Origin: a virus | Direction: 5' to 3' (one strand) | IMG/VR virus record: IMGVR_UViG_3300042351_001561 | Coordinates: 1 to 50,398 of that record | DNA: 50,398 nt | Shown here: positions 1 to 50,398 of the stretch, in pieces | How the letters are laid out: every line of letters begins with the position of its first letter | Position numbering within the stretch: the stretch's first letter is position 1 | Made by a program: the position numbers and the translations under genes | Notes under the pieces: generated by a model | What the model was told of the DNA's origin: nothing | What the model saw: only the letters and a program-made list of their open reading frames with translations | Databases searched by the model: none

Positions 1-227
1 CCCCCCACCCCGTGCCAAAAGGGGGGCTCAGATATCCGTATGAACTTTTTCCAAAAAAAAATTTCCAGGTATTTTTTTTCCAAAATTTCGGACCCCCTCT
101 GCGAGCGGTACCCCCATTCTGGCGAAAGACCCATTTTCAAAACATGACCCCCTTTTTATTCTAAAACCGTTTTTCAAAAAAATTTCTGGGGAATTTTTTA
201 TTCCGAAATATCGGCCTTTTAAACGAT

Positions 228-270
228 ATCTTATTGCGACACACTGTCGCGATATTTGTCGCGATAAGAT
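228..270. repeat. 14-bp inverted repeat with TGTCGCG core
   Basis: Arms 228-241 and 257-270 pair over 14 positions with one G-T wobble. The loop holds a further copy of TGTCGCGAT (245-253), so the TGTCGCGAT word appears twice directly (245, 257) and once inverted. This could be an operator or an RNA hairpin in the 5' region of the gene at 325. Confidence 0.6.
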
Positions 271-297
271 GTTTACAGTTGTTAGTTTACTGTAAAC
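271..297. repeat. Perfect 9-bp inverted repeat
   Basis: GTTTACAGT (271-279) and ACTGTAAAC (289-297) are perfect inverted copies with a 9-base spacer, directly after the previous hairpin. Dyad symmetry just before a promoter-like element suggests a repressor site. Confidence 0.6.
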
Positions 298-301
298 AGA
301 C

Positions 302-309
302 TATTTATA
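302..309 (+). promoter_or_regulatory. TATTTATA element (putative phage promoter)
   Basis: TATTTATA ends 15 bases before the ATG at 325. The same word stands shortly before most transcription units that look late in this window. Confidence 0.5.
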
Positions 310-324
310 TGTAAATCAAAAACC

Positions 325-846
325 ATGTTCAAGCACATCTCAGAGATCCTTTCAAAATTATCAGTCGGCCAGCGTCTGCTTGCGCTTATATTCCTATTGC
401 TCTCCATCACCTTCATCTCTGTGGGGCCAAAGATTATCGACTCATTAACCCATGACACCGAAGAACTAAAGATTAAGGTGGAGAACCAACGTGCTGAAAT
501 TCAAACACTTACACAAAGAGTGACGCAGTTAAACAATCAACTCATCGATGGTCAGATGTCTTGCACCAATAAATTTGTTCAAAGGGAACAGGAAATTCTT
601 ATCATGATATCTTCACTGGAAGCTGAGGCCAAAAAGACCAACGGCAAGGTTACCATCCTGGAAGAGAGAAGAAATGAAAATCGTTTCGGTGGTGATGAGC
701 AGCCTGATGGTGACCATAAGGTTTCCATGATGCGAATTGAAGAACCAGTTGTTCAGACAAAGACCATCATCAAGACCGATAACACCAATATGCTTAAGAT
801 GATATCAAAAGTTAAAAAGGACGTTAACGATCATATACCACAATAA
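325..846 (+). CDS. Single-pass membrane protein with coiled coil (i-spanin-like)
   Basis: A 173-residue protein. Residues about 19-37 form one hydrophobic segment preceded by a short basic end. Residues about 43-115 are heptad-rich and charged, as in a long coiled coil. This layout (N-in membrane anchor plus periplasmic coiled coil) is that of Rz-like inner-membrane spanins, which fuse the envelopes at lysis. No sequence signature proves this, and no o-spanin lipoprotein is overlapped or adjacent. It stands alone on the plus strand, has its own TATTTATA element, and ends at a hairpin terminator. Confidence 0.7.
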   Translation: MFKHISEILSKLSVGQRLLALIFLLLSITFISVGPKIIDSLTHDTEELKIKVENQRAEIQTLTQRVTQLNNQLIDGQMSCTNKFVQREQEILIMISSLEAEAKKTNGKVTILEERRNENRFGGDEQPDGDHKVSMMRIEEPVVQTKTIIKTDNTNMLKMISKVKKDVNDHIPQ

Positions 847-850
847 AAAA

Positions 851-881
851 CCCCCAGATCTCTCTGAGGGTTGTTATTTTT
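851..881. terminator. Bidirectional intrinsic terminator
   Basis: CCCCCAGA (851-858) pairs with TCTGAGGG (863-870) with one mismatch, followed by a T-rich tract and preceded by an A run. It separates the convergent genes ending at 846 and 902. Confidence 0.7.
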
Positions 882-901
882 GCCTACTGATAACTTTCTT
901 T

Positions 902-1510
902 TTATTTCGCTAAATTGTACGTGGGCAATGTATCCTTTGGTTCAATTCGTTTAACATTCTTTATTAAACTTGGGTTATATAAAACCATCATTGTGTCACC
1001 ATAACCAAAAGCGTTATCCACAATCTCGTAATCAACGCCCAAACCAACCAGAAACGTTCTCCATGCAACTGATTTGGGACCTTTAAGGTAATTGTGGTTT
1101 ATTAATATGTTATTCACCAAATATAATGGTATGCCATCATTGTGTATTCTGTAATTAGCTAAATTAAGTATGGTCTGTGCCGTTTTTTTGGGGAAGCTTT
1201 GATTAAGGAATTGCATTAAAGTTTCGATATCCACCTTCTTATCGTTTATATCCATGCCCTTTTGCACCGAAACCAAATACATCTTTCTATTGCCCTTTGC
1301 ATATTTTTTTGCAACGTCATAATATGTTGTCAGGTATAAACCAGAACCGTATTGTTGCCTGTCAGTTTTTTGTTGTATATCGTATTTGATCTCATCCAAG
1401 TCGCCACCATGAAAGAAATTCATTAAACTGCTATCATTGGGTATCTCTATCATTTCTTCAGAAATGCCCATAATTGTTTTCATTTTCGATATTTGTTCGT
1501 TCAATAACAT
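902..1510 (-). CDS. Tagged ADP-ribosyltransferase-like protein
   Basis: A 202-residue protein. Residues 2-19 are a copy of the tag (LLNEQISKMKTIMGISEE), with LNE and ISE at its ends. The rest resembles a PARP/ART fold: FFHGG near residue 33, GSGLYLTTYYDVAKKYA near residue 57, and a late MMVLYNPSLIKNVKRI strand typical of ART-like domains of polyvalent and phage proteins. In T4 the co-injected ART Alt modifies host RNA polymerase at infection start, and a tagged ART here would be a natural analogue (inference). It is last of a minus-strand run, 4 bases after the Nudix gene. The catalytic residues cannot be assigned with certainty. Confidence 0.7.
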   Translation of the reverse strand: MLLNEQISKMKTIMGISEEMIEIPNDSSLMNFFHGGDLDEIKYDIQQKTDRQQYGSGLYLTTYYDVAKKYAKGNRKMYLVSVQKGMDINDKKVDIETLMQFLNQSFPKKTAQTILNLANYRIHNDGIPLYLVNNILINHNYLKGPKSVAWRTFLVGLGVDYEIVDNAFGYGDTMMVLYNPSLIKNVKRIEPKDTLPTYNLAK

Positions 1511-1514
1511 TGAA

Positions 1515-2606
1515 TTATAAACCTATGATGGATTTCATTCTCTCAATGGTTTCATTGAGCTGTTTATCCTCTTTTGCCTTCTTGTTGTAATCTTTGGCGA
1601 TTCCTTTATTTGTATCAATGCATTCTTCTGGGGACATCTCATCCAGTTGTTCCAGTGTGAAGAATTTCTTTCCTGTATGTTCCTTCTTATCCAACTTGAT
1701 ATTCTCCGTGTCGAATTCATTTGTATAGAATACATTCAATTGAACGCCATCCAATTCATATGTCTTTAATTTCTTGAAGGATTTTAATTCAACTCCCGCT
1801 TCCTCTTTGATTTCCCTTTTCAATGCCGCCTCTGGTGATTCACCCTTTTCAATGTGTCCACCCAACATTCCGTATTTTCCAGCGTTTGTTGTTTCCTCTG
1901 GGCTTCTCTTGAATAACAATACCTTATTGTCGATCACAATGAACAACAATGCAATTCTTTTCTTTTCCTTTTCTTCAGCTTCATTCATAATATCGTAAGA
2001 CTCTTCCTTTGTCTTTCCCCAATTCTTTCCTTTTCCTGGTGTTCCGCAAGATGCTGGCGTTGGTCTGCATGAAGGGTACTTTGATCTGGTTTCACCCTTT
2101 TGTCTTCCGCATGCTTTGCATTTCTTTTTGCCGTCAACCTTTCTGCATGTGTTGCAATCAACCCATCCTTTGCTTCCGCCACCGCCCCTTCTTGAGAACC
2201 ATCCGTGGAGTCCGCTTTTCTTCTCCTTTGAGAAGTCCGTCTTTTTTGCCTCGTCCATTCCCTGGGACTGTTGTTCAATATGATTGTTAATCCAATCTTG
2301 CAATTCGTGAACGTCTGGGGCGTATTCTTTTCCCTTTGGTCTGGTGATCGCATCGTGAGCTTTATATATTAAATCCTTAACATCCTCAGGAGCATCATTG
2401 ATATCAGATTCACTTAAACCTTTCCAAATCTTTCCCTGACGACATCTTACAATGGCACCAGATCTGTAAGCCGATGGCTTATCATATTTCCTTCTCGCAA
2501 TCTTAAGACAACGGTCGGCCTTCTTCTTTTTTCCTTCTTTGATTACCAAATCATCGTTGATAAAGACCATCACCTCAACAAGTCTATTCAAATCCATTTG
2601 CTCCAT
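1515..2606 (-). CDS. Multidomain protein: Cys-rich module plus Nudix hydrolase, C-terminal tag
   Basis: A 363-residue protein with at least three parts. Residues about 28-70 hold a motif found in T4-like marine phages (RCL.IARRKYDKPSAYRSGAIVRCR). Residues about 122-205 form a Cys-rich module (WVDCNTC, CKACGR, YPSCRPTPASCG) resembling the DUF5872 type. Residues about 210-345 are a Nudix domain with a perfect Nudix box (G, five residues, E, seven residues, REIKEEAG). Nudix enzymes cleave nucleoside diphosphates linked to another group. The last 14 residues (LNETIERMKSIIGL) are the shared tag placed at the C-terminus, which is unusual. Substrate is unknown. It starts 1 base after the upstream gene's stop. 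Confidence 0.75.
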   Translation of the reverse strand: MEQMDLNRLVEVMVFINDDLVIKEGKKKKADRCLKIARRKYDKPSAYRSGAIVRCRQGKIWKGLSESDINDAPEDVKDLIYKAHDAITRPKGKEYAPDVHELQDWINNHIEQQSQGMDEAKKTDFSKEKKSGLHGWFSRRGGGGSKGWVDCNTCRKVDGKKKCKACGRQKGETRSKYPSCRPTPASCGTPGKGKNWGKTKEESYDIMNEAEEKEKKRIALLFIVIDNKVLLFKRSPEETTNAGKYGMLGGHIEKGESPEAALKREIKEEAGVELKSFKKLKTYELDGVQLNVFYTNEFDTENIKLDKKEHTGKKFFTLEQLDEMSPEECIDTNKGIAKDYNKKAKEDKQLNETIERMKSIIGL

Positions 2607-2607
2607 G

Positions 2608-3063
2608 TTAATCGTTTTGGTTTCTTTCTTGCCAGTCGTTTGATATTTTATTATCAGTTATCGGACCACCCTTTGCCCATGTTCTGCATGTTCTTGCTGA
2701 GTGACATTTAAAATGGTGCATCCAGCAGTAACCCAATTTTCCATCCTCATCACTAATTTCACCTGGCATGCATTCTTCCATTCTTGGTGAGACATCAAAT
2801 GCGACACAATTTCCGCACAATGATTTTTTTGCCGCCTCAACTGATGTATTCCAGTGATTGGCCAACTCATCCCAGTAACCCGCTGGTTCGTCAACATTAA
2901 GAGGACCATATTGAATATAGTCAGCTTTTATTGCCTTGTCCCTGTTTCTGGTGTTCAACTCAATATCCTTGGCCGCTCTCGGGCATTCCATTTCAGATTC
3001 AGAAAGCAATCTTCTGTTTAATCTTTCTATCAGCTGTTTTTTCTTTTTTAATTCGGTTCCCAT
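2608..3063 (-). CDS. Conserved Cys/His-rich phage protein
   Basis: A 151-residue protein of unknown function. Its core (YGPLNVDEPAGYW, then CGNCVAFDVSPRM, GYCWMHHFKCHSARTC) is a conserved pattern I recognise from T4-like cyanophages and pelagiphages. The paired Cys and His suggest metal binding. The first 23 residues (a basic helix ending LLSESE) may be a divergent version of the LxE-bounded N-terminal tag. It lies in a minus-strand run with other likely packaged proteins. Confidence 0.7.
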   Translation of the reverse strand: MGTELKKKKQLIERLNRRLLSESEMECPRAAKDIELNTRNRDKAIKADYIQYGPLNVDEPAGYWDELANHWNTSVEAAKKSLCGNCVAFDVSPRMEECMPGEISDEDGKLGYCWMHHFKCHSARTCRTWAKGGPITDNKISNDWQERNQND

Positions 3064-3082
3064 GTTATTTATAAGTTAATAA

Positions 3083-3934
3083 TTAATCTAGCCATTTGGC
3101 ATTTAGTCCGATATACACATTAGGTTGTATAAATCCATCGGGGAATTGTATAAATGTCTGTGTGGTTCTATGCCAACCTTCACCTAATTCATATTTACCA
3201 TCTTTGGTTTTAAACAGAATAATTGGTTCTTTGGAAACCCCCTTACTCTGTAATAATTCTTTTTGTGTTCCGTGTCTTTCAGTATCTTTGTCAACATCTT
3301 GTCTTACTTCACCCCCAATTCTACTTTCCAACTGTTTTTTTGTATTATCAGTAAAAATATCCATTGTTATAGGAAAATTTGTCTTAGTTTCCCATTTCAT
3401 ATTTTTAACCCACTCATCAATCCATTCTGTAATACCCTCATTTGTGCTTATATCATCTGATTGTGTAACCATTTTATAAACCCAATCCCTTATTACATAT
3501 TCAGGAGTGTTTGGTAGTTTGTCTTTTAACCAATTAAGCATTCCTTGTCTTGTTTCTGTAACAATACCCATTACCTGCTTTAATCTTCTTAAATGTTCGT
3601 TCAACCCTTTTGGATCTCTGTACATACCCTCTTTGTGTGAGAAATCTGCGTTTTTTCCCTTGTTCTCAACAAAACCAAATCCTTTGTAAAAAGCTTTCAA
3701 CCTGGTAACGTTGCCACCGTAACTGCTTGATGGTGTAAGCGTTATCTTAAATCCGTTTTCATCGGCAACCTCAATAAGGTCTTCCATCAACTTTGTTCCA
3801 AGTCCCTTTCCTCTCATACTATAAGGTACCATGAATCCTGTAAGGTATACACGCTTGGTGTCACTCTTAACCGTTGGGTAAAGTTCGAACCTTACTTCTG
3901 GATGTCTGGCCTTTAATTGATCGAAAACGCTCAT
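3083..3934 (-). CDS. GNAT acetyltransferase-tag-ParB/Srx-like fusion
   Basis: A 283-residue protein. Residues about 1-95 form a GNAT acetyltransferase: the acetyl-CoA loop RGKGLGT follows a beta strand, and the late AFYKGFGF motif is typical. Residues about 103-120 are the shared tag (LNEHLRRLKQVMGIVTE) lying inside the protein. Residues about 120-283 are a second domain ending in KYELGEGWHRTTQTF, which resembles ParB/sulfiredoxin-like folds found in phage polyproteins. The tag position suggests that proteolysis splits the two domains (inference). A TATTTATA element sits 5 bases before the start. Confidence 0.7.
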   Translation of the reverse strand: MSVFDQLKARHPEVRFELYPTVKSDTKRVYLTGFMVPYSMRGKGLGTKLMEDLIEVADENGFKITLTPSSSYGGNVTRLKAFYKGFGFVENKGKNADFSHKEGMYRDPKGLNEHLRRLKQVMGIVTETRQGMLNWLKDKLPNTPEYVIRDWVYKMVTQSDDISTNEGITEWIDEWVKNMKWETKTNFPITMDIFTDNTKKQLESRIGGEVRQDVDKDTERHGTQKELLQSKGVSKEPIILFKTKDGKYELGEGWHRTTQTFIQFPDGFIQPNVYIGLNAKWLD

Positions 3935-3936
3935 AT

Positions 3937-4134
3937 CTATATAAATACTTCTAAATCTTGGTTTGTTTCCTCTGGTTTTACCATATAATATGCTTTATGG
4001 ACCATTTCATGGTGCGGAAGTTTGTGATTATGGATGCAAACCTTAAACTCATCAATTTTTTGTCTTAATTCTTCAATAAAGCCATTGGCGTGGGCTTCGT
4101 GGTAGATTTCCTCTGTAATCTCTTCATTTGTCAT
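3937..4134 (-). CDS. Small hypothetical protein
   Basis: A 65-residue, acidic and His-rich protein (HEAHANGF, HNHKLPHHEMVHKAYYM). I do not recognise a family. It ends 2 bases before the GNAT-fusion start and begins downstream of a terminator hairpin. Confidence 0.6.
   Translation of the reverse strand: MTNEEITEEIYHEAHANGFIEELRQKIDEFKVCIHNHKLPHHEMVHKAYYMVKPEETNQDLEVFI
3940..3947 (-). promoter_or_regulatory. TATTTATA element, minus strand
   Basis: Reads TATTTATA on the minus strand, 5 bases before the ATG at 3934. It overlaps the end of the preceding small gene. Confidence 0.45.
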
Positions 4135-4176
4135 AATATAGGGCTTTTTCCTATATATATCACCAAAAACAACAAA

Positions 4177-4199
4177 AAATCCCGCTTTTGGCGGGATTT
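4177..4199. terminator. Intrinsic terminator
   Basis: AAATCCCGC (4177-4185) pairs perfectly with GCGGGATTT (4191-4199). On the minus strand it is followed by a T run, and it lies just after the gene at 4220-5065. Confidence 0.8.
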
Positions 4200-4219
4200 A
4201 TGACCTTGTGAAGCTTATT

Positions 4220-5065
4220 TTATTTTGTTCTTAATAGTTCAATCAACTGTTCCTTTGTCAATGATTGCAAGAATTCGTCTGGATCTTGTTTACCCATGTT
4301 CTTTTCACCGCATTCTGGACAGAACTTATGGTTTGATTTTAATTTGGTGTTGCATTTTGTGCATCTATCAACCAAATCCTTTGCTTGAACTGGTTGTTGG
4401 CTGTTTGGCATGATCTGCCATTCATTACTCCATGTGTAAAACCATTCAAAGTTTCCATAACTTGATTTTAATTCCTGATTACTATTTGCACCTTGCTCAA
4501 CTGAACCCGTCTCCACCTTTCTGCTGCTGTTGATGGCAGCGCTGATATTGTTGGATGATGGGGTTATGGTTCCTATCACATCATTACAAAAATTGGTTGT
4601 AATTTTGGGTTCGTAATTTGTTGTGTAAGTGTAAACGGTTGTATCATTGGAACCAAAACCATTTCCAAAGCTATTAAATACAGATCCGTAGATTATGCTT
4701 CTTGGTCTCGCTTTTGATTCCTTGTGGAATTTAACCGTTACCTTTCCGTTGTTCTGGATAGCTTCCTTGGTTTGATTATTATTGTTCACAACATAAGTTT
4801 CGTAAAGGAACTTTTTCTCATTGTCCAGAAACCTTTCAAGGAATACCCTTTGGCCTGGTTTCAAGATGATGCCCGAATCTGAAATGGGTGAACCATTCAT
4901 TTCGATCATTGCCATTATTTTTTCTTTTGTGGGATTGTAGAGTTCGATCTCGAACTCGGTTTGGTCTTTCATGTAGACCGACTTTCCGTCTTGACGGAGT
5001 CTTTGTTTGTTTACTGTGATGAACGCACTTGGCGCAGGTACAGTATGAATGTACGTGTATAACAT
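4220..5065 (-). CDS. Beta-rich phage protein with C-terminal zinc ribbon
   Basis: A 281-residue protein. The N-terminal half has a conserved phage pattern: VYMKDQTEFEIELYNPTKE, then SGIILKPGQRVFLERFLD and KFLYETYVV, probably a beta sandwich of unknown role. A Ser/Asn-rich linker follows. The C-terminal part carries a zinc ribbon (CTKCNTKLKSNHKFCPECG, four Cys) and a short helix. Possibly a virion or virion-associated protein, from its family distribution only. It has its own terminator. Confidence 0.65.
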   Translation of the reverse strand: MLYTYIHTVPAPSAFITVNKQRLRQDGKSVYMKDQTEFEIELYNPTKEKIMAMIEMNGSPISDSGIILKPGQRVFLERFLDNEKKFLYETYVVNNNNQTKEAIQNNGKVTVKFHKESKARPRSIIYGSVFNSFGNGFGSNDTTVYTYTTNYEPKITTNFCNDVIGTITPSSNNISAAINSSRKVETGSVEQGANSNQELKSSYGNFEWFYTWSNEWQIMPNSQQPVQAKDLVDRCTKCNTKLKSNHKFCPECGEKNMGKQDPDEFLQSLTKEQLIELLRTK

Positions 5066-5198
5066 TTTTCCTTATATTTTTTTTTGTATTTGGTGTCCAT
5101 ATCGTTGGCATCAATTCCAACTCAAACGCATCCAGTACGCATGGAACCCAATCACAAGGTCTTCAATAAATATAGGAAATTTTAAAAAAGTTTCAAGT

Positions 5199-5206
5199 AT
5201 TTATGT
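5199..5206 (+). promoter_or_regulatory. TATTTATG element (putative phage promoter)
   Basis: A TATTTAT-type word 15 bases before the ATG at 5222, heading the two tagged genes 5222-6755. Confidence 0.4.
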
Positions 5207-5221
5207 TTATAATCGATTATT

Positions 5222-5710
5222 ATGGAAAAGAATATGTTGAATGAAATCGCCAAGATGCGCAAGATGATGGGTCTTAATGAAAATTTAAATGAGTTTGTTG
5301 ATTCTGTTAAAATAATTGATGACGGTTTTAGAGCTATGGAACCAATAATTAAAAGTTTGTCCGTTAAAGGCGTTAGCGTTAACGATGTTTGGCAAGAAAG
5401 TCCAACAAAAGCAAGAGAATTTGTGGAAGCTTTTAATAAACTGGTAACTGATTTTGTTGAATCGAATCAACAGTATGTTGACCGAATGCCAACAGAACCA
5501 GAAGAAAAGAAAAAATATGCTATTAGTCAAATAGACCAGCGATTACACGGTTTTATGTTTAATCGTGGTTCTGGTTCTTTTGTTAGAGCTCATATGGATC
5601 CGTATAAGACTCAAGTGGTTACAGCCCTTGAAAAACTAACTAAGGAACTTGGTTTAACCTATAGTAATGATAGATTAAAAAATTTTTTAAATAGACCTAA
5701 AGAAGATTAA
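5222..5710 (+). CDS. Tagged protein of unknown function
   Basis: A 162-residue protein. Residues 5-21 are the tag (MLNEIAKMRKMMGLNE), bounded by LNE on both sides. The remainder is largely helical and charged, without a domain I can name. Bases 5243-5281, encoding the tag, are identical to 5739-5777 in the next gene, although the proteins are otherwise unrelated. That points to copying of the tag segment by recombination. The next gene starts 7 bases after the stop. Confidence 0.75.
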   Translation: MEKNMLNEIAKMRKMMGLNENLNEFVDSVKIIDDGFRAMEPIIKSLSVKGVSVNDVWQESPTKAREFVEAFNKLVTDFVESNQQYVDRMPTEPEEKKKYAISQIDQRLHGFMFNRGSGSFVRAHMDPYKTQVVTALEKLTKELGLTYSNDRLKNFLNRPKED

Positions 5711-5717
5711 TTTTATT

Positions 5718-6755
5718 GTGGAAAAAAATATATTAAACGAAATCGCCAAGATGCGCAAGATGATGGGTCTTAATGAAGGTTTAAGCGATATCCTATATCA
5801 TTTTACGTATATTCGTAATTTAGTTAATATATTAAAACAGAATGAATTTCACGCTTCAACAAATATCGGTTCCCCTTCTGATTTAAATACAAGTCGTGGC
5901 AAGTTTTTCTTTTTTTCAGCTACCAGAAGTAGAGGTGGTGAGGGTAAAGGTGCTGGATATGGCAGAAGCCCAGTTAAGATTGTATTGGATGGTAAAAAAT
6001 TAAATCAAAGATATAAAGGTTTCCCTGTTGATTATTGGCAATACTCCTCTAAAGAATCCGATTGGAGTGATAAGGCTGATTATATTAACGCTTTAAAGAG
6101 TAAGGAATTGGAAGACAGGATTGTCTTAGATAAACCCACAATACCTAACGCCAGCGATTACATTATTGAAATACATGTTTCCATTGAAAGTGGTGGTAAA
6201 ATGTACAAAGATGAATTAGACGAATTAATGAGTTACGTAAAGAAGAATAACATTCCAATTTATTTTTATACTGAACGTAGGTATTTTTTTAATCAAATTA
6301 AAGATAAAGCTGTGGATCCTTATAAAGTATTATCATGGAATGAAGAAGAAAGATATGTACCTAAAGATAATAAGTTATATGGTGTTGATAGACTTTTATA
6401 TTTATTAATGCATAATGATGAAAGTAATAGAAAAAAAATATTAGATTTTTTTAAATTTGATGAGAGTGAATTGGAGTATTTGGAAGCTGGTTATAAAAAA
6501 GAACTTTATAATTATTTGATGCCAAATGCTGCATATGATTACGAATATTATAGTGTTATGTCATCTGAACTTCATAATATGCGAACAAAAGCGGAGCCTA
6601 AATATAAATTTGTAATGGAGATGTTGGGTTATGATCTCAGGAAGTATAAAGTTAATAATTTAAAAGAATATATTAAAATTAAGACCAGTGCTCAAAAGAT
6701 TGAAAACGAAAGCAACAACGGTGAGATGGGTTATAATACAAATTTTGTTGGTTAA
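5718..6755 (+). CDS. Tagged ART-like protein (tentative)
   Basis: A 345-residue protein with a GTG start, chosen because the tag follows at once (ILNEIAKMRKMMGLNE). After the tag comes a region like the ART/DarT-type fold: ILYHFTYIRNLVNIL, then KFFFFSATRS, a GYGR.PVKIVLDG strand, and ELEDRI followed by YIIEIHV. His-Phe-Thr near the start, the S-T-R strand and the E-x-E-D-R motif would fit an R-S-E-type or DarT-like transferase, but this is by eye. The C-terminal 150 residues are Tyr/Lys-rich and unassigned. A second ART-like cargo with the same tag as the protein at 902 is notable. Confidence 0.6.
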   Translation: MEKNILNEIAKMRKMMGLNEGLSDILYHFTYIRNLVNILKQNEFHASTNIGSPSDLNTSRGKFFFFSATRSRGGEGKGAGYGRSPVKIVLDGKKLNQRYKGFPVDYWQYSSKESDWSDKADYINALKSKELEDRIVLDKPTIPNASDYIIEIHVSIESGGKMYKDELDELMSYVKKNNIPIYFYTERRYFFNQIKDKAVDPYKVLSWNEEERYVPKDNKLYGVDRLLYLLMHNDESNRKKILDFFKFDESELEYLEAGYKKELYNYLMPNAAYDYEYYSVMSSELHNMRTKAEPKYKFVMEMLGYDLRKYKVNNLKEYIKIKTSAQKIENESNNGEMGYNTNFVG

Positions 6756-6791
6756 TATTTCTTTTTACCAAAATAAGTTTATTTTTATTAA

Positions 6792-7634
6792 ATGAAAGTA
6801 GCTATTATATCACAATTTAGAGATGAAGCAAGATACCTAAAAGAGTGGATTGAATTCCATCTACTTGTTGGGGTTGATAAATTTTATTTAACTAATCACC
6901 TTAGCAAAGATAATTACCTTGAAGTTTTACAACCTTATGTTGATAAGGGTATTGTAAAAATCACAGACCTATTAATCGAAACCAATAACGGTGAAAACTC
7001 ATATGATAATGAGGTTTCTTTGGTAACACATTCAATGGTTATTGCCAATAATCATATTAAAGGAGCTGATGCTGATTGGATCATCCATTTAAATGCTGAT
7101 GAGTTTTTATACCCACCAACTGATAACAATTTAAAAGATGTGTTGAGCAAATATGCATCAAACATTGGTCAAGTCGGGGTTAACTGGAGATTAATGGGGA
7201 ATTCAAACTACACCCTTGGTGAGGGGGAGTTAATCGTTGATAAATTAACAAAATCAAGTTTTAAAGATAACGGAACCCAATGGGATGAACAAAGACATAC
7301 AAAATGTTTTATGAGGAAGGAAGCGTTTGTTCACTTGCCATCTGTGCACTGGGGTACAATTAAATCAAATTATTTACACACCGATTCATTGGGTAACCCG
7401 TATAATATTACACCAGATAAATACTCCACAAAATTACAGGTGTTGAATAACATGGTTATTAACCATTACACATTCAGAGATTTAGCTTATACAGAAGAAA
7501 AGATAGCCATATATAAATTATGGGGCAGAACATACCCAGATGAGGCCGCTTACAAAAACAAGTATAATGATGAAGATAATTTTGAGATTCAAAGATTTCT
7601 CCCTCAATTAAAAGAGAGAATGGGAATCAAATAA
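6792..7634 (+). CDS. Glycosyltransferase, GT2/GT92-like
   Basis: A 280-residue protein. The N-terminus (VAIISQFRDEARYLKEWIEFHLLVGVDKFYL) is the nucleotide-sugar-binding strand and helix of GT-A enzymes of the GT92/DUF23 kind. WIIHLNADEFL near residue 95 supplies the metal-binding D-x-D-like site. It probably transfers a sugar to a phage or host surface molecule. Acceptor and donor are unknown. It converges with the oxygenase gene ending at 7637. Confidence 0.75.
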   Translation: MKVAIISQFRDEARYLKEWIEFHLLVGVDKFYLTNHLSKDNYLEVLQPYVDKGIVKITDLLIETNNGENSYDNEVSLVTHSMVIANNHIKGADADWIIHLNADEFLYPPTDNNLKDVLSKYASNIGQVGVNWRLMGNSNYTLGEGELIVDKLTKSSFKDNGTQWDEQRHTKCFMRKEAFVHLPSVHWGTIKSNYLHTDSLGNPYNITPDKYSTKLQVLNNMVINHYTFRDLAYTEEKIAIYKLWGRTYPDEAAYKNKYNDEDNFEIQRFLPQLKERMGIK

Positions 7635-7636
7635 AT

Positions 7637-8275
7637 TTAGATTTGTTCGAAATAACCACCTATTGTGAAATTGGTGATTCCGTTTATTGATTGTTTTTCG
7701 TTATTAATAAATTTAGCTGGATCAACCAAACGGAAATCAACAGAAACACGTGTATCTTCGGTTGTATTAATTTTATTACCATGCATTAAGTTAGCACCGC
7801 TAAAAACTAATATCTCACCGTACTTAACTTCATATGATCTGTAATCCCCAAGATCCTCAATACTTTCACACCAAATTGTATTTGTGTCATAAGTATCTGT
7901 AAAGGGTAACCAAAAGTTAAGTTCGTCAACACCGTGGTTATAGGTTTTATCCTTATGCCATTCACCAACACCAAGATTATTAACCAAGTGTGCACGGAAT
8001 GTAGGGATTTTTTGGTAGATAATTGAATCGTAACCAAATTTTTCAGCAAGGTGCTTAACAAATTCAACATACAATGGTTGGAGTTTCTCCTCAAAGTTAT
8101 TATAGTAGGCTTTGTGCCATGCGGTTGATTGATCCTTATCTCTTGATAATAAATCGTAGTTTTCAAGTTGGTGGATTTTTTCCAAACTATTAACCCCAAA
8201 GATTTCTTTTAGAACTTCTTTAAACGGATACTTTTCAGTATCATAGACAATTTTGTAAGGTGTATTAATGTACAT
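7637..8275 (-). CDS. 2-oxoglutarate/Fe(II) oxygenase-like protein (StrG-like)
   Basis: A 212-residue protein. EWHKDKTYNHGVDELNFWLPFTDT holds the H-x-D iron ligands. The distal His is in LMHGNKINTTEDTR, with a following RVSVDFR that would bind 2-oxoglutarate. Such enzymes, often named after StrG, are common in T4-like phages with unknown substrates. A TATTTATC element at 8295-8302 precedes the start on the minus strand. Confidence 0.7.
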   Translation of the reverse strand: MYINTPYKIVYDTEKYPFKEVLKEIFGVNSLEKIHQLENYDLLSRDKDQSTAWHKAYYNNFEEKLQPLYVEFVKHLAEKFGYDSIIYQKIPTFRAHLVNNLGVGEWHKDKTYNHGVDELNFWLPFTDTYDTNTIWCESIEDLGDYRSYEVKYGEILVFSGANLMHGNKINTTEDTRVSVDFRLVDPAKFINNEKQSINGITNFTIGGYFEQI

Positions 8276-8326
8276 AAAATTTTTATAATCTAAAGATAAA
8301 TATATTTAAAATAGGTAAAGAGCCTG

Positions 8327-8596
8327 TTATTTCTCTTTACTAAGCAATTCATCTACATATTTATCCCTTTGACTCATCAAAGATTCATTTCTTTCAATAA
8401 TCCTTTGTCTTTCATCATCAACCAGTTTCATAATCTGTTCATCCCTTTTATCAAGTTGATCTTTATAATCCGCAAGATTTGACTTGTATGTATTATTCTG
8501 GTACCATAATATACCGACCAATAATATGATCGTAAATGATTGTTCCTTTAGTTTGCTAAAGAATGTGTCCGTGATGTTGCCTTGATTTTCCGACAT
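8327..8596 (-). CDS. Small membrane protein with coiled coil
   Basis: An 89-residue protein. One hydrophobic helix at about residues 17-33 (SFTIILLVGILWY) is followed by a highly charged helix or coiled coil to the end. Like the protein at 325 it has the architecture of an inner-membrane spanin but could be any anchored coiled coil. A TATTTATA element (8607-8614) stands 10 bases before the ATG. Confidence 0.65.
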   Translation of the reverse strand: MSENQGNITDTFFSKLKEQSFTIILLVGILWYQNNTYKSNLADYKDQLDKRDEQIMKLVDDERQRIIERNESLMSQRDKYVDELLSKEK

Positions 8597-8606
8597 AATT
8601 TTTTTC

Positions 8607-8614
8607 TATAAATA
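8607..8614 (-). promoter_or_regulatory. TATTTATA element, minus strand
   Basis: Reads TATTTATA on the minus strand, 10 bases before the ATG at 8596, just beyond the terminator of the upstream synthetase gene. Confidence 0.5.
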
Positions 8615-8616
8615 GT

Positions 8617-8640
8617 CAAAAAAAAAGGGAGATTACTCCC
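8617..8640 (-). terminator. Intrinsic terminator of the synthetase-like gene
   Basis: On the minus strand GGGAGTAATCTCCC is followed by nine or more T. The hairpin contains the TAA stop of the gene ending at 8633. Confidence 0.75.
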
Positions 8641-9451
8641 CCTTCATTAACTCATAAGCTCTTGCCAATCTGGTCATTCCGATTCCCCCGCCAAATCTTG
8701 GGAAGAAATTAAATTCCAAAAACTTTTCAAGTTCAGCTTCCACACGGTCTTTGCCGAATAGTTCAAACAATTTGTTGGCGTAACCACCATTTTCAATTGT
8801 GTAGAACATTTGTTTCATTTTGTCCACGTCACAACTTCTCTCTGCGGATCCGATTGTCTCTTGTCCATACATAATAACATCCACCTTATTAAAGATTCCA
8901 TCTTCATCATGTTTCATATTCCAGAATGGATTTGTTCTAACTGGGAAATGTTGAAGCGAAATGATGTTTCCTTTTTCCTTCCACATTCTTGATTCGTGTT
9001 CGTCTTCCAAGATTGGAACCCCACCGTATTCTTCACATACATCTTCGTATTGCACCTCATGCATTGAATCGGCAAATCCAAGATGTGCCAAAAGGTCACC
9101 TTCCAATTTGATCAGGTCTTCCATTGTTCCTTTTGATTCAAATTCAAACATCGGAAATATTAATTCGTGTCTACCTGGGATCGGATTCTTCTCTTCTCTG
9201 TACGATGTTGAGATGCAGAACACACCTTCCCATTCAGGGTTCATTAATAATTCATGTTCAAGCCACATTTGTCCCGTTTGAGGCAATGGCCAGATCTCTC
9301 CGCTGTACTCAAATGTTTTAACTGAGTGTGGGTTCTCACATGCAGCAAGGATTGATAATCTTGATTGTGTTGGTACTTCTTTAAATCCTCTTTGGACGAA
9401 GAAGCTTCTCATTTTTTGTACCAGCTCGTGGTAAGTTTCTGTGTTTTTCAT
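8633..9451 (-). CDS. AsnRS/AsxS-like class II synthetase domain protein
   Basis: A 272-residue protein lacking the anticodon-binding domain. Class II motif 2 is visible (STSYREEKNPIPGRHELIFPMFEFE) and motif 3 as FGGGIGMTRLAR. The sequence is closest to the catalytic core of asparaginyl/aspartyl-tRNA synthetases, like stand-alone AsnRS paralogues that make asparagine in archaea. In this phage it could make asparagine or adenylate another substrate (inference). An upstream in-frame Met at 9514 would place the N-terminus inside a terminator hairpin, so I chose 9451. The hairpin between promoter element and start suggests attenuation. Confidence 0.7.
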   Translation of the reverse strand: MKNTETYHELVQKMRSFFVQRGFKEVPTQSRLSILAACENPHSVKTFEYSGEIWPLPQTGQMWLEHELLMNPEWEGVFCISTSYREEKNPIPGRHELIFPMFEFESKGTMEDLIKLEGDLLAHLGFADSMHEVQYEDVCEEYGGVPILEDEHESRMWKEKGNIISLQHFPVRTNPFWNMKHDEDGIFNKVDVIMYGQETIGSAERSCDVDKMKQMFYTIENGGYANKLFELFGKDRVEAELEKFLEFNFFPRFGGGIGMTRLARAYELMKGE

Positions 9452-9475
9452 TTCTTTTTTTGTTTTTTTTAGGGC

Positions 9476-9503
9476 AAAAAAAAACCTCTTCAAAAGGAAG
9501 AGG
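9476..9503 (-). terminator. Terminator-like hairpin in the leader of the synthetase-like gene
   Basis: CCTCTTC and GAAGAGG (9485-9491 and 9497-9503) pair. On the minus strand the hairpin is followed by nine T, ending 25 bases before the ATG at 9451. It lies between a minus-strand TATTTATA element (9557-9564) and the gene. Confidence 0.65.
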
Positions 9504-9556
9504 CTTTCATTCACATGATTATATTATTTTTATTTTGTTTTTTTCGATGCATCTGG

Positions 9557-9564
9557 TATAAATA
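9557..9564 (-). promoter_or_regulatory. TATTTATA element, minus strand
   Basis: Reads TATTTATA on the minus strand. It is back to back with the plus-strand copy at 9589-9596, giving a divergent pair for the synthetase-like gene and the fibre genes. Confidence 0.45.
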
Positions 9565-9588
9565 TAGCAAGTTTATGGAAAGTGTAAA

Positions 9589-9596
9589 TATTTATA
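9589..9596 (+). promoter_or_regulatory. TATTTATA element (fibre genes)
   Basis: TATTTATA ends 10 bases before the ATG at 9607, heading the plus-strand fibre run. Confidence 0.5.
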
Positions 9597-9606
9597 ATAA
9601 AAAAAG

Positions 9607-10650
9607 ATGGCAAGAAGACCAATTGCGTTCAATAATTCAACAAAAACCGCTAATTCCATTAAAAAAAATAAGGTGGAAGTTGGTGTTGCGTCTGATAACT
9701 ACGCAAGTAGTCCAGGTGGGCTAACTTGGTTTAATGGTGCGGACTCAACATCGCAATATGTTATTTATTCAGATACCTTTAGTCTTGGTATGACCACTCT
9801 TGCAAACGCCAAACCAGTTTGCTGGGCTAGTGGTGACCTAACGGATGTAAATGTTCTTAGAACAATTAACGGATTACCCACAAGATACAATCAGGCACCT
9901 TTTACAACCATCGCTTCAGCGTTGGAGTTTATTACAGCTAGTTCGATTTATAATATGGTTAGCGGTACGCTTGATAACATTGTTACCGATGGTTTGGTTT
10001 TTAATTTAGATGGTTCACAAAAAGGTTCATACCCAGGTTCTGGGTCAAGTTGGTATGATTTAGCTGGTGGGGTTACATCAACATTAACTAATGGTGCAGT
10101 ATATAGCGCCAGCGACAGTGGTATTATGTCTTCTGATGGTGTTAATGATTATGTTGATAGTGGTTATGATTTGAGTTGGAATAACACTAATTCGGTTAGT
10201 GTTGATTTTTGGATGAGACCATCAACAATATCTGGTGGTAATTACGGTATTATAGGAAAAGAATACCCAAGTTGGGAGTGGGCGTTTTATCAAGATAATT
10301 CAAACTTAAACTTAGTTTACTGGAACACAGCTGGTGGTCATACAAATGATATGGATTTTGGTGTAAACGCTTTTCCAACAGCTAATATTTGGTATCATAT
10401 TGTTTACACATGGAATGGATCTGTAAGTTCTTTCTACATTAACGGGACATTAGCTGGCTCCAAAACATCAGTAAACCCAACGATAAACCAAAACAGGTCT
10501 AATAATGTTATGATTGGTGGTCATACATATGTTTGGGGTGATTATTACTGGAACGGTAAAATAGGTGCCGTTAGATTCTATAATAAAGCGTTATCTGGTT
10601 CTGAAATTACACAAAACTTTAACGCATCAAAAACTAAATACGGGTTATAA
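9607..10650 (+). CDS. LamG-domain tail fibre / adhesin
   Basis: A 347-residue protein. Residues 1-130 are a conserved base domain shared with the proteins at 10656 and, more loosely, 15451 (ARRPIAFNNST, PGGLTWFNGAD, SGTLDNIVTDGLV). Residues about 135-347 are a LamG/concanavalin-like domain (GSYPGSGSSWYDLAG, VDFWMRPS, WYHIVYTWNG, YINGTLAGSK, GKIGAVRFYNKALS). LamG domains bind glycans, so this is a likely receptor-binding or decoration protein. The next gene begins 5 bases later. Confidence 0.8.
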   Translation: MARRPIAFNNSTKTANSIKKNKVEVGVASDNYASSPGGLTWFNGADSTSQYVIYSDTFSLGMTTLANAKPVCWASGDLTDVNVLRTINGLPTRYNQAPFTTIASALEFITASSIYNMVSGTLDNIVTDGLVFNLDGSQKGSYPGSGSSWYDLAGGVTSTLTNGAVYSASDSGIMSSDGVNDYVDSGYDLSWNNTNSVSVDFWMRPSTISGGNYGIIGKEYPSWEWAFYQDNSNLNLVYWNTAGGHTNDMDFGVNAFPTANIWYHIVYTWNGSVSSFYINGTLAGSKTSVNPTINQNRSNNVMIGGHTYVWGDYYWNGKIGAVRFYNKALSGSEITQNFNASKTKYGL

Positions 10651-10655
10651 ATATT

Positions 10656-11669
10656 ATGGCAAGAAGACCAATAGCGTTTAATAACTCAACCAAGACCAAC
10701 AACTCCATCAAGAAAAATAAGATAGAGATAGGTCTTGCGTCTGATAGTTACTCAAGTAACCCAGGTGGGTTAACTTGGTTTAATGGAGCTGACTCCACCA
10801 ATCAATATGTAATTTACTCTGACACATTTAGTTTGGGTATGACAACATTGGCTAACGCTAAACCAGTTTGCTGGGCAAGCGGTGATATGACTGATGCTAA
10901 TGTGCTTAGGATGATAAATGGATTACCAACAAGGAATAACCAAGCACCTTTTACAACAATTGACTCAGCTCTTGCTTGGGTTGCTGCGAGTAGTGTTTTT
11001 AATATGGTTAGCGGTACGCTTGATAACATTGTGACCAATGGTTTGGTTTTGAATGTGGACGCTTCACAAAAAGGTTCTTACCCTGGTTCTGGGACAACTT
11101 GGTATGATTTAGCTGGTGCTAATGACGGGATACTAACCAATAGCCCAACATACAATTCTTCCAACGGTGGTTCCATTGTGTTTGATGGTGTTGATGATTA
11201 TGTAGATATTGGTTATAAAATAGGTTTATTAAATAGCGATATCACACAAGAAGCTTGGGTTAATACGGATGTTATGATTAATTGGCATGGTATTATTTCA
11301 AATATGCCAAGTTGGGGCACGGGTTTTAGTTTACAAATAGGTCCCATACAAAACATTGCTGCAATGATTAGTGGTCAATATTTAACAACATCTTGGACAC
11401 CATTAGTAGGTGTGTGGTATCACATAGTTGCAACTCATAGAAGTTCCGATAATTTAAATGTTTTATATGTAAATGGGGTGCAAGAAAATAGTGTAATAAG
11501 AGAAATATCGTATGTGGAAAATGCTGTTACAAGAATTGGTGTTTTTTATACTTATAATCAACTTCATTTTGACGGTAAAATAGGTGTTGTTAGAAGTTAT
11601 AACCGAGCCCTCTCTGCATCAGAAGTCCTTCAAAACTTTGACGCACAAAAAACAAAATTCGGATTATAA
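10656..11669 (+). CDS. LamG-domain tail fibre paralogue
   Basis: A 337-residue tandem paralogue of the preceding protein. The first 130 residues are nearly the same, whereas the LamG half has diverged strongly (different strands after SNGGSIVFDGVDDYVDIGYK). It keeps WYHIVATHRS, LYVNGVQE and GKIGVVRSYNRALS. The pattern of conserved base plus variable lectin-like tip is what host-range diversification produces. Confidence 0.8.
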   Translation: MARRPIAFNNSTKTNNSIKKNKIEIGLASDSYSSNPGGLTWFNGADSTNQYVIYSDTFSLGMTTLANAKPVCWASGDMTDANVLRMINGLPTRNNQAPFTTIDSALAWVAASSVFNMVSGTLDNIVTNGLVLNVDASQKGSYPGSGTTWYDLAGANDGILTNSPTYNSSNGGSIVFDGVDDYVDIGYKIGLLNSDITQEAWVNTDVMINWHGIISNMPSWGTGFSLQIGPIQNIAAMISGQYLTTSWTPLVGVWYHIVATHRSSDNLNVLYVNGVQENSVIREISYVENAVTRIGVFYTYNQLHFDGKIGVVRSYNRALSASEVLQNFDAQKTKFGL

Positions 11670-11675
11670 AAAAAT

Positions 11676-11948
11676 ATGGAAACACAAGAATATACAAATA
11701 GACAATTCATGATATTTAATGTATCAGAATTAAATCAAATTAACTTCACAGAGGTTTTAGAAACATCATCAGAAACGGTTCGCAGATCAGTGGACGGCAC
11801 AAAAACTTTTGTAAAATGGGAAGGTGACCAACCATTATTCATTTCAACATTAACAACCAAAGAAGGTCCTTATACTTATAGTGAAATCCTATCAATTTTG
11901 GCAACACCAGAATGGACTGATCCAAATCCACTAATGGGTGGGATATAA
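11676..11948 (+). CDS. Small protein of the fibre operon
   Basis: A 90-residue acidic protein beginning METQEYTNRQF, 6 bases after the LamG gene. I do not recognise the domain. Its position suggests a fibre chaperone or a small fibre component. It ends before a hairpin at 11982-12004. Confidence 0.6.
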   Translation: METQEYTNRQFMIFNVSELNQINFTEVLETSSETVRRSVDGTKTFVKWEGDQPLFISTLTTKEGPYTYSEILSILATPEWTDPNPLMGGI

Positions 11949-11981
11949 TAATCAACATAACTGAAAAAAAATAATTCAATG

Positions 11982-12005
11982 AAAATGGGTTTTATCACCA
12001 TTTTT
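11982..12005 (+). terminator. Probable terminator of the LamG operon
   Basis: AAAATGG (11982-11988) pairs with CCATTTT (11998-12004), followed by a short T run. It is weaker than the other terminators and is followed at once by a promoter-like element. Confidence 0.45.
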
Positions 12006-12009
12006 GTGA

Positions 12010-12017
12010 TATTTATA
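12010..12017 (+). promoter_or_regulatory. TATTTATA element (tagged genes)
   Basis: TATTTATA lies 20 bases before the chosen ATG at 12038, heading the run of three tagged genes 12038-14570. Confidence 0.5.
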
Positions 12018-12037
12018 TAAATAATATGAGATTAAAT

Positions 12038-12796
12038 ATGAAAAAATTAATATTAAATGAAGAGATTTTACGTTTACGTAAAATAATGGGTCTTAACGAA
12101 AACTTTGAAATGTCTTCAAAAGAAGAATTTAATTTTGAAAAGTCGGCCATTGAATCAGCAAGTGGTGAAGAAGTTGCTCAAAGAGAATTTGATGATTACG
12201 ACAGACCATTATACTATAGTCTTAGTGACGATAACGTACATTACTTTATAGGTGATGGTGATAACGGTAAAACAATCTTTAAGTACAATGCTAAAACTGG
12301 GGAGAGATATCCAGTTGGTGATTTAAAGGATTATGATTCACCTATGAAAGCTAAAGATGAAATGGATAGCGAACTATTTGAAGGTGATCCAGAAGAAAAA
12401 ATGGTCTCATTTGATGATTTATTGGCACAGGATACCGATGGTATGTCACCAGGGGATCAAGAAATGATCGATGCTCACGATGAGGAAGAGGCCAACAAAT
12501 ACGCTTCAAAAAATTACGATGACGTTGAGTCAGGTGCAATCGATGAAGATTGGGGTAGTTCTGATCAAGGATATATGAATAAAATGATTCATTCTAATCT
12601 TAATGAACCAACAGAATTTAACTTCGGGATGTTTGATGATTTAAAAGCTGCGTCCGCTAAAGCCGTTGATCATTTTTGGGATGATTGGGAAGAATATAAT
12701 ACCGATAGGGATGGTTTAGTAAGAAAAGCCATGACATATTATTTAAGAGGATATTTCCCAGATTGGTACGAAAATGTGTCAAAAATGTTCTCATAA
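12038..12796 (+). CDS. Tagged acidic protein
   Basis: A 252-residue protein. I take the ATG at 12038 because MKKLILNEEILRLRKIMGLNE then matches the start of the tag in its neighbours; an ATG at 12026 would add four residues. After the tag the protein is strongly acidic (many Asp/Glu stretches) and ends in an aromatic helix (FWDDWEEY, YFPDWYENVSKMF). No domain is recognised. Acidic cargo is common among phage internal proteins and DNA mimics, but nothing here proves either. Confidence 0.75.
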   Translation: MKKLILNEEILRLRKIMGLNENFEMSSKEEFNFEKSAIESASGEEVAQREFDDYDRPLYYSLSDDNVHYFIGDGDNGKTIFKYNAKTGERYPVGDLKDYDSPMKAKDEMDSELFEGDPEEKMVSFDDLLAQDTDGMSPGDQEMIDAHDEEEANKYASKNYDDVESGAIDEDWGSSDQGYMNKMIHSNLNEPTEFNFGMFDDLKAASAKAVDHFWDDWEEYNTDRDGLVRKAMTYYLRGYFPDWYENVSKMFS

Positions 12797-12826
12797 ATGA
12801 AAAAGCAAATATTAAAAAAAAGTTAA

Positions 12827-13639
12827 ATGAAAAAATTAATACTAAAAGAAGAAATATCTAAGATGCGTTCCATGATGGGTTTAGAAGAAACTGAAATGGA
12901 TATGTTTGACGATAAAGATATATTAGCACAACTTAAAAAATCAATGAAAACATACATTACTGGTAATAACGGACCAGTAGAGGTTAAGTTAATTGATAAA
13001 CGTGAAGGTCATAATGGTGAAGAAAAAACTGTTACTATGGGCCAAGACGAAAGTGGTAATATTAACGTAATGGACATAGATGAAGCTATAAAAGATAAAT
13101 TAATGGTTGGGATAGTTTGTACTATTTTAGCCACTGGATTAGTTTCTTGTACAAAAGATACTGGCGGTGTAGGTTACAATTTTGGGGCTCGTAGAACAAC
13201 ATATGATATCTCTAATCAGCAGAATACAAATAGTAAAATTAAAATATCATCAAATGATTCTGGTGAAAAAACATATGATGTTGATTCAGCATCTGGTAAT
13301 TTAGATAGATTTGCTACTAGCCAAGGTGGTAAATTTAAAAGAGCTATGTCTCCAACAGAAGCAAAGATAATGAACGCTGGAATGGCTTATCAAAGCGAAA
13401 GAATGGCTAATACAAGTAAACGATTAACTCCTAAAAATCTAGTATATGATTTTGATGCTGAAGATGGAATTATATCAACAGATCTTTATAGTACAGAAGT
13501 AGCTAATATGGATGATTGTAGAGAGCACCCATTATGGGTTTTAGGTCTTCAATATTTTAAAGATGATGGGGTTGATACAAACGCTCTTGTTAGAAAAGCT
13601 GATCAAGAAGTAGAAAGTGGTATTAAATATACTAAATAA
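12827..13639 (+). CDS. Tagged protein with internal lipobox-like segment
   Basis: A 270-residue protein. Residues 1-20 are the tag (ILKEEISKMRSMMGLEE). Residues about 88-108 form a hydrophobic stretch ending LVSC followed by TKDTGG, which looks like a lipoprotein signal with lipobox but lies far from the N-terminus. The rest is polar, with no recognised fold. Cleavage after the tag alone would not expose this signal at an N-terminus, so it may instead be a membrane-insertion segment. Tag DNA at 12847-12882 is identical to 13670-13705 in the next gene. Confidence 0.7.
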   Translation: MKKLILKEEISKMRSMMGLEETEMDMFDDKDILAQLKKSMKTYITGNNGPVEVKLIDKREGHNGEEKTVTMGQDESGNINVMDIDEAIKDKLMVGIVCTILATGLVSCTKDTGGVGYNFGARRTTYDISNQQNTNSKIKISSNDSGEKTYDVDSASGNLDRFATSQGGKFKRAMSPTEAKIMNAGMAYQSERMANTSKRLTPKNLVYDFDAEDGIISTDLYSTEVANMDDCREHPLWVLGLQYFKDDGVDTNALVRKADQEVESGIKYTK

Positions 13640-13649
13640 ATTATTTTAA

Positions 13650-14570
13650 ATGAAAAAACCAATATTAACAGAAGAAATATCTAAGATGCGTTCCATGATG
13701 GGTTTGAATGAAGACCAACTGGATATGTTTACTGGTACAGATGATGAAGCACCCGCTGAGGATTCTAATATTGGTAAAAGGGTTATGGTATACTATAACC
13801 TTCATAAAAAAACATTCTCAATACAATATAAAGGTTTGGTAATAGCACATGCTGACTATGTTAAACTTAATAACGTTGAGTTTAGAGTTAGACAAGGTGG
13901 TATGGAAAAAGTTAGATCTGAGATGTCAAAGAATGTACATGCATTCGTTATTGGGGATTTGGTTGACTTTAAACCATACCAATCAACTGACATACCATCA
14001 GCAAGTAGCTCAAAATCAATAACATATGATCCATACAAATATGATACGTTTGTTTATAGAGATACCGAAGAGCCTGTGACCAGCGCTCGTGAGGTTGAGA
14101 TGATAAACCAACCTGGTGGAAAGATTTTTCAAATAAACGAAATTACCGCTTCGTTAAACGAAGAGGGTATTTCATACGACCCATCAAAGATAGATGAGTT
14201 TATTGTTGAGGCAAAAAAAGATATTCAAATGGGTACAGCGTTGATCGAAAAATTTGGATCAGCGGTTGTTAATTCATCTCTAGTTAGCGTTTTTGAAAAC
14301 TTGGAAAAAATGAAAGCCGCCCACCAAAAAATGGAAGCAAGTAGAAAATACCTTGAGAGTAAATTTAACAAGTTTTATGACATCGTTGAGATGTATGAAG
14401 TTGGTGAATACCCAGATAATATTAGAACACTAGATGACTTAGCAAATCAACTTGATAACCACTCTATGACAGTGTATCAGTTAGCAGACGCTTTTGAGGA
14501 GCTTATTAGTATGACTGAAAAAATTAGTCAATATAATGAAGAATTATTTAAAACACAAACAATTAATTAA
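13650..14570 (+). CDS. Tagged protein with conserved phage N-terminal domain
   Basis: A 306-residue protein. The tag (ILTEEISKMRSMMGLNE) is followed by an acidic linker. Then comes a conserved phage domain at about residues 43-110 (GKRVMVYYNLHKKTFSI, VIAHADYVKLNNVEFRVRQGG, KNVHAFVIGDLV). The C-terminal half is helical, with several long charged helices. Function is unknown. It starts 10 bases after the previous tagged gene and is followed 3 bases later by a fibre gene. Confidence 0.75.
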   Translation: MKKPILTEEISKMRSMMGLNEDQLDMFTGTDDEAPAEDSNIGKRVMVYYNLHKKTFSIQYKGLVIAHADYVKLNNVEFRVRQGGMEKVRSEMSKNVHAFVIGDLVDFKPYQSTDIPSASSSKSITYDPYKYDTFVYRDTEEPVTSAREVEMINQPGGKIFQINEITASLNEEGISYDPSKIDEFIVEAKKDIQMGTALIEKFGSAVVNSSLVSVFENLEKMKAAHQKMEASRKYLESKFNKFYDIVEMYEVGEYPDNIRTLDDLANQLDNHSMTVYQLADAFEELISMTEKISQYNEELFKTQTIN

Positions 14571-14573
14571 ATC

Positions 14574-15428
14574 ATGGCAACAGCAAGACCTTTCGCATAT
14601 AATCCTGGATCACCAATAGCTGGAACAGAACAGCTTGGTGATTTAGCAGTTGGATTTCCAGATTATGGTTTCACAAATGATCCACAATTTTGGAACGGAC
14701 CTGACGAAGAGTTGGGTTATACAATCGCATTACCAGTTTCAGGTAACACACAACCAACACCAATACCTGGTGTAACAGCTTCTGTTCGTTTTATCAGATC
14801 AGGTGCTTTAACAGAAGAATCTTTTCTTGGGTTGGTTAACACACAATTTGGTCAAAATTTTGATTCAGGCGGGGATGCAAAGATTTGGTTAGATGGCCAA
14901 GGTTACTGGAGCAGCTGGTCTGGTTTTGGTAGTTCAGGATTCCAATGGATGACAATGACTAGTATCGGAAGTTCTTCAGCGGCTGGGGTGGGTCAAAACG
15001 GTATTACCGTTTCTATTACACAAAGCAACGGTGGTATGCAAACAGAGAATCCAGGTATGTACAGCGCTAGCACGTTCCCAGAAACATATGGCGTACCAAT
15101 CACTGGGGATCAGATCCGAAACACCACAACAGGTGTGTTTACAGCAACATTTAGTCAACCTGTTACCGATCCTTTGGTTGCGTTTGCTAGTGTTGGTAAC
15201 CCAGGGTTACAGGTTCCAGTTCAAGTATCTGCACCGTTCACACCAATTTTTGGTGTGGATACAACTTATCAAAATGCATCAGGACCAACACAATACACTC
15301 AATTTACTGGACAAGAAGGATTTAATATTATCCGTATAGATGGCACAGTAACTAGTGTAAGTTTTACTTATACTGTTACAGAATACTATTGCACAGTTTG
15401 TTTTGGGTTTGTTGATCAAAATCCATAA
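14574..15428 (+). CDS. Tail fibre / virion surface protein
   Basis: A 284-residue protein. The N-terminus (FAYNPGSPIAGTEQLGDLAVGF, FWNGPDEELGYTIA) is the conserved base domain of fibre proteins in this phage group. Residues about 95-125 (GLVNTQFGQNFDSGGDAKIWLDGQGYW) recur in such fibres. The rest is beta-rich and Thr/Ser/Gly-rich, with an unassigned tip domain. The nearby LamG fibres use a related but different base. Confidence 0.75.
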   Translation: MATARPFAYNPGSPIAGTEQLGDLAVGFPDYGFTNDPQFWNGPDEELGYTIALPVSGNTQPTPIPGVTASVRFIRSGALTEESFLGLVNTQFGQNFDSGGDAKIWLDGQGYWSSWSGFGSSGFQWMTMTSIGSSSAAGVGQNGITVSITQSNGGMQTENPGMYSASTFPETYGVPITGDQIRNTTTGVFTATFSQPVTDPLVAFASVGNPGLQVPVQVSAPFTPIFGVDTTYQNASGPTQYTQFTGQEGFNIIRIDGTVTSVSFTYTVTEYYCTVCFGFVDQNP

Positions 15429-15450
15429 ATAGGTTTTAATTTTTTAAAAG

Positions 15451-17115
15451 ATGGCCAATAAAGTCGTAGCATATAATAGTGGAACAGTAACAGCTTATGG
15501 TACCAAATATGGTAACCATGAAGTTGGTACGGTTGCTAATGACTATAGGGTGAATACTGGTGGTTTAACTTGGTATAACTCACCCACACATAGCAATGAT
15601 TATGTTATGATTTCCAACTCATATGAGCTTGGGTTTAGCACGCAAGGTAACGCAAAACCTTTATTTTGGGTGGCTAGCAGTGATGCTGATTTTTTAGCGA
15701 TAGTAAACAAATTAAACGACAGACGTGGTATGGCTTTGTTGAATACGGTTGCGGCTGCTGTAATCTGGGTTAACGCTAGTAACAAATATTATTTGATTAA
15801 TACACCAAATCTCGTAACTTCGGGACTTATTATGCAATTAGACGCTAATGAAACCGATAGTTACCCAGGTTCAGGAACAACGGTATTTAATTTACAAAGT
15901 GGTTCGTATAACCATACTTTAACGGGAGCTACATATACCGTGCTTGATGGAATTAAATGTTTTGATTGCACAACAGGAACTAAAAGAGTTGTCGTGGATG
16001 GAACTGGTCCTACCTTACCAACTTCGGGATACACATATATTACTTGGGCAAGAATCATTTCAAGTTCTGCTAATTGGAGATCTTTACTTAGAACCAACAA
16101 TAGTGTTCCACTTTTAGTTGAAGTTGCAACTGATAATTTGGGTTACTATGATTCCGTATTCCGAGATTCGGGGTATGATGTTACACCAGATGAAGATGTG
16201 TGGGTACAATATGCGGTAGTCGGAGATGATACATCAAGTATTTTTTATATTAACGGAACTCAGGTTGGAACGGTTGCTTATGGTGCGGGTGGAGATACTC
16301 ATCTAGAATGGGGTAATAATGTCACCGCAGGACAACCATTTGGATACATAGCGAATTTATATTTTTATAATAGGAAATTAACGTTAGGAGAAATAACACA
16401 ACAATACAATTATTTGGCCCCAAGATTTGTGGCACCTGTAACAAGTAACCTTAGGTTATATTATGACCCAAGTAATTTATCAAGTTACCCTGGAACAGGT
16501 ACGACAATTAATGATTTATCAGGTAATGGTTTGAATGGTACAATGTCCAATATCACATATACATCACCATACTTTACATATAATGGTTCTTCATCACAAA
16601 TAGCAATTGCGGATAATGTATTATTAGAGCCTGGAAGTGGGGATTGGACTATGGAAGTATGGGTGAATCAAGCAGTTTTAGGTAATGATGTTGTTCTTGG
16701 AAAGTTTGATAATGGGGGGTTAACTATAGATGTAAGTTATAGTATCAGAACAACCAATACTACATACTACGCTCAATTGGGTTCAGGTAGTGGTAGTGGT
16801 TCATCATTGTTTGTTAATAGTACAAACTACGTTGGAACGATTGGTACTTGGTATCAGATAGTTTATGTGTTTACTAATGTCGCATCTAATACACTTGAAA
16901 CATTTGTAAATGGTGTAAGTATAGGAAGTGTAAGTCATAGTTTACCAAGTATATTAAACTCAACTAACCCACTTTACATAGGTAGTTATAATGGTGGGGA
17001 ATACTCTCAATACTTTGATGGAAAAATTGGTATAACTCGTTTATACAACGCAGCGCTTACCTCAGCACAAGTATTACAAAACTTTAATGCGGATAAATCA
17101 AAATACGGATTATAA
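15451..17115 (+). CDS. Double-LamG tail fibre / adhesin
   Basis: A 554-residue protein. It has the same base domain as the proteins at 9607 and 10656 (VVAYNSG, NTGGLTWYNSP). Two LamG-like domains follow: about 130-325 (SYPGSGTTVFNLQSG, FYINGTQVGTVAYG) and about 335-554 (SSYPGTGTTINDLSGNGLNGTMSN, WTMEVWVNQ, GTWYQIVYVFT, GKIGITRLYNAALTSAQVLQNF). Probably binds host or environmental glycans. A bidirectional terminator follows. Confidence 0.8.
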   Translation: MANKVVAYNSGTVTAYGTKYGNHEVGTVANDYRVNTGGLTWYNSPTHSNDYVMISNSYELGFSTQGNAKPLFWVASSDADFLAIVNKLNDRRGMALLNTVAAAVIWVNASNKYYLINTPNLVTSGLIMQLDANETDSYPGSGTTVFNLQSGSYNHTLTGATYTVLDGIKCFDCTTGTKRVVVDGTGPTLPTSGYTYITWARIISSSANWRSLLRTNNSVPLLVEVATDNLGYYDSVFRDSGYDVTPDEDVWVQYAVVGDDTSSIFYINGTQVGTVAYGAGGDTHLEWGNNVTAGQPFGYIANLYFYNRKLTLGEITQQYNYLAPRFVAPVTSNLRLYYDPSNLSSYPGTGTTINDLSGNGLNGTMSNITYTSPYFTYNGSSSQIAIADNVLLEPGSGDWTMEVWVNQAVLGNDVVLGKFDNGGLTIDVSYSIRTTNTTYYAQLGSGSGSGSSLFVNSTNYVGTIGTWYQIVYVFTNVASNTLETFVNGVSIGSVSHSLPSILNSTNPLYIGSYNGGEYSQYFDGKIGITRLYNAALTSAQVLQNFNADKSKYGL

Positions 17116-17141
17116 CAATTACAATTTCTTAAGACAAAAAA

Positions 17142-17165
17142 AAAAGGAGCTTTTAAGCTCCTTTT
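17142..17165. terminator. Strong bidirectional terminator
   Basis: AAAAGGAGCTT (17142-17152) and AAGCTCCTTTT (17155-17165) are perfect inverted copies with a 2-base loop, flanked by A and T runs. It separates convergent genes, and the stop of the minus-strand gene lies in the hairpin. Confidence 0.85.
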
Positions 17166-17683
17166 TCATTTTCTTTAATTATTAGTTCACCTAGAACTTC
17201 CATTTTCCCGAGCAGTTCTTGAAAATCTATTTGTTCAATACCCATATCATCTTTAGTGGATGTGTATAGTTTTTCTAACAAATCTTTGTATTCTTTCTTA
17301 GCGTCTTCCATATCCAACTCACCTTTGGAAGCTTTTTCGTAATATTCTAATTTAACTTCGAAATGGTGGTACGTTAATAAAGCGGCACCACCTTTTTCTT
17401 TGGCGTTACCAGCAATTGTTTCAGCACCACCCAATCTTGTTTCAGCAAATGATTCAAGTTTTGTTGATTCATCTTCGGCCAATTCAATAGGGTTTCCTGG
17501 ACCATGGTTTGTTCTTATGGTAGAGGGTGCATTACCGACAGGATTACCTGGGCCACGAACAACCTTATCAGTCCATTTATGTTTTGTTGTACCAGTTGGG
17601 TTTTGCGATTGTGGGGTTGACCCATCCTCATTTAAACCCATCATAGTTTTTATACGTGATATTTGTTCGTTAATGTTTTCCAT
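17153..17683 (-). CDS. Tagged helical protein
   Basis: A 176-residue protein. Residues 3-19 are the tag (INEQISRIKTMMGLNE). A Pro/Gly/Thr-rich linker follows (about 20-70), then a helical half with SFAETRLGGAETIAGNAKEKGGAALLTYHHFEVKLEYYEKA, a pattern I associate with other orphans of this phage group. Function is unknown. The flexible linker after the tag looks like a spacer between a removable leader and a folded cargo. Confidence 0.75.
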   Translation of the reverse strand: MENINEQISRIKTMMGLNEDGSTPQSQNPTGTTKHKWTDKVVRGPGNPVGNAPSTIRTNHGPGNPIELAEDESTKLESFAETRLGGAETIAGNAKEKGGAALLTYHHFEVKLEYYEKASKGELDMEDAKKEYKDLLEKLYTSTKDDMGIEQIDFQELLGKMEVLGELIIKENEKGA

Positions 17684-17686
17684 AAA

Positions 17687-17953
17687 TTAATCTTTGTCTT
17701 TATTTTCTTCTTCGTGTTTATAATTAAAATGATTACTTTCTATATCAATAAATTCGTCATTATCTGTTAAAGCCCTATAACTTGTGTAACCTATGAATAA
17801 CACAAACTGAAAAAATAATGTATATAATACTGGGTGCCAATCTAAAGGGTTTGCTTTACCGATTAAATAAACTAAAGTAAGATACGCAAAACCACATTGG
17901 AACATCATCAAAACCAAAAAGGGTATCACGTATAGTTTGATGAAATTTATCAT
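17687..17953 (-). CDS. Small two-helix membrane protein
   Basis: An 88-residue protein with two hydrophobic segments (about 6-32 and 42-60) and an acidic C-terminal tail. The topology is holin- or inhibitor-like, but there is no specific signature. It sits between two tagged genes, with 1-3 base spacings, so it is co-transcribed with them. Confidence 0.65.
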   Translation of the reverse strand: MINFIKLYVIPFLVLMMFQCGFAYLTLVYLIGKANPLDWHPVLYTLFFQFVLFIGYTSYRALTDNDEFIDIESNHFNYKHEEENKDKD

Positions 17954-17954
17954 T

Positions 17955-19316
17955 TTAATTAATGTAGTTTGTTAATTCATATCTACCAGATTCCATTCTA
18001 TATAAAGAGATCTGTAACATTTTTCTAGCTGGCATACCATCCTTTGAATCTCCCACTATTTTAAACCAACCTCTATCATCTTCTTCGCCAGGTTTAAGTG
18101 ATTTAAATTTAAATGAAGCAAGAAACTCTCCTTGTGAATACATTTTTAATGTATTTTCATTAAAATCAAATGATAAAGTAAAAACCTTTCCAGTACCAGA
18201 ATTGGTAAAGAAATCAGTAGGTTGCGTTACCGATTTTGTTCTTCCACCCGATTGACTCGAAAAAGTTTTTTCATAGTTATCTGCGGTAAAACCACCATAT
18301 TTATTTAATTCAATTATACCTAATTCAGTTACCTTAATTTTAACCTCTTTAACCATTAATTCAACGCTGTAACTAACCGTTTGACCATAAGCAACATGTT
18401 CTGGGTTAATACTTTCCCAATTAACAGTATAACCTTTATTTGTGGCATATTCTTCTGCTGATTCTAAAGCACCCGCTTGAGTCTCAAAATACGTTTCTTG
18501 TTGGATTTTTCTAGCCTCACCCATTTCTTTGTTTTCATAAACTGGACCATCTTTACCACCTCTAGTTTCCATAAAAGATTTTTCTTCTTCCTCAAGCTCT
18601 TTTTGTAATTTATCAATACTTTCCATAGCAAGATCCCAACCACCGATCGCTGACTCCTCGTCAACCTCTTCTCTAATACCTAAATTATCTAATGCGTCTC
18701 TAGTATCTTCGAACCCAGGGATATCTTTGGGTGTTTCTTGTTCATTATCAATTTTAGTTATAAGTTCTTTAATATATTCATCAGCATTCATCTTCGTAAC
18801 AACACCAGAAACAAACTCGTTGGCTTTAGTGTTTTCTTCCCCACCCAATTCATCTGCAAGAACCATAATCATACCCATCTGTTCGAAAGTCATCCTGTTA
18901 GATGGTCTATTCAAAATAGCGGTTGATTTACTAATATTCTCATCTATTTCTTCTTCAGCCTCACAATGCTCACCACATTCAGAACAAATGTCATGCATAA
19001 CAATAGGTGCACCACAACAATCTGAAAGACCTTCACCATCACTATCACTAGGGTCAAACGCTTCATTTTTTTCAAATGTTTCTGGATCTCTATCTTGTTT
19101 ATTAGCGGTTGCGTAATAAACTTCTTCACCTTTTTCTTTACCGTATTGATCTTTGAATTTATCTTTAACCTCATCGTTTTCACCCATCTCTTCTTCTCTC
19201 ATTGAGTTTACTATATCTGAAGGGGAAAGTTCTTTTATGGTATCTGGGCTAGTATGGGTAACACCCATCATTTCTTGTATTCTGGTAAGTTCTTCGTTTA
19301 AACTAATTTTTTTCAT
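17955..19316 (-). CDS. Tagged multidomain protein with zinc ribbon
   Basis: A 453-residue protein. The N-terminal tag (SLNEELTRIQEMMGVTHT) keeps the first LNE but not the second cleavage-like site. Residues about 58-80 (DQYGKEKGEEVYYATANK) are a phage-conserved motif. Residues about 97-120 are a zinc ribbon (LSDCCGAPIVMHDICSECGEHCE). A long acidic helical region follows, and the last 160 residues look beta-rich. Function is unknown. A TATTTATA element at 19329-19336 precedes the start. Confidence 0.7.
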   Translation of the reverse strand: MKKISLNEELTRIQEMMGVTHTSPDTIKELSPSDIVNSMREEEMGENDEVKDKFKDQYGKEKGEEVYYATANKQDRDPETFEKNEAFDPSDSDGEGLSDCCGAPIVMHDICSECGEHCEAEEEIDENISKSTAILNRPSNRMTFEQMGMIMVLADELGGEENTKANEFVSGVVTKMNADEYIKELITKIDNEQETPKDIPGFEDTRDALDNLGIREEVDEESAIGGWDLAMESIDKLQKELEEEEKSFMETRGGKDGPVYENKEMGEARKIQQETYFETQAGALESAEEYATNKGYTVNWESINPEHVAYGQTVSYSVELMVKEVKIKVTELGIIELNKYGGFTADNYEKTFSSQSGGRTKSVTQPTDFFTNSGTGKVFTLSFDFNENTLKMYSQGEFLASFKFKSLKPGEEDDRGWFKIVGDSKDGMPARKMLQISLYRMESGRYELTNYIN

Positions 19317-19328
19317 AAAAGCGTTTAT

Positions 19329-19336
19329 TATAAATA
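19329..19336 (-). promoter_or_regulatory. TATTTATA element, minus strand
   Basis: Reads TATTTATA on the minus strand 12 bases before the ATG at 19316, heading the three-gene run 19316 to 17153. Confidence 0.5.
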
Positions 19337-19383
19337 CTTTTATAAATGAAAAAAAGACGGTACTGGTAATTTAAATGTTAAGT

Positions 19384-19456
19384 CGTCCTAGCTGGATTCG
19401 AACCAGCGGCCTTTTTCGTATCAGGAAAATGCTCTAACCAACTGAGCTACAGGACG
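19384..19456 (-). tRNA. tRNA-Ile(GAT)
   Basis: Full cloverleaf on the minus strand: acceptor CGTCCTG/TAGGACG with one G-U, anticodon stem TTTTC/GAAAA, loop CTGATAC giving anticodon GAT, and a GGTTCGAATCC T-arm. Last tRNA of the array in transcription order. Confidence 0.95.
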
Positions 19457-19472
19457 ATAAATTAGATTTTGC

Positions 19473-19517
19473 ACAATAAAGTAGGTTGCTTTATCGTAGC
19501 AAAAACAGGTTTATTGT
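19473..19517. repeat. Structured spacer between tRNA-Ile and tRNA-Arg
   Basis: ACAATAAA (19473-19480) and TTTATTGT (19510-19517) are perfect inverted arms enclosing a smaller TTGCT/AGCAA pairing. No T tract follows, so it looks like a processing hairpin rather than a terminator. Confidence 0.5.
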
Positions 19518-19590
19518 ACCTTCAGAGAGACTCGAACTCCCAACCCTTTCATTCGTATTGAAATACTCTAATCCATTGAGCTATGAAGGT
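19518..19590 (-). tRNA. tRNA-Arg(ACG)
   Basis: Cloverleaf with acceptor ACCTTCA/TGAAGGT, anticodon stem TTTCA/TGAAA, loop ATACGAA giving ACG, and a GAGTTCGAGTC T-arm. An A34 anticodon would normally need deamination to inosine. Confidence 0.93.
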
Positions 19591-19596
19591 ATTTTG

Positions 19597-19670
19597 GGTG
19601 ACTGATGGGTTTCGATCCCACTACCTTTGGTTCCACAAACCAATGCTCTCCCGATTGAGCTACAGACACC
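19597..19670 (-). tRNA. tRNA-His(GTG)
   Basis: Anticodon stem TTGGT/ACCAA with loop TTGTGGA gives GTG. The extra 5' G (G-1) opposite C73, diagnostic of tRNA-His, is present. The acceptor has one T-T mismatch, and the T-loop is ATCGAAA rather than TTCGAAT. Confidence 0.9.
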
Positions 19671-19678
19671 ATGTATGG

Positions 19679-19750
19679 TAGCGAGAGGGAGTTTCGAAAT
19701 CCCGACCTTTCGGATATGAGCCGAATGCTCTTCCTCTGAGCTATCTCGCC
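19679..19750 (-). tRNA. tRNA-Met(CAT)
   Basis: Acceptor GGCGAGA/TCTCGCT, anticodon stem TTCGG/CCGAA, loop CTCATAT giving CAT. It could be elongator Met, or Ile2 if lysidine-modified. The acceptor starts with a G-U rather than the mismatch of initiators. Confidence 0.92.
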
Positions 19751-19755
19751 ATTTT

Positions 19756-19772
19756 CTCGCCAATCTGGCGAG
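19756..19772. repeat. Hairpin copying the tRNA-Met 5' end
   Basis: CTCGCCA and TGGCGAG pair around a 3-base loop between tRNA-Gln and tRNA-Met. On the minus strand GGCGAGATAG, the first ten bases of tRNA-Met, has an inverted counterpart here, so the precursor could fold alternatively. Confidence 0.45.
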
Positions 19773-19779
19773 ATAGTTG

Positions 19780-19850
19780 TTGTCCTGAGAGGATTCGAAC
19801 CTCTATTCTCTGGATCAAAACCAGATGTGCTGCCTTTACACCACAGGACA
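19780..19850 (-). tRNA. tRNA-Gln(TTG)
   Basis: Starts TGTCCTGTGG as tRNA-Gln species do, acceptor TGTCCTG/CAGGACA, anticodon stem TCTGG/CCAGA, loop TTTTGAT giving TTG. Confidence 0.93.
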
Positions 19851-19856
19851 ATATAG

Positions 19857-19929
19857 TGGAGCCAGTGGGACTTGAACCCACATCCTCTACCTTGCAAGGG
19901 TAGCGCTCAGCCAATTGAGCTATGACCCC
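19857..19929 (-). tRNA. tRNA-Ala(TGC)
   Basis: Acceptor GGGGTCA/TGGCTCC containing the G3-T70 (G3:U70) pair that identifies tRNA-Ala, anticodon stem CTACC/GGTAG, loop CTTGCAA giving TGC. It begins 1 base after the stop of the HExxH gene. Confidence 0.95.
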
Positions 19930-19930
19930 A

Positions 19931-20389
19931 TTAATTTTGTCGAAGACGTATCTGTTTTAAACAATGGGTCAACAGATACTGTTCAACATTAGGTATTTTC
20001 CTTAAGAAGTCATACTCATATGAATAACAAAGTATTTCTTCTCTTGGTGATTCTTGAATACCCCTATGTCTAAGATAAAGATGTAAAGATTCGTGTACAA
20101 TAACAGCAGCGAGATTATTTAAGGATTTAGCCTTAGCATCTGTAGATGATATTATTATACTTCCTTTTGTATCTTTAGAACCCTCATTTGTTGAGTAACC
20201 ACCAGACCAAAAAGTTATTTTATCACAAACTTGTAACACAAGTTTATAAGTTGTGGTATCTGTTTGCTTAATAATCGCTAATGCGCTATCAGCTTTTAGA
20301 TCCCAACCATCCCCAGCTTTATCTATTACAATTTGTGATTTACAAATCGTTGTGGATAAAACCATTATGATTATTATTAGTTTTCTCAT
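19931..20389 (-). CDS. Exported HExxH metallopeptidase-like protein inside the tRNA array
   Basis: A 152-residue protein. The start at 20389 gives a signal peptide (MRKLIIIIMVLSTTICKSQ). The mature part has VIVHESLHLYL, an HExxH zinc-protease motif, followed about 15-20 residues later by EEILCYSYEYDF, which could supply a third Glu ligand. Family is not clear. An exported zinc protease in a tRNA array is odd: it may act on the cell wall or envelope, or be a moron gene. A TATTTATT word (20393-20400) precedes the start, so it may also be transcribed on its own. Confidence 0.7.
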   Translation of the reverse strand: MRKLIIIIMVLSTTICKSQIVIDKAGDGWDLKADSALAIIKQTDTTTYKLVLQVCDKITFWSGGYSTNEGSKDTKGSIIISSTDAKAKSLNNLAAVIVHESLHLYLRHRGIQESPREEILCYSYEYDFLRKIPNVEQYLLTHCLKQIRLRQN

Positions 20390-20401
20390 ACTAATAAATA
20401 G

Positions 20402-20484
20402 TGCCAGCAGGTGGACTCGAACCACCGAACTCAAATGAGAGCGGGTTTACAATCCGCTGCAATTGCCGCTATGCGATACTGGCA
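20402..20484 (-). tRNA. tRNA-Tyr(GTA)
   Basis: Class II tRNA with a long variable arm (CTCATTTGAG). Acceptor TGCCAGT/GCTGGCA, anticodon stem GCGGA/CCCGC with an A-C at the loop end, loop TTGTAAA giving GTA. The base after the acceptor is C rather than the usual A. Confidence 0.85.
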
Positions 20485-20624
20485 AGTAAGGAAAGAGGAA
20501 GATGGTCTAGTGGACATCCTCTTTTACGATCGGCATTACTTAGGTGAATACCTACAAACTCCGATCACACCAGTCAGTATTCACTCTCGAACTATTAATG
20601 TGATCATTCCCCGATCAACCTTTG
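20485..20624 (-). ncRNA. Structured spacer, possible small stable RNA
   Basis: A 140-base gap inside the array that does not fold as a tRNA. It contains AAGAGGA/TCCTCTT arms (20493-20499, 20517-20523) with a GTC/GAC inner stem. It also has GATCGG/CCGATC arms (20528-20533, 20561-20566) enclosing a perfect TAGGT-GAAT-ACCTA hairpin. T4 also carries two stable RNAs of unknown function in its tRNA cluster. Whether this is such an RNA, a decayed tRNA or a processing spacer is open. Confidence 0.4.
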
Positions 20625-20697
20625 TACACCCTATAGGACTCGAACCTATGACATCTGCCATGTAAGGGCAGCGCTCTACCAACTGAGCTAAAGGTGC
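20625..20697 (-). tRNA. tRNA-Val(TAC)
   Basis: Acceptor GCACCTT/AGGGTGT with two wobbles, anticodon stem CTGCC/GGCAG, loop CTTACAT giving TAC, normal T-arm. Confidence 0.94.
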
Positions 20698-20702
20698 ATG
20701 TG

Positions 20703-20782
20703 TACCCCTGGCAAGACTCGAACTTGCAATGCTTTCGCTCTGGTTTCTAAGACCAGCGGCTATACCATTCGCCTACAAGGGC
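20703..20782 (-). tRNA. tRNA-Leu(TAG)
   Basis: Class II tRNA with variable arm AGCGAAAGCAT, acceptor GCCCTTG/CAGGGGT, anticodon stem CTGGT/ACCAG, loop CTTAGAA giving TAG. Reads CTA and CTG. Confidence 0.93.
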
Positions 20783-20788
20783 ATTTAG

Positions 20789-20861
20789 CACGCCTGGCTG
20801 GATTCGAACCAACGACACCTGGTTTTGGAGACCAGTGCTCTACCAACTGAGCTACAGACGT
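20789..20861 (-). tRNA. tRNA-Trp(CCA)
   Basis: Acceptor ACGTCTG/CAGGCGT, anticodon stem CTGGT/ACCAG, loop CTCCAAA giving CCA, discriminator G. Confidence 0.94.
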
Positions 20862-20870
20862 GTGTATTTG

Positions 20871-20940
20871 AGTATAAGGTTGGAATCGAACCAACACCGT
20901 TGGTGTTGCAGACCAACCGACCACCACGATCAACTTATAC
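20871..20940 (-). tRNA. tRNA-Cys(GCA)
   Basis: Acceptor GTATAAG/CTTATAC, anticodon stem TTGGT/ACCAA, loop CTGCAAC giving GCA, discriminator T as expected for tRNA-Cys. The D-loop is unusually short. Confidence 0.88.
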
Positions 20941-20945
20941 ATTTG

Positions 20946-21020
20946 TGTCCCCGATGAGATTCGAACTCATGACTCCCTCATTAAAAGTGAGGTGCTCTAA
21001 ACCAACTGAGCTACGAAGAC
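20946..21020 (-). tRNA. tRNA-Lys(TTT)
   Basis: Acceptor GTCTTCG/CGGGGAC, anticodon stem CCTCA/TGAGG, loop CTTTTAA giving TTT, normal T-arm. Confidence 0.94.
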
Positions 21021-21026
21021 ATTTTG

Positions 21027-21102
21027 TCAGGATAGCTGGATTCGAACCAGCGATCCCCTGCGTCCAAGGCAGGTAGGGACGACCTGACTCCCCCATATCC
21101 TG
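21027..21102 (-). tRNA. tRNA-Pro(TGG)
   Basis: Acceptor CAGGATA/TATCCTG, anticodon stem CCTGC/GCAGG, loop CTTGGAC giving TGG. First tRNA transcribed, 30 bases after the attenuator's T run. Confidence 0.94.
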
Positions 21103-21132
21103 AAATAAATTACCAATACGTCAAAGAACTGC

Positions 21133-21163
21133 AAAAAAAAACCCTGAACTTGTAGGTCCAGGG
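21133..21163 (-). terminator. Attenuator terminator before the tRNA array
   Basis: On the minus strand CCCTGGAC pairs with GTTCAGGG around a 6-base loop, followed by nine T. It stands between the leader peptide and tRNA-Pro. Its 5' arm (CTGGACCT, 21161 to 21154) can instead pair along all eight bases, with one G-U, with AGGTTCAG of the leader (21224 to 21217). Confidence 0.85.
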
Positions 21164-21199
21164 CTTTGTGTTTTCTAGTTTTAGTTTTATTCTATAACA

Positions 21200-21298
21200 T
21201 TATGAAAATACTTGGTCTGAACCTGGCACGGCATGACGATACCACTGGCAAATTGCCATCGGTTTAATCACTGCGATATGTAGGTTCATATTTTTCAT
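21200..21298 (-). CDS. Putative 32-residue leader peptide of the tRNA operon
   Basis: A short reading frame in the leader transcript, starting 25 bases downstream of a host-type -7 box in an A-rich start context. Codons 6-21 read LHIAVIKPMAICQWYR. These 16 residues contain exactly the 13 amino acids of the downstream tRNAs (Leu, His, Ile, Ala, Val, Lys, Pro, Met, Cys, Gln, Trp, Tyr, Arg) and nothing else. Codons 22-25 stay in the set. Each of the 13 has at least one codon its phage tRNA can read, including CTA for anticodon TAG. The codons are more GC-rich than in neighbouring genes. Role inferred: ribosome stalling on any of these codons switches the downstream terminator off. I found no other function to propose. 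Confidence 0.75.
   Translation of the reverse strand: MKNMNLHIAVIKPMAICQWYRHAVPGSDQVFS
21217..21288 (-). promoter_or_regulatory. Leader RNA with alternative pairing (regions 1 and 2)
   Basis: Region 1, TGAACCT (21288 to 21282), at codons 4-6, pairs perfectly with region 2, AGGTTCA (21224 to 21218), at codons 25-28. Between them lie inner pairings (TGGCA/TGCCA and others). Region 2 can alternatively pair with region 3 in the terminator 5' arm. The geometry is that of the trp attenuator: a stall at codons 6-21 blocks region 1 and leaves region 2 free for antitermination, whereas a ribosome at the end of the peptide covers region 2 and allows termination. Confidence 0.7.
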
Positions 21299-21322
21299 TT
21301 TACGTTATTGTTATAATTAGTA

Positions 21323-21353
21323 CAAAAGTAAGCAAAGTTCCTTTAATAAACAA
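21323..21353 (-). promoter_or_regulatory. Host-type promoter of the tRNA leader
   Basis: On the minus strand TTG (21353-21351), then 20 bases, then TACTTTTG (21330-21323). This matches the Bacteroidetes primary-sigma consensus (-33 TTG, -7 TAnnTTTG). The same 20-base spacing recurs at 31222, 34918, 34935, 37700 and 41128. Confidence 0.8.
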
Positions 21354-21370
21354 GTTTTTTTTAATTTTTT

Positions 21371-21616
21371 TTAAAAATCATCATCCTGGTCATCATCAAA
21401 CTCACTTTTTTCATTAATATAATAACCTTCTTCGATATCGGTTATTATAGTTTCAATCTCATAAAGGACATCATCTATTCTGCCAAAAATGTTTTCAGAT
21501 ACATCATCTTTAAAGTTCTCATTATTGATTTCTCCTAATTTATTTTGTTGTTCATCAGCTAATATTATTAACTGTTGTTGTAATTCTTTTAAGTATTCAA
21601 GTGCAATTTTATTCAT
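21371..21616 (-). CDS. Small acidic helical protein
   Basis: An 81-residue protein, helical and acidic (DIEEGYYINEKSEFDDDQDDDF at the C-terminus). No family recognised. It is preceded by TATTTATT on the minus strand at 21633-21640. Transcription from it would run into the tRNA leader. Confidence 0.6.
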   Translation of the reverse strand: MNKIALEYLKELQQQLIILADEQQNKLGEINNENFKDDVSENIFGRIDDVLYEIETIITDIEEGYYINEKSEFDDDQDDDF

Positions 21617-21717
21617 ACCCTATTTTTTAATCAATAAATATCCGTATTTATTGCAAAAGTTATTTCATGTTTAACACTTTTTTTTTCAAAGTAAATGGTT
21701 TTTTTAAGTTTTTTTTA

Positions 21718-21725
21718 TATTTATA
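21718..21725 (+). promoter_or_regulatory. TATTTATA element (exported-protein cluster)
   Basis: TATTTATA ends 20 bases before the ATG at 21746 and heads the plus-strand cluster 21746-30214, whose genes are spaced by -4 to 12 bases. Confidence 0.5.
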
Positions 21726-21745
21726 AGTAATCAAAACAACTAAAC

Positions 21746-23644
21746 ATGAAAAATTTCTTTTTAACGCTAGTGCTGGCGTTTGTAACCGTAATTGGTTATG
21801 CACAAACAACCGCACCATCAAATGGTAATTGGGTTATCGTTGACTCTTCTTACAATGTTGGTCCGCAATCTCAAGGTTACACTTTAGCTAACCTTTATTA
21901 TGACAACACAACAACGACTAAAATCGCTGGTTTACAGTTTCGTGTATTTTACGACAAAGTAGCTTTTGGTGGTGCAAAACCAATTGTAACTTTACAGTAC
22001 AGTTCTACTGATCAGTACATGCAATATGTTGCCGATTCTGTTAACGGTAATATTACTGTTACATTGGCTTACACAGGTACAAACACCGCATTTACATATT
22101 CTACTGGTACTGCGTTCCAAATAAAGTTCTTCCATCAAAACTCAACAGCCTTCCAAGCTTTGACAAGTATTGATAGTTTAAAGGTAACTGGTACTTTGAC
22201 ATTTCCATCTTATGCCTCAACAATTGCTGGTATGGATACAACGTTATCTTTACACAGTTATGGTGGTGAATTTAAGATGAATAGATTGAAATACCACGGT
22301 AGATTCACAAACGTAACAGGTTCTGGTTCTAAGAACATTACAGTTGCTCTTGAGAAAAGACCTAAGACATCAAGTGGTGCTTGGACTCAAGTAAAGCTTG
22401 ACACAACAGATCTTACTGGTTATTTCGCTTTTGATGAAATCTTGGATACAACTTATTGGGATGCTCATTTATATGTTAAGGGTGATACAATGGGTGTTGG
22501 TAACACGGTATCTGTTGCTGATGCACAAAGAGTTAACAAATATATTCTTGGCGAAATGACACCAACTGGGTTTGATTATTACGCTTCAGACGTTAACGGA
22601 TCAAATAGTATTACAATCGCTGACGTATCAGCTATCTATGGTCGTTTAGCGGGTAGATTCTCTGTATGGCCAAACTCTGTACAAGATGTAAGATTCTTCA
22701 CAGTTTCACAATATGGAACCATCAACGGTTCTTCAACTAACTATACCTCATCAATTGCTGGTGTAACTAACCTAACATTTGATATCATTGCTGGTCAACC
22801 AGACTCAGTAACGTATTATGTATTAGGTGGTGGTGATGCTAACGGTACTGGATTCAACATGGCTCGTACAATCCCTATTGAAATTTTAAACCCAAGCAAA
22901 ACTCCTAAATATATTATTGACGAAACTGTTGAGTATGATTTCCCTACATCAACAATCGAAATTAATTTACCAAAAATCGAAATCACTGAAGGTAGTTTAG
23001 TAAACGTACCAATGAAAGTTTTAACTTATGGTAATCAAGTTGGTTCAGCTCAATTAGCTTTAGCTTATGACAAAACTTTATTGGAGTTCAAGGGTATTAA
23101 AACTGAAGAAAAATTTATGAACTGGATGTCATTCTTAAACCCTAACAACGGTGTTATTGAATGGGCTGGTGCTGATATGAGTAATAATAAATATTTAGCT
23201 AATGATGGTGATAATATTTTAACTTTACAATTCACAGCACTATCACCACAAACAAGCTGGAACAATAGTCCTTTATATGTTATTAGAAAATATGCTGGTG
23301 ATGCAAACGCAACCGATTTAAGAATAACACCAACAAATGGTGTTGTTAAAATATTCAGAATAAATGGTGGTGGTGTATTAACAAAAGATTGTGAAATAAT
23401 GGTATGCCCTAACCCAACAGAAGGTTTGGCTCTTGTGAGTTTTAGCGTACCTGAAGATGGTGAGATAACCGTTGGTTTTTATGATGTAAACGGAAAATTA
23501 GTATACACGGTTTTTAGTGGTAAAATGTATGAAGGTAAGTACCTTTATCCAGTTGACTTAACTAACGTTACACCTGGTACATATTACGGTGTTTTACAAA
23601 CAGGATCTCAAACCAAAACAAATAAAACAATAAAACTAAATTAA
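21746..23644 (+). CDS. Exported protein with dockerin-like and cohesin-like regions and T9SS C-terminal domain
   Basis: A 632-residue protein. Signal peptide at residues 1-19, ending GYAQ. Residues about 27-180 look like a cohesin-type beta sandwich. About 255-305 is dockerin-like, with paired VADAQRVNKYILG and DVNGSNSITIADVSAIYGRLAG calcium-loop repeats. About 405-540 is a second cohesin-like domain (VPMKVLTYGNQVGSAQLALAYDKTLLEFKGI). The last 80 residues (CPNPTEGLALVSF, GEITVGFYDVNGKLVY, LTNVTPGTYYGVLQTGSQTKTNKTIKLN) are a type A sorting domain for the type IX secretion system. So the protein is predicted to reach the surface of an infected Bacteroidetes cell. This is host-like architecture in a phage genome. 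Confidence 0.8.
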   Translation: MKNFFLTLVLAFVTVIGYAQTTAPSNGNWVIVDSSYNVGPQSQGYTLANLYYDNTTTTKIAGLQFRVFYDKVAFGGAKPIVTLQYSSTDQYMQYVADSVNGNITVTLAYTGTNTAFTYSTGTAFQIKFFHQNSTAFQALTSIDSLKVTGTLTFPSYASTIAGMDTTLSLHSYGGEFKMNRLKYHGRFTNVTGSGSKNITVALEKRPKTSSGAWTQVKLDTTDLTGYFAFDEILDTTYWDAHLYVKGDTMGVGNTVSVADAQRVNKYILGEMTPTGFDYYASDVNGSNSITIADVSAIYGRLAGRFSVWPNSVQDVRFFTVSQYGTINGSSTNYTSSIAGVTNLTFDIIAGQPDSVTYYVLGGGDANGTGFNMARTIPIEILNPSKTPKYIIDETVEYDFPTSTIEINLPKIEITEGSLVNVPMKVLTYGNQVGSAQLALAYDKTLLEFKGIKTEEKFMNWMSFLNPNNGVIEWAGADMSNNKYLANDGDNILTLQFTALSPQTSWNNSPLYVIRKYAGDANATDLRITPTNGVVKIFRINGGGVLTKDCEIMVCPNPTEGLALVSFSVPEDGEITVGFYDVNGKLVYTVFSGKMYEGKYLYPVDLTNVTPGTYYGVLQTGSQTKTNKTIKLN

Positions 23645-23656
23645 AATTTAAAAAAA

Positions 23657-23986
23657 ATGTCAGAAGAAACAAACGTACCTGAATCAGACGGAACATGGTC
23701 AGGTTTAAAGAAAACAATAATTGGTATCATTTCAACAGCTGTTATGGCTGGTGGTACTTACTTTACCACAACTTTATTTGGTGGTGGTGATAAAGAAGAA
23801 ACAAAGACAGAACAAGCGGCTCCAGCGCCAGCAATCAACATAAGTGTCGATAACTCTTCTAAAAATAATGCTGGTGGTGGTACTAACACAATCATTAAAG
23901 AAAAAACAACTGTGGTTGAAAAAGCTGCACCAGTTAAAGAAGAAAAACCAGCTAAAAAATCAGAAACTGAAGATAGTCCTTGGTAA
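23657..23986 (+). CDS. Small membrane protein, possible holin partner
   Basis: A 109-residue protein. One hydrophobic, Gly/Ala-rich helix at about 20-42 (TIIGIISTAVMAGGTYFTTTLFGGG) is followed by a long charged Lys/Glu/Pro tail. No family recognised. Its stop overlaps the next start (TAATG), so the two membrane proteins are probably translated together. Confidence 0.6.
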   Translation: MSEETNVPESDGTWSGLKKTIIGIISTAVMAGGTYFTTTLFGGGDKEETKTEQAAPAPAINISVDNSSKNNAGGGTNTIIKEKTTVVEKAAPVKEEKPAKKSETEDSPW

Positions 23987-24378
23987 TGAAAAAGAAAATA
24001 AATAAAACAAACGAAGAAGATATGAAACTTAAAGAAACTTTAAAAAATATGGTTAGTACACCAGCCCCTGTGCAGGTAGAAGATAAAAATAGATTCTATT
24101 ACATGTTGCAACAAATGCAAGCTAATAGATGGAGAATAACAGCAATTGTATTAGGATTGTTCACATTAATCATTGTTGGTATCAACGCAGCTGTATTTTT
24201 AGGTGCATCTATTGGTGAGGATTGGAAAGAAATGTTATTAATTTTATTAGGTGCCTTTGTTGGTAATTTAAATAAGGTTGTTGACTACTGGTTCAACTCA
24301 GAAGATAGGGACAAAATGTTAATCCAAAAAGTTGACGAAGAAGACGGTGTATCTTTATCGAATACAACAGAAGTTTAA
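23986..24378 (+). CDS. Two-helix membrane protein, holin-like
   Basis: A 130-residue protein. The ATG at 23986 overlaps the previous stop; an in-frame TTG two codons upstream is less likely. Hydrophobic helices lie at about 50-75 and 80-97. LLILLGAFVGNLNKVVDYWFNSEDRDK resembles small holin-like proteins of T4-like marine phages. If a holin, it would release the endolysin encoded at 32115. The start of the CsgG-like gene follows 1 base after its stop. Confidence 0.6.
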   Translation: MKKKINKTNEEDMKLKETLKNMVSTPAPVQVEDKNRFYYMLQQMQANRWRITAIVLGLFTLIIVGINAAVFLGASIGEDWKEMLLILLGAFVGNLNKVVDYWFNSEDRDKMLIQKVDEEDGVSLSNTTEV

Positions 24379-24379
24379 T

Positions 24380-25099
24380 ATGAAAAAATTATTATTCATT
24401 ATATTACCAATATTATTCTGTGCTTGTAAAACTCAGGCACAGAATATTGGTAGTGTTAAAACCGAAGAATATAAAGCTAGTTTTGAACAGACTCAATCAA
24501 TTGATGTTGTTTCAAACTATACCGACACAATCAAATATCCTATCCAATTATTAAAAATTGGGTTTACCGAAGAACTTTATGAAATGTACCCTGAATTAAA
24601 AGATAAAAGGGTTGGTTTGGGTGTAACTAATATTGTAATCGAATTTCTTGAAATGACTAATAGGTTTGTCTTCACTGAAGATAAATTAGAGATTAAAGAA
24701 AGAATGGTTAATCAATTTAAAGCATCTGATAAAGGTTTTACAGAAAACAAAGTTGATGGTAGAGGTAAAATTAAATTAGCTAAATACTTTGTTTACATTG
24801 AGGTTTATGATTTTAGTGTATCTGAGGATGAAGTTGTTAAGGTTAGTGGTAAAGCTACTGCAACACAAACAACCAGATTAGGTATGCAAGTTAAATTTGT
24901 TGACGCTGAAACTGGTGAAGTTATTGTTGGTTCTGGTTTAGGTGAAGCAAAAACAGTAAAAATGTCAACAATTCTAGATGATGTGGATGAAATCAAATTT
25001 AATCAATCAACAATAGGAACATCAACTAAAAAGGCGTTAGAAACTGCGTCATCTAGACTTGTTGTAAAATTAATTAAAAAAGGTTTATTCAAGAATTAA
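24380..25099 (+). CDS. CsgG-like lipoprotein
   Basis: A 239-residue protein. The ATG at 24380 gives a lipoprotein signal with a Cys at the cleavage point (LPILFCAC, KTQAQ). The body resembles CsgG/HfaB: KRVGLGVTNIVIEFLEMTNRFVFTED early, KVSGKATATQTTRLGMQVKFVDAETGEVI in the middle, and STIGTSTKKALETASSRLV at the end. CsgG forms the nonameric outer-membrane channel that exports curli subunits. Neither CsgA-like repeats nor CsgE/F are evident nearby, so the exported substrate is unknown. Confidence 0.75.
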   Translation: MKKLLFIILPILFCACKTQAQNIGSVKTEEYKASFEQTQSIDVVSNYTDTIKYPIQLLKIGFTEELYEMYPELKDKRVGLGVTNIVIEFLEMTNRFVFTEDKLEIKERMVNQFKASDKGFTENKVDGRGKIKLAKYFVYIEVYDFSVSEDEVVKVSGKATATQTTRLGMQVKFVDAETGEVIVGSGLGEAKTVKMSTILDDVDEIKFNQSTIGTSTKKALETASSRLVVKLIKKGLFKN

Positions 25100-25105
25100 A
25101 GGTGC

Positions 25106-26701
25106 GTGAGAATAAAATTCCTTATAGTTATTTTTTTATCTTTGCTGTGCAATATAACAACTGCGCAGACATTTAACTATTCTTACACCGATCCTTGCAA
25201 TGGCAAGGTTTACAATTTATCAATTCCTTACGGGCAAAATCAAATAGCTGTAACGTACTACGGTCAAGTAAATACGTTTACAGCTAATGATTTTAATAAC
25301 GGTGCGTTCGATAACTGGGCCGCTGGTGTTTTTAATCAATATAAGAACGCTTCGCCATGCGGTAGTATAGGAACAGCTGTTACTGTATCACAAACACAAA
25401 GCACTGCTTTAAATGTTATTAGTATATTTGGGGCTTTATCAGCTATTAGTGATATGGCATCTAGTGGTACGGGTAATATAATGGCGGCTGCTGGGTCTGT
25501 AAATAATGTTGGTGGTGGTAAAGGTGATTCCAAACCTTCTGACAATAAAAAAGAAAATAAAAATGGGGACAATTCTAGTGGATCAACAACTTCTGGTGGT
25601 TCTGGTAGCGGAAGTAATGGTAGTTCTAATAATACTGAAAATAATAATGGTTCGAATGGGTCGAGTGGATCAGGTGGAACCACTGGATCAGGTGCTTCAG
25701 GTGGATCAACTGGGTCAAGTGGATCAGGCGAACAGGCTGGTGGATCAAGTGCGTCAGGTGGAACAACTGGATCAGGCGCTTCAGGTGGAACCACTGGATC
25801 AGGTGAAAAAACTGGAGAGTCAAGTGGTGCAACCAACAACAATCCTGGTGGGTCTGGTGCGTCAGGTGGAACCACTAACAACGGTTCTGGTGGCTCAGGT
25901 GGTACCACCACAAGCGGCTCAGGTTCTGGTGGCGGGACTGGTAATGGTTCTACACCAAATCAAACAGATGGTGGTTCGGATAAAAAATCGGATGCTGTAG
26001 GTGGGACAACTAATGCAGTAAAAAGTGGTAGTAGTAGCAATAGCAAAGGCTCAGCTACAAGTAAAAACGGTGGTAGACCATCTATACTCATGAGTAGTGA
26101 TTTAGTTGGTTTTCAATTTAATGAAGGTGAGGTTAGTAAAGGTTCAAAAGTTAATGCGGGTTACTCATCAGTAAGATATGATGGTCTAAGATCACATGGC
26201 GTTATGGTTGATTACACATCTTCAATACAAGGTGGTAATATCACTGGTTATTATGCCTGGATAAATCGTAAGGCTATTACGTTACTTTCTAATACGGTTA
26301 CAATTGGTTTTACTGGTAGTGGGTCTATGTATAACACTATTGCTTTTGGGCAGATGAGAAGTATTAAAAAATTTAAAGCTGTTTATATGCTTACAGCCTC
26401 AGCTGGACAAATATATAAAGAATCCTATTATGGTTCCGCTGCAATTGTGGGTGGTAATAGAGATTTTAAAGTGGGTAAACGTATTGATATTAAAACAATG
26501 GCTTTATTTGTTTATGCACCGTTTGTTAGGTATTATGATGATGCGGTGTTAAAATCACCATTTGTTATTTTACCAATTGTTGGTATGAACTTGGGTGTTA
26601 CAAAAACATTTAAATTAAATTTTAATTTTGGTGGTGCTTATTCTATTGGTGATAACGTATTAAACTATACGGTAATGATTGGTACAAGATTGGCATTATG
26701 A
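25106..26701 (+). CDS. Exported protein: N-terminal domain, Gly/Ser linker, outer-membrane barrel
   Basis: A 531-residue protein with a GTG start followed by a signal peptide (IKFLIVIFLSLLCNITTAQ). Residues about 20-125 form a small domain. Residues about 130-320 are a Gly/Ser/Thr/Asn low-complexity stretch (GGTTGSGASGG units). Residues about 330-531 alternate polar and hydrophobic positions like a beta barrel and end MIGTRLAL. A surface-spanning protein with an extended linker is likely. The stop overlaps the next start (ATGATG context). Confidence 0.65.
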   Translation: MRIKFLIVIFLSLLCNITTAQTFNYSYTDPCNGKVYNLSIPYGQNQIAVTYYGQVNTFTANDFNNGAFDNWAAGVFNQYKNASPCGSIGTAVTVSQTQSTALNVISIFGALSAISDMASSGTGNIMAAAGSVNNVGGGKGDSKPSDNKKENKNGDNSSGSTTSGGSGSGSNGSSNNTENNNGSNGSSGSGGTTGSGASGGSTGSSGSGEQAGGSSASGGTTGSGASGGTTGSGEKTGESSGATNNNPGGSGASGGTTNNGSGGSGGTTTSGSGSGGGTGNGSTPNQTDGGSDKKSDAVGGTTNAVKSGSSSNSKGSATSKNGGRPSILMSSDLVGFQFNEGEVSKGSKVNAGYSSVRYDGLRSHGVMVDYTSSIQGGNITGYYAWINRKAITLLSNTVTIGFTGSGSMYNTIAFGQMRSIKKFKAVYMLTASAGQIYKESYYGSAAIVGGNRDFKVGKRIDIKTMALFVYAPFVRYYDDAVLKSPFVILPIVGMNLGVTKTFKLNFNFGGAYSIGDNVLNYTVMIGTRLAL

Positions 26702-28980
26702 TGAAAAAGTTTTTTGTGTTCTTGGTGATTGTCTTAAGTGCGGTAAAACTAAACGCACAGGCAACATCTGTTACATTAGGCGGTACCTCATCAAGTTTAT
26801 CCGCAACTTATAATACAGCTACTGTTGTTGACCCTAATTTAACAATAACTGCAAATGGTAATATAACAGGTTTTAGGGTTCAAATATCACAAACATATAT
26901 CACTGGGGATGTCCTAACTTACACAGGGACTTTACCGAGCGGTGTAACGGCAAGTTGGAACTCAACAACAGGTGTTTTAAGTTTTAACGGTACAACAACA
27001 GCGGCTAACTGGCAGACTCTCTTAAGAACGGTAACTTTTAAATCAACAACAACAACTTGTTACGCAAATCTTAGAAGGGTTACTTTTGTTGCTGGTACAG
27101 TTTATTATAACCCATTAACATCACATTTTTATGAATATGTTGCGGGTAGTACGAGCTGGACAAACGCATATAATGTATCAACAGCTAAATCTTATTTTGG
27201 TAGGGCTGGTTATTTGGCGACAATATTATCTGAAGCGGAGAACAACTTTATCTGGAAATTAATGTCGAGTGATGCTTGGTTTGGAGCTTCAGATGACTAC
27301 GGTTATATCAACACCGCAAAGGGTTCAACTGTTTACGCTAACCAAGCTGCATCTGAAGGTAAATGGCATTGGGTAACTGGTCCTGAAAAAGGCCAAAACT
27401 TTTCAAATGGGAATACACCAAGCACAACCTTAGTATCAGGTATGTATCATAAATGGGCTGGTGGTGAACCTAACGGTACCTCAGAAGCGTTTGGACAATT
27501 CTATTCATCAAATAATGGGCAATGGAATGATTTAGCTAACAGTACATTAGGTGGCTATATTTGTGAATACGGGGACATGCCAGGTGATTTAACATCAAGC
27601 ATAACCATTTTTACAAGGGATCTTACGATTAGTAATGGTTCTTCTGGCACAATCAGTGGTGGTAATATAAATGTTTGTTCTGGTTCAAATAGTACAACAT
27701 TGACACTTAACAATATGACTGGTAGTGTTGTTAGATGGGAGTCTTCATTTGATAACTTTTTTACTGCTGGTACGACAATTACAAGTACATCATCAAGTAT
27801 AACAATCTCAAATATAACAAAAACAACTTATTACCGTGCAATTGTAAATTCAACGAGCCCTGTTAGTTGTAACTCATTAGCATCATCGAGTATATTTTTA
27901 TCCGTAAAACCAACTCTTTCTGGGTCTGTGTTTGCGGCAAACAATACAATATGTTCTGGTGGGGTCGCTGAATTAACTTTATCTGGCCAACAAGGTAGTG
28001 TTAATAAATGGCAACGATCTACAAATAATATAAACTGGACTGATGTAACAAATACAACAACATCTTTAACTGAAACAATATCATCATCAGGTAGTTATTA
28101 TTATCGTGTTGAGGTGCAAACACCAAACTGCGGTAGTGCTGTTTATTCAACAAGTAAATTAATTACTGTTACAACAGGTACGCCACCAACAGGTGGTTCG
28201 GTTTCATCAGCAACGCATGCAACGTCAACAAACTCTGGGACTTTAACACTAAGTGGTTACACTGGTACGGTTGTGAAATGGCAAAGGTCAACAAACAGTG
28301 GGGTTACTTGGACCGATATAGTTAATACAGCGGCAACTTATAATTACACTAATCAGACGGATGGTACATTATTTAGAGCACAGTTACAGAGTGGTTCGTG
28401 TGGATACGCTTACTCAGCTTCTGGTATGATAATAGTGGGTCCATTTACTTACTCAGGTTATGTTTATAACGCTGAGAATGTAGGTGTATCAAACGTCACT
28501 GTAAAACTATTTTATAAACAAAAAACTTCTTCAACCTATAGTTTATATAGTTCATATACAACCGATGCAACTGGTAAATATACAATAACAACGACAGCCA
28601 GTTCAAGTTTAAATGATTATAGATTAACAATTGACAATGCACCGTTATCAAGTCCAACAATAACAGATATTAACTTTTTTAACCAAAAAGTTTTAACACA
28701 ATCTTTTAACGCTAAAGATTACTATAGGATGGATGTTAATAATAATAATATTTTAACAATAACAGATGTTTATTTAATCTACTATAAAATTAATTTAAAC
28801 AGTTGGTTATTTACAATACCAACGTACAGGTTATTTACCTCAGCTCAATGGTCGGTAATTAACATATCAAATACAAATTTAGTCCCAACTTATTCAGGGG
28901 CGCAATCATTAACATTTGACGCTTTAGTGTTAAACGGAGCAACAAATATTTATATAATAAGAACAGGTTACAAACAATAA
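26698..28980 (+). CDS. Large exported C-type-lectin/Ig-like protein
   Basis: A 760-residue protein. Signal peptide ends NAQA. Residues about 130-300 are a C-type lectin domain: WFGASDDYGYI, EGKWHWVTGPEKG, KWAGGEPNG, NGQWNDLANSTLGGYICEYG. Residues about 315-575 are repeated Ig/PKD-like modules (VNKWQRSTNNINWTDV, VVKWQRSTNSGVTWTDI). Residues about 580-760 hold a carboxypeptidase-regulatory-like sandwich and a dockerin-like stretch (RMDVNNNNILTITDVYLIY). Predicted surface adhesin. No clear T9SS sorting domain is seen at its end. Confidence 0.75.
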   Translation: MMKKFFVFLVIVLSAVKLNAQATSVTLGGTSSSLSATYNTATVVDPNLTITANGNITGFRVQISQTYITGDVLTYTGTLPSGVTASWNSTTGVLSFNGTTTAANWQTLLRTVTFKSTTTTCYANLRRVTFVAGTVYYNPLTSHFYEYVAGSTSWTNAYNVSTAKSYFGRAGYLATILSEAENNFIWKLMSSDAWFGASDDYGYINTAKGSTVYANQAASEGKWHWVTGPEKGQNFSNGNTPSTTLVSGMYHKWAGGEPNGTSEAFGQFYSSNNGQWNDLANSTLGGYICEYGDMPGDLTSSITIFTRDLTISNGSSGTISGGNINVCSGSNSTTLTLNNMTGSVVRWESSFDNFFTAGTTITSTSSSITISNITKTTYYRAIVNSTSPVSCNSLASSSIFLSVKPTLSGSVFAANNTICSGGVAELTLSGQQGSVNKWQRSTNNINWTDVTNTTTSLTETISSSGSYYYRVEVQTPNCGSAVYSTSKLITVTTGTPPTGGSVSSATHATSTNSGTLTLSGYTGTVVKWQRSTNSGVTWTDIVNTAATYNYTNQTDGTLFRAQLQSGSCGYAYSASGMIIVGPFTYSGYVYNAENVGVSNVTVKLFYKQKTSSTYSLYSSYTTDATGKYTITTTASSSLNDYRLTIDNAPLSSPTITDINFFNQKVLTQSFNAKDYYRMDVNNNNILTITDVYLIYYKINLNSWLFTIPTYRLFTSAQWSVINISNTNLVPTYSGAQSLTFDALVLNGATNIYIIRTGYKQ

Positions 28981-28986
28981 AAAATT

Positions 28987-29475
28987 ATGAAACAGTTTAT
29001 TTTTACGCTAATTTTTATACTCACAGTATCAAATTCAGCATTTTCTCAAACCAGTGAACCGATCTCAGTGTTCCCTCAAATTTGTGTTAGTGTAGATTCA
29101 GTTTACAGCACAATGAAAATAAAAGAATTTAAAGATAGAAATATCTTATTTGGTGTTAAACAAATCACTGAAGAAGTCTTATCCGAAAAGTATTCGTTAT
29201 GTGAAAAAAACACCATACCAGTTATGGTTGAAATCATTAGAGTTGGTACACCATCAACCACTTTTAGAATTGCTGGTATTGGTGCGGCAACGGAAACGAC
29301 ACAAATATTACTAAAAGTTCATTTTGGTGACACAATTGTCGATGGTATTGGTGAGTCAGCTACAACCGCTAGTTACGCCTTTATTGAATTAAAAGAAGGG
29401 AAAGTTCCTTTTAGTAAATCATCAATAGGTATTGCGATGAAAAAGGCTATAATTGATGCGATAAGTAAATTATAA
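28987..29475 (+). CDS. Second CsgG-like exported protein
   Basis: A 162-residue protein. Signal peptide ends AFSQ. The C-terminal half (GAATETTQILLKVHFGDTIVDGIGESATTASYAF, PFSKSSIGIAMKKAIIDAISKL) parallels the ending of the protein at 24380, including the SxIG..xKKA motif. It is a shorter member of the CsgG-like family, perhaps a partner of the first. Confidence 0.65.
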   Translation: MKQFIFTLIFILTVSNSAFSQTSEPISVFPQICVSVDSVYSTMKIKEFKDRNILFGVKQITEEVLSEKYSLCEKNTIPVMVEIIRVGTPSTTFRIAGIGAATETTQILLKVHFGDTIVDGIGESATTASYAFIELKEGKVPFSKSSIGIAMKKAIIDAISKL

Positions 29476-29476
29476 T

Positions 29477-30214
29477 ATGAAATATTTTATAACAGCACTA
29501 TTAATATGCGTTTTTGGCCATTTAGAGGCCCAAATAAAGAGTTTTGACTTAGGTGGGGTATTACTTACAGGAAACAATAAAAACGTTCAGATAACGTCTA
29601 AAATGAGTTATGAACTTAATAATAAAAAAAAGGATATTGGTGTTAGTTTAAACCCGTATTATTTTTTATTTTATGGTCAAAAAAATAATGAGTTTATTAA
29701 ACAATCTGAAGACGCTAGGTTAAACATATTTTCCTGGAAAGAGATTAAAAATAATTACAGCGCTATTTTATTCTCAACAGTAGAGCATTCGCTGGTTAAA
29801 AATTTAGATTTAAGTGTTTCAGGTGGTATAGGTGTTAAAAAATCTTTTAAGACAAATAAATTGGGCGGTAGTGTATCACTCGCTTATGTGTATGATAGAT
29901 CAGAGATATCAAAACTTTGGTTCGGTAGTAAGAGAGCTTCTTACAGACACAGTTTAAAATATAAAGTTAAAGATATTACTATTGAAAATAATGTTTTAAT
30001 ACAACCAGCTGTTGCGTCAACTAATGATTTAATATGGGCGAGAAATACTGTTGGTAATTATAATTTATCAATAACCAAATCCATAGCTAAAACAACATCA
30101 ATTGGCTTTGTTTACGAGGGTTATTTATCAACAATTAGTTCTGAATTAAATAAAAATATACAACCTTTAGATCAAAGATTTAGCCTCATATTCAAGTATT
30201 CGATTCCTAATTAA
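29477..30214 (+). CDS. Outer-membrane beta-barrel-like protein
   Basis: A 245-residue protein. Signal peptide MKYFITALLICVFGHLEAQ. The mature sequence shows alternating hydrophobic strands with Tyr/Phe girdles through to SLIFKYSIPN. It resembles DUF481-type barrels. It starts 1 base after the CsgG-like gene and ends the cluster. Its 3' end overlaps the convergent small gene at 30167. Confidence 0.65.
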   Translation: MKYFITALLICVFGHLEAQIKSFDLGGVLLTGNNKNVQITSKMSYELNNKKKDIGVSLNPYYFLFYGQKNNEFIKQSEDARLNIFSWKEIKNNYSAILFSTVEHSLVKNLDLSVSGGIGVKKSFKTNKLGGSVSLAYVYDRSEISKLWFGSKRASYRHSLKYKVKDITIENNVLIQPAVASTNDLIWARNTVGNYNLSITKSIAKTTSIGFVYEGYLSTISSELNKNIQPLDQRFSLIFKYSIPN

Positions 30215-30367
30215 ATCAAATTCTTTTTCTTCATATAAATCAAATATTTCTTTTGAGAAATTATCACTAAATATAAACGCATCTATTTTATTAGTAAAGA
30301 GGTCTTCCAACCTATCTTTATATATTAAAATTTTACCACTATCAACATATCTTTTATTAAAACCCAT
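30167..30367 (-). CDS. Small conserved-looking protein
   Basis: A 66-residue protein starting MGFNKRYV, acidic and helical, with DAFIFSDNFSKEIFDLYEEKE. I recall similar MGFNK-starting small proteins in this phage group. It overlaps the last 48 bases of the plus-strand barrel gene, so it could be spurious, but its composition is coding-like. Confidence 0.5.
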   Translation of the reverse strand: MGFNKRYVDSGKILIYKDRLEDLFTNKIDAFIFSDNFSKEIFDLYEEKEFDLIRNRILEYEAKSLI

Positions 30368-30382
30368 AATACAATAATAAAA

Positions 30383-30406
30383 AAGGCCTGGTAAAAACCA
30401 AGCCTT
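30383..30406. terminator. Intrinsic terminator
   Basis: AAGGCCTGGT (30383-30392) pairs with ACCAAGCCTT (30397-30406) with one mismatch, with T-rich tracts on both sides. It ends the minus-strand endolysin/DUF2589 run. Confidence 0.75.
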
Positions 30407-30427
30407 TTATTTTTTTTTAGTTTTTAA

Positions 30428-30682
30428 TTAGATAGCTGTACCATCTAAGAATAGTGTACCTAAAGTAGCGATAGCCGTTTTAGCCTCAGCCAATGTCTCA
30501 ACTGCGCTTCCGTTAGCTGTTGATCCAATAGCGATAATACCAGCGTCATCACTAGCGCCATAGAACTGAATCCCGTCATTTTGAACGATAGCAGCAATAT
30601 AACCAGTTTCTGGTACTAATTGTGCACCATCTTCATACTCACATACTACAGCTTTTCCGTTTAAATTTTTTACAAATGCCAT
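30428..30682 (-). CDS. Small hypothetical protein
   Basis: An 84-residue protein, Ala/Gly-rich and mostly beta with a C-terminal helix (AFVKNLNGKAVVCEYEDG, IQFYGASDDAGIIAIGSTANGSAVETLAEAKTAI). It resembles small virion surface or decoration proteins only in composition. Last gene of the minus-strand run. Confidence 0.6.
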   Translation of the reverse strand: MAFVKNLNGKAVVCEYEDGAQLVPETGYIAAIVQNDGIQFYGASDDAGIIAIGSTANGSAVETLAEAKTAIATLGTLFLDGTAI

Positions 30683-30720
30683 TTTAATTGTTTTTTTAGT
30701 TTTTTGTTTATTTTATTTTA

Positions 30721-31203
30721 TTAATTTTTTTTAGTGCCAGTTCCTGTCATTTTTTGGATATAGGAATCTACTAATCTACTAACAGCTTCAGGTTTCTCAT
30801 CCGCTTTAAATTTTACTTTTATTTTAGCCATACCAGATCTATCGGTATTTTTACCAGAATCAACTTCAATACCTTTAATATTGTGTTGATACCCCTTCTT
30901 TTTAAAAAGACCTAGTAAAGATTTTTTAAGATCAGATACCTCACCCTTACCATCCCCAAAAATAAGTCTAGCTTCAAATTCAATATCTAATTCATCTAAA
31001 CCAATAGACGAGTGATCAGCTAAAATATAAAGCGGTACATCCAAAGTTTTATCCCCTATTACAAAGGTTTGAAGTTTGGGTGTACCATCTTCATTAAAGT
31101 AGTTTCTGAGAGCATTAATATGCTGTCTTTCACTTATACCCTGAGAAACCATTGCGGCCTCTAAAAGCCCACCTACTAACTCCTCAATATTTAATCTTGA
31201 CAT
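30721..31203 (-). CDS. DUF2589-like protein
   Basis: A 160-residue protein. The ATG at 31203 is chosen because a host-type promoter overlaps the longer start at 31224. The start MSRLNIEELVGGLLEAAMVSQ and the later beta region (LDELDIEFEARLIFG, MAKIKVKFKADEKPEAVSRLVDSY) fit DUF2589, as in the next gene. Function of the family is not known to me. Confidence 0.6.
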   Translation of the reverse strand: MSRLNIEELVGGLLEAAMVSQGISERQHINALRNYFNEDGTPKLQTFVIGDKTLDVPLYILADHSSIGLDELDIEFEARLIFGDGKGEVSDLKKSLLGLFKKKGYQHNIKGIEVDSGKNTDRSGMAKIKVKFKADEKPEAVSRLVDSYIQKMTGTGTKKN

Positions 31204-31221
31204 ATATGTTGTAATTTTATA

Positions 31222-31252
31222 CAAAAGTAGTAAAATTTTTTCATAAAGTCAA
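31222..31252 (-). promoter_or_regulatory. Host-type promoter
   Basis: On the minus strand TTG (31252-31250), 20 bases, TACTTTTG (31229-31222), 19 bases before the ATG at 31203. Confidence 0.75.
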
Positions 31253-31262
31253 GTTATTGGTA

Positions 31263-31862
31263 TTAAGCGTTTGCGTTAACAGATGGTGCGATTGTAGTCG
31301 GTTCTAACATTTGTGTTAGGTAATCCGATAATTTCAACATACCTTCTGTTGGTGGCAATTGTTCTGCGTGTACTTTTACTTCATATTTAGCTGAATTATC
31401 TGTACTTCTTGTGTTCTCTTTGTGAGTTGCAACACTACCAGACATATTAACTGAATATTTCATACCCCAGAATCCACCAGTTGCACTAGCACTAAAGCTA
31501 CCGCTTTTATCTTCTGATGTTTTGTCTACCTCAGATGTTTTAACTTCCATAGTAAAAGCGATATCAGCTGATGTGATAGCTAACGCTGGAAGTGGAACCA
31601 AAGGTAACATCGCAACTTTAGAATATAAAGTTTTAACTGATTGAGTTCCATCTGTAGGATCGGTCATAACTCTTTGCATTTGAACGTCTAAAGAACGAGC
31701 TGTTGTATTACCGTCTTTATCTGTTTGGAATGCAACTTCGTTGATGTACTTCCATGTTACATCGTTTAATTTTGCTTGTCCCTTCGCCATACCAACGATA
31801 GGTGACACGATCAGATCTTCAATAGGAAGACCTGTAAATTGAGCGGAAATGTCTGCTGCCAT
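31263..31862 (-). CDS. DUF2589-family protein
   Basis: A 199-residue protein with the family's order of elements: an N-terminal helix over LPIEDLIVSPIVGMAKGQAKLNDVTWKYINEVAFQ, a strand with LDVQMQRV, a LPLVPLPALAITSADIAFTMEV core, a Gly/Ser loop (GSFSASATGGFWGMKYSV) and a closing VKVHAEQLPPTEGMLKLSDYLTQML. Bacterial members often occur in adjacent pairs, as here with 30721. Role unknown; co-location with the endolysin suggests a late or virion-linked function. Confidence 0.75.
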   Translation of the reverse strand: MAADISAQFTGLPIEDLIVSPIVGMAKGQAKLNDVTWKYINEVAFQTDKDGNTTARSLDVQMQRVMTDPTDGTQSVKTLYSKVAMLPLVPLPALAITSADIAFTMEVKTSEVDKTSEDKSGSFSASATGGFWGMKYSVNMSGSVATHKENTRSTDNSAKYEVKVHAEQLPPTEGMLKLSDYLTQMLEPTTIAPSVNANA

Positions 31863-31904
31863 AATTTTGTTTTTTTTTGTTTTTATTTTTTTGTTTATAG
31901 ATAA

Positions 31905-32108
31905 TTACCCGAATTTAACCATACCCTTATATTGTTTTTTTATATCCTCTATTTCATTTAAAGTTTCCCTAAAAGTTTTGATAATTTCGTCATTTACCGC
32001 AAAATTAAACACGGTTTGACATGTCGGACATACCGATAAAGGATTTTTAATAATAAAGTCTAAACTAATGCCTAGAGGAGTATGACAATTTGGGCAAGGT
32101 AAAGCCAT
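31905..32108 (-). CDS. Small zinc-ribbon protein
   Basis: A 67-residue protein with CPNCHTPLG near the start and CPTCQTVF at about 32-39, forming one zinc ribbon, followed by a charged helix. Possibly a nucleic-acid- or protein-binding adaptor. It starts 7 bases downstream of the endolysin stop. Confidence 0.65.
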   Translation of the reverse strand: MALPCPNCHTPLGISLDFIIKNPLSVCPTCQTVFNFAVNDEIIKTFRETLNEIEDIKKQYKGMVKFG

Positions 32109-32114
32109 GATAAG

Positions 32115-32942
32115 TTATTTCAATAAGTTATAGAATTCATTAAAGTGTTTAATACGATCGTCAAGACCTATTGTACCACCATTAACTCTCTTCGTTACAG
32201 CTGTAACGGTTGCTGTGTCAGCGCCTTTATCACAAATAGACCATAGGTTATTTGAGTTAAAAAAGAATGCTGCTGAAGCTAAAGGATATTTAGTTGCCAC
32301 TAACTCTGGGTTTTGTAAGATGTTTTCCTCAACCATTTTATCAAACGCTGTATAGTTTGATTTACCAGTTAATTGGATATAACCTCTACCACAAAATTTG
32401 AAACCTTCACCAGATGCCTCATCACCATTACCCATACGAGATGAATAAACACGATTAGCAATCTTTTCTGGTTGGCGTGAATAAGACTCACTTATATTAC
32501 CAGGAAAATATTTTGGGAATATTTTTTTAAGACCATCAGCACTATAATTTAAATTTTCTTTTACAGCTTTAAAACCACCTGATTCGTGACCGCATTGCGC
32601 TAAGAAATGGGCTAATCTTAAAGTGTTTGTAATACCAAATTTAGCTGCTGTGTCAGGGATCTGAGCAATAACCGCATCAGGAACGTGACCTTTTAATGCC
32701 TCTAACTTAAAGCTAGATGCTGGAATAGCTACAGGTGCAGCAGCTGGTACTGAACCTTCGTTCAAACCCATTTTTGCCCAAGTTCCATCACCAACAATAC
32801 CGTCAGCTGTTAACCCGTTTTTAGTTTGCCATTCTTTGACTAATTTTTCTGTACCAGGGCCAAAACTTCCGTCTGGGCTTGTACCTAATTTCGCTTGGAG
32901 TTTTTTTACATCATCTCCTTTTGAACCTACTTTTAATAACAT
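32115..32942 (-). CDS. Endolysin: peptidoglycan-binding plus GH19 domain
   Basis: A 275-residue protein. Residues 1-58 are a PG_binding_1 domain (VGSKGDDVKKLQAKLG, DGSFGPGTEKLVKEWQ, VGDGTWAKMG). A Pro/Ala linker follows. Residues about 75-275 are a GH19 lysozyme/chitinase-like domain with LAQCGHESGGF (catalytic Glu), YFPGNISESYSRQPEKIANRVYSSRMGNGD and GEGFKFCGRGYIQLTG. No signal peptide, so it would need a holin (candidates at 23657 and 23986). The linker has an MGLNE match that I do not count as a tag. Confidence 0.85.
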   Translation of the reverse strand: MLLKVGSKGDDVKKLQAKLGTSPDGSFGPGTEKLVKEWQTKNGLTADGIVGDGTWAKMGLNEGSVPAAAPVAIPASSFKLEALKGHVPDAVIAQIPDTAAKFGITNTLRLAHFLAQCGHESGGFKAVKENLNYSADGLKKIFPKYFPGNISESYSRQPEKIANRVYSSRMGNGDEASGEGFKFCGRGYIQLTGKSNYTAFDKMVEENILQNPELVATKYPLASAAFFFNSNNLWSICDKGADTATVTAVTKRVNGGTIGLDDRIKHFNEFYNLLK

Positions 32943-32961
32943 AATTCTTTTTTTGATTTTT

Positions 32962-33120
32962 TTATTTTATTATACTAACAGTAAATACTTTCAAAAAATC
33001 CTTAAGACTCATTTTTTTAATTTCAGCAAAAAATTTTGCAGCTTCTAATCTCGAAGCATGATTATTGGTCTTACCAATCGCCTCTCTGGTTTTGTCGAAT
33101 CTATTGTAAAAAATAATCAT
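32962..33120 (-). CDS. Very small conserved phage protein
   Basis: A 52-residue protein (MIIFYNRFDKTREAIGK, SRLEAAKFFAEIKKMSLKDFLKVFTVS). The pattern of an exchanged-residue strand, a SRLEAAKFFA helix and LxLKDFL is one I know from many T4-like phages as a small orphan. A TATTTATT word on the minus strand (33134-33141) precedes the start. Confidence 0.7.
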   Translation of the reverse strand: MIIFYNRFDKTREAIGKTNNHASRLEAAKFFAEIKKMSLKDFLKVFTVSIIK

Positions 33121-33177
33121 ATGTTTGTTTATTAATAAATATTTAGAATAGTAGGTTAATTTTTGTTTTTATCAAGA

Positions 33178-33185
33178 TATTTATT
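33178..33185 (+). promoter_or_regulatory. TATTTATT element
   Basis: A TATTTAT-type word 23 bases before the ATG at 33209. Confidence 0.4.
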
Positions 33186-33208
33186 GAAAATACTAAAAAC
33201 TAATTAAA

Positions 33209-33370
33209 ATGGCAGCATCAGGTAAAAAGAAAACTTCTTCAGCAAGTGTTAAGGAGTTCAGAGGTAAAATCAAAAAAAACAGAAAGGGTGTTCACTCTAA
33301 AAATAAAAGTAGTAAAAGCAAAAATAGCAAACATTATAAAAAACAAAATAGAGGTCAAGGTAAAAGATAA
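33209..33370 (+). CDS. Very small basic protein
   Basis: A 53-residue, Lys/Ser/Asn-rich protein (KNRKGVHSKNKSSKSKNS, HYKKQNRGQGKR). The RKGxHSK and YRGQG-like ending recurs in Bacteroidetes phages. Highly basic and unstructured, so perhaps nucleic-acid binding or packaged. It has its own TATTTATT element and shares a terminator with the convergent helicase gene. Confidence 0.7.
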   Translation: MAASGKKKTSSASVKEFRGKIKKNRKGVHSKNKSSKSKNSKHYKKQNRGQGKR

Positions 33371-33483
33371 CTTTAGAAATAAATTCAAATCAGGTAGGGA
33401 AATAATTATGAGTTAATTGTGATTATTCTTGAACCAATACATATGGCACAGTAAAGTCAAAAATTTAAACACTCTCTATAAAA

Positions 33484-33509
33484 AAAAGCCACCGTAATTG
33501 GTGGCTTTT
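33484..33509. terminator. Bidirectional terminator
   Basis: AAAAGCCACC (33484-33493) and GGTGGCTTTT (33500-33509) are perfect inverted copies with A and T tracts at the sides, between convergent genes. Confidence 0.85.
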
Positions 33510-33514
33510 ATATT

Positions 33515-34912
33515 TTATAAATCATCGTAAATCATGAAATAGAGTTCTTCTTTTGGTCTGGTTACCGCAACATAATGTATATTTCTACCCTCTTCATCAA
33601 TATCCCCATCATCTGTTATAAACGAATATTCGGTTAAACTATGTGTTAAACTACCATGTTTAATTAACATGTCTGGATCAGCTGAGTTAATAACAACGCA
33701 TCTTGGGAATTCACGACCTTTACTTTTATGTATTGAGGTTACAAAAACATCGGAGTCACTATTTGATTCAATAAAATCAGCGAAGTCTTGGTTGTTTAAA
33801 AAATAAGGTAATACGTCATTTAACTTCTTTTTGAGACTATCGGTTATGTTAGATTTCTTAATGTTATCAAGATCCGTCTTTGTTATGTAATTGAAATAAC
33901 GCATTGGTATCTTTTTCTTCATGGCTTGTTTTTCAATCTCTTTAATAATATTATTTGTCCTAACAAGCACAGTTAACGGTTTCCCATCTTGTAACATCTC
34001 AAACAATCTCTTTTTTGTTATGAATTTTTCATCAACAAAACCATCATCTTTTGATTCGGGTATCGCTATTAAAGAGCTAAATTTGTTTGCATTCTCAACA
34101 ATTTTTTTATGTGACCTAAAATTCTTTGTTAAGGTTAACTCAACAACAGTTTTCTTTTGTTTTAGTAACGACTCAATTTTTTCACAATTTGCCCCAGAAA
34201 AACCGTAGATTGATTGGTTTTTATCACCGATAAGGTAATATTGTTTTGCGTTAATTGCGGATAAGATTTTCATTTGAAGTGTTGATGTATCTTGGTACTC
34301 ATCAATAAAGATGTAATCATACATACCATTAAAAAACTCCTTATGCTTAGGGTCTCTAGTTAATTTTTCGGTATCAATTAACATATCAGAGAAATCACGG
34401 CTATTAGTTTCTTTTAAAAACGCAACGTAATGATCATAAAAATTTGGTTTAGGCGCTTTGATACCGTCATAGAATTGTAGTTTATAGGATGAAAATGTTG
34501 AGGATATACCAGCACCCTCTTCATAAAATCTTTCAATAGTTGCATAATATTCTTCCCTTATTTTTCTTGGGTCTTTAAACGATGGCTTCTTTTTATCACG
34601 ATACCAGCTTACAAAATCATAAAAGGTTACAATTGGTTTAAACTTACCTAATTTACCTAATGTACTACTTGTAAAGCTATGTATGGTTGTAATCTTTACT
34701 TCGTTATCAATACGACTTCTTAATTCATTTACAGCATCATTCGTAAAAGAAAAGAAAATTATTCTACTTGGGTCAACACCGCTTTCTAATAGGTGATTTA
34801 ATCTACCTACTGTTGAGTGAGTTTTCCCGCTCCCAGCTGTTGCTGATAATATTACGGATTCTGGTCCGCTAAACTCAATAAACTCAAGTTGTTCTTTAGT
34901 GTATCCTTTCAT
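33515..34912 (-). CDS. UvrD/PcrA-like superfamily 1 helicase
   Basis: A 465-residue protein with clear motifs in order: Q motif at the start (YTKEQLEFIE), Walker A ILSATAGSGKT, motif Ia FSFTNDAVNEL, motif II FIDEYQDTS, motif III GDKNQSIYGFSGA, motif IV region LTKNFRSHKKIV, motif V TSIHKSKGREF, motif VI YVAVTRPKEELYF. It is shorter than UvrD (about 720 residues), lacking most of the 1B/2B insertions. It probably serves phage DNA replication or recombination. Host-type promoter directly upstream, so likely early. Confidence 0.9.
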   Translation of the reverse strand: MKGYTKEQLEFIEFSGPESVILSATAGSGKTHSTVGRLNHLLESGVDPSRIIFFSFTNDAVNELRSRIDNEVKITTIHSFTSSTLGKLGKFKPIVTFYDFVSWYRDKKKPSFKDPRKIREEYYATIERFYEEGAGISSTFSSYKLQFYDGIKAPKPNFYDHYVAFLKETNSRDFSDMLIDTEKLTRDPKHKEFFNGMYDYIFIDEYQDTSTLQMKILSAINAKQYYLIGDKNQSIYGFSGANCEKIESLLKQKKTVVELTLTKNFRSHKKIVENANKFSSLIAIPESKDDGFVDEKFITKKRLFEMLQDGKPLTVLVRTNNIIKEIEKQAMKKKIPMRYFNYITKTDLDNIKKSNITDSLKKKLNDVLPYFLNNQDFADFIESNSDSDVFVTSIHKSKGREFPRCVVINSADPDMLIKHGSLTHSLTEYSFITDDGDIDEEGRNIHYVAVTRPKEELYFMIYDDL

Positions 34913-34917
34913 GTTTA

Positions 34918-34948
34918 CAAAATTAGTAATTTATTTGGTTATAAACAA
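34918..34948 (-). promoter_or_regulatory. Host-type promoter of the helicase gene
   Basis: On the minus strand TTG (34948-34946), 20 bases, TAATTTTG (34925-34918). The box is only 5 bases from the ATG, so the transcript would be nearly leaderless. It overlaps the divergent promoter at 34935. Confidence 0.75.
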
Positions 34949-34965
34949 ATTTTTTTTTACTTTTG
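34935..34965 (+). promoter_or_regulatory. Host-type promoter, divergent partner
   Basis: TTG (34935-34937), 20 bases, TACTTTTG (34958-34965), 5 bases before the ATG at 34971. Together with the minus-strand copy it forms a compact divergent early promoter. Confidence 0.75.
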
Positions 34966-34970
34966 TAAAC

Positions 34971-35525
34971 ATGAGTATTATAACATTTAAAGGTGCGTTT
35001 GATACGCACATCAAAAAATTTAGTAAAATTAAGTTGGATGAAAAGGATATCCATAACTGTGTTTCTTATATTAGGGCTGTTGTTAAACACAAACATAATA
35101 CAACAAAATTAAATAAAAATAATGAGAAATACAAAGATATGTTCACGTTAGTATGCGCAATAACAGCCATTTCAAAACGTATAAAACATCCAATCATGGA
35201 TTATAATAACGTTAATGTTGAACCGTTGCAGCAATTAAGAACTTCATTTGAAAAGTGGGTTGATGTTATTATATTCAATTACAATGAGTTTCCAATTTTT
35301 TATAGGCCAATGTATAAAAAAGCTGTTTTTGTTTGTAAAATTAGTGACACCGAATTTATTGTATGCGGATACGCCACACCAAGAATAATTGACAGTTTCC
35401 ACTCAAAAATGCTGGTTAATAACCAAACAATAAGAGAGCAATCAAATATGAGTGCGTTTTACGGTTTTGACCGTTTAAGACCTATACCAAATAATGTGTA
35501 CGACTTTAAGAATTTATTCATTTAA
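34971..35525 (+). CDS. Hypothetical early protein
   Basis: A 184-residue protein starting MSIITFKGAF. Basic and helical at first, then beta-rich (FYRPMYKKAVFVCKISDTEFIVCGYATPRIIDSF). No family recognised. The longer frame starting at 34899 is excluded by the promoter position. Divergent from the helicase and sharing a promoter region with it, hence probably early. Confidence 0.65.
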   Translation: MSIITFKGAFDTHIKKFSKIKLDEKDIHNCVSYIRAVVKHKHNTTKLNKNNEKYKDMFTLVCAITAISKRIKHPIMDYNNVNVEPLQQLRTSFEKWVDVIIFNYNEFPIFYRPMYKKAVFVCKISDTEFIVCGYATPRIIDSFHSKMLVNNQTIREQSNMSAFYGFDRLRPIPNNVYDFKNLFI

Positions 35526-35530
35526 CTGGG

Positions 35531-35538
35531 TATTTATA
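35531..35538 (+). promoter_or_regulatory. TATTTATA element
   Basis: TATTTATA ends 16 bases before the ATG at 35555. Confidence 0.5.
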
Positions 35539-35554
35539 TTATAATATCATAGTA

Positions 35555-36502
35555 ATGAGTAAAAAAATATACAAGATGACAGAAGGCCAAGTGGCCAAAA
35601 TTTTGAACAATAAAGCTGTATCATCAACTAAAGATGAAGGTTTGGATCTTGATGTGATTTCAGAATTGTTTTCGATTCATGAAGAAGCTGAGAACCCAAC
35701 TTTTTATATATCAAAAGATAAGGAACATTTTGGTAAACCAATGACGGAAAAATCTGATGATTGTTACCATGTTGTTGTAAACCCAGAATATAAAGATCTT
35801 TCTTTTGTTTTTGAGGTTATTAATGATATGTATGAAAATAAGGACTTTGAAGCATTAGTTTCTGAATCAAATGTCGTTTGCGAAGAGTGTTTTGAGTTAT
35901 CCATTGAAAAAAAATTAATGGAAAATTTTGATACTTGGGTTTTAAAAGATATGATTTCTGAAGACGTAAAGTATCACCTTAGTAACAGTATACCTTTATT
36001 AGAAAATGAATACAGACCTGGTAGTGAAAAACATGCTATGGTCATCAAAGAAGCTAGAGAACTTTGGGAGAAAAAAATCATTAAGTTATCAGCGTTAGAT
36101 ACAAAATTATTTGAAAACACAGATTTAGGTAGATTTGGTTTATACGAGAATCAAATGGTCCCATTGGATTTACCGTTTACCGAGAATATGGCTGAAGATG
36201 AGCTTATCGCTGAAGCTAAATACCAAGGTAAAGATGTTGAAATAGGTAAACCAAAAAGAGGTGGTTCTAAAAAATTCTACGTTTATGTTAGAAAGCCAGG
36301 TGGTGGTATTAAAAAAGTTTCTTTTGGTGATACAACTGGTTTATCTGTTAAATTAAATAACCCAGCGGCTCGTAAATCATTCGCTGCCAGACATGATTGC
36401 GCTAATAAGAAGGATAGAACAAAAGCATCTTATTGGTCATGTAGATTACCTAGATATGCTAGTTTGCTTGGTCTAAAATCTAAATTTGGTGGATTCTGGT
36501 AA
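35555..36502 (+). CDS. Conserved phage structural/core-like protein
   Basis: A 315-residue protein. Residues about 60-190 are acidic and helical. Residues about 198-315 are a very conserved phage module: AEDELIAEAKYQGKDVEIGKPKRGGSKKFYVYVRKPGGGIKKVSFGDTTG, then ARKSFAARHDCANKKDRTKASYWSCRLPRYA. I know this module from T4-like marine and Bacteroidetes phages, usually in virion- or prohead-associated proteins. Its specific job is uncertain. It overlaps the next gene by 14 bases. Confidence 0.7.
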   Translation: MSKKIYKMTEGQVAKILNNKAVSSTKDEGLDLDVISELFSIHEEAENPTFYISKDKEHFGKPMTEKSDDCYHVVVNPEYKDLSFVFEVINDMYENKDFEALVSESNVVCEECFELSIEKKLMENFDTWVLKDMISEDVKYHLSNSIPLLENEYRPGSEKHAMVIKEARELWEKKIIKLSALDTKLFENTDLGRFGLYENQMVPLDLPFTENMAEDELIAEAKYQGKDVEIGKPKRGGSKKFYVYVRKPGGGIKKVSFGDTTGLSVKLNNPAARKSFAARHDCANKKDRTKASYWSCRLPRYASLLGLKSKFGGFW

Positions 36503-36764
36503 ACCATATAAAGACATTGAGATTGGTGATAACTATGTCGTAAGGGAATTTGACGAGAATATCGATCCAATTGAACTTATGTGGCATAGGGATAACGAGG
36601 ATCGTGTTGTTGAAGTTTTAAATACAACTGATTGGAAATTTCAATACGATAACCAATTGCCAATACCCTTAAAAGAAAATGTCTCACTAAAAATAGCAAG
36701 ACATGATTGGCATAGAGTTATAAAAGGTACTGGTAATCTTAAGTTAAAGATAACTAAAAGTTAA
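36489..36764 (+). CDS. Small conserved phage protein
   Basis: A 91-residue protein. I chose the GTG at 36489 inside the upstream gene's end (a TTG one codon earlier is possible). The pattern YKDIEIGDNYVVREFDENIDPIELMWHRDNEDRVVEV, TDWKFQYDNQLPIPL, HDWHRVIKGTGNLKLKI is a recognisable orphan of T4-like phages, probably a small cupin-like beta barrel. Function unknown. Confidence 0.7.
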   Translation: MDSGKPYKDIEIGDNYVVREFDENIDPIELMWHRDNEDRVVEVLNTTDWKFQYDNQLPIPLKENVSLKIARHDWHRVIKGTGNLKLKITKS

Positions 36765-37140
36765 CTCTACAACTACCATATACACCAGTAAAATTATTAG
36801 TATCATCCATATCTAACCATTCTATACCAGAGTTTGATCCACCATAGAATATAAAATTAGAATTTTCATCCATAAACTCTTCCTCTTTTCCAGGTGGAAC
36901 AACAATTTCGACACCCTGTAATGCTATGGGTTGGTCTTTTATTTCATAATTTAATACCCCACCATAACTGAAGATGTATAACGGATTGTATTTAGCAAAT
37001 CTACTAAATAATTGTATATTAATTTTTCTTTCACATTTAACTTCTTTGTTAAAAGTGTAACATAACATTTCAGCCGTAGCCCTATTAACTTTAAACTTAT
37101 GTACTGATAGTATCTCAGCTAACGGATTTTCGTAAATCAT
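36754..37140 (-). CDS. Hypothetical protein of the kinase operon
   Basis: A 128-residue protein, beta-rich (LQGVEIVVPPGKEEEFMDENSNFIFYGGSNSG), no family recognised. Its start overlaps the end of the kinase gene by 26 bases, so both are on one transcript. It converges with the gene at 36489, overlapping by 11 bases. Confidence 0.65.
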   Translation of the reverse strand: MIYENPLAEILSVHKFKVNRATAEMLCYTFNKEVKCERKINIQLFSRFAKYNPLYIFSYGGVLNYEIKDQPIALQGVEIVVPPGKEEEFMDENSNFIFYGGSNSGIEWLDMDDTNNFTGVYGSCRVNF

Positions 37141-37684
37141 TTAATTGATTATCAATCTTATCGTACAAATCATGTAAGGTACGATCGTTTATTATCTCAG
37201 ATGTTATGCCAGTAATTAAATCCATTTCTTTTTCAGACGCATGCTCATCACCACCAGTTAAATTTGGACGATTTACAGACCAAATAGCACCACCCATTTT
37301 TAATATAGAATCAACTTCGTGCTGAAATCTTACATCGCAAATAACAACATCTAAATGTCTGTTTTGTTCATACCATTGCTCAAAACGTTTAACCCAGAAA
37401 CCACGACCAAATGCTTGTAATTCTGGTATATACTTTGGCATATCGTATTGAAACACCTCAGTACCCATTATTTGTAAAACTAATCTTGGTGTAATTCCCC
37501 AGGTTGGGTCAATTTCATCCTTAGCATCACCAAAAACTTGTTCTTCGGTAAAACCGAACAACTCCATAGCCCCACGTTTAATTGGGTTAGCAAAACTATA
37601 TTTTACAAAATTTTTATTAGCAACAAGGTAATCGCCTGTTGTATCTTTACCCGAACGTTTTTTTCCTAAAATACCTACTATCAT
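37115..37684 (-). CDS. Deoxynucleoside monophosphate kinase (T4 gp1-like)
   Basis: A 189-residue protein. P-loop VGILGKKRSGKDTTGDYL at the start, then ANPIKRGAMELFGF, the TPRLVLQIMGTEVFQ lid region, FWVKRFEQ and VVICDVRFQHEVDSI, as in the T4 gene 1 family. It phosphorylates dNMPs (including modified ones in T4) for phage DNA synthesis in the cytoplasm. The ATG at 37684 is chosen because a host-type promoter box lies at 37700-37707. Likely early. Confidence 0.85.
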   Translation of the reverse strand: MIVGILGKKRSGKDTTGDYLVANKNFVKYSFANPIKRGAMELFGFTEEQVFGDAKDEIDPTWGITPRLVLQIMGTEVFQYDMPKYIPELQAFGRGFWVKRFEQWYEQNRHLDVVICDVRFQHEVDSILKMGGAIWSVNRPNLTGGDEHASEKEMDLITGITSEIINDRTLHDLYDKIDNQLNDLRKSVS

Positions 37685-37699
37685 TTTATACTTATTGTA

Positions 37700-37730
37700 C
37701 AATAATAGTAAAAATATTTTAAAAAAACAA
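37700..37730 (-). promoter_or_regulatory. Host-type promoter of the dNMP kinase gene
   Basis: On the minus strand TTG (37730-37728), 20 bases, TATTATTG (37707-37700), one mismatch from TAnnTTTG. Same spacing as the other early promoters. Confidence 0.6.
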
Positions 37731-37748
37731 ATCCCCTTTCGGGGATTT
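37729..37748. terminator. Intrinsic terminator after the core-like gene
   Basis: AAATCCCC (37729-37736) and GGGGATTT (37741-37748) pair perfectly around a 4-base loop. On the minus strand a T-rich tract follows. It abuts the kinase promoter. Confidence 0.75.
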
Positions 37749-37751
37749 TAT

Positions 37752-38249
37752 TTATCTACCTAAAGTACTTAGGAATTCGTCTATAACTGATTTTTTAAAT
37801 CGTCTTGGTTGTTCTTGAACTGGTTGTTCTTCTGGAGCCATTTCTTCGGCACCTGGTTCAGCTTCTGTTGTATCTTCGGAATCTTTGTTTTGGAGTTTAT
37901 TTAACATGTCGTTCATATCCTCTTCTGTTATCTTCGTCATATCGATTGCGGATAAAATTGAATTAACAACGTATTTATAATCTTTTGACTCTAATTCCTG
38001 GGCACCATCTCTCATTTTTTGGGTTAACTTACCAGTAAGTTTTTGAACCGTTTTTAAGATGGGTTCATCAACGTTTTCAACACCTGTTTCTTGTGCTGGG
38101 TCTTCTGCTGGCATAGCTGTTGCGTCCATTCCTGGATCAGCTGTTGTGTCAACGCCCGCATCGGTGGGTGTTTCGCTTGAAAAATCTGTGGCTAAATCAG
38201 CTGGTTCTTCTGCTGGCGCAGTTGTTGTATCCACACCCATATCAGCCAT
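37752..38249 (-). CDS. Prohead-core-like acidic protein (probable frameshift product extension)
   Basis: The first ATG gives 165 residues: an Ala/Pro/Asp/Thr-rich tract (about 1-55), then a conserved helical region (ENVDEPILKTVQKLTGKLTQKMRDGAQELESKDYKYVVNSILSAIDMTKI) and a basic end. The tract and helix pattern is one I know from phage head-core or scaffold-associated proteins. The frame stays open upstream to about 38325, without an ATG, encoding SITERYILKLKNTGSAPAADT. That stretch is conserved-looking, so the protein probably begins as a -1 frameshift from the gene at 38306 or at a non-AUG start. Confidence 0.65.
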   Translation of the reverse strand: MADMGVDTTTAPAEEPADLATDFSSETPTDAGVDTTADPGMDATAMPAEDPAQETGVENVDEPILKTVQKLTGKLTQKMRDGAQELESKDYKYVVNSILSAIDMTKITEEDMNDMLNKLQNKDSEDTTEAEPGAEEMAPEEQPVQEQPRRFKKSVIDEFLSTLGR

Positions 38250-38305
38250 TGTATCAGCTGCTGGTGCGGAACCAGTGTTTTTAAGTTTTAGGATATAACG
38301 CTCGG

Positions 38306-38677
38306 TTATACTTTTTTTTTTAAAACATCAATGTTTTCTTTAAAATCAACAGATTCGTTAATTTCTCTAAACATCATGTTTAAATGCTTTAAAGCATCCG
38401 CATATGATTTGTAAGAATGTTCGTGGATATTTTGAACACCCGTTAAATAATCATATCCACCGTTTTCATTTTTAGATTTAATGTAAACGTGTTTTTCTTC
38501 TTGTACGATACCATATTCAGTACCGTTAGACGCTAAAGCTTCGTGCAATACACTAGACAAGTGACCAAGAGTTGGTGTGCTTTCATTCACCAATTCTTTT
38601 TTAATACCAGCGATCTCTAAGATCCTAGCTAATTTATCGTCTACGTTTTCTATTTTTTCAGAACCTATTGGTTTCAT
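38306..38677 (-). CDS. Prohead-core-like protein upstream of a frameshift run
   Basis: A 123-residue protein starting MKPIGSEKIENVDDKLARILEIAGIKKELVNES, with a middle beta region (YGIVQEEKHVYIKSKNENGGYDYLTGVQNIHEHSY). This pattern occurs in head-associated small proteins of related phages. It ends KKKV at a run of ten A (38312-38321 on the other strand) that is in the right phase for a -1 shift into the gene at 37752. TATTTATA on the minus strand (38708-38715) precedes it. Confidence 0.6.
   Translation of the reverse strand: MKPIGSEKIENVDDKLARILEIAGIKKELVNESTPTLGHLSSVLHEALASNGTEYGIVQEEKHVYIKSKNENGGYDYLTGVQNIHEHSYKSYADALKHLNMMFREINESVDFKENIDVLKKKV
38312..38321 (-). promoter_or_regulatory. A10 slippery run, possible frameshift or slippage site
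   Basis: Ten consecutive A on the minus strand. In frame they read AAA AAA AAA followed by GTA TAA. A -1 move, or one extra A, joins the upstream frame to the open frame encoding SITERYILKL. Confidence 0.5.
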
Positions 38678-38735
38678 ATCTTAGTTATTTAAAATAATTA
38701 TTCTTCTTATAAATATAAGCAAAAAAAGTAAAATA

Positions 38736-39479
38736 TCAATACCCTATATTTTCTAGGGATAAAAATTCATCTTTGACATCAATACCCATATCAGCTAATC
38801 TATCCATATACCCAGATCTTCTTAAATATTTAAAAACTAAATTCTCAGTACTAAACTCGCCAGTTGCATTTAAACCGCTTTTTCTGTAAGCTCTGATTTT
38901 TTCTTTTAGTTTTTTTAGTTTTAAAATTTTGGCATCCGCATCCTTTTCATTAGCAATATCCGTTAATTTTTTATCAAACTCTCTTACTTTTTTAACAATA
39001 TCTTTTTTATTTATTTCTGGTTTTTCTTTGCTTGGTTCTTTTCTCCATTTACTATAGAGTATGCTATATATACCATCAGCTGCATCTAAAACTTCTTCAA
39101 CATCTTGTACATATAATTCAACGTCAAAACCTTTGATTTTTATATCATGTTTTAAATTGTATAACTCTTTTTTAGCTGTAAAAAATTCATCAACTAAAAT
39201 ATTATCATCATTAACAGCTTTTTTGTCTATAACAATATGTAAATCAATATCAGAATATTCTGACCAGTTATAATTAGCTAAACTACCAACAAACAAAATA
39301 TCCTCGATAGCAAAACTATCAATACTAAGACTTTCAATAAAATCTTTTCCTATCGCAATTAAACGTTCTCTAATTTCTTTTTTAAGTTTTATCTCATTAA
39401 AATTATCAGATGATGGGTTTTCCCAAATATCCGAATATAAACTAGGTTGGATAGTAAAACTTTTTAAAATATTGTCCAT
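38736..39479 (-). CDS. Nucleotidyltransferase-fold protein
   Basis: A 247-residue protein. FVGSLANYNWSEYSDIDLHIVID (about residues 63-85) is the GS...D-x-D signature of the polymerase-beta-like nucleotidyltransferase fold, with a further Asp-like position in FDVELYVQD. The C-terminal half is a long Lys-rich helical region. Such enzymes add nucleotides to RNA, antibiotics or proteins, and the substrate here is unknown. A TATTTATC word precedes it. Confidence 0.75.
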   Translation of the reverse strand: MDNILKSFTIQPSLYSDIWENPSSDNFNEIKLKKEIRERLIAIGKDFIESLSIDSFAIEDILFVGSLANYNWSEYSDIDLHIVIDKKAVNDDNILVDEFFTAKKELYNLKHDIKIKGFDVELYVQDVEEVLDAADGIYSILYSKWRKEPSKEKPEINKKDIVKKVREFDKKLTDIANEKDADAKILKLKKLKEKIRAYRKSGLNATGEFSTENLVFKYLRRSGYMDRLADMGIDVKDEFLSLENIGY

Positions 39480-39504
39480 ATGAGATAAATATCTCTATTT
39501 TCAG

Positions 39505-40170
39505 TTAAATTAGGTAATCTTCCTCAAATTCCTCAGAAATATAGTGTTCATCCTTTTTTTCGATCCAACCCGTGATAATATATTTGTATTGCCCATTTTG
39601 TGGTGGGTTACCACGATGCTTGTGTGTCCATAAAGCTGGGGCTATAACTAATTTACCAGCTTCTGGTTTTACCTTTTTTGGGTTAAACTTGAATTCTGTC
39701 TCACCACCGTTATCAACATCATTTAAATAATAAATGAAAAACAATTCTCTTTTAGCGGTTGTACCACCTTCATTTTCATGATGCCAAGCATAGTAACCTT
39801 GATCATCAATGTATCTTTGCATTTGCATATGTGGTTGACCGTTATTACCAGCCATATAACAAGATTGAGCTGTTCTTACAGCAGAAGCTTTTGACGCAAA
39901 TCCACCTGTAATTGTCATAAAAGTGTTTTGTTCGATATAATCGACCAAATTACCTAATAAATTTTCTCTTAAATAGTCATAGATATAAACCCAGTTTGGG
40001 TTATCTAAATTCAAATGAATCATCAAATCTGTTGAGGATTTAACGAGTTTATTGACACCAGCACCACTAATACCTTCAGTTTGGTTTTTAGATGTTTCAA
40101 ATTCGTTTATAATAAAATCACAAACTTCTCTGGGGATAGCGTTTTCGTATATTTTAATTAAATTATCCAT
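39505..40170 (-). CDS. 2-oxoglutarate/Fe(II) oxygenase, prolyl-4-hydroxylase-like
   Basis: A 221-residue protein. GYYAWHHENEGGTTAKRELFFIYYLNDVDNGGETEF holds the iron site as H-x-E rather than the usual H-x-D. The distal His is in ALWTHKHRGNPPQNG, followed by YKYIITGWI, with Lys as a possible 2-oxoglutarate anchor. Common in T4-like phages and usually of unknown target. The start overlaps the preceding stop (TAATG). A TATTTATA word on the minus strand (40184-40191) lies upstream. Confidence 0.75.
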   Translation of the reverse strand: MDNLIKIYENAIPREVCDFIINEFETSKNQTEGISGAGVNKLVKSSTDLMIHLNLDNPNWVYIYDYLRENLLGNLVDYIEQNTFMTITGGFASKASAVRTAQSCYMAGNNGQPHMQMQRYIDDQGYYAWHHENEGGTTAKRELFFIYYLNDVDNGGETEFKFNPKKVKPEAGKLVIAPALWTHKHRGNPPQNGQYKYIITGWIEKKDEHYISEEFEEDYLI

Positions 40171-40634
40171 TATAATGTTTTGTTATAAATAATTTTAAAG
40201 CTGTTAATATCATCATTTAATCTTAATGGTATACCCTTATGATCGGTAAAATCACATAATTCTGAATTTTTAAAGAAGACAAAGGCGTTACAGCCAAACT
40301 TATTCGATATATCATCGGAATATTCTTTAACTTTTCTAGCAAATTTACCAAAGTCATTACCATCATTATCGAATAATATAAGGATATTATTTTTTTCCAG
40401 AATATTGGTATAGGTATAGATTAACTTATTTTCTTGCCAAAATTCTACTCTCCAATGACCTATCTCATTCATCGGATAAGCTCCCCATGTTCCACCGTTT
40501 AAAGGCATTTCACCGAAAAACTCGTTGTTATAGTACCATTTAACTAAATAATTCTGGTTACCACGTATGGAAACCTTTGCCATATTATGGAAAGTTATGT
40601 TAGCTCTTGATTCGTGGCGTATATCAACGTACAT
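40170..40634 (-). CDS. Hypothetical protein
   Basis: A 154-residue protein. The first half looks like a beta sandwich (NITFHNMAKVSIRGNQNYLVKWYYNNEFFGEMPLNGGTWGAY, HWRVEFWQENKLIYTYTN). The second half, with ILILFDNDGNDFGKFARKVKEY, resembles a Rossmann-like region. No family recognised. It lies 3 bases from the KTSC gene. Confidence 0.6.
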   Translation of the reverse strand: MYVDIRHESRANITFHNMAKVSIRGNQNYLVKWYYNNEFFGEMPLNGGTWGAYPMNEIGHWRVEFWQENKLIYTYTNILEKNNILILFDNDGNDFGKFARKVKEYSDDISNKFGCNAFVFFKNSELCDFTDHKGIPLRLNDDINSFKIIYNKTL

Positions 40635-40637
40635 ATA

Positions 40638-40880
40638 TTAAAGTTTTCTATAAGTGAATGATTTTGCGATATTTGTGTTGAAGTATTTACCCTGACTTTC
40701 CGCTAAATTCATAGCAGCAAAAGTTTCATGGGGTACATCATCGTATTCATATATTGCACCATTATTAAATGTTACCTGTAGTTTTTTAGTGTTGGTGTTG
40801 TACTTACCTTCTTTAATGTTTGAGCTTTCATACGAAACTACTACGTTCTCACCCAAATACTGTTTACTTGTTACTGACAT
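40638..40880 (-). CDS. KTSC-domain protein
   Basis: An 80-residue protein matching the KTSC domain: VVSYESSNIKEGKYNTNTKKLQVTFNNGAIYEYDDVPHETFAAMNLAESQGKYFNTNIAKSFTY. KTSC domains are found in phages and in lysyl-tRNA-synthetase-like proteins; their role is unclear. It overlaps the upstream gene by 17 bases. Confidence 0.75.
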   Translation of the reverse strand: MSVTSKQYLGENVVVSYESSNIKEGKYNTNTKKLQVTFNNGAIYEYDDVPHETFAAMNLAESQGKYFNTNIAKSFTYRKL

Positions 40881-41112
40881 TTTCTTCGATATTAAATTTT
40901 TTTGTTGGTGTTATTTTTACAAAGTTTTTTACCGTATCTAGGTTATAGATTACGGTATTATTAATGATAAATGGCCCATTTTCAGTCTCTTCTGTTGATT
41001 TTGTTGTTACGATTAAATGGTCTCCACTAATCATAGAGACAGCATTATTCCCGTCATAATTAGAATATTCTATAAAATTACCGTCTTTAAAATAGATTGT
41101 TGTTTTTTCCAT
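40864..41112 (-). CDS. Small hypothetical early protein
   Basis: An 82-residue, beta-rich protein (TTIYFKDGNFIEYSNYDG, DHLIVTTKST, TVIYNLDTVKNFVKI). The ATG at 41112 fits the promoter box at 41128-41135; an upstream Met at 41130 would lie in the promoter. No family recognised. First gene of the minus-strand run to 38736. Confidence 0.6.
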   Translation of the reverse strand: MEKTTIYFKDGNFIEYSNYDGNNAVSMISGDHLIVTTKSTEETENGPFIINNTVIYNLDTVKNFVKITPTKKFNIEENVSNK

Positions 41113-41127
41113 AATATTTATTTTTAA

Positions 41128-41158
41128 CAAAAGTAAGAAAAAAGTTTGGTTATGTCAA
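41128..41158 (-). promoter_or_regulatory. Host-type promoter, minus strand
   Basis: TTG (41158-41156), 20 bases, TACTTTTG (41135-41128), then 15 bases to the ATG at 41112. Overlaps the plus-strand promoter of the ClpC-like gene. Confidence 0.75.
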
Positions 41159-41175
41159 GATTATTCCTATCTTTG
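41146..41175 (+). promoter_or_regulatory. Host-type promoter of the ClpC-like gene
   Basis: TTG (41146-41148), 19 bases, TATCTTTG (41168-41175). The box nearly touches a GTG at 41177, so the real start must lie further down (41198). Confidence 0.75.
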
Positions 41176-41197
41176 CGTGAAATATATATATTCAGAC

Positions 41198-43663
41198 ATG
41201 AAAGAAAGAATGACAAACGAATTAAGAAGCGCCTTTACTAGAGGCCAATCCGTAGCGGTTAAGTATGATGATTCAATGCTTAGGTTACAGCATGTTATTT
41301 TCGGTATACTTACTACCGAAAATATGATATATGAAGTTGTTAAAAACAAGGTATTGGATTTCGATGTCATGGTTAATGATTTAAATGATATCAATAAAAG
41401 GTTATCGGACTCATCTAGTGGTAAACAAGATGGTATATTACCTTTTGAACCAGAATTACAGGAAATAATAAAAGAATGTATTTTAAGGAAAAAACCGACT
41501 GATTACATTACAGTTGAACTTTTCTTTCTTATTTCAATGGAGAAAGAAAATGCTATTGTTAAACTTTTTAAAGAATATGGTTTAACAAAAACATTTATCG
41601 CTAAAAAAATTAAACAGTTATCAACCCCACAAGCAAGTGTGTTTTCTAATGATGATGAATTACCTAGAGATAGAAAACCATTAAATGAGGCTAATAAAAA
41701 CATTAAGTCAAAAACACCGACATTGGATAACTTTGGTCGTGATTTAACGGTATTAGCACAAGAAGGTAAGTTAGATCCTGTTATTGGGCGTGCATCAGAA
41801 GTTGAAAGAGTTTGTCAAATCTTAACAAGAAGAAAGAAAAATAACCCAATCCTTATTGGTGATCCAGGTGTTGGTAAAACTGCAATTGCTGAAAGCTTAG
41901 CGATTAAAATTGCTAATGGTGATTGCCCAAGACCATTAATGAACAAACGTGTCGTAACATTAGATATGACTTCACTTGTTGCTGGCACAAAATATCGTGG
42001 TCAATTTGAAGAAAGGATTAAGGCTATTGTTGATGAGGCTAAAGATAATCCTAATGTAATTTTATTTATCGATGAACTGCATACAATTGTTGGTGCTGGT
42101 AACTCATCTGGTTCTTTGGATGCCGCAAATGTTTTTAAACCAGCGTTGGCTCGTGGAGAACTACAATGTATTGGTGCTACTACTCTTGATGAGTATCGTG
42201 AACATATTGAAAAAGATGGTGCTTTAGATCGTAGGTTCCAAAAAGTTATGGTTAACCCACCACAATTGGGTGAGACAAAAGAAATCCTTATGAATATTAA
42301 GGAAAAATATGAGGATTTTCATAAAGTAACTTATACTGAAGAGGCTATTGATGAAATTATTACATTAGCTGACCGTTACATTACAAATAGAGAGTTCCCT
42401 GATAAAGCCATCGATATTATGGATGAAGCTGGGTCTAGAACACAGGTTGCTGTTAAAGCACCACAAAAAATCAAAGATCTTGAAGCCAAGCTAAAAGAAA
42501 TTAAAGATCAAAAACAACAGGTTGTTAAAACACAGAACTTTGAACAAGCGGCTCAACTTCGTGATCAGGAAAAAAAGATTCTCACTGAATTGGATAAAGA
42601 AAATTCAAGTTGGAAATTATCGATTAACGATAAAAGAAATATTGTGACAGATGATATGATTTCAGAAGTAGTGTCAATGATGACAGGTATACCTGTTAGT
42701 AAAGTGTCTGAGAATGAAATATCAAAGTTATTATCAATGGATAGTGAGTTAGCTAATTGTGTTATTGGTCAGTCGGATGCAATTGATAAAGTTGTTTCTT
42801 CAATTAAAAGAAACAGAACTGGTATTAGGAAACAATCTAAACCAATCGGCTCATTTTTATTTATCGGACCAACTGGAGTTGGTAAAACAGAGTTAGCGAA
42901 ATGTTTAGCTGAAAAAGTTTTTGGTTCAAAGGATGCGATTATTCGTGTTGATATGTCAGAATATTCCGAAAAATTTAACATTAGTAAATTAATTGGAGCA
43001 CCCCCAGGTTATGTTGGGTATAACGAAGGTGGTCAATTAACCGAAAAGGTTAAGAATAAACCATACTCCTTGGTTTTATTCGATGAAATTGAAAAGGCTC
43101 ACCCAGATATTTTTAATGTGATGCTACAATTATTGGATGAAGGTTTCTTAACTGATGCTAATGGTAGAAAAATTAACTTTAAAAATACCATTATTATAAT
43201 GACATCAAATATTGGTTTAAAAGAAGTTCAAGATTTTGGTACAAAGATAGGTTTTAGCGATTCTGAAACTGAGTCTAATACTAATTCAAAAAGTATTATT
43301 GAAAAAAATCTTAAGAAAACTTTTAAACCAGAATTTATTAATCGTTTGGATGAGATTGTCTATTTTAATTACTTAACACAAGATGATGTGATTAAAATCA
43401 TTGATTTACAATTAAAAGATTTTGAGAATCATTTAAAAGAAATTGGCTTTACTGTTAAAATTGATAAAAAAACTAAAGATTTTATTTTAGAAAAAGGTTT
43501 TAATAAATTATATGGTGCAAGAGAGATCCAAAGAACCATACAAAAATATATTGAAGATCCGATTTCTGATGAAATGTTACGTAAACAAATGCCTAAATCT
43601 GGTAAAATAGTTATAACCTATAATACTAAGGCTGAAAAAATAAACGTGAGTATTACCGAGTAA
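41198..43663 (+). CDS. ClpC/ClpA-like AAA+ unfoldase with ClpP-binding loop
   Basis: An 821-residue protein. Residues about 1-140 are a Clp N-domain. D1 has Walker A GDPGVGKT, Walker [10 protein letters not shown] and [13 protein letters not shown]-type motif ([15 protein letters not shown]) marks it as ClpC-like. D2 has [28 protein letters not shown]-type Walker B and GAREIQRTI sensor 2. The loop TKIGFSDS carries IGF, the tripeptide by which ClpA/C/X dock on ClpP. No clpP is seen here, so it would use host ClpP. It would unfold selected proteins in the infected cell. Early promoter. The start at 41198 is set by promoter position. Confidence 0.9.
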
Positions 43664-43714
43664 AAAAAATAATAAAAAAAAGCTTGTTACTGTTGCCTTA
43701 TTGAGTTTTAGTAC

Positions 43715-43722
43715 TATTTATA
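43715..43722 (+). promoter_or_regulatory. TATTTATA element (giant fibre gene)
   Basis: TATTTATA ends 31 bases before the ATG at 43754, after the end of the ClpC-like gene. Confidence 0.45.
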
Positions 43723-43753
43723 TGTTAGTATGTTTAAACTAACGTATATATAA

Positions 43754-46700
43754 ATGGCAACAGTAACAATTTATCTTAGGGATGATCTAGGAAGGGCGCT
43801 ATCCTACGCGGAATTAGACGCTAACTTCCAAAATATAAAGGACGTTATAGAAAATCTAGGTATAGATGATCTATCAGACGTTGTAATAGCTGGCGCTGGC
43901 CCCAATGAAGGGGATATTCTAGTTTGGAATAACTCCACGCTTCAGTGGGAAAATACCCAAGATCTTAAGGGTATTTATACATTAAATCAATTATTTGTTA
44001 CTGGTATGACCCAAAATAGTTCACCAAACTATTTCGTGTCGTTTAATTCAGTTACTGGTGAATATTCTTATTCACCTTTATTAGCAGGTACATCTGGTAC
44101 CGCTGGTACTTCAGGTTATTCAGGTTTAGGTGGTTCTTACGGTACTTCAGGTGAGTCAGGAACATCAGGTTCTTCAGGTTCTGATGGTTCTTCAGGAAAT
44201 GATGGTTCTTTTGGAACTTCAGGGGTTTCAGGGGAATCTGGATCCACAGGAACTTCAGGCGAAAGTGGTGCTGATGGTTCCTTCGGAACTTCAGGTGTAA
44301 GTGGAGAAAGTGGTAGTACAGGTAGTGATGGTTCATCAGGAAATGACGGATCTTATGGTACATCAGGGGTTTCTGGTACTTCAGGTACAAATGGTGTTGA
44401 TGGTGTTGATGGTGTTGATGGTACATCAGGTATAAGTGGTGTTGATGGTTCCTTCGGAACTTCAGGTATAAGTGGTGTTTCTGGTTCCAACGGAACTTCA
44501 GGTATAAGTGGAGAAAGCGGGTCTACAGGATCCGATGGGTCTTCAGGAAATGATGGATCTTTTGGTACATCAGGTATAAGCGGTGAAAGTGGTAGCACTG
44601 GCACAGACGGTTTATCGGGTGCTGATGGTTCTTTCGGAACATCTGGTTTATCAGGTGAATCTGGTTCAACTGGTTCAGATGGTAGTAGTGGTAATAATGG
44701 CTCCAATGGAACTTCAGGTGTAAGTGGAGAGTCAGGTAGTACAGGATCTGACGGTAGTTCAGGAAATGACGGATCGTTTGGAACTTCAGGTCAATCAGGT
44801 GAAAGCGGTTCAACTGGATCCGATGGATCTTCAGGAAACGATGGTTCTTTTGGTACAAGTGGCGTTTCAGGTGAAAGCGGTTCAACTGGTACTTCTGGTT
44901 TAAATGGTGTTGATGGTAGTTCTGGTATCTCTGGATCAGATGGTACATCGGGTTTATCAGGTGTTGATGGTAGTTTTGGAACTTCAGGGTTGTCAGGTGA
45001 GTCTGGATCAACAGGTTCAGATGGTTCTTCAGGAGCTGACGGTAGTTTTGGAACTTCAGGTCAATCTGGTACGTCTGGTTCAACAGGTTCAGATGGTTCT
45101 TCAGGAGCTGACGGTAGTTTTGGAACTTCAGGTCAATCTGGTACGTCTGGTTCAACTGGATCCGATGGATCTTCAGGAAACGATGGTAGTTTTGGTACAA
45201 GTGGTCAATCTGGTGAAAGCGGATCAACTGGTACAGATGGTATTAGTGGTAATAATGGTTCCAACGGAACTTCAGGTATAAGCGGAGAATCAGGATCAAG
45301 TGGTACAAATGGTGTTGATGGTGTTGATGGTGTTGATGGTACATCAGGTGTTTCAGGTTCCAACGGAACCTCAGGTATAAGTGGTGAATCTGGATCAAAT
45401 GGTACTTATGGATCTTCAGGAAACGATGGTTCCTTTGGAACTTCAGGTCAATCTGGTGAATCTGGTTCAACAGGTACAGATGGTAGTAGTGGTAATAATG
45501 GTTCCAACGGAACCTCAGGTATAAGTGGTGAATCTGGGTCAACTGGAACAGACGGATCGAGTGGTTTAGATGGTTCTTTCGGAACATCTGGTCAATCAGG
45601 GGAATCTGGTAGTACAGGTACTGACGGTTCTTCAGGAAATGATGGTAGTTTTGGAACTTCAGGTTTAAGTGGTGAAAGTGGTTCTACAGGATCCGATGGA
45701 TCTTCAGGAAATAATGGTTCCAATGGGACTTCAGGTGTTTCAGGTGAATCTGGTAGTAATGGAACAGATGGTTCTTCAGGAGTTTATGGTTCCTTTGGTT
45801 CAAATGGTCGAAGTGGGGAGTCAGGTTCAAATGGTAGTGATGGTTCTTCAGGTTTAAATGGTGTTAACGGTGTTTCAGGTGTCTCTGGATCAGACGGTAC
45901 ATCGGGTTTATCAGGTGTTGATGGTTCTTTTGGTACATCTGGATTGTCAGGTGAATCAGGATCAACTGGGTCTGATGGATCTTCAGGAAATGATGGGTCT
46001 TATGGCACATCTGGTCAATCAGGTACGTCTGGGTCAACTGGGTCTGATGGATCTTCAGGAAATGATGGGTCTTATGGTACATCTGGATTGTCAGGTGAAT
46101 CAGGTTCAACTGGAACAAACGGTTCTTCAGGAGCTGACGGCTCCAATGGAACCTCAGGTATAAGTGGTGATAGTTCTTCTTCAGGTACATCAGGGTCAAG
46201 TGGATCAAATGGTACTTCAGGTATAGATGGTGAAAGTAATTTATCATCAACATCAGGGACCTCAGGTAGTTCGGGTTCAACTGGAACATCAGGTATTGGT
46301 GGGGATAGTAATTTATCATCAACTTCAGGAACATCTGGATCAAGCGGTTCTTCAGGATCAACTGGTACAAATGGTACTGCTGGTGCGTCAGGTTTAAGTC
46401 AATTTTCAGGTTCTTCAGGAACAGCTGGTTCTACAGGTACAAATGGTACTTCTGGTTTATCAGCAAACTCAGGATCATCAGCAACTTCAGGCAGCTCTGC
46501 TACTTCAGGTTCTAATGGTTCATCAGGAGCGTCAGCTTCTTCAGGCAGCTCTGCAACAAGTGGTACGGTTGGTTCTTCAGGCTTAAGTGCATCATCGGGT
46601 TCGTCAGCGACTTCAGGTACAAACGGTACCTCAGGTTTGAGTGCAAATAGTGGTTCATCAGCAACTTCAGGTACTTCAGCTACATCAGGTAGTTCAGGTT

Positions 46701-49700
46701 CATCAGGTACAAGTGGGGCTTCTGCTTTAAGCGGTAGTTCAGCTACATCAGGATCATCAGCAACTTCAGGTACAAACGGTACCTCAGGTTTAGCTGCTAA
46801 TTCGGGTTCTTCGGCTTCTTCTGGTTCGTCTGCAACGTCAGGAACGGCTGGAAGTTCTGGTTTAAGTGCATCATCTGGAAGTTCAGCTTCTTCAGGTACA
46901 TCTGCAACTAGTGGTTCGGCAGGTTCAAGTGGAGCTTCAGCTTCTTCAGGTACATCTGCAACATCAGGTTCTTCAGCTACAAGTGGAACAGCTGGTACAT
47001 CAGGTTCATCAGGGGCATCAGCATCTTCAGGAACATCAGCATCATCTGGTTCATCTGCAACTTCAGGAACAGCTGGTACAAGTGGTTTATCAGCTAATTC
47101 AGGGTCTTCAGCAACAAGTGGTTCATCAGCAACTTCGGGTACAACAGGTACAAGTGGTTTAGCTGGTTCAAGTAAAACATCTGGTTCATCAGGAACTTCA
47201 GGTTCAAGTGGGGTTGATGGTGCTGATGGTATTTCAGCTATTTCAGCTACATCAGGATCTTCTGGTTCTTCAGGAACAAATGGTACTGGTGGTTTATCAG
47301 GTAATAGTGGTTCATCAGCAACTTCAGGTAGCTCTGCTACAAGTGGTACGGCTGGATCTTCAGGTTTAAGTTCTTCTGCTGGGTCTTCAGCAACAAGTGG
47401 AACTTCAGGTTCAACAGGTTCTGTTGGTTCATCAGGGGCTTCCGCTTCTTCAGGAACATCAGCATCGTCTGGTAGTTCAGCTACTTCAGGTACAAATGGT
47501 ACTTCAGGTTTAGCTGCTAATTCAGGTAGTTCGGGTTCAGCTGGTTCTTCAGGAACTTCTGCGACCTCAGGATCTTCAGGTTCAGCTGGGTCAAGTGGTG
47601 CGTCAGCTTCTTCAGGAACATCAGCATCGTCTGGTAGTTCAGCTACTTCAGGTACAAATGGTACATCAGGGTTGGCCGCTAACTCGGGTTCTTCAGCAAC
47701 TTCAGGTAGCTCCGCTACCTCAGGAACGGCTGGAAGTTCTGGTTTAAGTGCATCATCTGGAAGTTCAGCTTCTTCAGGTACTTCAGGTACAAGTGGATCA
47801 GCTGGTTTTTCAGGCGCTTCAGCTTCTTCAGGTACATCTGCAAGTTCTGGTTCTTCTGCTACAAGTGGAACAAACGGTACTTCGGGATTGAGTTCAAATA
47901 GTGGTTCTTCAGCAACTTCAGGTAGCTCTGCTACGTCAGGAACAGCTGGAAGTTCAGGTTTAAGCGCTTCTTCAGGTACATCAGCGTCAAGCGGTACATC
48001 AGGTTCAACTGGTTCTAATGGTTCTTCAGGTGCTTCAGCTTCTTCAGGAACTTCGGCATCATCTGGTTCATCAGCAACTTCAGGTACAAATGGTACCTCA
48101 GGATTGGCTGCTAATTCGGGATCATCTGCTACAAGTGGATCATCTGCGACTAGCGGTACATCAGGTTCTTCAGGAAGTTCAGCTTCTTCAGGGACCGCAG
48201 GTTCGAGTGGAAATAGTAATAGTTCTGGTTCATCAGGTACATCAGGTAGCTCAGCTACATCAGGTACAAACGGTACATCAGGATTATCTTCAAATAGTGG
48301 TAGTTCAGCAACATCAGGATCTTCAGCAACTTCTGGAACCGCAGGTTCATCAGGGTTGAGTGCAAGTTCTGGTAGTTCAGCAACATCAGGAACCGCAGGT
48401 TCTACGGGATCATCAGGTTCTTCAGGAGCTTCGGCATCTTCAGGAACATCAGCATCGTCTGGTAGTTCAGCTACTTCAGGTACAAATGGTACGAGTGGTT
48501 TAAGTGCATTAAGCGGATCTTCAGCAACTTCAGGTAGTTCGGCTACCTCAGGAACAGCTGGATCTTCAGGTTTAAGTGCTTCAAGTGGTTCTTCAGCAAC
48601 AGCTGGAACATCAGGTTCAGCTGGATCAGCTGGTTCTTCAGGAGCTTCAGCTTCCTCAGGAACTTCGGCATCGTCTGGTTCTTCTGCTACTTCAGGTACA
48701 AATGGTACTTCAGGTTTATCAAGATTGTCTGGTTCTTCAGCAACAGCTGGTACATCGGGTACCTCAGGTACTGATGGTCAATCTGCTTTAAGTGATACTT
48801 CAGGTACATCTGGTTCTTCAGGATCGACTGGTACTTCAGGAACTGATGGTGCTTCTGCATTGAGTAAATCAAGTGGTACATCTGGTTCTAGCGGATCTTC
48901 AGGATCAACTGGTACAAATGGTACGTCAGGCCTAAGCGCTAACTCGGGTTCTTCAGCAACTTCTGGTTCATCAGCAACTTCAGGTACAACAGGTACATCT
49001 GGTAGTTCTGCATTGAGTGGTTCAGCGGGTACTTCAGCAACTTCTGGAACCGCAGGGTCTTCAGGATTAAGTTCATCTTCTGGTTCATCGGCAACTTCAG
49101 GAACCGCAGGTTCATCAGGTTCTAATGGATCTTCAGGAGCATCTGCTTCTTCAGGAACTTCAGCTTCTTCTGGTTCATCAGCAACTTCTGGTACAAATGG
49201 TACCTCAGGTTTAGCTGCAAATAGTGGTTCAAGCGGTACATCAGCATCTTCTGGTACAACTGGTACTGCTGGTACAAATGGTTTATCTCAATTAAGCGGA
49301 TCTTCGGCAACTTCAGGTAGCTCTGCTACTTCAGGAACAGCTGGTAGCTCAGGATTGAGCGCATCTTCGGGGAGCGCAGGTTCATCTGCTACTTCTGGAA
49401 CAACAGGTACTTCTGGTAGTTCAGCGTTAAGTGGTAGCGCAGGTTCTTCTGCGACTTCTGGTTCTTCAGGATCAACAGGTTCTGCTGGTACTTCAGGTGC
49501 TAGTGCAAACTCTGGTAGCTCAGCAACAAGTGGTTCATCAGCGACTTCAGGTACAAATGGTACTTCAGGATTGGGTAGATTAAGTGGGTCTTCAGCAACA
49601 GCTGGTACATCAGGTACTTCAGGTACGGACGGTCAATCAGCGTTAAGTGATACTTCAGGAACTTCTGGATCAAGTGGTTCTACAGGTACATCAGGAACTG

Positions 49701-50398
49701 ATGGTCAATCAGGTTTAAGTAGATCTTCAGGTACATCTGGATCAAGTGGATCTTCAGGATCAACTGGTACAAATGGTACTTCAGGTTTATCGGCTAATAG
49801 CGGATCATCTGCAACAAGCGGTAGTTCAGCTACAAGTGGTACAACTGGTACATCAGGTAGCTCAGCATTAAGCGGTAGTTCAGGTTCGGCTGGTACATCA
49901 GCAACTTCAGGAACCGCAGGGTCTTCAGGTCTATCAGCAAGTTCTGGTTCAGCTGGAACATCAGCAACTTCAGGTTCAAGTGGTTCGGCTGGAACTTCAG
50001 GGGCTAGCGCATTAAGTGGTAGTTCAGCAACTTCAGGTTCTTCTGGATCTACAGGTACTGCTGGTACATCAGGTGTTAGCGCAAATAGTGGTTCATCAGC
50101 AACTTCAGGTTCTTCAGCTACATCAGGTACAATCGGTACTTCAGGTTTGTCAAGACTAAGCGGTTCTTCAGCAACAGCTGGTACATCAGGTACTTCAGGT
50201 ACAGATGGTGTTTCTGCTACAAGTGATACATCTGGTACATCTGGATCAAGTGGTTCAACTGGAACTTCAGGAACTGATGGTCAATCAGCATTAAGTAAAT
50301 CTTCAGGAACTTCAGGTTCTTCTGGTTCAAGTGGTTCAACTGGTACAAACGGTACTTCAGGGTTGAGTTCGAATAGTGGTTCTTCAGCAACAGCTGGT
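43754..50398 (+). CDS. Giant collagen-like tail fibre, partial at the window end
   Basis: An open frame of 2215 codons with no stop before the window end. Residues 1-115 are a fibre base: ALSYAELDANFQNIKDVI, LSDVVIAG, GDILVWNNSTLQWEN. From about 115 to about 810 the chain is Gly-X-Y with Asp/Glu/Phe (GSDGSSGNDGSFGTSG), built on a 24-residue repeat. From there on it is Ser/Thr/Ala-rich with almost no charge, and Gly alternates with Ala/Ser in every second triplet (GSSATSGSSATSG). Proline is nearly absent. It probably forms a long trimeric fibre. Downstream fibre tip and end are outside the window. Confidence 0.85.
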   Translation, partial: MATVTIYLRDDLGRALSYAELDANFQNIKDVIENLGIDDLSDVVIAGAGPNEGDILVWNNSTLQWENTQDLKGIYTLNQLFVTGMTQNSSPNYFVSFNSVTGEYSYSPLLAGTSGTAGTSGYSGLGGSYGTSGESGTSGSSGSDGSSGNDGSFGTSGVSGESGSTGTSGESGADGSFGTSGVSGESGSTGSDGSSGNDGSYGTSGVSGTSGTNGVDGVDGVDGTSGISGVDGSFGTSGISGVSGSNGTSGISGESGSTGSDGSSGNDGSFGTSGISGESGSTGTDGLSGADGSFGTSGLSGESGSTGSDGSSGNNGSNGTSGVSGESGSTGSDGSSGNDGSFGTSGQSGESGSTGSDGSSGNDGSFGTSGVSGESGSTGTSGLNGVDGSSGISGSDGTSGLSGVDGSFGTSGLSGESGSTGSDGSSGADGSFGTSGQSGTSGSTGSDGSSGADGSFGTSGQSGTSGSTGSDGSSGNDGSFGTSGQSGESGSTGTDGISGNNGSNGTSGISGESGSSGTNGVDGVDGVDGTSGVSGSNGTSGISGESGSNGTYGSSGNDGSFGTSGQSGESGSTGTDGSSGNNGSNGTSGISGESGSTGTDGSSGLDGSFGTSGQSGESGSTGTDGSSGNDGSFGTSGLSGESGSTGSDGSSGNNGSNGTSGVSGESGSNGTDGSSGVYGSFGSNGRSGESGSNGSDGSSGLNGVNGVSGVSGSDGTSGLSGVDGSFGTSGLSGESGSTGSDGSSGNDGSYGTSGQSGTSGSTGSDGSSGNDGSYGTSGLSGESGSTGTNGSSGADGSNGTSGISGDSSSSGTSGSSGSNGTSGIDGESNLSSTSGTSGSSGSTGTSGIGGDSNLSSTSGTSGSSGSSGSTGTNGTAGASGLSQFSGSSGTAGSTGTNGTSGLSANSGSSATSGSSATSGSNGSSGASASSGSSATSGTVGSSGLSASSGSSATSGTNGTSGLSANSGSSATSGTSATSGSSGSSGTSGASALSGSSATSGSSATSGTNGTSGLAANSGSSASSGSSATSGTAGSSGLSASSGSSASSGTSATSGSAGSSGASASSGTSATSGSSATSGTAGTSGSSGASASSGTSASSGSSATSGTAGTSGLSANSGSSATSGSSATSGTTGTSGLAGSSKTSGSSGTSGSSGVDGADGISAISATSGSSGSSGTNGTGGLSGNSGSSATSGSSATSGTAGSSGLSSSAGSSATSGTSGSTGSVGSSGASASSGTSASSGSSATSGTNGTSGLAANSGSSGSAGSSGTSATSGSSGSAGSSGASASSGTSASSGSSATSGTNGTSGLAANSGSSATSGSSATSGTAGSSGLSASSGSSASSGTSGTSGSAGFSGASASSGTSASSGSSATSGTNGTSGLSSNSGSSATSGSSATSGTAGSSGLSASSGTSASSGTSGSTGSNGSSGASASSGTSASSGSSATSGTNGTSGLAANSGSSATSGSSATSGTSGSSGSSASSGTAGSSGNSNSSGSSGTSGSSATSGTNGTSGLSSNSGSSATSGSSATSGTAGSSGLSASSGSSATSGTAGSTGSSGSSGASASSGTSASSGSSATSGTNGTSGLSALSGSSATSGSSATSGTAGSSGLSASSGSSATAGTSGSAGSAGSSGASASSGTSASSGSSATSGTNGTSGLSRLSGSSATAGTSGTSGTDGQSALSDTSGTSGSSGSTGTSGTDGASALSKSSGTSGSSGSSGSTGTNGTSGLSANSGSSATSGSSATSGTTGTSGSSALSGSAGTSATSGTAGSSGLSSSSGSSATSGTAGSSGSNGSSGASASSGTSASSGSSATSGTNGTSGLAANSGSSGTSASSGTTGTAGTNGLSQLSGSSATSGSSATSGTAGSSGLSASSGSAGSSATSGTTGTSGSSALSGSAGSSATSGSSGSTGSAGTSGASANSGSSATSGSSATSGTNGTSGLGRLSGSSATAGTSGTSGTDGQSALSDTSGTSGSSGSTGTSGTDGQSGLSRSSGTSGSSGSSGSTGTNGTSGLSANSGSSATSGSSATSGTTGTSGSSALSGSSGSAGTSATSGTAGSSGLSASSGSAGTSATSGSSGSAGTSGASALSGSSATSGSSGSTGTAGTSGVSANSGSSATSGSSATSGTIGTSGLSRLSGSSATAGTSGTSGTDGVSATSDTSGTSGSSGSTGTSGTDGQSALSKSSGTSGSSGSSGSTGTNGTSGLSSNSGSSATAG
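44100..46190 (+). repeat. 72-base (24-residue) Gly-X-Y repeats
   Basis: Units of eight triplets, such as GST GSD GSS GND GSF GTS GQS GES, recur with spacings that are multiples of 72 bases in places (for example about 44527 and 44815). Third codon positions vary freely between copies. Confidence 0.75.
46440..50398 (+). repeat. 216-base (72-residue) super-repeats on an 18-base quantum
   Basis: The landmark encoding GTNGT occurs at about 47489, 47651, 47867, 48083, 48263, 48479, 48695, 48911, 49190, 49550, 49766 and 50342. The gaps are 162, 216, 216, 180, 216, 216, 216, 279, 360, 216 and 576. All are multiples of 18 except 279, so the growth unit is a hexapeptide. Confidence 0.75.

Follow-up and report, generated by a model that had tools for sequence, protein, structure and literature searches.

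The window analysed here is a whole 50,398-nucleotide stretch of viral DNA (positions 1 to 50,398 of IMG/VR record IMGVR_UViG_3300042351_001561). On its minus strand, a promoter-like site, a short open reading frame (ORF), an intrinsic terminator, a boxA-like motif, and a tRNA array follow one another from 5' to 3' (Table 1). By direct reading and ARAGORN, the promoter-like site, the 32-codon frame, the nine-T terminator, and the 13 tRNA genes were all present as the initial annotation had claimed. The anticodons called by ARAGORN are Pro TGG, Lys TTT, Cys GCA, Trp CCA, Leu TAG, Val TAC, Tyr GTA, Ala TGC, Gln TTG, Met CAT, His GTG, Arg ACG, and Ile GAT. Comparison of the ORF translation with these calls bore out the claim that codons 6-21 of the leader contain all 13 array amino acids and no other. 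The three segments proposed to pair (TGAACCT, AGGTTCAG, and CTGGACCT) were likewise found in place, and the pairing between regions 2 and 3 spans eight bases, one of which is a G-U pair. Among random 31-mers, an unbroken in-set run with all 13 amino acids arose in none of 8,000,000 drawn with the amino-acid composition of this phage and in 137 of 2,000,000 when every amino acid was equally frequent. Both figures are uncorrected for the choice of feature, which is irrelevant because tests on other phages exist. The window leader peptide matched nothing in Pfam or PHROG.

Table 1. Elements of the leader unit and tRNA array in the window
Feature	Position	Strand	Detail or basis
Promoter-like site, Bacteroidota type	21323..21353	minus	TTG (21353-21351), 20 nt, TACTTTTG (21330-21323); read directly
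Leader peptide ORF, 32 codons	21200..21298	minus	translation MKNMNLHIAVIKPMAICQWYRHAVPGSDQVFS
Census codons 6-21, exactly the 13 array amino acids	21236..21283	minus	ORF and tRNA calls
Region 1, TGAACCT, codons 4-6	21282..21288	minus	can pair with region 2
Region 2, AGGTTCAG, codons 25-28	21217..21224	minus	candidate antiterminator strand
Region 3, CTGGACCT, within terminator 5' arm	21154..21161	minus	read directly, and pairing test
Intrinsic terminator, nine T, boundary of leader and tRNA array	21133..21163	minus	T run ends at 21133
boxA-like motif TTCTTTGACGTATTGG, between terminator and first tRNA	21113..21128	minus	read directly
Array of 13 tRNA genes	19382..21102	minus	ARAGORN; 13 Rfam tRNA matches above the gathering score

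A secreted-looking protein of 154 amino acids is encoded inside the array (20395-19931, minus strand), between tRNA-Tyr and tRNA-Ala. It contains HESLH and appears metallopeptidase-like by eye, had no Pfam or PHROG match, and occurs in relatives, also in those without tRNAs. Elsewhere in the window, 8633-9514 on the minus strand encodes a class II tRNA-synthetase-like domain (PF00152, E 1.4e-17), with which the phage may charge tRNAs or make asparagine. Three related-looking proteins within 9607-17115 (9607-10650, 10656-11669, and 15451-17115) have LamG-like features by eye and may belong to the tail or a fibre. As judged by eye, nine otherwise different predicted proteins have in common a roughly 18-residue motif resembling LNEEISKMRSMMGLNE; it lies near the N-terminus in eight (902-1510, 5222-5710, 5718-6755, 12026-12796, 12827-13639, 13650-14570, 17153-17683, and 17955-19316) and is C-terminal in 1515-2606. 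The motif may tag proteins for targeting or packaging. Between 44052 and 46370 lie long open frames of low complexity, most of them on the minus strand.

Relatives of the window

Relatives were recruited via the gene inside the array (13 loci) and the gene upstream (10 loci), several of them on the same contigs. In six loci (L010, L011, L012, L019, L020, and L021), a leader of the same type lies directly 5' of an array with the same 13 amino acids. In L021, the unit comes after an insertion that brings additional tRNAs, and it still adjoins the main array. The tRNA-bearing relatives have a second tRNA-Pro, except the near-identical contig 3300034284_001172. Two further near-identical contigs, 3300046000_010717 and 3300046003_007106, have no tRNAs at the locus and are without the leader and the promoter; they retain the terminator, there 3' of a gene for 81 amino acids, and the boxA-like site.

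The family comprises five distinct leaders, in which 20 of the 32 codons are invariant. Every substitution within codons 6-22 (at 9, 10, 16, 21, and 22) replaces one member of the set by another, and each leader keeps all 13; in L312, for instance, Ala and Val are swapped at codons 9 and 10. The initial annotation had also placed HAVP (codons 22-25) within the set. This holds for the window and is not conserved: codon 25 is Ser in relatives and codon 23 is Thr in some of them, so that substitutions at these two codons leave the set in some leaders. L327 retains a family leader over a changed array, and leaders may thus lag behind array changes. L312 seemed to have lost tRNA-Met, but ARAGORN had overlooked it: the sequence does contain a tRNA with a CAT anticodon. 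In L021-L025 (about 6598-6673) and in L312 (at 6164), a tRNA of the amber-suppressor type, with anticodon CTA, lies 5' of the leader unit and outside the array; stop-codon recoding is possible.

Identification of leader units in other phages

Other loci were recruited from IMG/VR contigs with the motif TTCTTTGACRTATTGG and one variant, each scan giving at least 120 matches. Among the matches listed, the motif often lay 22-30 nt 5' of a tRNA, with a different short frame and a terminator further upstream. Sixty regions were extended and then scanned with a rule blind to amino-acid content. The rule called for an ATG frame of 15-60 codons whose stop lies 12-60 nt 5' of an intrinsic terminator and for the next tRNA within 350 nt of that terminator; no promoter was needed. 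The terminator of units other than that of the window is hence a requirement of the rule and was not tested separately. At least 125 units of frame, terminator, and tRNA were obtained from the IMG/VR contigs among the matches listed.

Of 111 distinct viral sites with the motif (among the matches listed), 57 had a tRNA no more than 60 nt away. Where this was so, a unit was found in or upstream of the array in 49 of 53 evaluable arrays; the same count for the motif variant was 22 of 25.

Leaders were clustered at 50% identity, which reduced 125 units to 69 clusters. Fourteen of these were excluded because the array was truncated at a contig end or its amino-acid count was below 2 or above 18; the other 55 served as representatives. 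Shared descent within leader families was handled by clustering only.

A second set was held out from this recruitment. It consisted of LR745206.1, LR756501.1, and LR756502.1 (634-735 kb), recruited by tRNA similarity and not by the motif, which we take to be records of the huge-phage survey.

Composition match between leaders and arrays

In the 55 representatives, the fraction of leader residues belonging to the leader's own array was 0.642 versus 0.463 for permuted pairs (z 13.5), coverage of the own array was 0.947 versus 0.751 (z 10.5), and phi was 0.401 versus 0.010 (z 11.8); none of 20,000 permutations reached the observed value in any of the three. Clustering at 40% identity left 44 representatives with z values of 12.0, 9.2, and 10.3 for in-set fraction, coverage, and phi, respectively. 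A looser clustering into 27 merged clusters (z 7.8 and 5.3, phi undefined) was superseded by the 50% identity set. The match was significant both when arrays had 2-9 amino acids and when they had 10-18. By centred in-set fraction, the own array ranked first for 27 of the 55, and in L324 the amino-acid set of the leader equals the 16 amino acids of its array. Seven of the 55 (L286, L287, L302, L174, L272, L233, and L091) showed no excess over other leaders on the same array, defined as an in-set fraction at most 0.015 above, or below, the other leaders' value. An exact census, in which a single unbroken segment contains every array amino acid, occurred in 28 of all 72 units against an expectation of 2.7; a few of these 28 have arrays of only one amino acid, for which it is easy.

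Three further comparisons gave the same result. The other five frames of the same DNA did not match (z -2.3 to 1.7); the coding constraint that the initial annotation had expected of the leader codons is thus present, as the match is confined to the coding frame. This frame specificity implies that the leader is translated, in the absence of ribosome or transcript data. At 18 loci with at least two units, the summed own fit exceeded the summed crossed fit in 20 of 20 comparisons; these include related phages, and pairs that agreed in array set or in leader had been excluded. In the held-out huge phages, the blind rule returned 17 units (0.458 versus 0.162, z 8.3, 0/20,000, unclustered), and the match persisted with clustering to 14 units (z 7.3) and 10 units (z 6.3; 0/20,000 each). 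One of them has an array of four tRNA-Gln and the leader MTTSFQQQQQQQINRTD; another has an Arg, Ser array and the leader MKTINNTSKSSSRSSSMSEIRLYS. Held-out L469 resembles the main-set leader L248 (68%).

A chance match of leader and array is rejected on the permutation, frame, crossed-pairing, exact-census, and held-out tests. The test proposed at the outset, that leaders of unrelated phages with different tRNA sets should differ accordingly, was passed in the permutations and the held-out units. As judged from sequence, the census of array amino acids in the leader is real and general in the sampled phages.

The unit was not found everywhere. No unit was seen in the inspected stretches of Bacteroides phage DAC15 (ARAGORN calls one tRNA, the record has two) and Cellulophaga phi10:1 (two tRNAs). 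Tenacibaculum PTm1 and Cellulophaga phi14:2 had no tRNA match, and no unit was present at the tRNA genes of T4. KVP40 had one candidate unit, which is uninformative because its array covers nearly all amino acids.

Leader peptides of the erm type sense general slowdown. A leader of this kind, reading the general speed of translation with its composition a mere bystander, would account for part of the data, as region 2 would be freed by a stall of any cause and large arrays cover most amino acids. It does not predict the finer features of the match. Small arrays are matched sharply (Gln only; Arg and Ser; Pro/His/Gln; Ser/Arg/Trp). The mean number of codons per amino acid grows with the number of tRNA genes for it (0.82, 1.80, 2.79, 2.85, and 4.08 for 0, 1, 2, 3, and at least 4 genes). 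After codon 6, codon boxes track the anticodons for Arg (21:5 versus 5:17, p 0.0001) and Ile (4:0 versus 6:37, p 0.001), and weakly for Leu (6:0 versus 16:19, p 0.02); those for Ser do not (p 0.12). We therefore regard a general speed sensor as very improbable.

Pairing and folding of the leader transcript

Pairing was compared between own and swapped partners in the 55 units. Region 2 paired with the 5' arm of its own terminator at -14.9 kcal/mol versus -8.95 kcal/mol for swapped arms (z -17.8); the own terminator was the best partner in only 21 of 55, with a median rank of 2. Region 1 preferred its own region 2 over swapped ones (z -8.9). A clear region 2 was absent in 6 of the 55 units. In the other 49, the composition match was limited to codons from roughly -22 to -2, counted from region 2, and was gone from codon -1 onward (z -1.2 to 0.6), and it was weak in codons 2-5 of the leader (z -1.2 to 2.1). 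That the match ends where region 2 begins agrees with the prediction of trp-type attenuation. The match was strong in codons -4 to -2, although a stall there would partly cover region 2.

Equilibrium folds were computed for the RNA downstream of the ribosome, in a transcript that stops short of the terminator's 3' arm. The model assumes a footprint reaching 11 nt beyond the first A-site base and omits the RNA upstream of the ribosome. The modelled class mean of sequestered terminator arm was 0.11 with the ribosome at the stop codon versus 0.62-0.71 when it was stalled at least 12 codons earlier, and in every one of the 55 units, sequestration at the best of 12 stalled positions was more than 0.1 higher than at the stop. 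In the window, an A site at the census codons 6-21 or at codon 22 left region 2 free; sequestration was 0.58 at codons 6-22, 0.34 at codon 23, and 0.09 at codon 24. The predicted switch between codons 22 and 24 coincides with the end of the census. The weak points of the window are that the stalled state reached only 0.58 and that a ribosome at the stop codon still gave 0.24. For an untranslated leader, sequestration was 0.26 in the window and 0.66 as the class mean. The trp-like geometry first proposed for the window alone thus extends across the 55 units in pairing and stall model, and across 49 of them in position profile; its default-off state without translation is supported by the fold model in the window but is not shown for the class.

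The terminator might instead merely end the upstream gene, with the tRNAs transcribed from elsewhere and the leader match serving something other than attenuation, such as control at the level of processing. Its retention 3' of the 81-amino-acid gene in relatives without tRNAs fits this idea. The complementarity of region 2 to its own terminator and the end of the match at region 2 do not, nor does the presence of a unit in or upstream of nearly all evaluable arrays at boxA-like sites. Moreover, no promoter-like site was seen by eye between the terminator and the first tRNA, in the absence of a promoter scan. Little credence is left for this alternative.

boxA-like motif and putative hosts

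The A-form of the motif was located in the 16S-23S spacer, by Rfam, at 12 of 12 hand-picked genome loci. This choice was biased, as the loci were mostly short contigs resembling rRNA operons. Among the first 20 of at least 120 genome matches, 11 were in the spacer (in two of these, the 23S gene itself lay beyond the locus), including 10 of the 15 with Bacteroidota titles; Rfam found no rRNA near the other nine of these 20. An earlier regular-expression search for rRNA ends near the motif (16S 0/120, 23S 14/120 of the matches listed) was superseded by Rfam. The pattern of terminator followed by boxA was found in none of 395 Bacteroidota genomes. On sequence grounds, the motif downstream of the terminator, which the initial annotation had not mentioned, is similar to boxA sites in the rRNA spacers of Bacteroidota. 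The phage shares this 16-base motif with the rRNA operons; it differs in placing it between a candidate conditional terminator and tRNA genes.

TAnnTTTG, which we take to be a Bacteroidota promoter element, occurred within 70 nt 5' of the ATG in 24 of the 55 representatives, against a mean of 2.2 and a maximum of 7 in 500 shuffles. Inferred from the boxA-like motif and the promoter type, the hosts of the class are apparently Bacteroidota.

Discussion

The trp, his, ilv, and thr operons are controlled by leader-peptide transcription attenuators. Such attenuators combine a short ORF carrying regulatory codons, 1:2, 2:3, and 3:4 pairings that exclude one another, and a terminator before the operon, and a stall is expected to free region 2. 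The phage units are alike in each respect. Their codons relate to the controlled tRNA genes, the 2:3 and 1:2 pairings are both specific to the unit, and the codons sit where a stall frees region 2, according to the 49-unit profile and the 55-unit model; in the window, an intrinsic terminator separates leader and operon. The phage units differ in preceding tRNA genes, in polling up to about 16 amino acids rather than a few, and in having as regulatory codons those of the tRNAs they control. The Rfam Thr_leader model gave a weak match at 21203-21133 (22.6 bits versus a gathering score of 55, E 0.36).

We conclude that the phage tRNA operon is very probably controlled by a ribosome-mediated transcription attenuator whose leader spells out the amino acids of the operon's tRNAs and, in part, their codon boxes. 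Composition and structure are observed here; regulation is inferred from them without expression data. When all needed charged tRNAs are present, the ribosome would reach the stop codon and cover region 2, the terminator would form, and the tRNAs would stay off. If any one tRNA were short, the ribosome would stall in the census codons, region 2 would pair with the 5' arm of the terminator, and RNA polymerase would read into the array. Without translation, region 1 would pair with region 2 and transcription would terminate, a step with folding support in the window only. Our confidence is slightly lowered because the untranslated-leader folds do not support this default termination. In Escherichia coli, boxA-bound factors antiterminate rRNA operon transcription. 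By analogy, polymerase that has passed the terminator may load host rRNA antitermination factors at the boxA-like site, which would take it through the long untranslated array. That the site recruits Nus factors is an inference, with no binding or transcription data; lying downstream of the terminator, it would not override the attenuator. An ordinary functional micropeptide that precedes tRNA genes by accident can scarcely be maintained: the 20 invariant codons in the window's relatives would suit it, but dissimilar leaders of other phages fit their own arrays, leaders at the same locus diverge along with their arrays, pairing regions 1 and 2 take in codons 4-6 and 25-28, and the lack of a Pfam or PHROG match speaks against any known family.

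The proposed attenuator can also be set against other sensing systems. T-boxes bind uncharged tRNA directly. Like them, the phage unit would sense the state of tRNA through transcription termination; unlike them, it carries its information in a coding frame. A T-box at the locus was rejected, as no T-box family was among the 26 Rfam matches in 19000-22000 (E up to 1). In erm-type leaders, too, a ribosome stall in a short ORF alters RNA folding; only in the phage leader does the codon content mirror the operon. The available parts of PMC2965389 treat leader peptides, erm-type ones among them, and do not contain the term 'phage'; those of PMC7162821 discuss huge-phage tRNAs and contain neither 'leader' nor 'attenuat'. 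As far as PMC12409363 was accessible, it presents phage tRNAs as a counter-defence to tRNA-cleaving immunity such as PARIS. There, as here, the phage supplies tRNAs that infection may deplete; inducible leader-peptide control of phage tRNAs was not found for it among the open PMC matches listed. More broadly, the matches listed from open PMC full text, which leave out bioRxiv and include few subscription papers, held no precedent for leader-peptide control of phage tRNA genes and no earlier report of a class of tRNA-census leaders. Precedent elsewhere in the literature cannot be excluded.

Why phages carry tRNAs, and whether they express them constantly or on demand, is unsettled to our knowledge. 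We suggest, tentatively and in the awareness that it may well not hold, that the arrays are an inducible response, each with its own co-evolving detector peptide that would poll all tRNAs the phage can replace and through which any missing one would switch the set on. Phage tRNAs would then be a regulated counter-defence rather than a constitutive help with codon usage, and a phage with several sub-arrays would have several independent detectors. If this is true, host immunity that cleaves tRNAs is an example of what would trigger an array; host anticodon nucleases, codon mismatch, and plain shortage are all candidate triggers. The class speaks for on-demand expression of tRNAs, and the leader itself names the input of each array. 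It thereby predicts which shortage would switch on which tRNA set, so that sequence alone could tell which tRNAs a phage expects to lose, and the leaders would form a natural library of multi-amino-acid sensors.

Follow-up and report, generated by a model that had tools for sequence, protein, structure and literature searches.

The window, i.e. the whole stretch of 50,398 nucleotides of viral DNA that was analysed, contains eight open reading frames on the plus strand between positions 21746 and 30214, with neighbours separated or overlapping by a few bases. A first-pass annotation had described them as an eight-gene cluster of exported, host-like surface proteins behind one TATTTATA element. 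All eight reading frames were found where it had placed them and a single transcription-unit-like cluster was supported, but the ATG of P4 lies at 24380 and an additional TATTTATA was found upstream of P7 (28947). Also, the five Bacteroidetes-type signal peptides were recovered by eye in P1, P5, P6, P7 and P8, and the two small membrane proteins were recognized as P2 and P3. The features are as follows.

U50, 8327..8596, minus strand: a helix and a coiled coil, resembling i-spanins or BhlA
U0, 19931..20434, minus strand: exported peptidase-like protein, family of 77 loci
TATTTATA, 21718..21725, plus strand: late-promoter candidate heading the cluster
P1, 21746..23644, plus strand: 632 aa, Pfam and NCBIfam domains
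P2, 23657..23986, plus strand: 109 aa, family alignment
P3, 23980..24378, plus strand: 132 aa, two-helix membrane protein, family alignment
P4, 24380..25099, plus strand: exported, CsgG fold, best conserved cluster member
P5, 25106..26701, plus strand: outer-membrane barrel (AlphaFold, Foldseek)
P6, 26698..28980, plus strand: variable exported protein of lectin type, dockerin-like in its C-terminal part
Second TATTTATA, 28947..28954, plus strand: 40 bases upstream of P7
P7, 28987..29475, plus strand: exported, homologue of the C-terminal part of P4
P8, 29477..30214, plus strand: exported, possible barrel, 35 hits, mainly from the window's own clade
LYS, 32115..32942, minus strand: endolysin with peptidoglycan-binding and GH19 domains (Pfam), phrog_181 endolysin 3.8e-66

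P1 comprises, in this order, a signal peptide, an N-terminal beta region, dockerin-like repeats, a cohesin and a type A sorting domain of the type IX secretion system (T9SS). Pfam matched the cohesin (PF00963, 5e-8, above cutoff) and the sorting domain (7e-7) of the window protein, and the C-terminal domain, identified as TIGR04183 and PF18962, together with the signal peptide classifies P1 as T9SS-sorted. Two parts of the earlier description, the cohesin and the T9SS domain, were thus confirmed by Pfam, while the dockerin fell just under the cutoff (7e-4). The sorting domain was present in 40/40 P1 relatives; at E<0.01, a cohesin was found in 38/40 and a dockerin in 12/40. The glutamine following the signal cleavage site is invariant among P1 relatives. 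P1 is accordingly a phage protein family that uniformly bears a sorting signal of the host T9SS, which implies that the phage depends on the host T9SS for surface placement of proteins. In the cultured phage immuto, P1 is represented by two genes, gp014 and gp015, which encode the dockerin-like half and the cohesin-T9SS half as separate proteins; this split is no more than suggestive of cohesin-dockerin binding. P1 is also split by an in-frame TGA in L021 and L038. Recoding was rejected as the cause, since TGA also terminates another L038 gene, and the split was taken as gene fission or truncation.

P2 has a single membrane helix followed by a long low-complexity tail, of which the acidic end and the terminal tryptophan are conserved. 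P3 showed a SLATT match under cutoff, and its slot is occupied in several phages by the protein U1; both P3 and U1 are holin-like by anatomy only. Further partners recur among the relatives, i.e. an exported NUC1-type nuclease (U15) and U0, the latter lying within or next to the cluster in many of them. The U0 family has an HExxH-type motif, and the match to mod_HExxH was weak (E 0.07). U50 is located between P2 and P4 in record G786 and within or adjoining the cluster in L024 and L077; its matches were weak (phrog_1625, 1e-4; the Rz-like spanin phrog_13, 0.0018).

The AlphaFold model of P4 (pLDDT 73) matched CsgG (4uv2) in Foldseek with an E value of 6.6e-8, and P7 aligned with the C-terminal part of P4 (hhalign E 2.7e-6, with HMM cross-hits). 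Two CsgG-like proteins had been proposed; this holds for P4 by predicted fold and for P7 by homology to P4, but neither is backed by a Pfam CsgG match. Pfam CsgG (PF03783) did not match P4 of the window, of immuto or of L100, with the CsgG of phage HTVC008M as a control at 4.8e-53, and a PDB sequence search with P4 gave no meaningful match. The sequence link to bacterial CsgG runs only via an Ignavibacteriales intermediate, itself a Pfam CsgG match. The secretion pore first proposed is not established for P4 and P7, since on inspection neither protein has the hairpin motifs that true CsgG has in its pore, and Pfam CsgG was unmatched. Neither CsgF (control 4.7e-16) nor curlin was matched by Pfam in the eight window proteins, and CsgE was not detected in the cluster; a true curli system was ruled out by the negative CsgG, CsgF and curlin searches, in which the positive controls matched. 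One lipoprotein had been predicted in the cluster. P4 carries a lipobox-like cysteine, but any cysteine at this site occurs in just 25/43 relatives, some of them outside a lipobox, and relatives without it have ordinary-looking signal peptides.

P5 was modelled with a signal peptide, a small N-terminal domain with a long helix, a disordered linker of ~200 residues and a 12-strand outer-membrane barrel (pLDDT about 85-94 across most strands), as had been expected of a barrel-like protein. FapF was matched in Foldseek at 1.4e-5, and autotransporter barrels scored nearly the same. The glutamine after the signal cleavage site is nearly invariant among P5 relatives. P5 had no match among 399 genomes from the G002 family, a set that had no positive control. 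The C-type lectin assigned to P6 matched Pfam weakly in the window (1e-3) but clearly in immuto (3e-15), and relatives carry Pfam Lectin_C, LamG_3 or GEVED. Mean identity of P6 within the window's clade is 80%, the lowest of the cluster. Tail-type genes of the window also carry LamG_3 domains. The LamG domains of P6 and of the tail are remotely alike (27-30%, E about 1e-5), and the 155-kb record of L016 contains the P6 LamG of this phage just once; it was therefore rejected that the P6 lectin had been copied from a tail domain of the same phage.

A PHROGs search with the eight cluster proteins gave nothing beyond weak noise. P4 has 205 confirmed relatives among viral contigs, whose neighbouring genes stay the same to an identity of roughly 45%. 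A homologous cluster is present in the cultured lytic Flavobacterium phage vB_FspM_immuto (NC_055915, gp012-gp019). The arrangement is far from chance, because synteny is kept in dozens of diverged phages. A search of 395 Bacteroidota genomes yielded one match, on a phage-like contig. The cluster is a phage-owned module of large Bacteroidota phages and the label 'host-like' is wrong, because its families are nearly confined to phages. By the bacterial style of its signal peptides (Bacteroidetes) and of its T9SS domain, the cluster might seem to have passed recently from a bacterium into a single phage, but such an insertion is refuted by the common gene order of the viral relatives, by immuto and by the near-absence from the 395 Bacteroidota genomes.

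Immuto resembles the window in having P6, a two-gene P1, P2, P4 (68% identity), P5 and P7 in one region, where they are annotated as lectin, cohesin or hypothetical; an exported nuclease precedes them. It differs in its split P1, in lacking P3, P8 and U0, and in having its lysis genes elsewhere: U1 adjoins the endolysin in a group about 27 kb from the cluster. The module is patchy, being found in 2/12 records with immuto-related capsids, a weakly informative set as most are fragments, and is therefore not universal lysis machinery.

The endolysin of the window lies 1.9 kb from the cluster. Neighbourhoods were counted in 35 non-redundant loci with flanks, taking endolysin, U1 or U2 as lysis-type genes. 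In 23/35 loci an endolysin was at most 2.5 kb away from the cluster, and 28/35 had some lysis-type gene nearby, leaving 7/35 with none; these counts are not independent, because the loci share ancestry. Five arrangements were seen, with the endolysin upstream or downstream, on either strand and, in one case, inside the cluster. In L020, L024, L044, L048 and L074 the endolysin ends 13-25 bases ahead of P1, which is consistent with one transcript for both genes.

TATTTATA occurs 18 times in the window (expected 6.9). It has been assigned to the upstream region of 13 genes there, which include tail-type genes with LamG or collagen-like sequence. In immuto it precedes 17/71 genes of the structural region versus 6/154 others (Fisher p 1.3e-5); another motif precedes 21/154 genes outside that region and 0/71 within it. 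Both the immuto cluster and its U1-endolysin group are headed by TATTTATA. The motif TATTTAT was found upstream of 13/25 leader copies of P1 (expected 0.8). From its association with structural-region genes TATTTATA is a candidate late promoter.

The analysis shows a conserved order of genes, signals for export, predicted folds, a shared promoter element of late type and recurrent placement next to endolysin and holin-like genes. We tentatively propose, with a probability of about 0.4, that the module is expressed late, remodels the host envelope and assists progeny release. As the cluster usually lies beside cell-bursting genes, it may help to open the outer surface at release. Of the three roles first suggested, the one at the release stage is favoured by the neighbouring genes and by the promoter of late type; a superinfection block and cell aggregation are less likely.

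In the proposed sequence of events, P2 and P3 would sit in the inner membrane, with the long P2 tail pointing outward. P4 and P7 may form CsgG-fold assemblies on the periplasmic side of the outer membrane and partner the P5 barrel; the linker and the N-terminal domain of P5 would lie in the periplasm. P1 would exit by the host T9SS and be fixed on the surface, where P6 may dock onto it through cohesin-dockerin contact. While the endolysin acts, this complex would open the outer membrane and the surface layer or make them weaker, and debris might be cleared by U15 and U0. The more specific version, a trans-envelope complex finishing lysis, for which the host T9SS places a scaffold outside while CsgG-fold and barrel proteins act on the outer membrane from within, is unlikely as it stands. 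Against release in general, membrane breakage needs neither lectins nor a T9SS anchor, and surface display fits these better. The distance between cluster and lysis genes in immuto, the 7/35 loci with no lysis-type neighbour and the patchy occurrence of the module also speak against it.

Such display could mask or alter the phage receptor, with T9SS-anchored P1 holding the lectin P6 over surface glycans, either as a late superinfection block or to keep progeny off debris. Phage T5 Llp acts in this way on the T5 receptor. In favour of masking, no other exported member varies as much as P6, in which C-type lectin, LamG_3 and GEVED replace one another, the signal for T9SS display occurs throughout the P1 family, and tail-type genes of the window share the use of LamG_3. 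However, the P6 LamG of L016 is single-copy and the likeness to tail LamG is remote, late timing is ill-suited to excluding other phages, and both the CsgG-fold pair and the lysis-gene neighbourhood are left unexplained; masking is thus regarded as rather unlikely.

It is improbable that the cluster builds an adhesin which aggregates cells or keeps siblings near so that progeny meet hosts, the 'sibling capture' suggested for pelagiphage curli. Surface lectin, cohesin and dockerin would suit this role, which was proposed earlier for phage CsgG modules (PMC7029224, PMC9599517), but curlin, CsgF and CsgE were not detected, the authors on phage Melnitz report an absence of clumping (PMC9004378), and the link with lysis genes would be unexplained. 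Equally improbable is a true secretion system in which P4/P7 and the P5 barrel export P6, nuclease and peptidase for scavenging or clearing. The folds nearest to P4 and P5, CsgG and FapF, are both amyloid exporters, and the cluster repeatedly includes the exported nuclease and U0; against this, many porins match 12-strand barrels nearly as well, P4 is without the pore hairpins, and no dedicated cargo was identified.

A T9SS-cohesin phage cluster was not found described in the open-access papers searched. That no phage system of this composition had been described holds in detail, but phage CsgG/CsgF curli modules have been published for pelagimyophages, HTVC023P-type pelagiphages and methylophage Melnitz, i.e. 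for phages of SAR11 and OM43, with proposed roles in lysis, aggregation and superinfection (PMC7029224, PMC9599517, PMC9004378); the role in lysis was suggested independently (PMC9004378). Like these, the cluster is a phage-encoded CsgG-superfamily outer-membrane module. The curli modules have a true CsgG and CsgF, neither of which was detected here, whereas the cluster adds T9SS, cohesin, lectin and barrel parts; its profiles gave no profile-level match to HTVC008M, the CsgG of that phage included. Among bacterial CsgG/PelC exporters, the fold of P4 is nearest to CsgG, with PelC lower on the list. FapF shares with P5 an N-terminal domain, a linker and a 12-strand barrel; unlike these bacterial systems, the cluster is without substrate genes. 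Spanin lysis cassettes (PMC6139136) resemble it in their neighbouring endolysin, holin-like and spanin-like genes and in combining inner- and outer-membrane parts. The cluster is far larger, with surface-displayed lectin and T9SS proteins, and its membrane-disrupting role is putative. How phages breach the outer membrane of Bacteroidota is a little-studied topic; the phages listed as lacking a recognized spanin include one of Bacteroides and two of Croceibacter (PMC6139136). Because immuto, which carries this conserved, phage-specific module, and its host Flavobacterium sp. LMO8 are both in culture, the role of the module is testable. If the trans-envelope version is true, it would be a means of completing lysis not described before, in phages whose Bacteroidota hosts have a T9SS.

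The IMG/VR viral record, which the window covers entirely (50,398 bases), carries tail-type genes, an endolysin and 13 tRNA genes. An ORF check confirmed eight genes (P1-P8) at the positions given by the first-pass annotation, on a single strand and only a few bases apart. Reading by eye gave signal peptides for export on P4-P8 and helices marking P2 and P3 as small membrane proteins. The candidate late promoter TATTTATA lies 20 bases upstream of P1.

Features of the window
19382-21102 (-): the tRNA genes, immediately ahead of the cluster; U0, which encodes an exported protein of peptidase-like type, lies among them
21746-30214 (+): cluster P1-P8
30428-31862 (-): two DUF2589 proteins (1.9e-31, 1.1e-13) and one small protein, separating cluster and endolysin
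32115-32942 (-): endolysin (PHROG 181, 4e-66), 1.9 kb from the cluster
43754-50398: collagen-like open frame of >2215 codons with GTSGSSG-type repeats, continuing past the record end
902-1510, 1515-2606, 3083-3934, 17153-17683, 17955-19316 (-): genes with an LNEEIxRMKxMMGLNE-like motif
5222-5710, 5718-6755, 12026-12796, 12827-13639, 13650-14570: further genes with this motif

Among all fetched loci, the DUF2589 pair was confined to close relatives. The LNEEIxRMKxMMGLNE-like motif, terminal or internal, is common to many otherwise dissimilar window proteins, including one ADP-ribosyltransferase-like and one NUDIX-like protein; by analogy with T4 internal proteins, it could serve for head targeting or as a prohead-protease sequence.

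The cluster belongs to phages. Relatives in viral contigs, which reached 434 kb, numbered 205 for P4 (confirmed by tblastn; 80 retained) and 28 for P1. Across the fetched loci, mostly fragmentary records with mechanical gene calling, the order P1-P2-(P3 or another small membrane protein)-P4-P5-P6-P7 was conserved, with identities in syntenic loci down to ~45% for P1 and P4 and lower still for P6 and P7. The lytic phage vB_FspM_immuto, cultured on Flavobacterium sp. LMO8, has an equivalent set (gp013-gp019) with an exported nuclease gene in front. A search of bacterial and archaeal genomes (one per species, 84,980 species) yielded four matches, of which three lay on phage-like contigs and the fourth in a genome of Ignavibacteriales; a sample of 395 Bacteroidota genomes yielded one, on a phage-like contig (G002). 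The earlier description of these proteins as host-like was therefore incorrect, and the refuting condition named with it, a single recent bacterial insertion, does not apply.

The AlphaFold model of P4 (43 sequences, mean pLDDT 73) had CsgG as its top PDB match (E 6.6e-8, probability 1.0, TM ~0.5). The Pfam CsgG model did not match P4, yet it matched the Ignavibacteriales relative (1e-6) and CsgG of pelagiphage HTVC008M (5e-53). Because of this fold match and the Pfam result for its relative, P4 is, as modelled, a diverged CsgG-superfamily protein; inspection showed no pore-hairpin motifs like those of HTVC008M gp015. P7 is a homologue of P4, matching its C-terminal part. In the Ignavibacteriales genome (L111, 9974-16013), P4-like and P7-like genes are adjacent and followed by a long gene and one further gene, read by eye as CsgG-like and as a probable CHASE2-type sensor, respectively; the phage pair may have come from such a bacterial pair. 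P5 consists of a small domain containing a long helix, ~200 disordered residues and a confident 12-strand barrel (AlphaFold), with FapF and autotransporter barrels as top PDB matches, although barrels readily match one another.

Pfam and NCBIfam bore out the cohesin and T9SS type A sorting domains proposed for P1, while the dockerin-like stretch fell just under the Pfam cutoff. The T9SS domain was present in 40/40 P1 relatives and cohesin in 38/40. In immuto, P1 is split into gp014, homologous to the dockerin-bearing half and without a Pfam match of its own, and gp015, with cohesin and T9SS domain; reading by eye gave a signal peptide on both, and this split suggests that the halves may dock with each other. 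In two loci (L021, 8349; L038, 8120) an in-frame TGA immediately before an ATG breaks P1 close to the point where immuto has separate genes, and the downstream part has no signal peptide. As the variable member of the cluster, P6 carries C-type lectin, LamG_3 or GEVED modules, and the family alignment of P2 showed a conserved C-terminus with acidic residues and a terminal Trp.

Among 35 non-redundant loci flanked by at least 3 kb on each side, a PHROG 181-type endolysin lay within 2.5 kb of the cluster in 23, and the endolysin, U1 (a two-helix protein adjoining the endolysin in immuto) or U2 (which resembles a PHROG endolysin, 1.5e-12) was nearby in 28. Rough arithmetic for genomes of 100-400 kb predicts chance adjacency of a few per cent. 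In 47 representative loci the endolysin was on the same strand downstream (11) or upstream (8), on the opposite strand upstream (6) or downstream (2), or inside the cluster (1, L109); in five loci it ended 13-25 bases before P1. In record G786 the spanin-like U50 lies between P2 and P4, the holin-like and spanin-like labels reflecting anatomy and weak profile matches. Proximity kept while the arrangement changes argues for a functional link with lysis genes, although common descent of the loci inflates the counts and immuto does not follow the pattern.

In immuto, TATTTATA occurred within 70 bases upstream of 17/71 genes in regions that we assigned from the annotation as structural (those of terminase, portal, sheath, tube and tape measure among others) versus 6/154 others (Fisher p 1.3e-5). 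It stands before both gp013, the first cluster gene, and gp192, which opens the U1-endolysin-holin group. Window genes that follow the element include P1, U50 and tail-type genes of the LamG and collagen-like kinds. TATTTAT was found upstream of P1 in 13/25 loci where P1 heads its unit, against 0.8 expected. These distributions point to late expression of the cluster. A second immuto motif, TATxTTTAGxTAT, preceded 21/154 other genes and 0/71 structural genes; in L107 and L112 (immuto 22-76 kb) it lies upstream of 21 or more non-structural genes, most of them small and coding for hypothetical proteins, and is likely the early promoter of this phage group.

Presumed late expression, the lysis-gene neighbourhood and proteins at the inner membrane, outer membrane and surface would together fit envelope remodelling at the release stage, which we favour tentatively (probability about 0.4). 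Surface masking or adhesion is also in keeping with the lectins and the T9SS anchoring. We consider masking unlikely as the cluster's role, aggregation still less probable, and secretion of a cargo as improbable as aggregation.

No published description of this cluster was found in the open-access literature searched. Phages of SAR11 and OM43 are reported to carry CsgG/CsgF modules, for which the proposed roles are sibling capture, defence against superinfection, uptake and lysis control (PMC7029224, PMC9599517, PMC9004378). Unlike these, the present cluster occurs in Bacteroidota phages, is linked to T9SS and has none of their curli partners; it is a different, T9SS-linked version of the phage CsgG modules.
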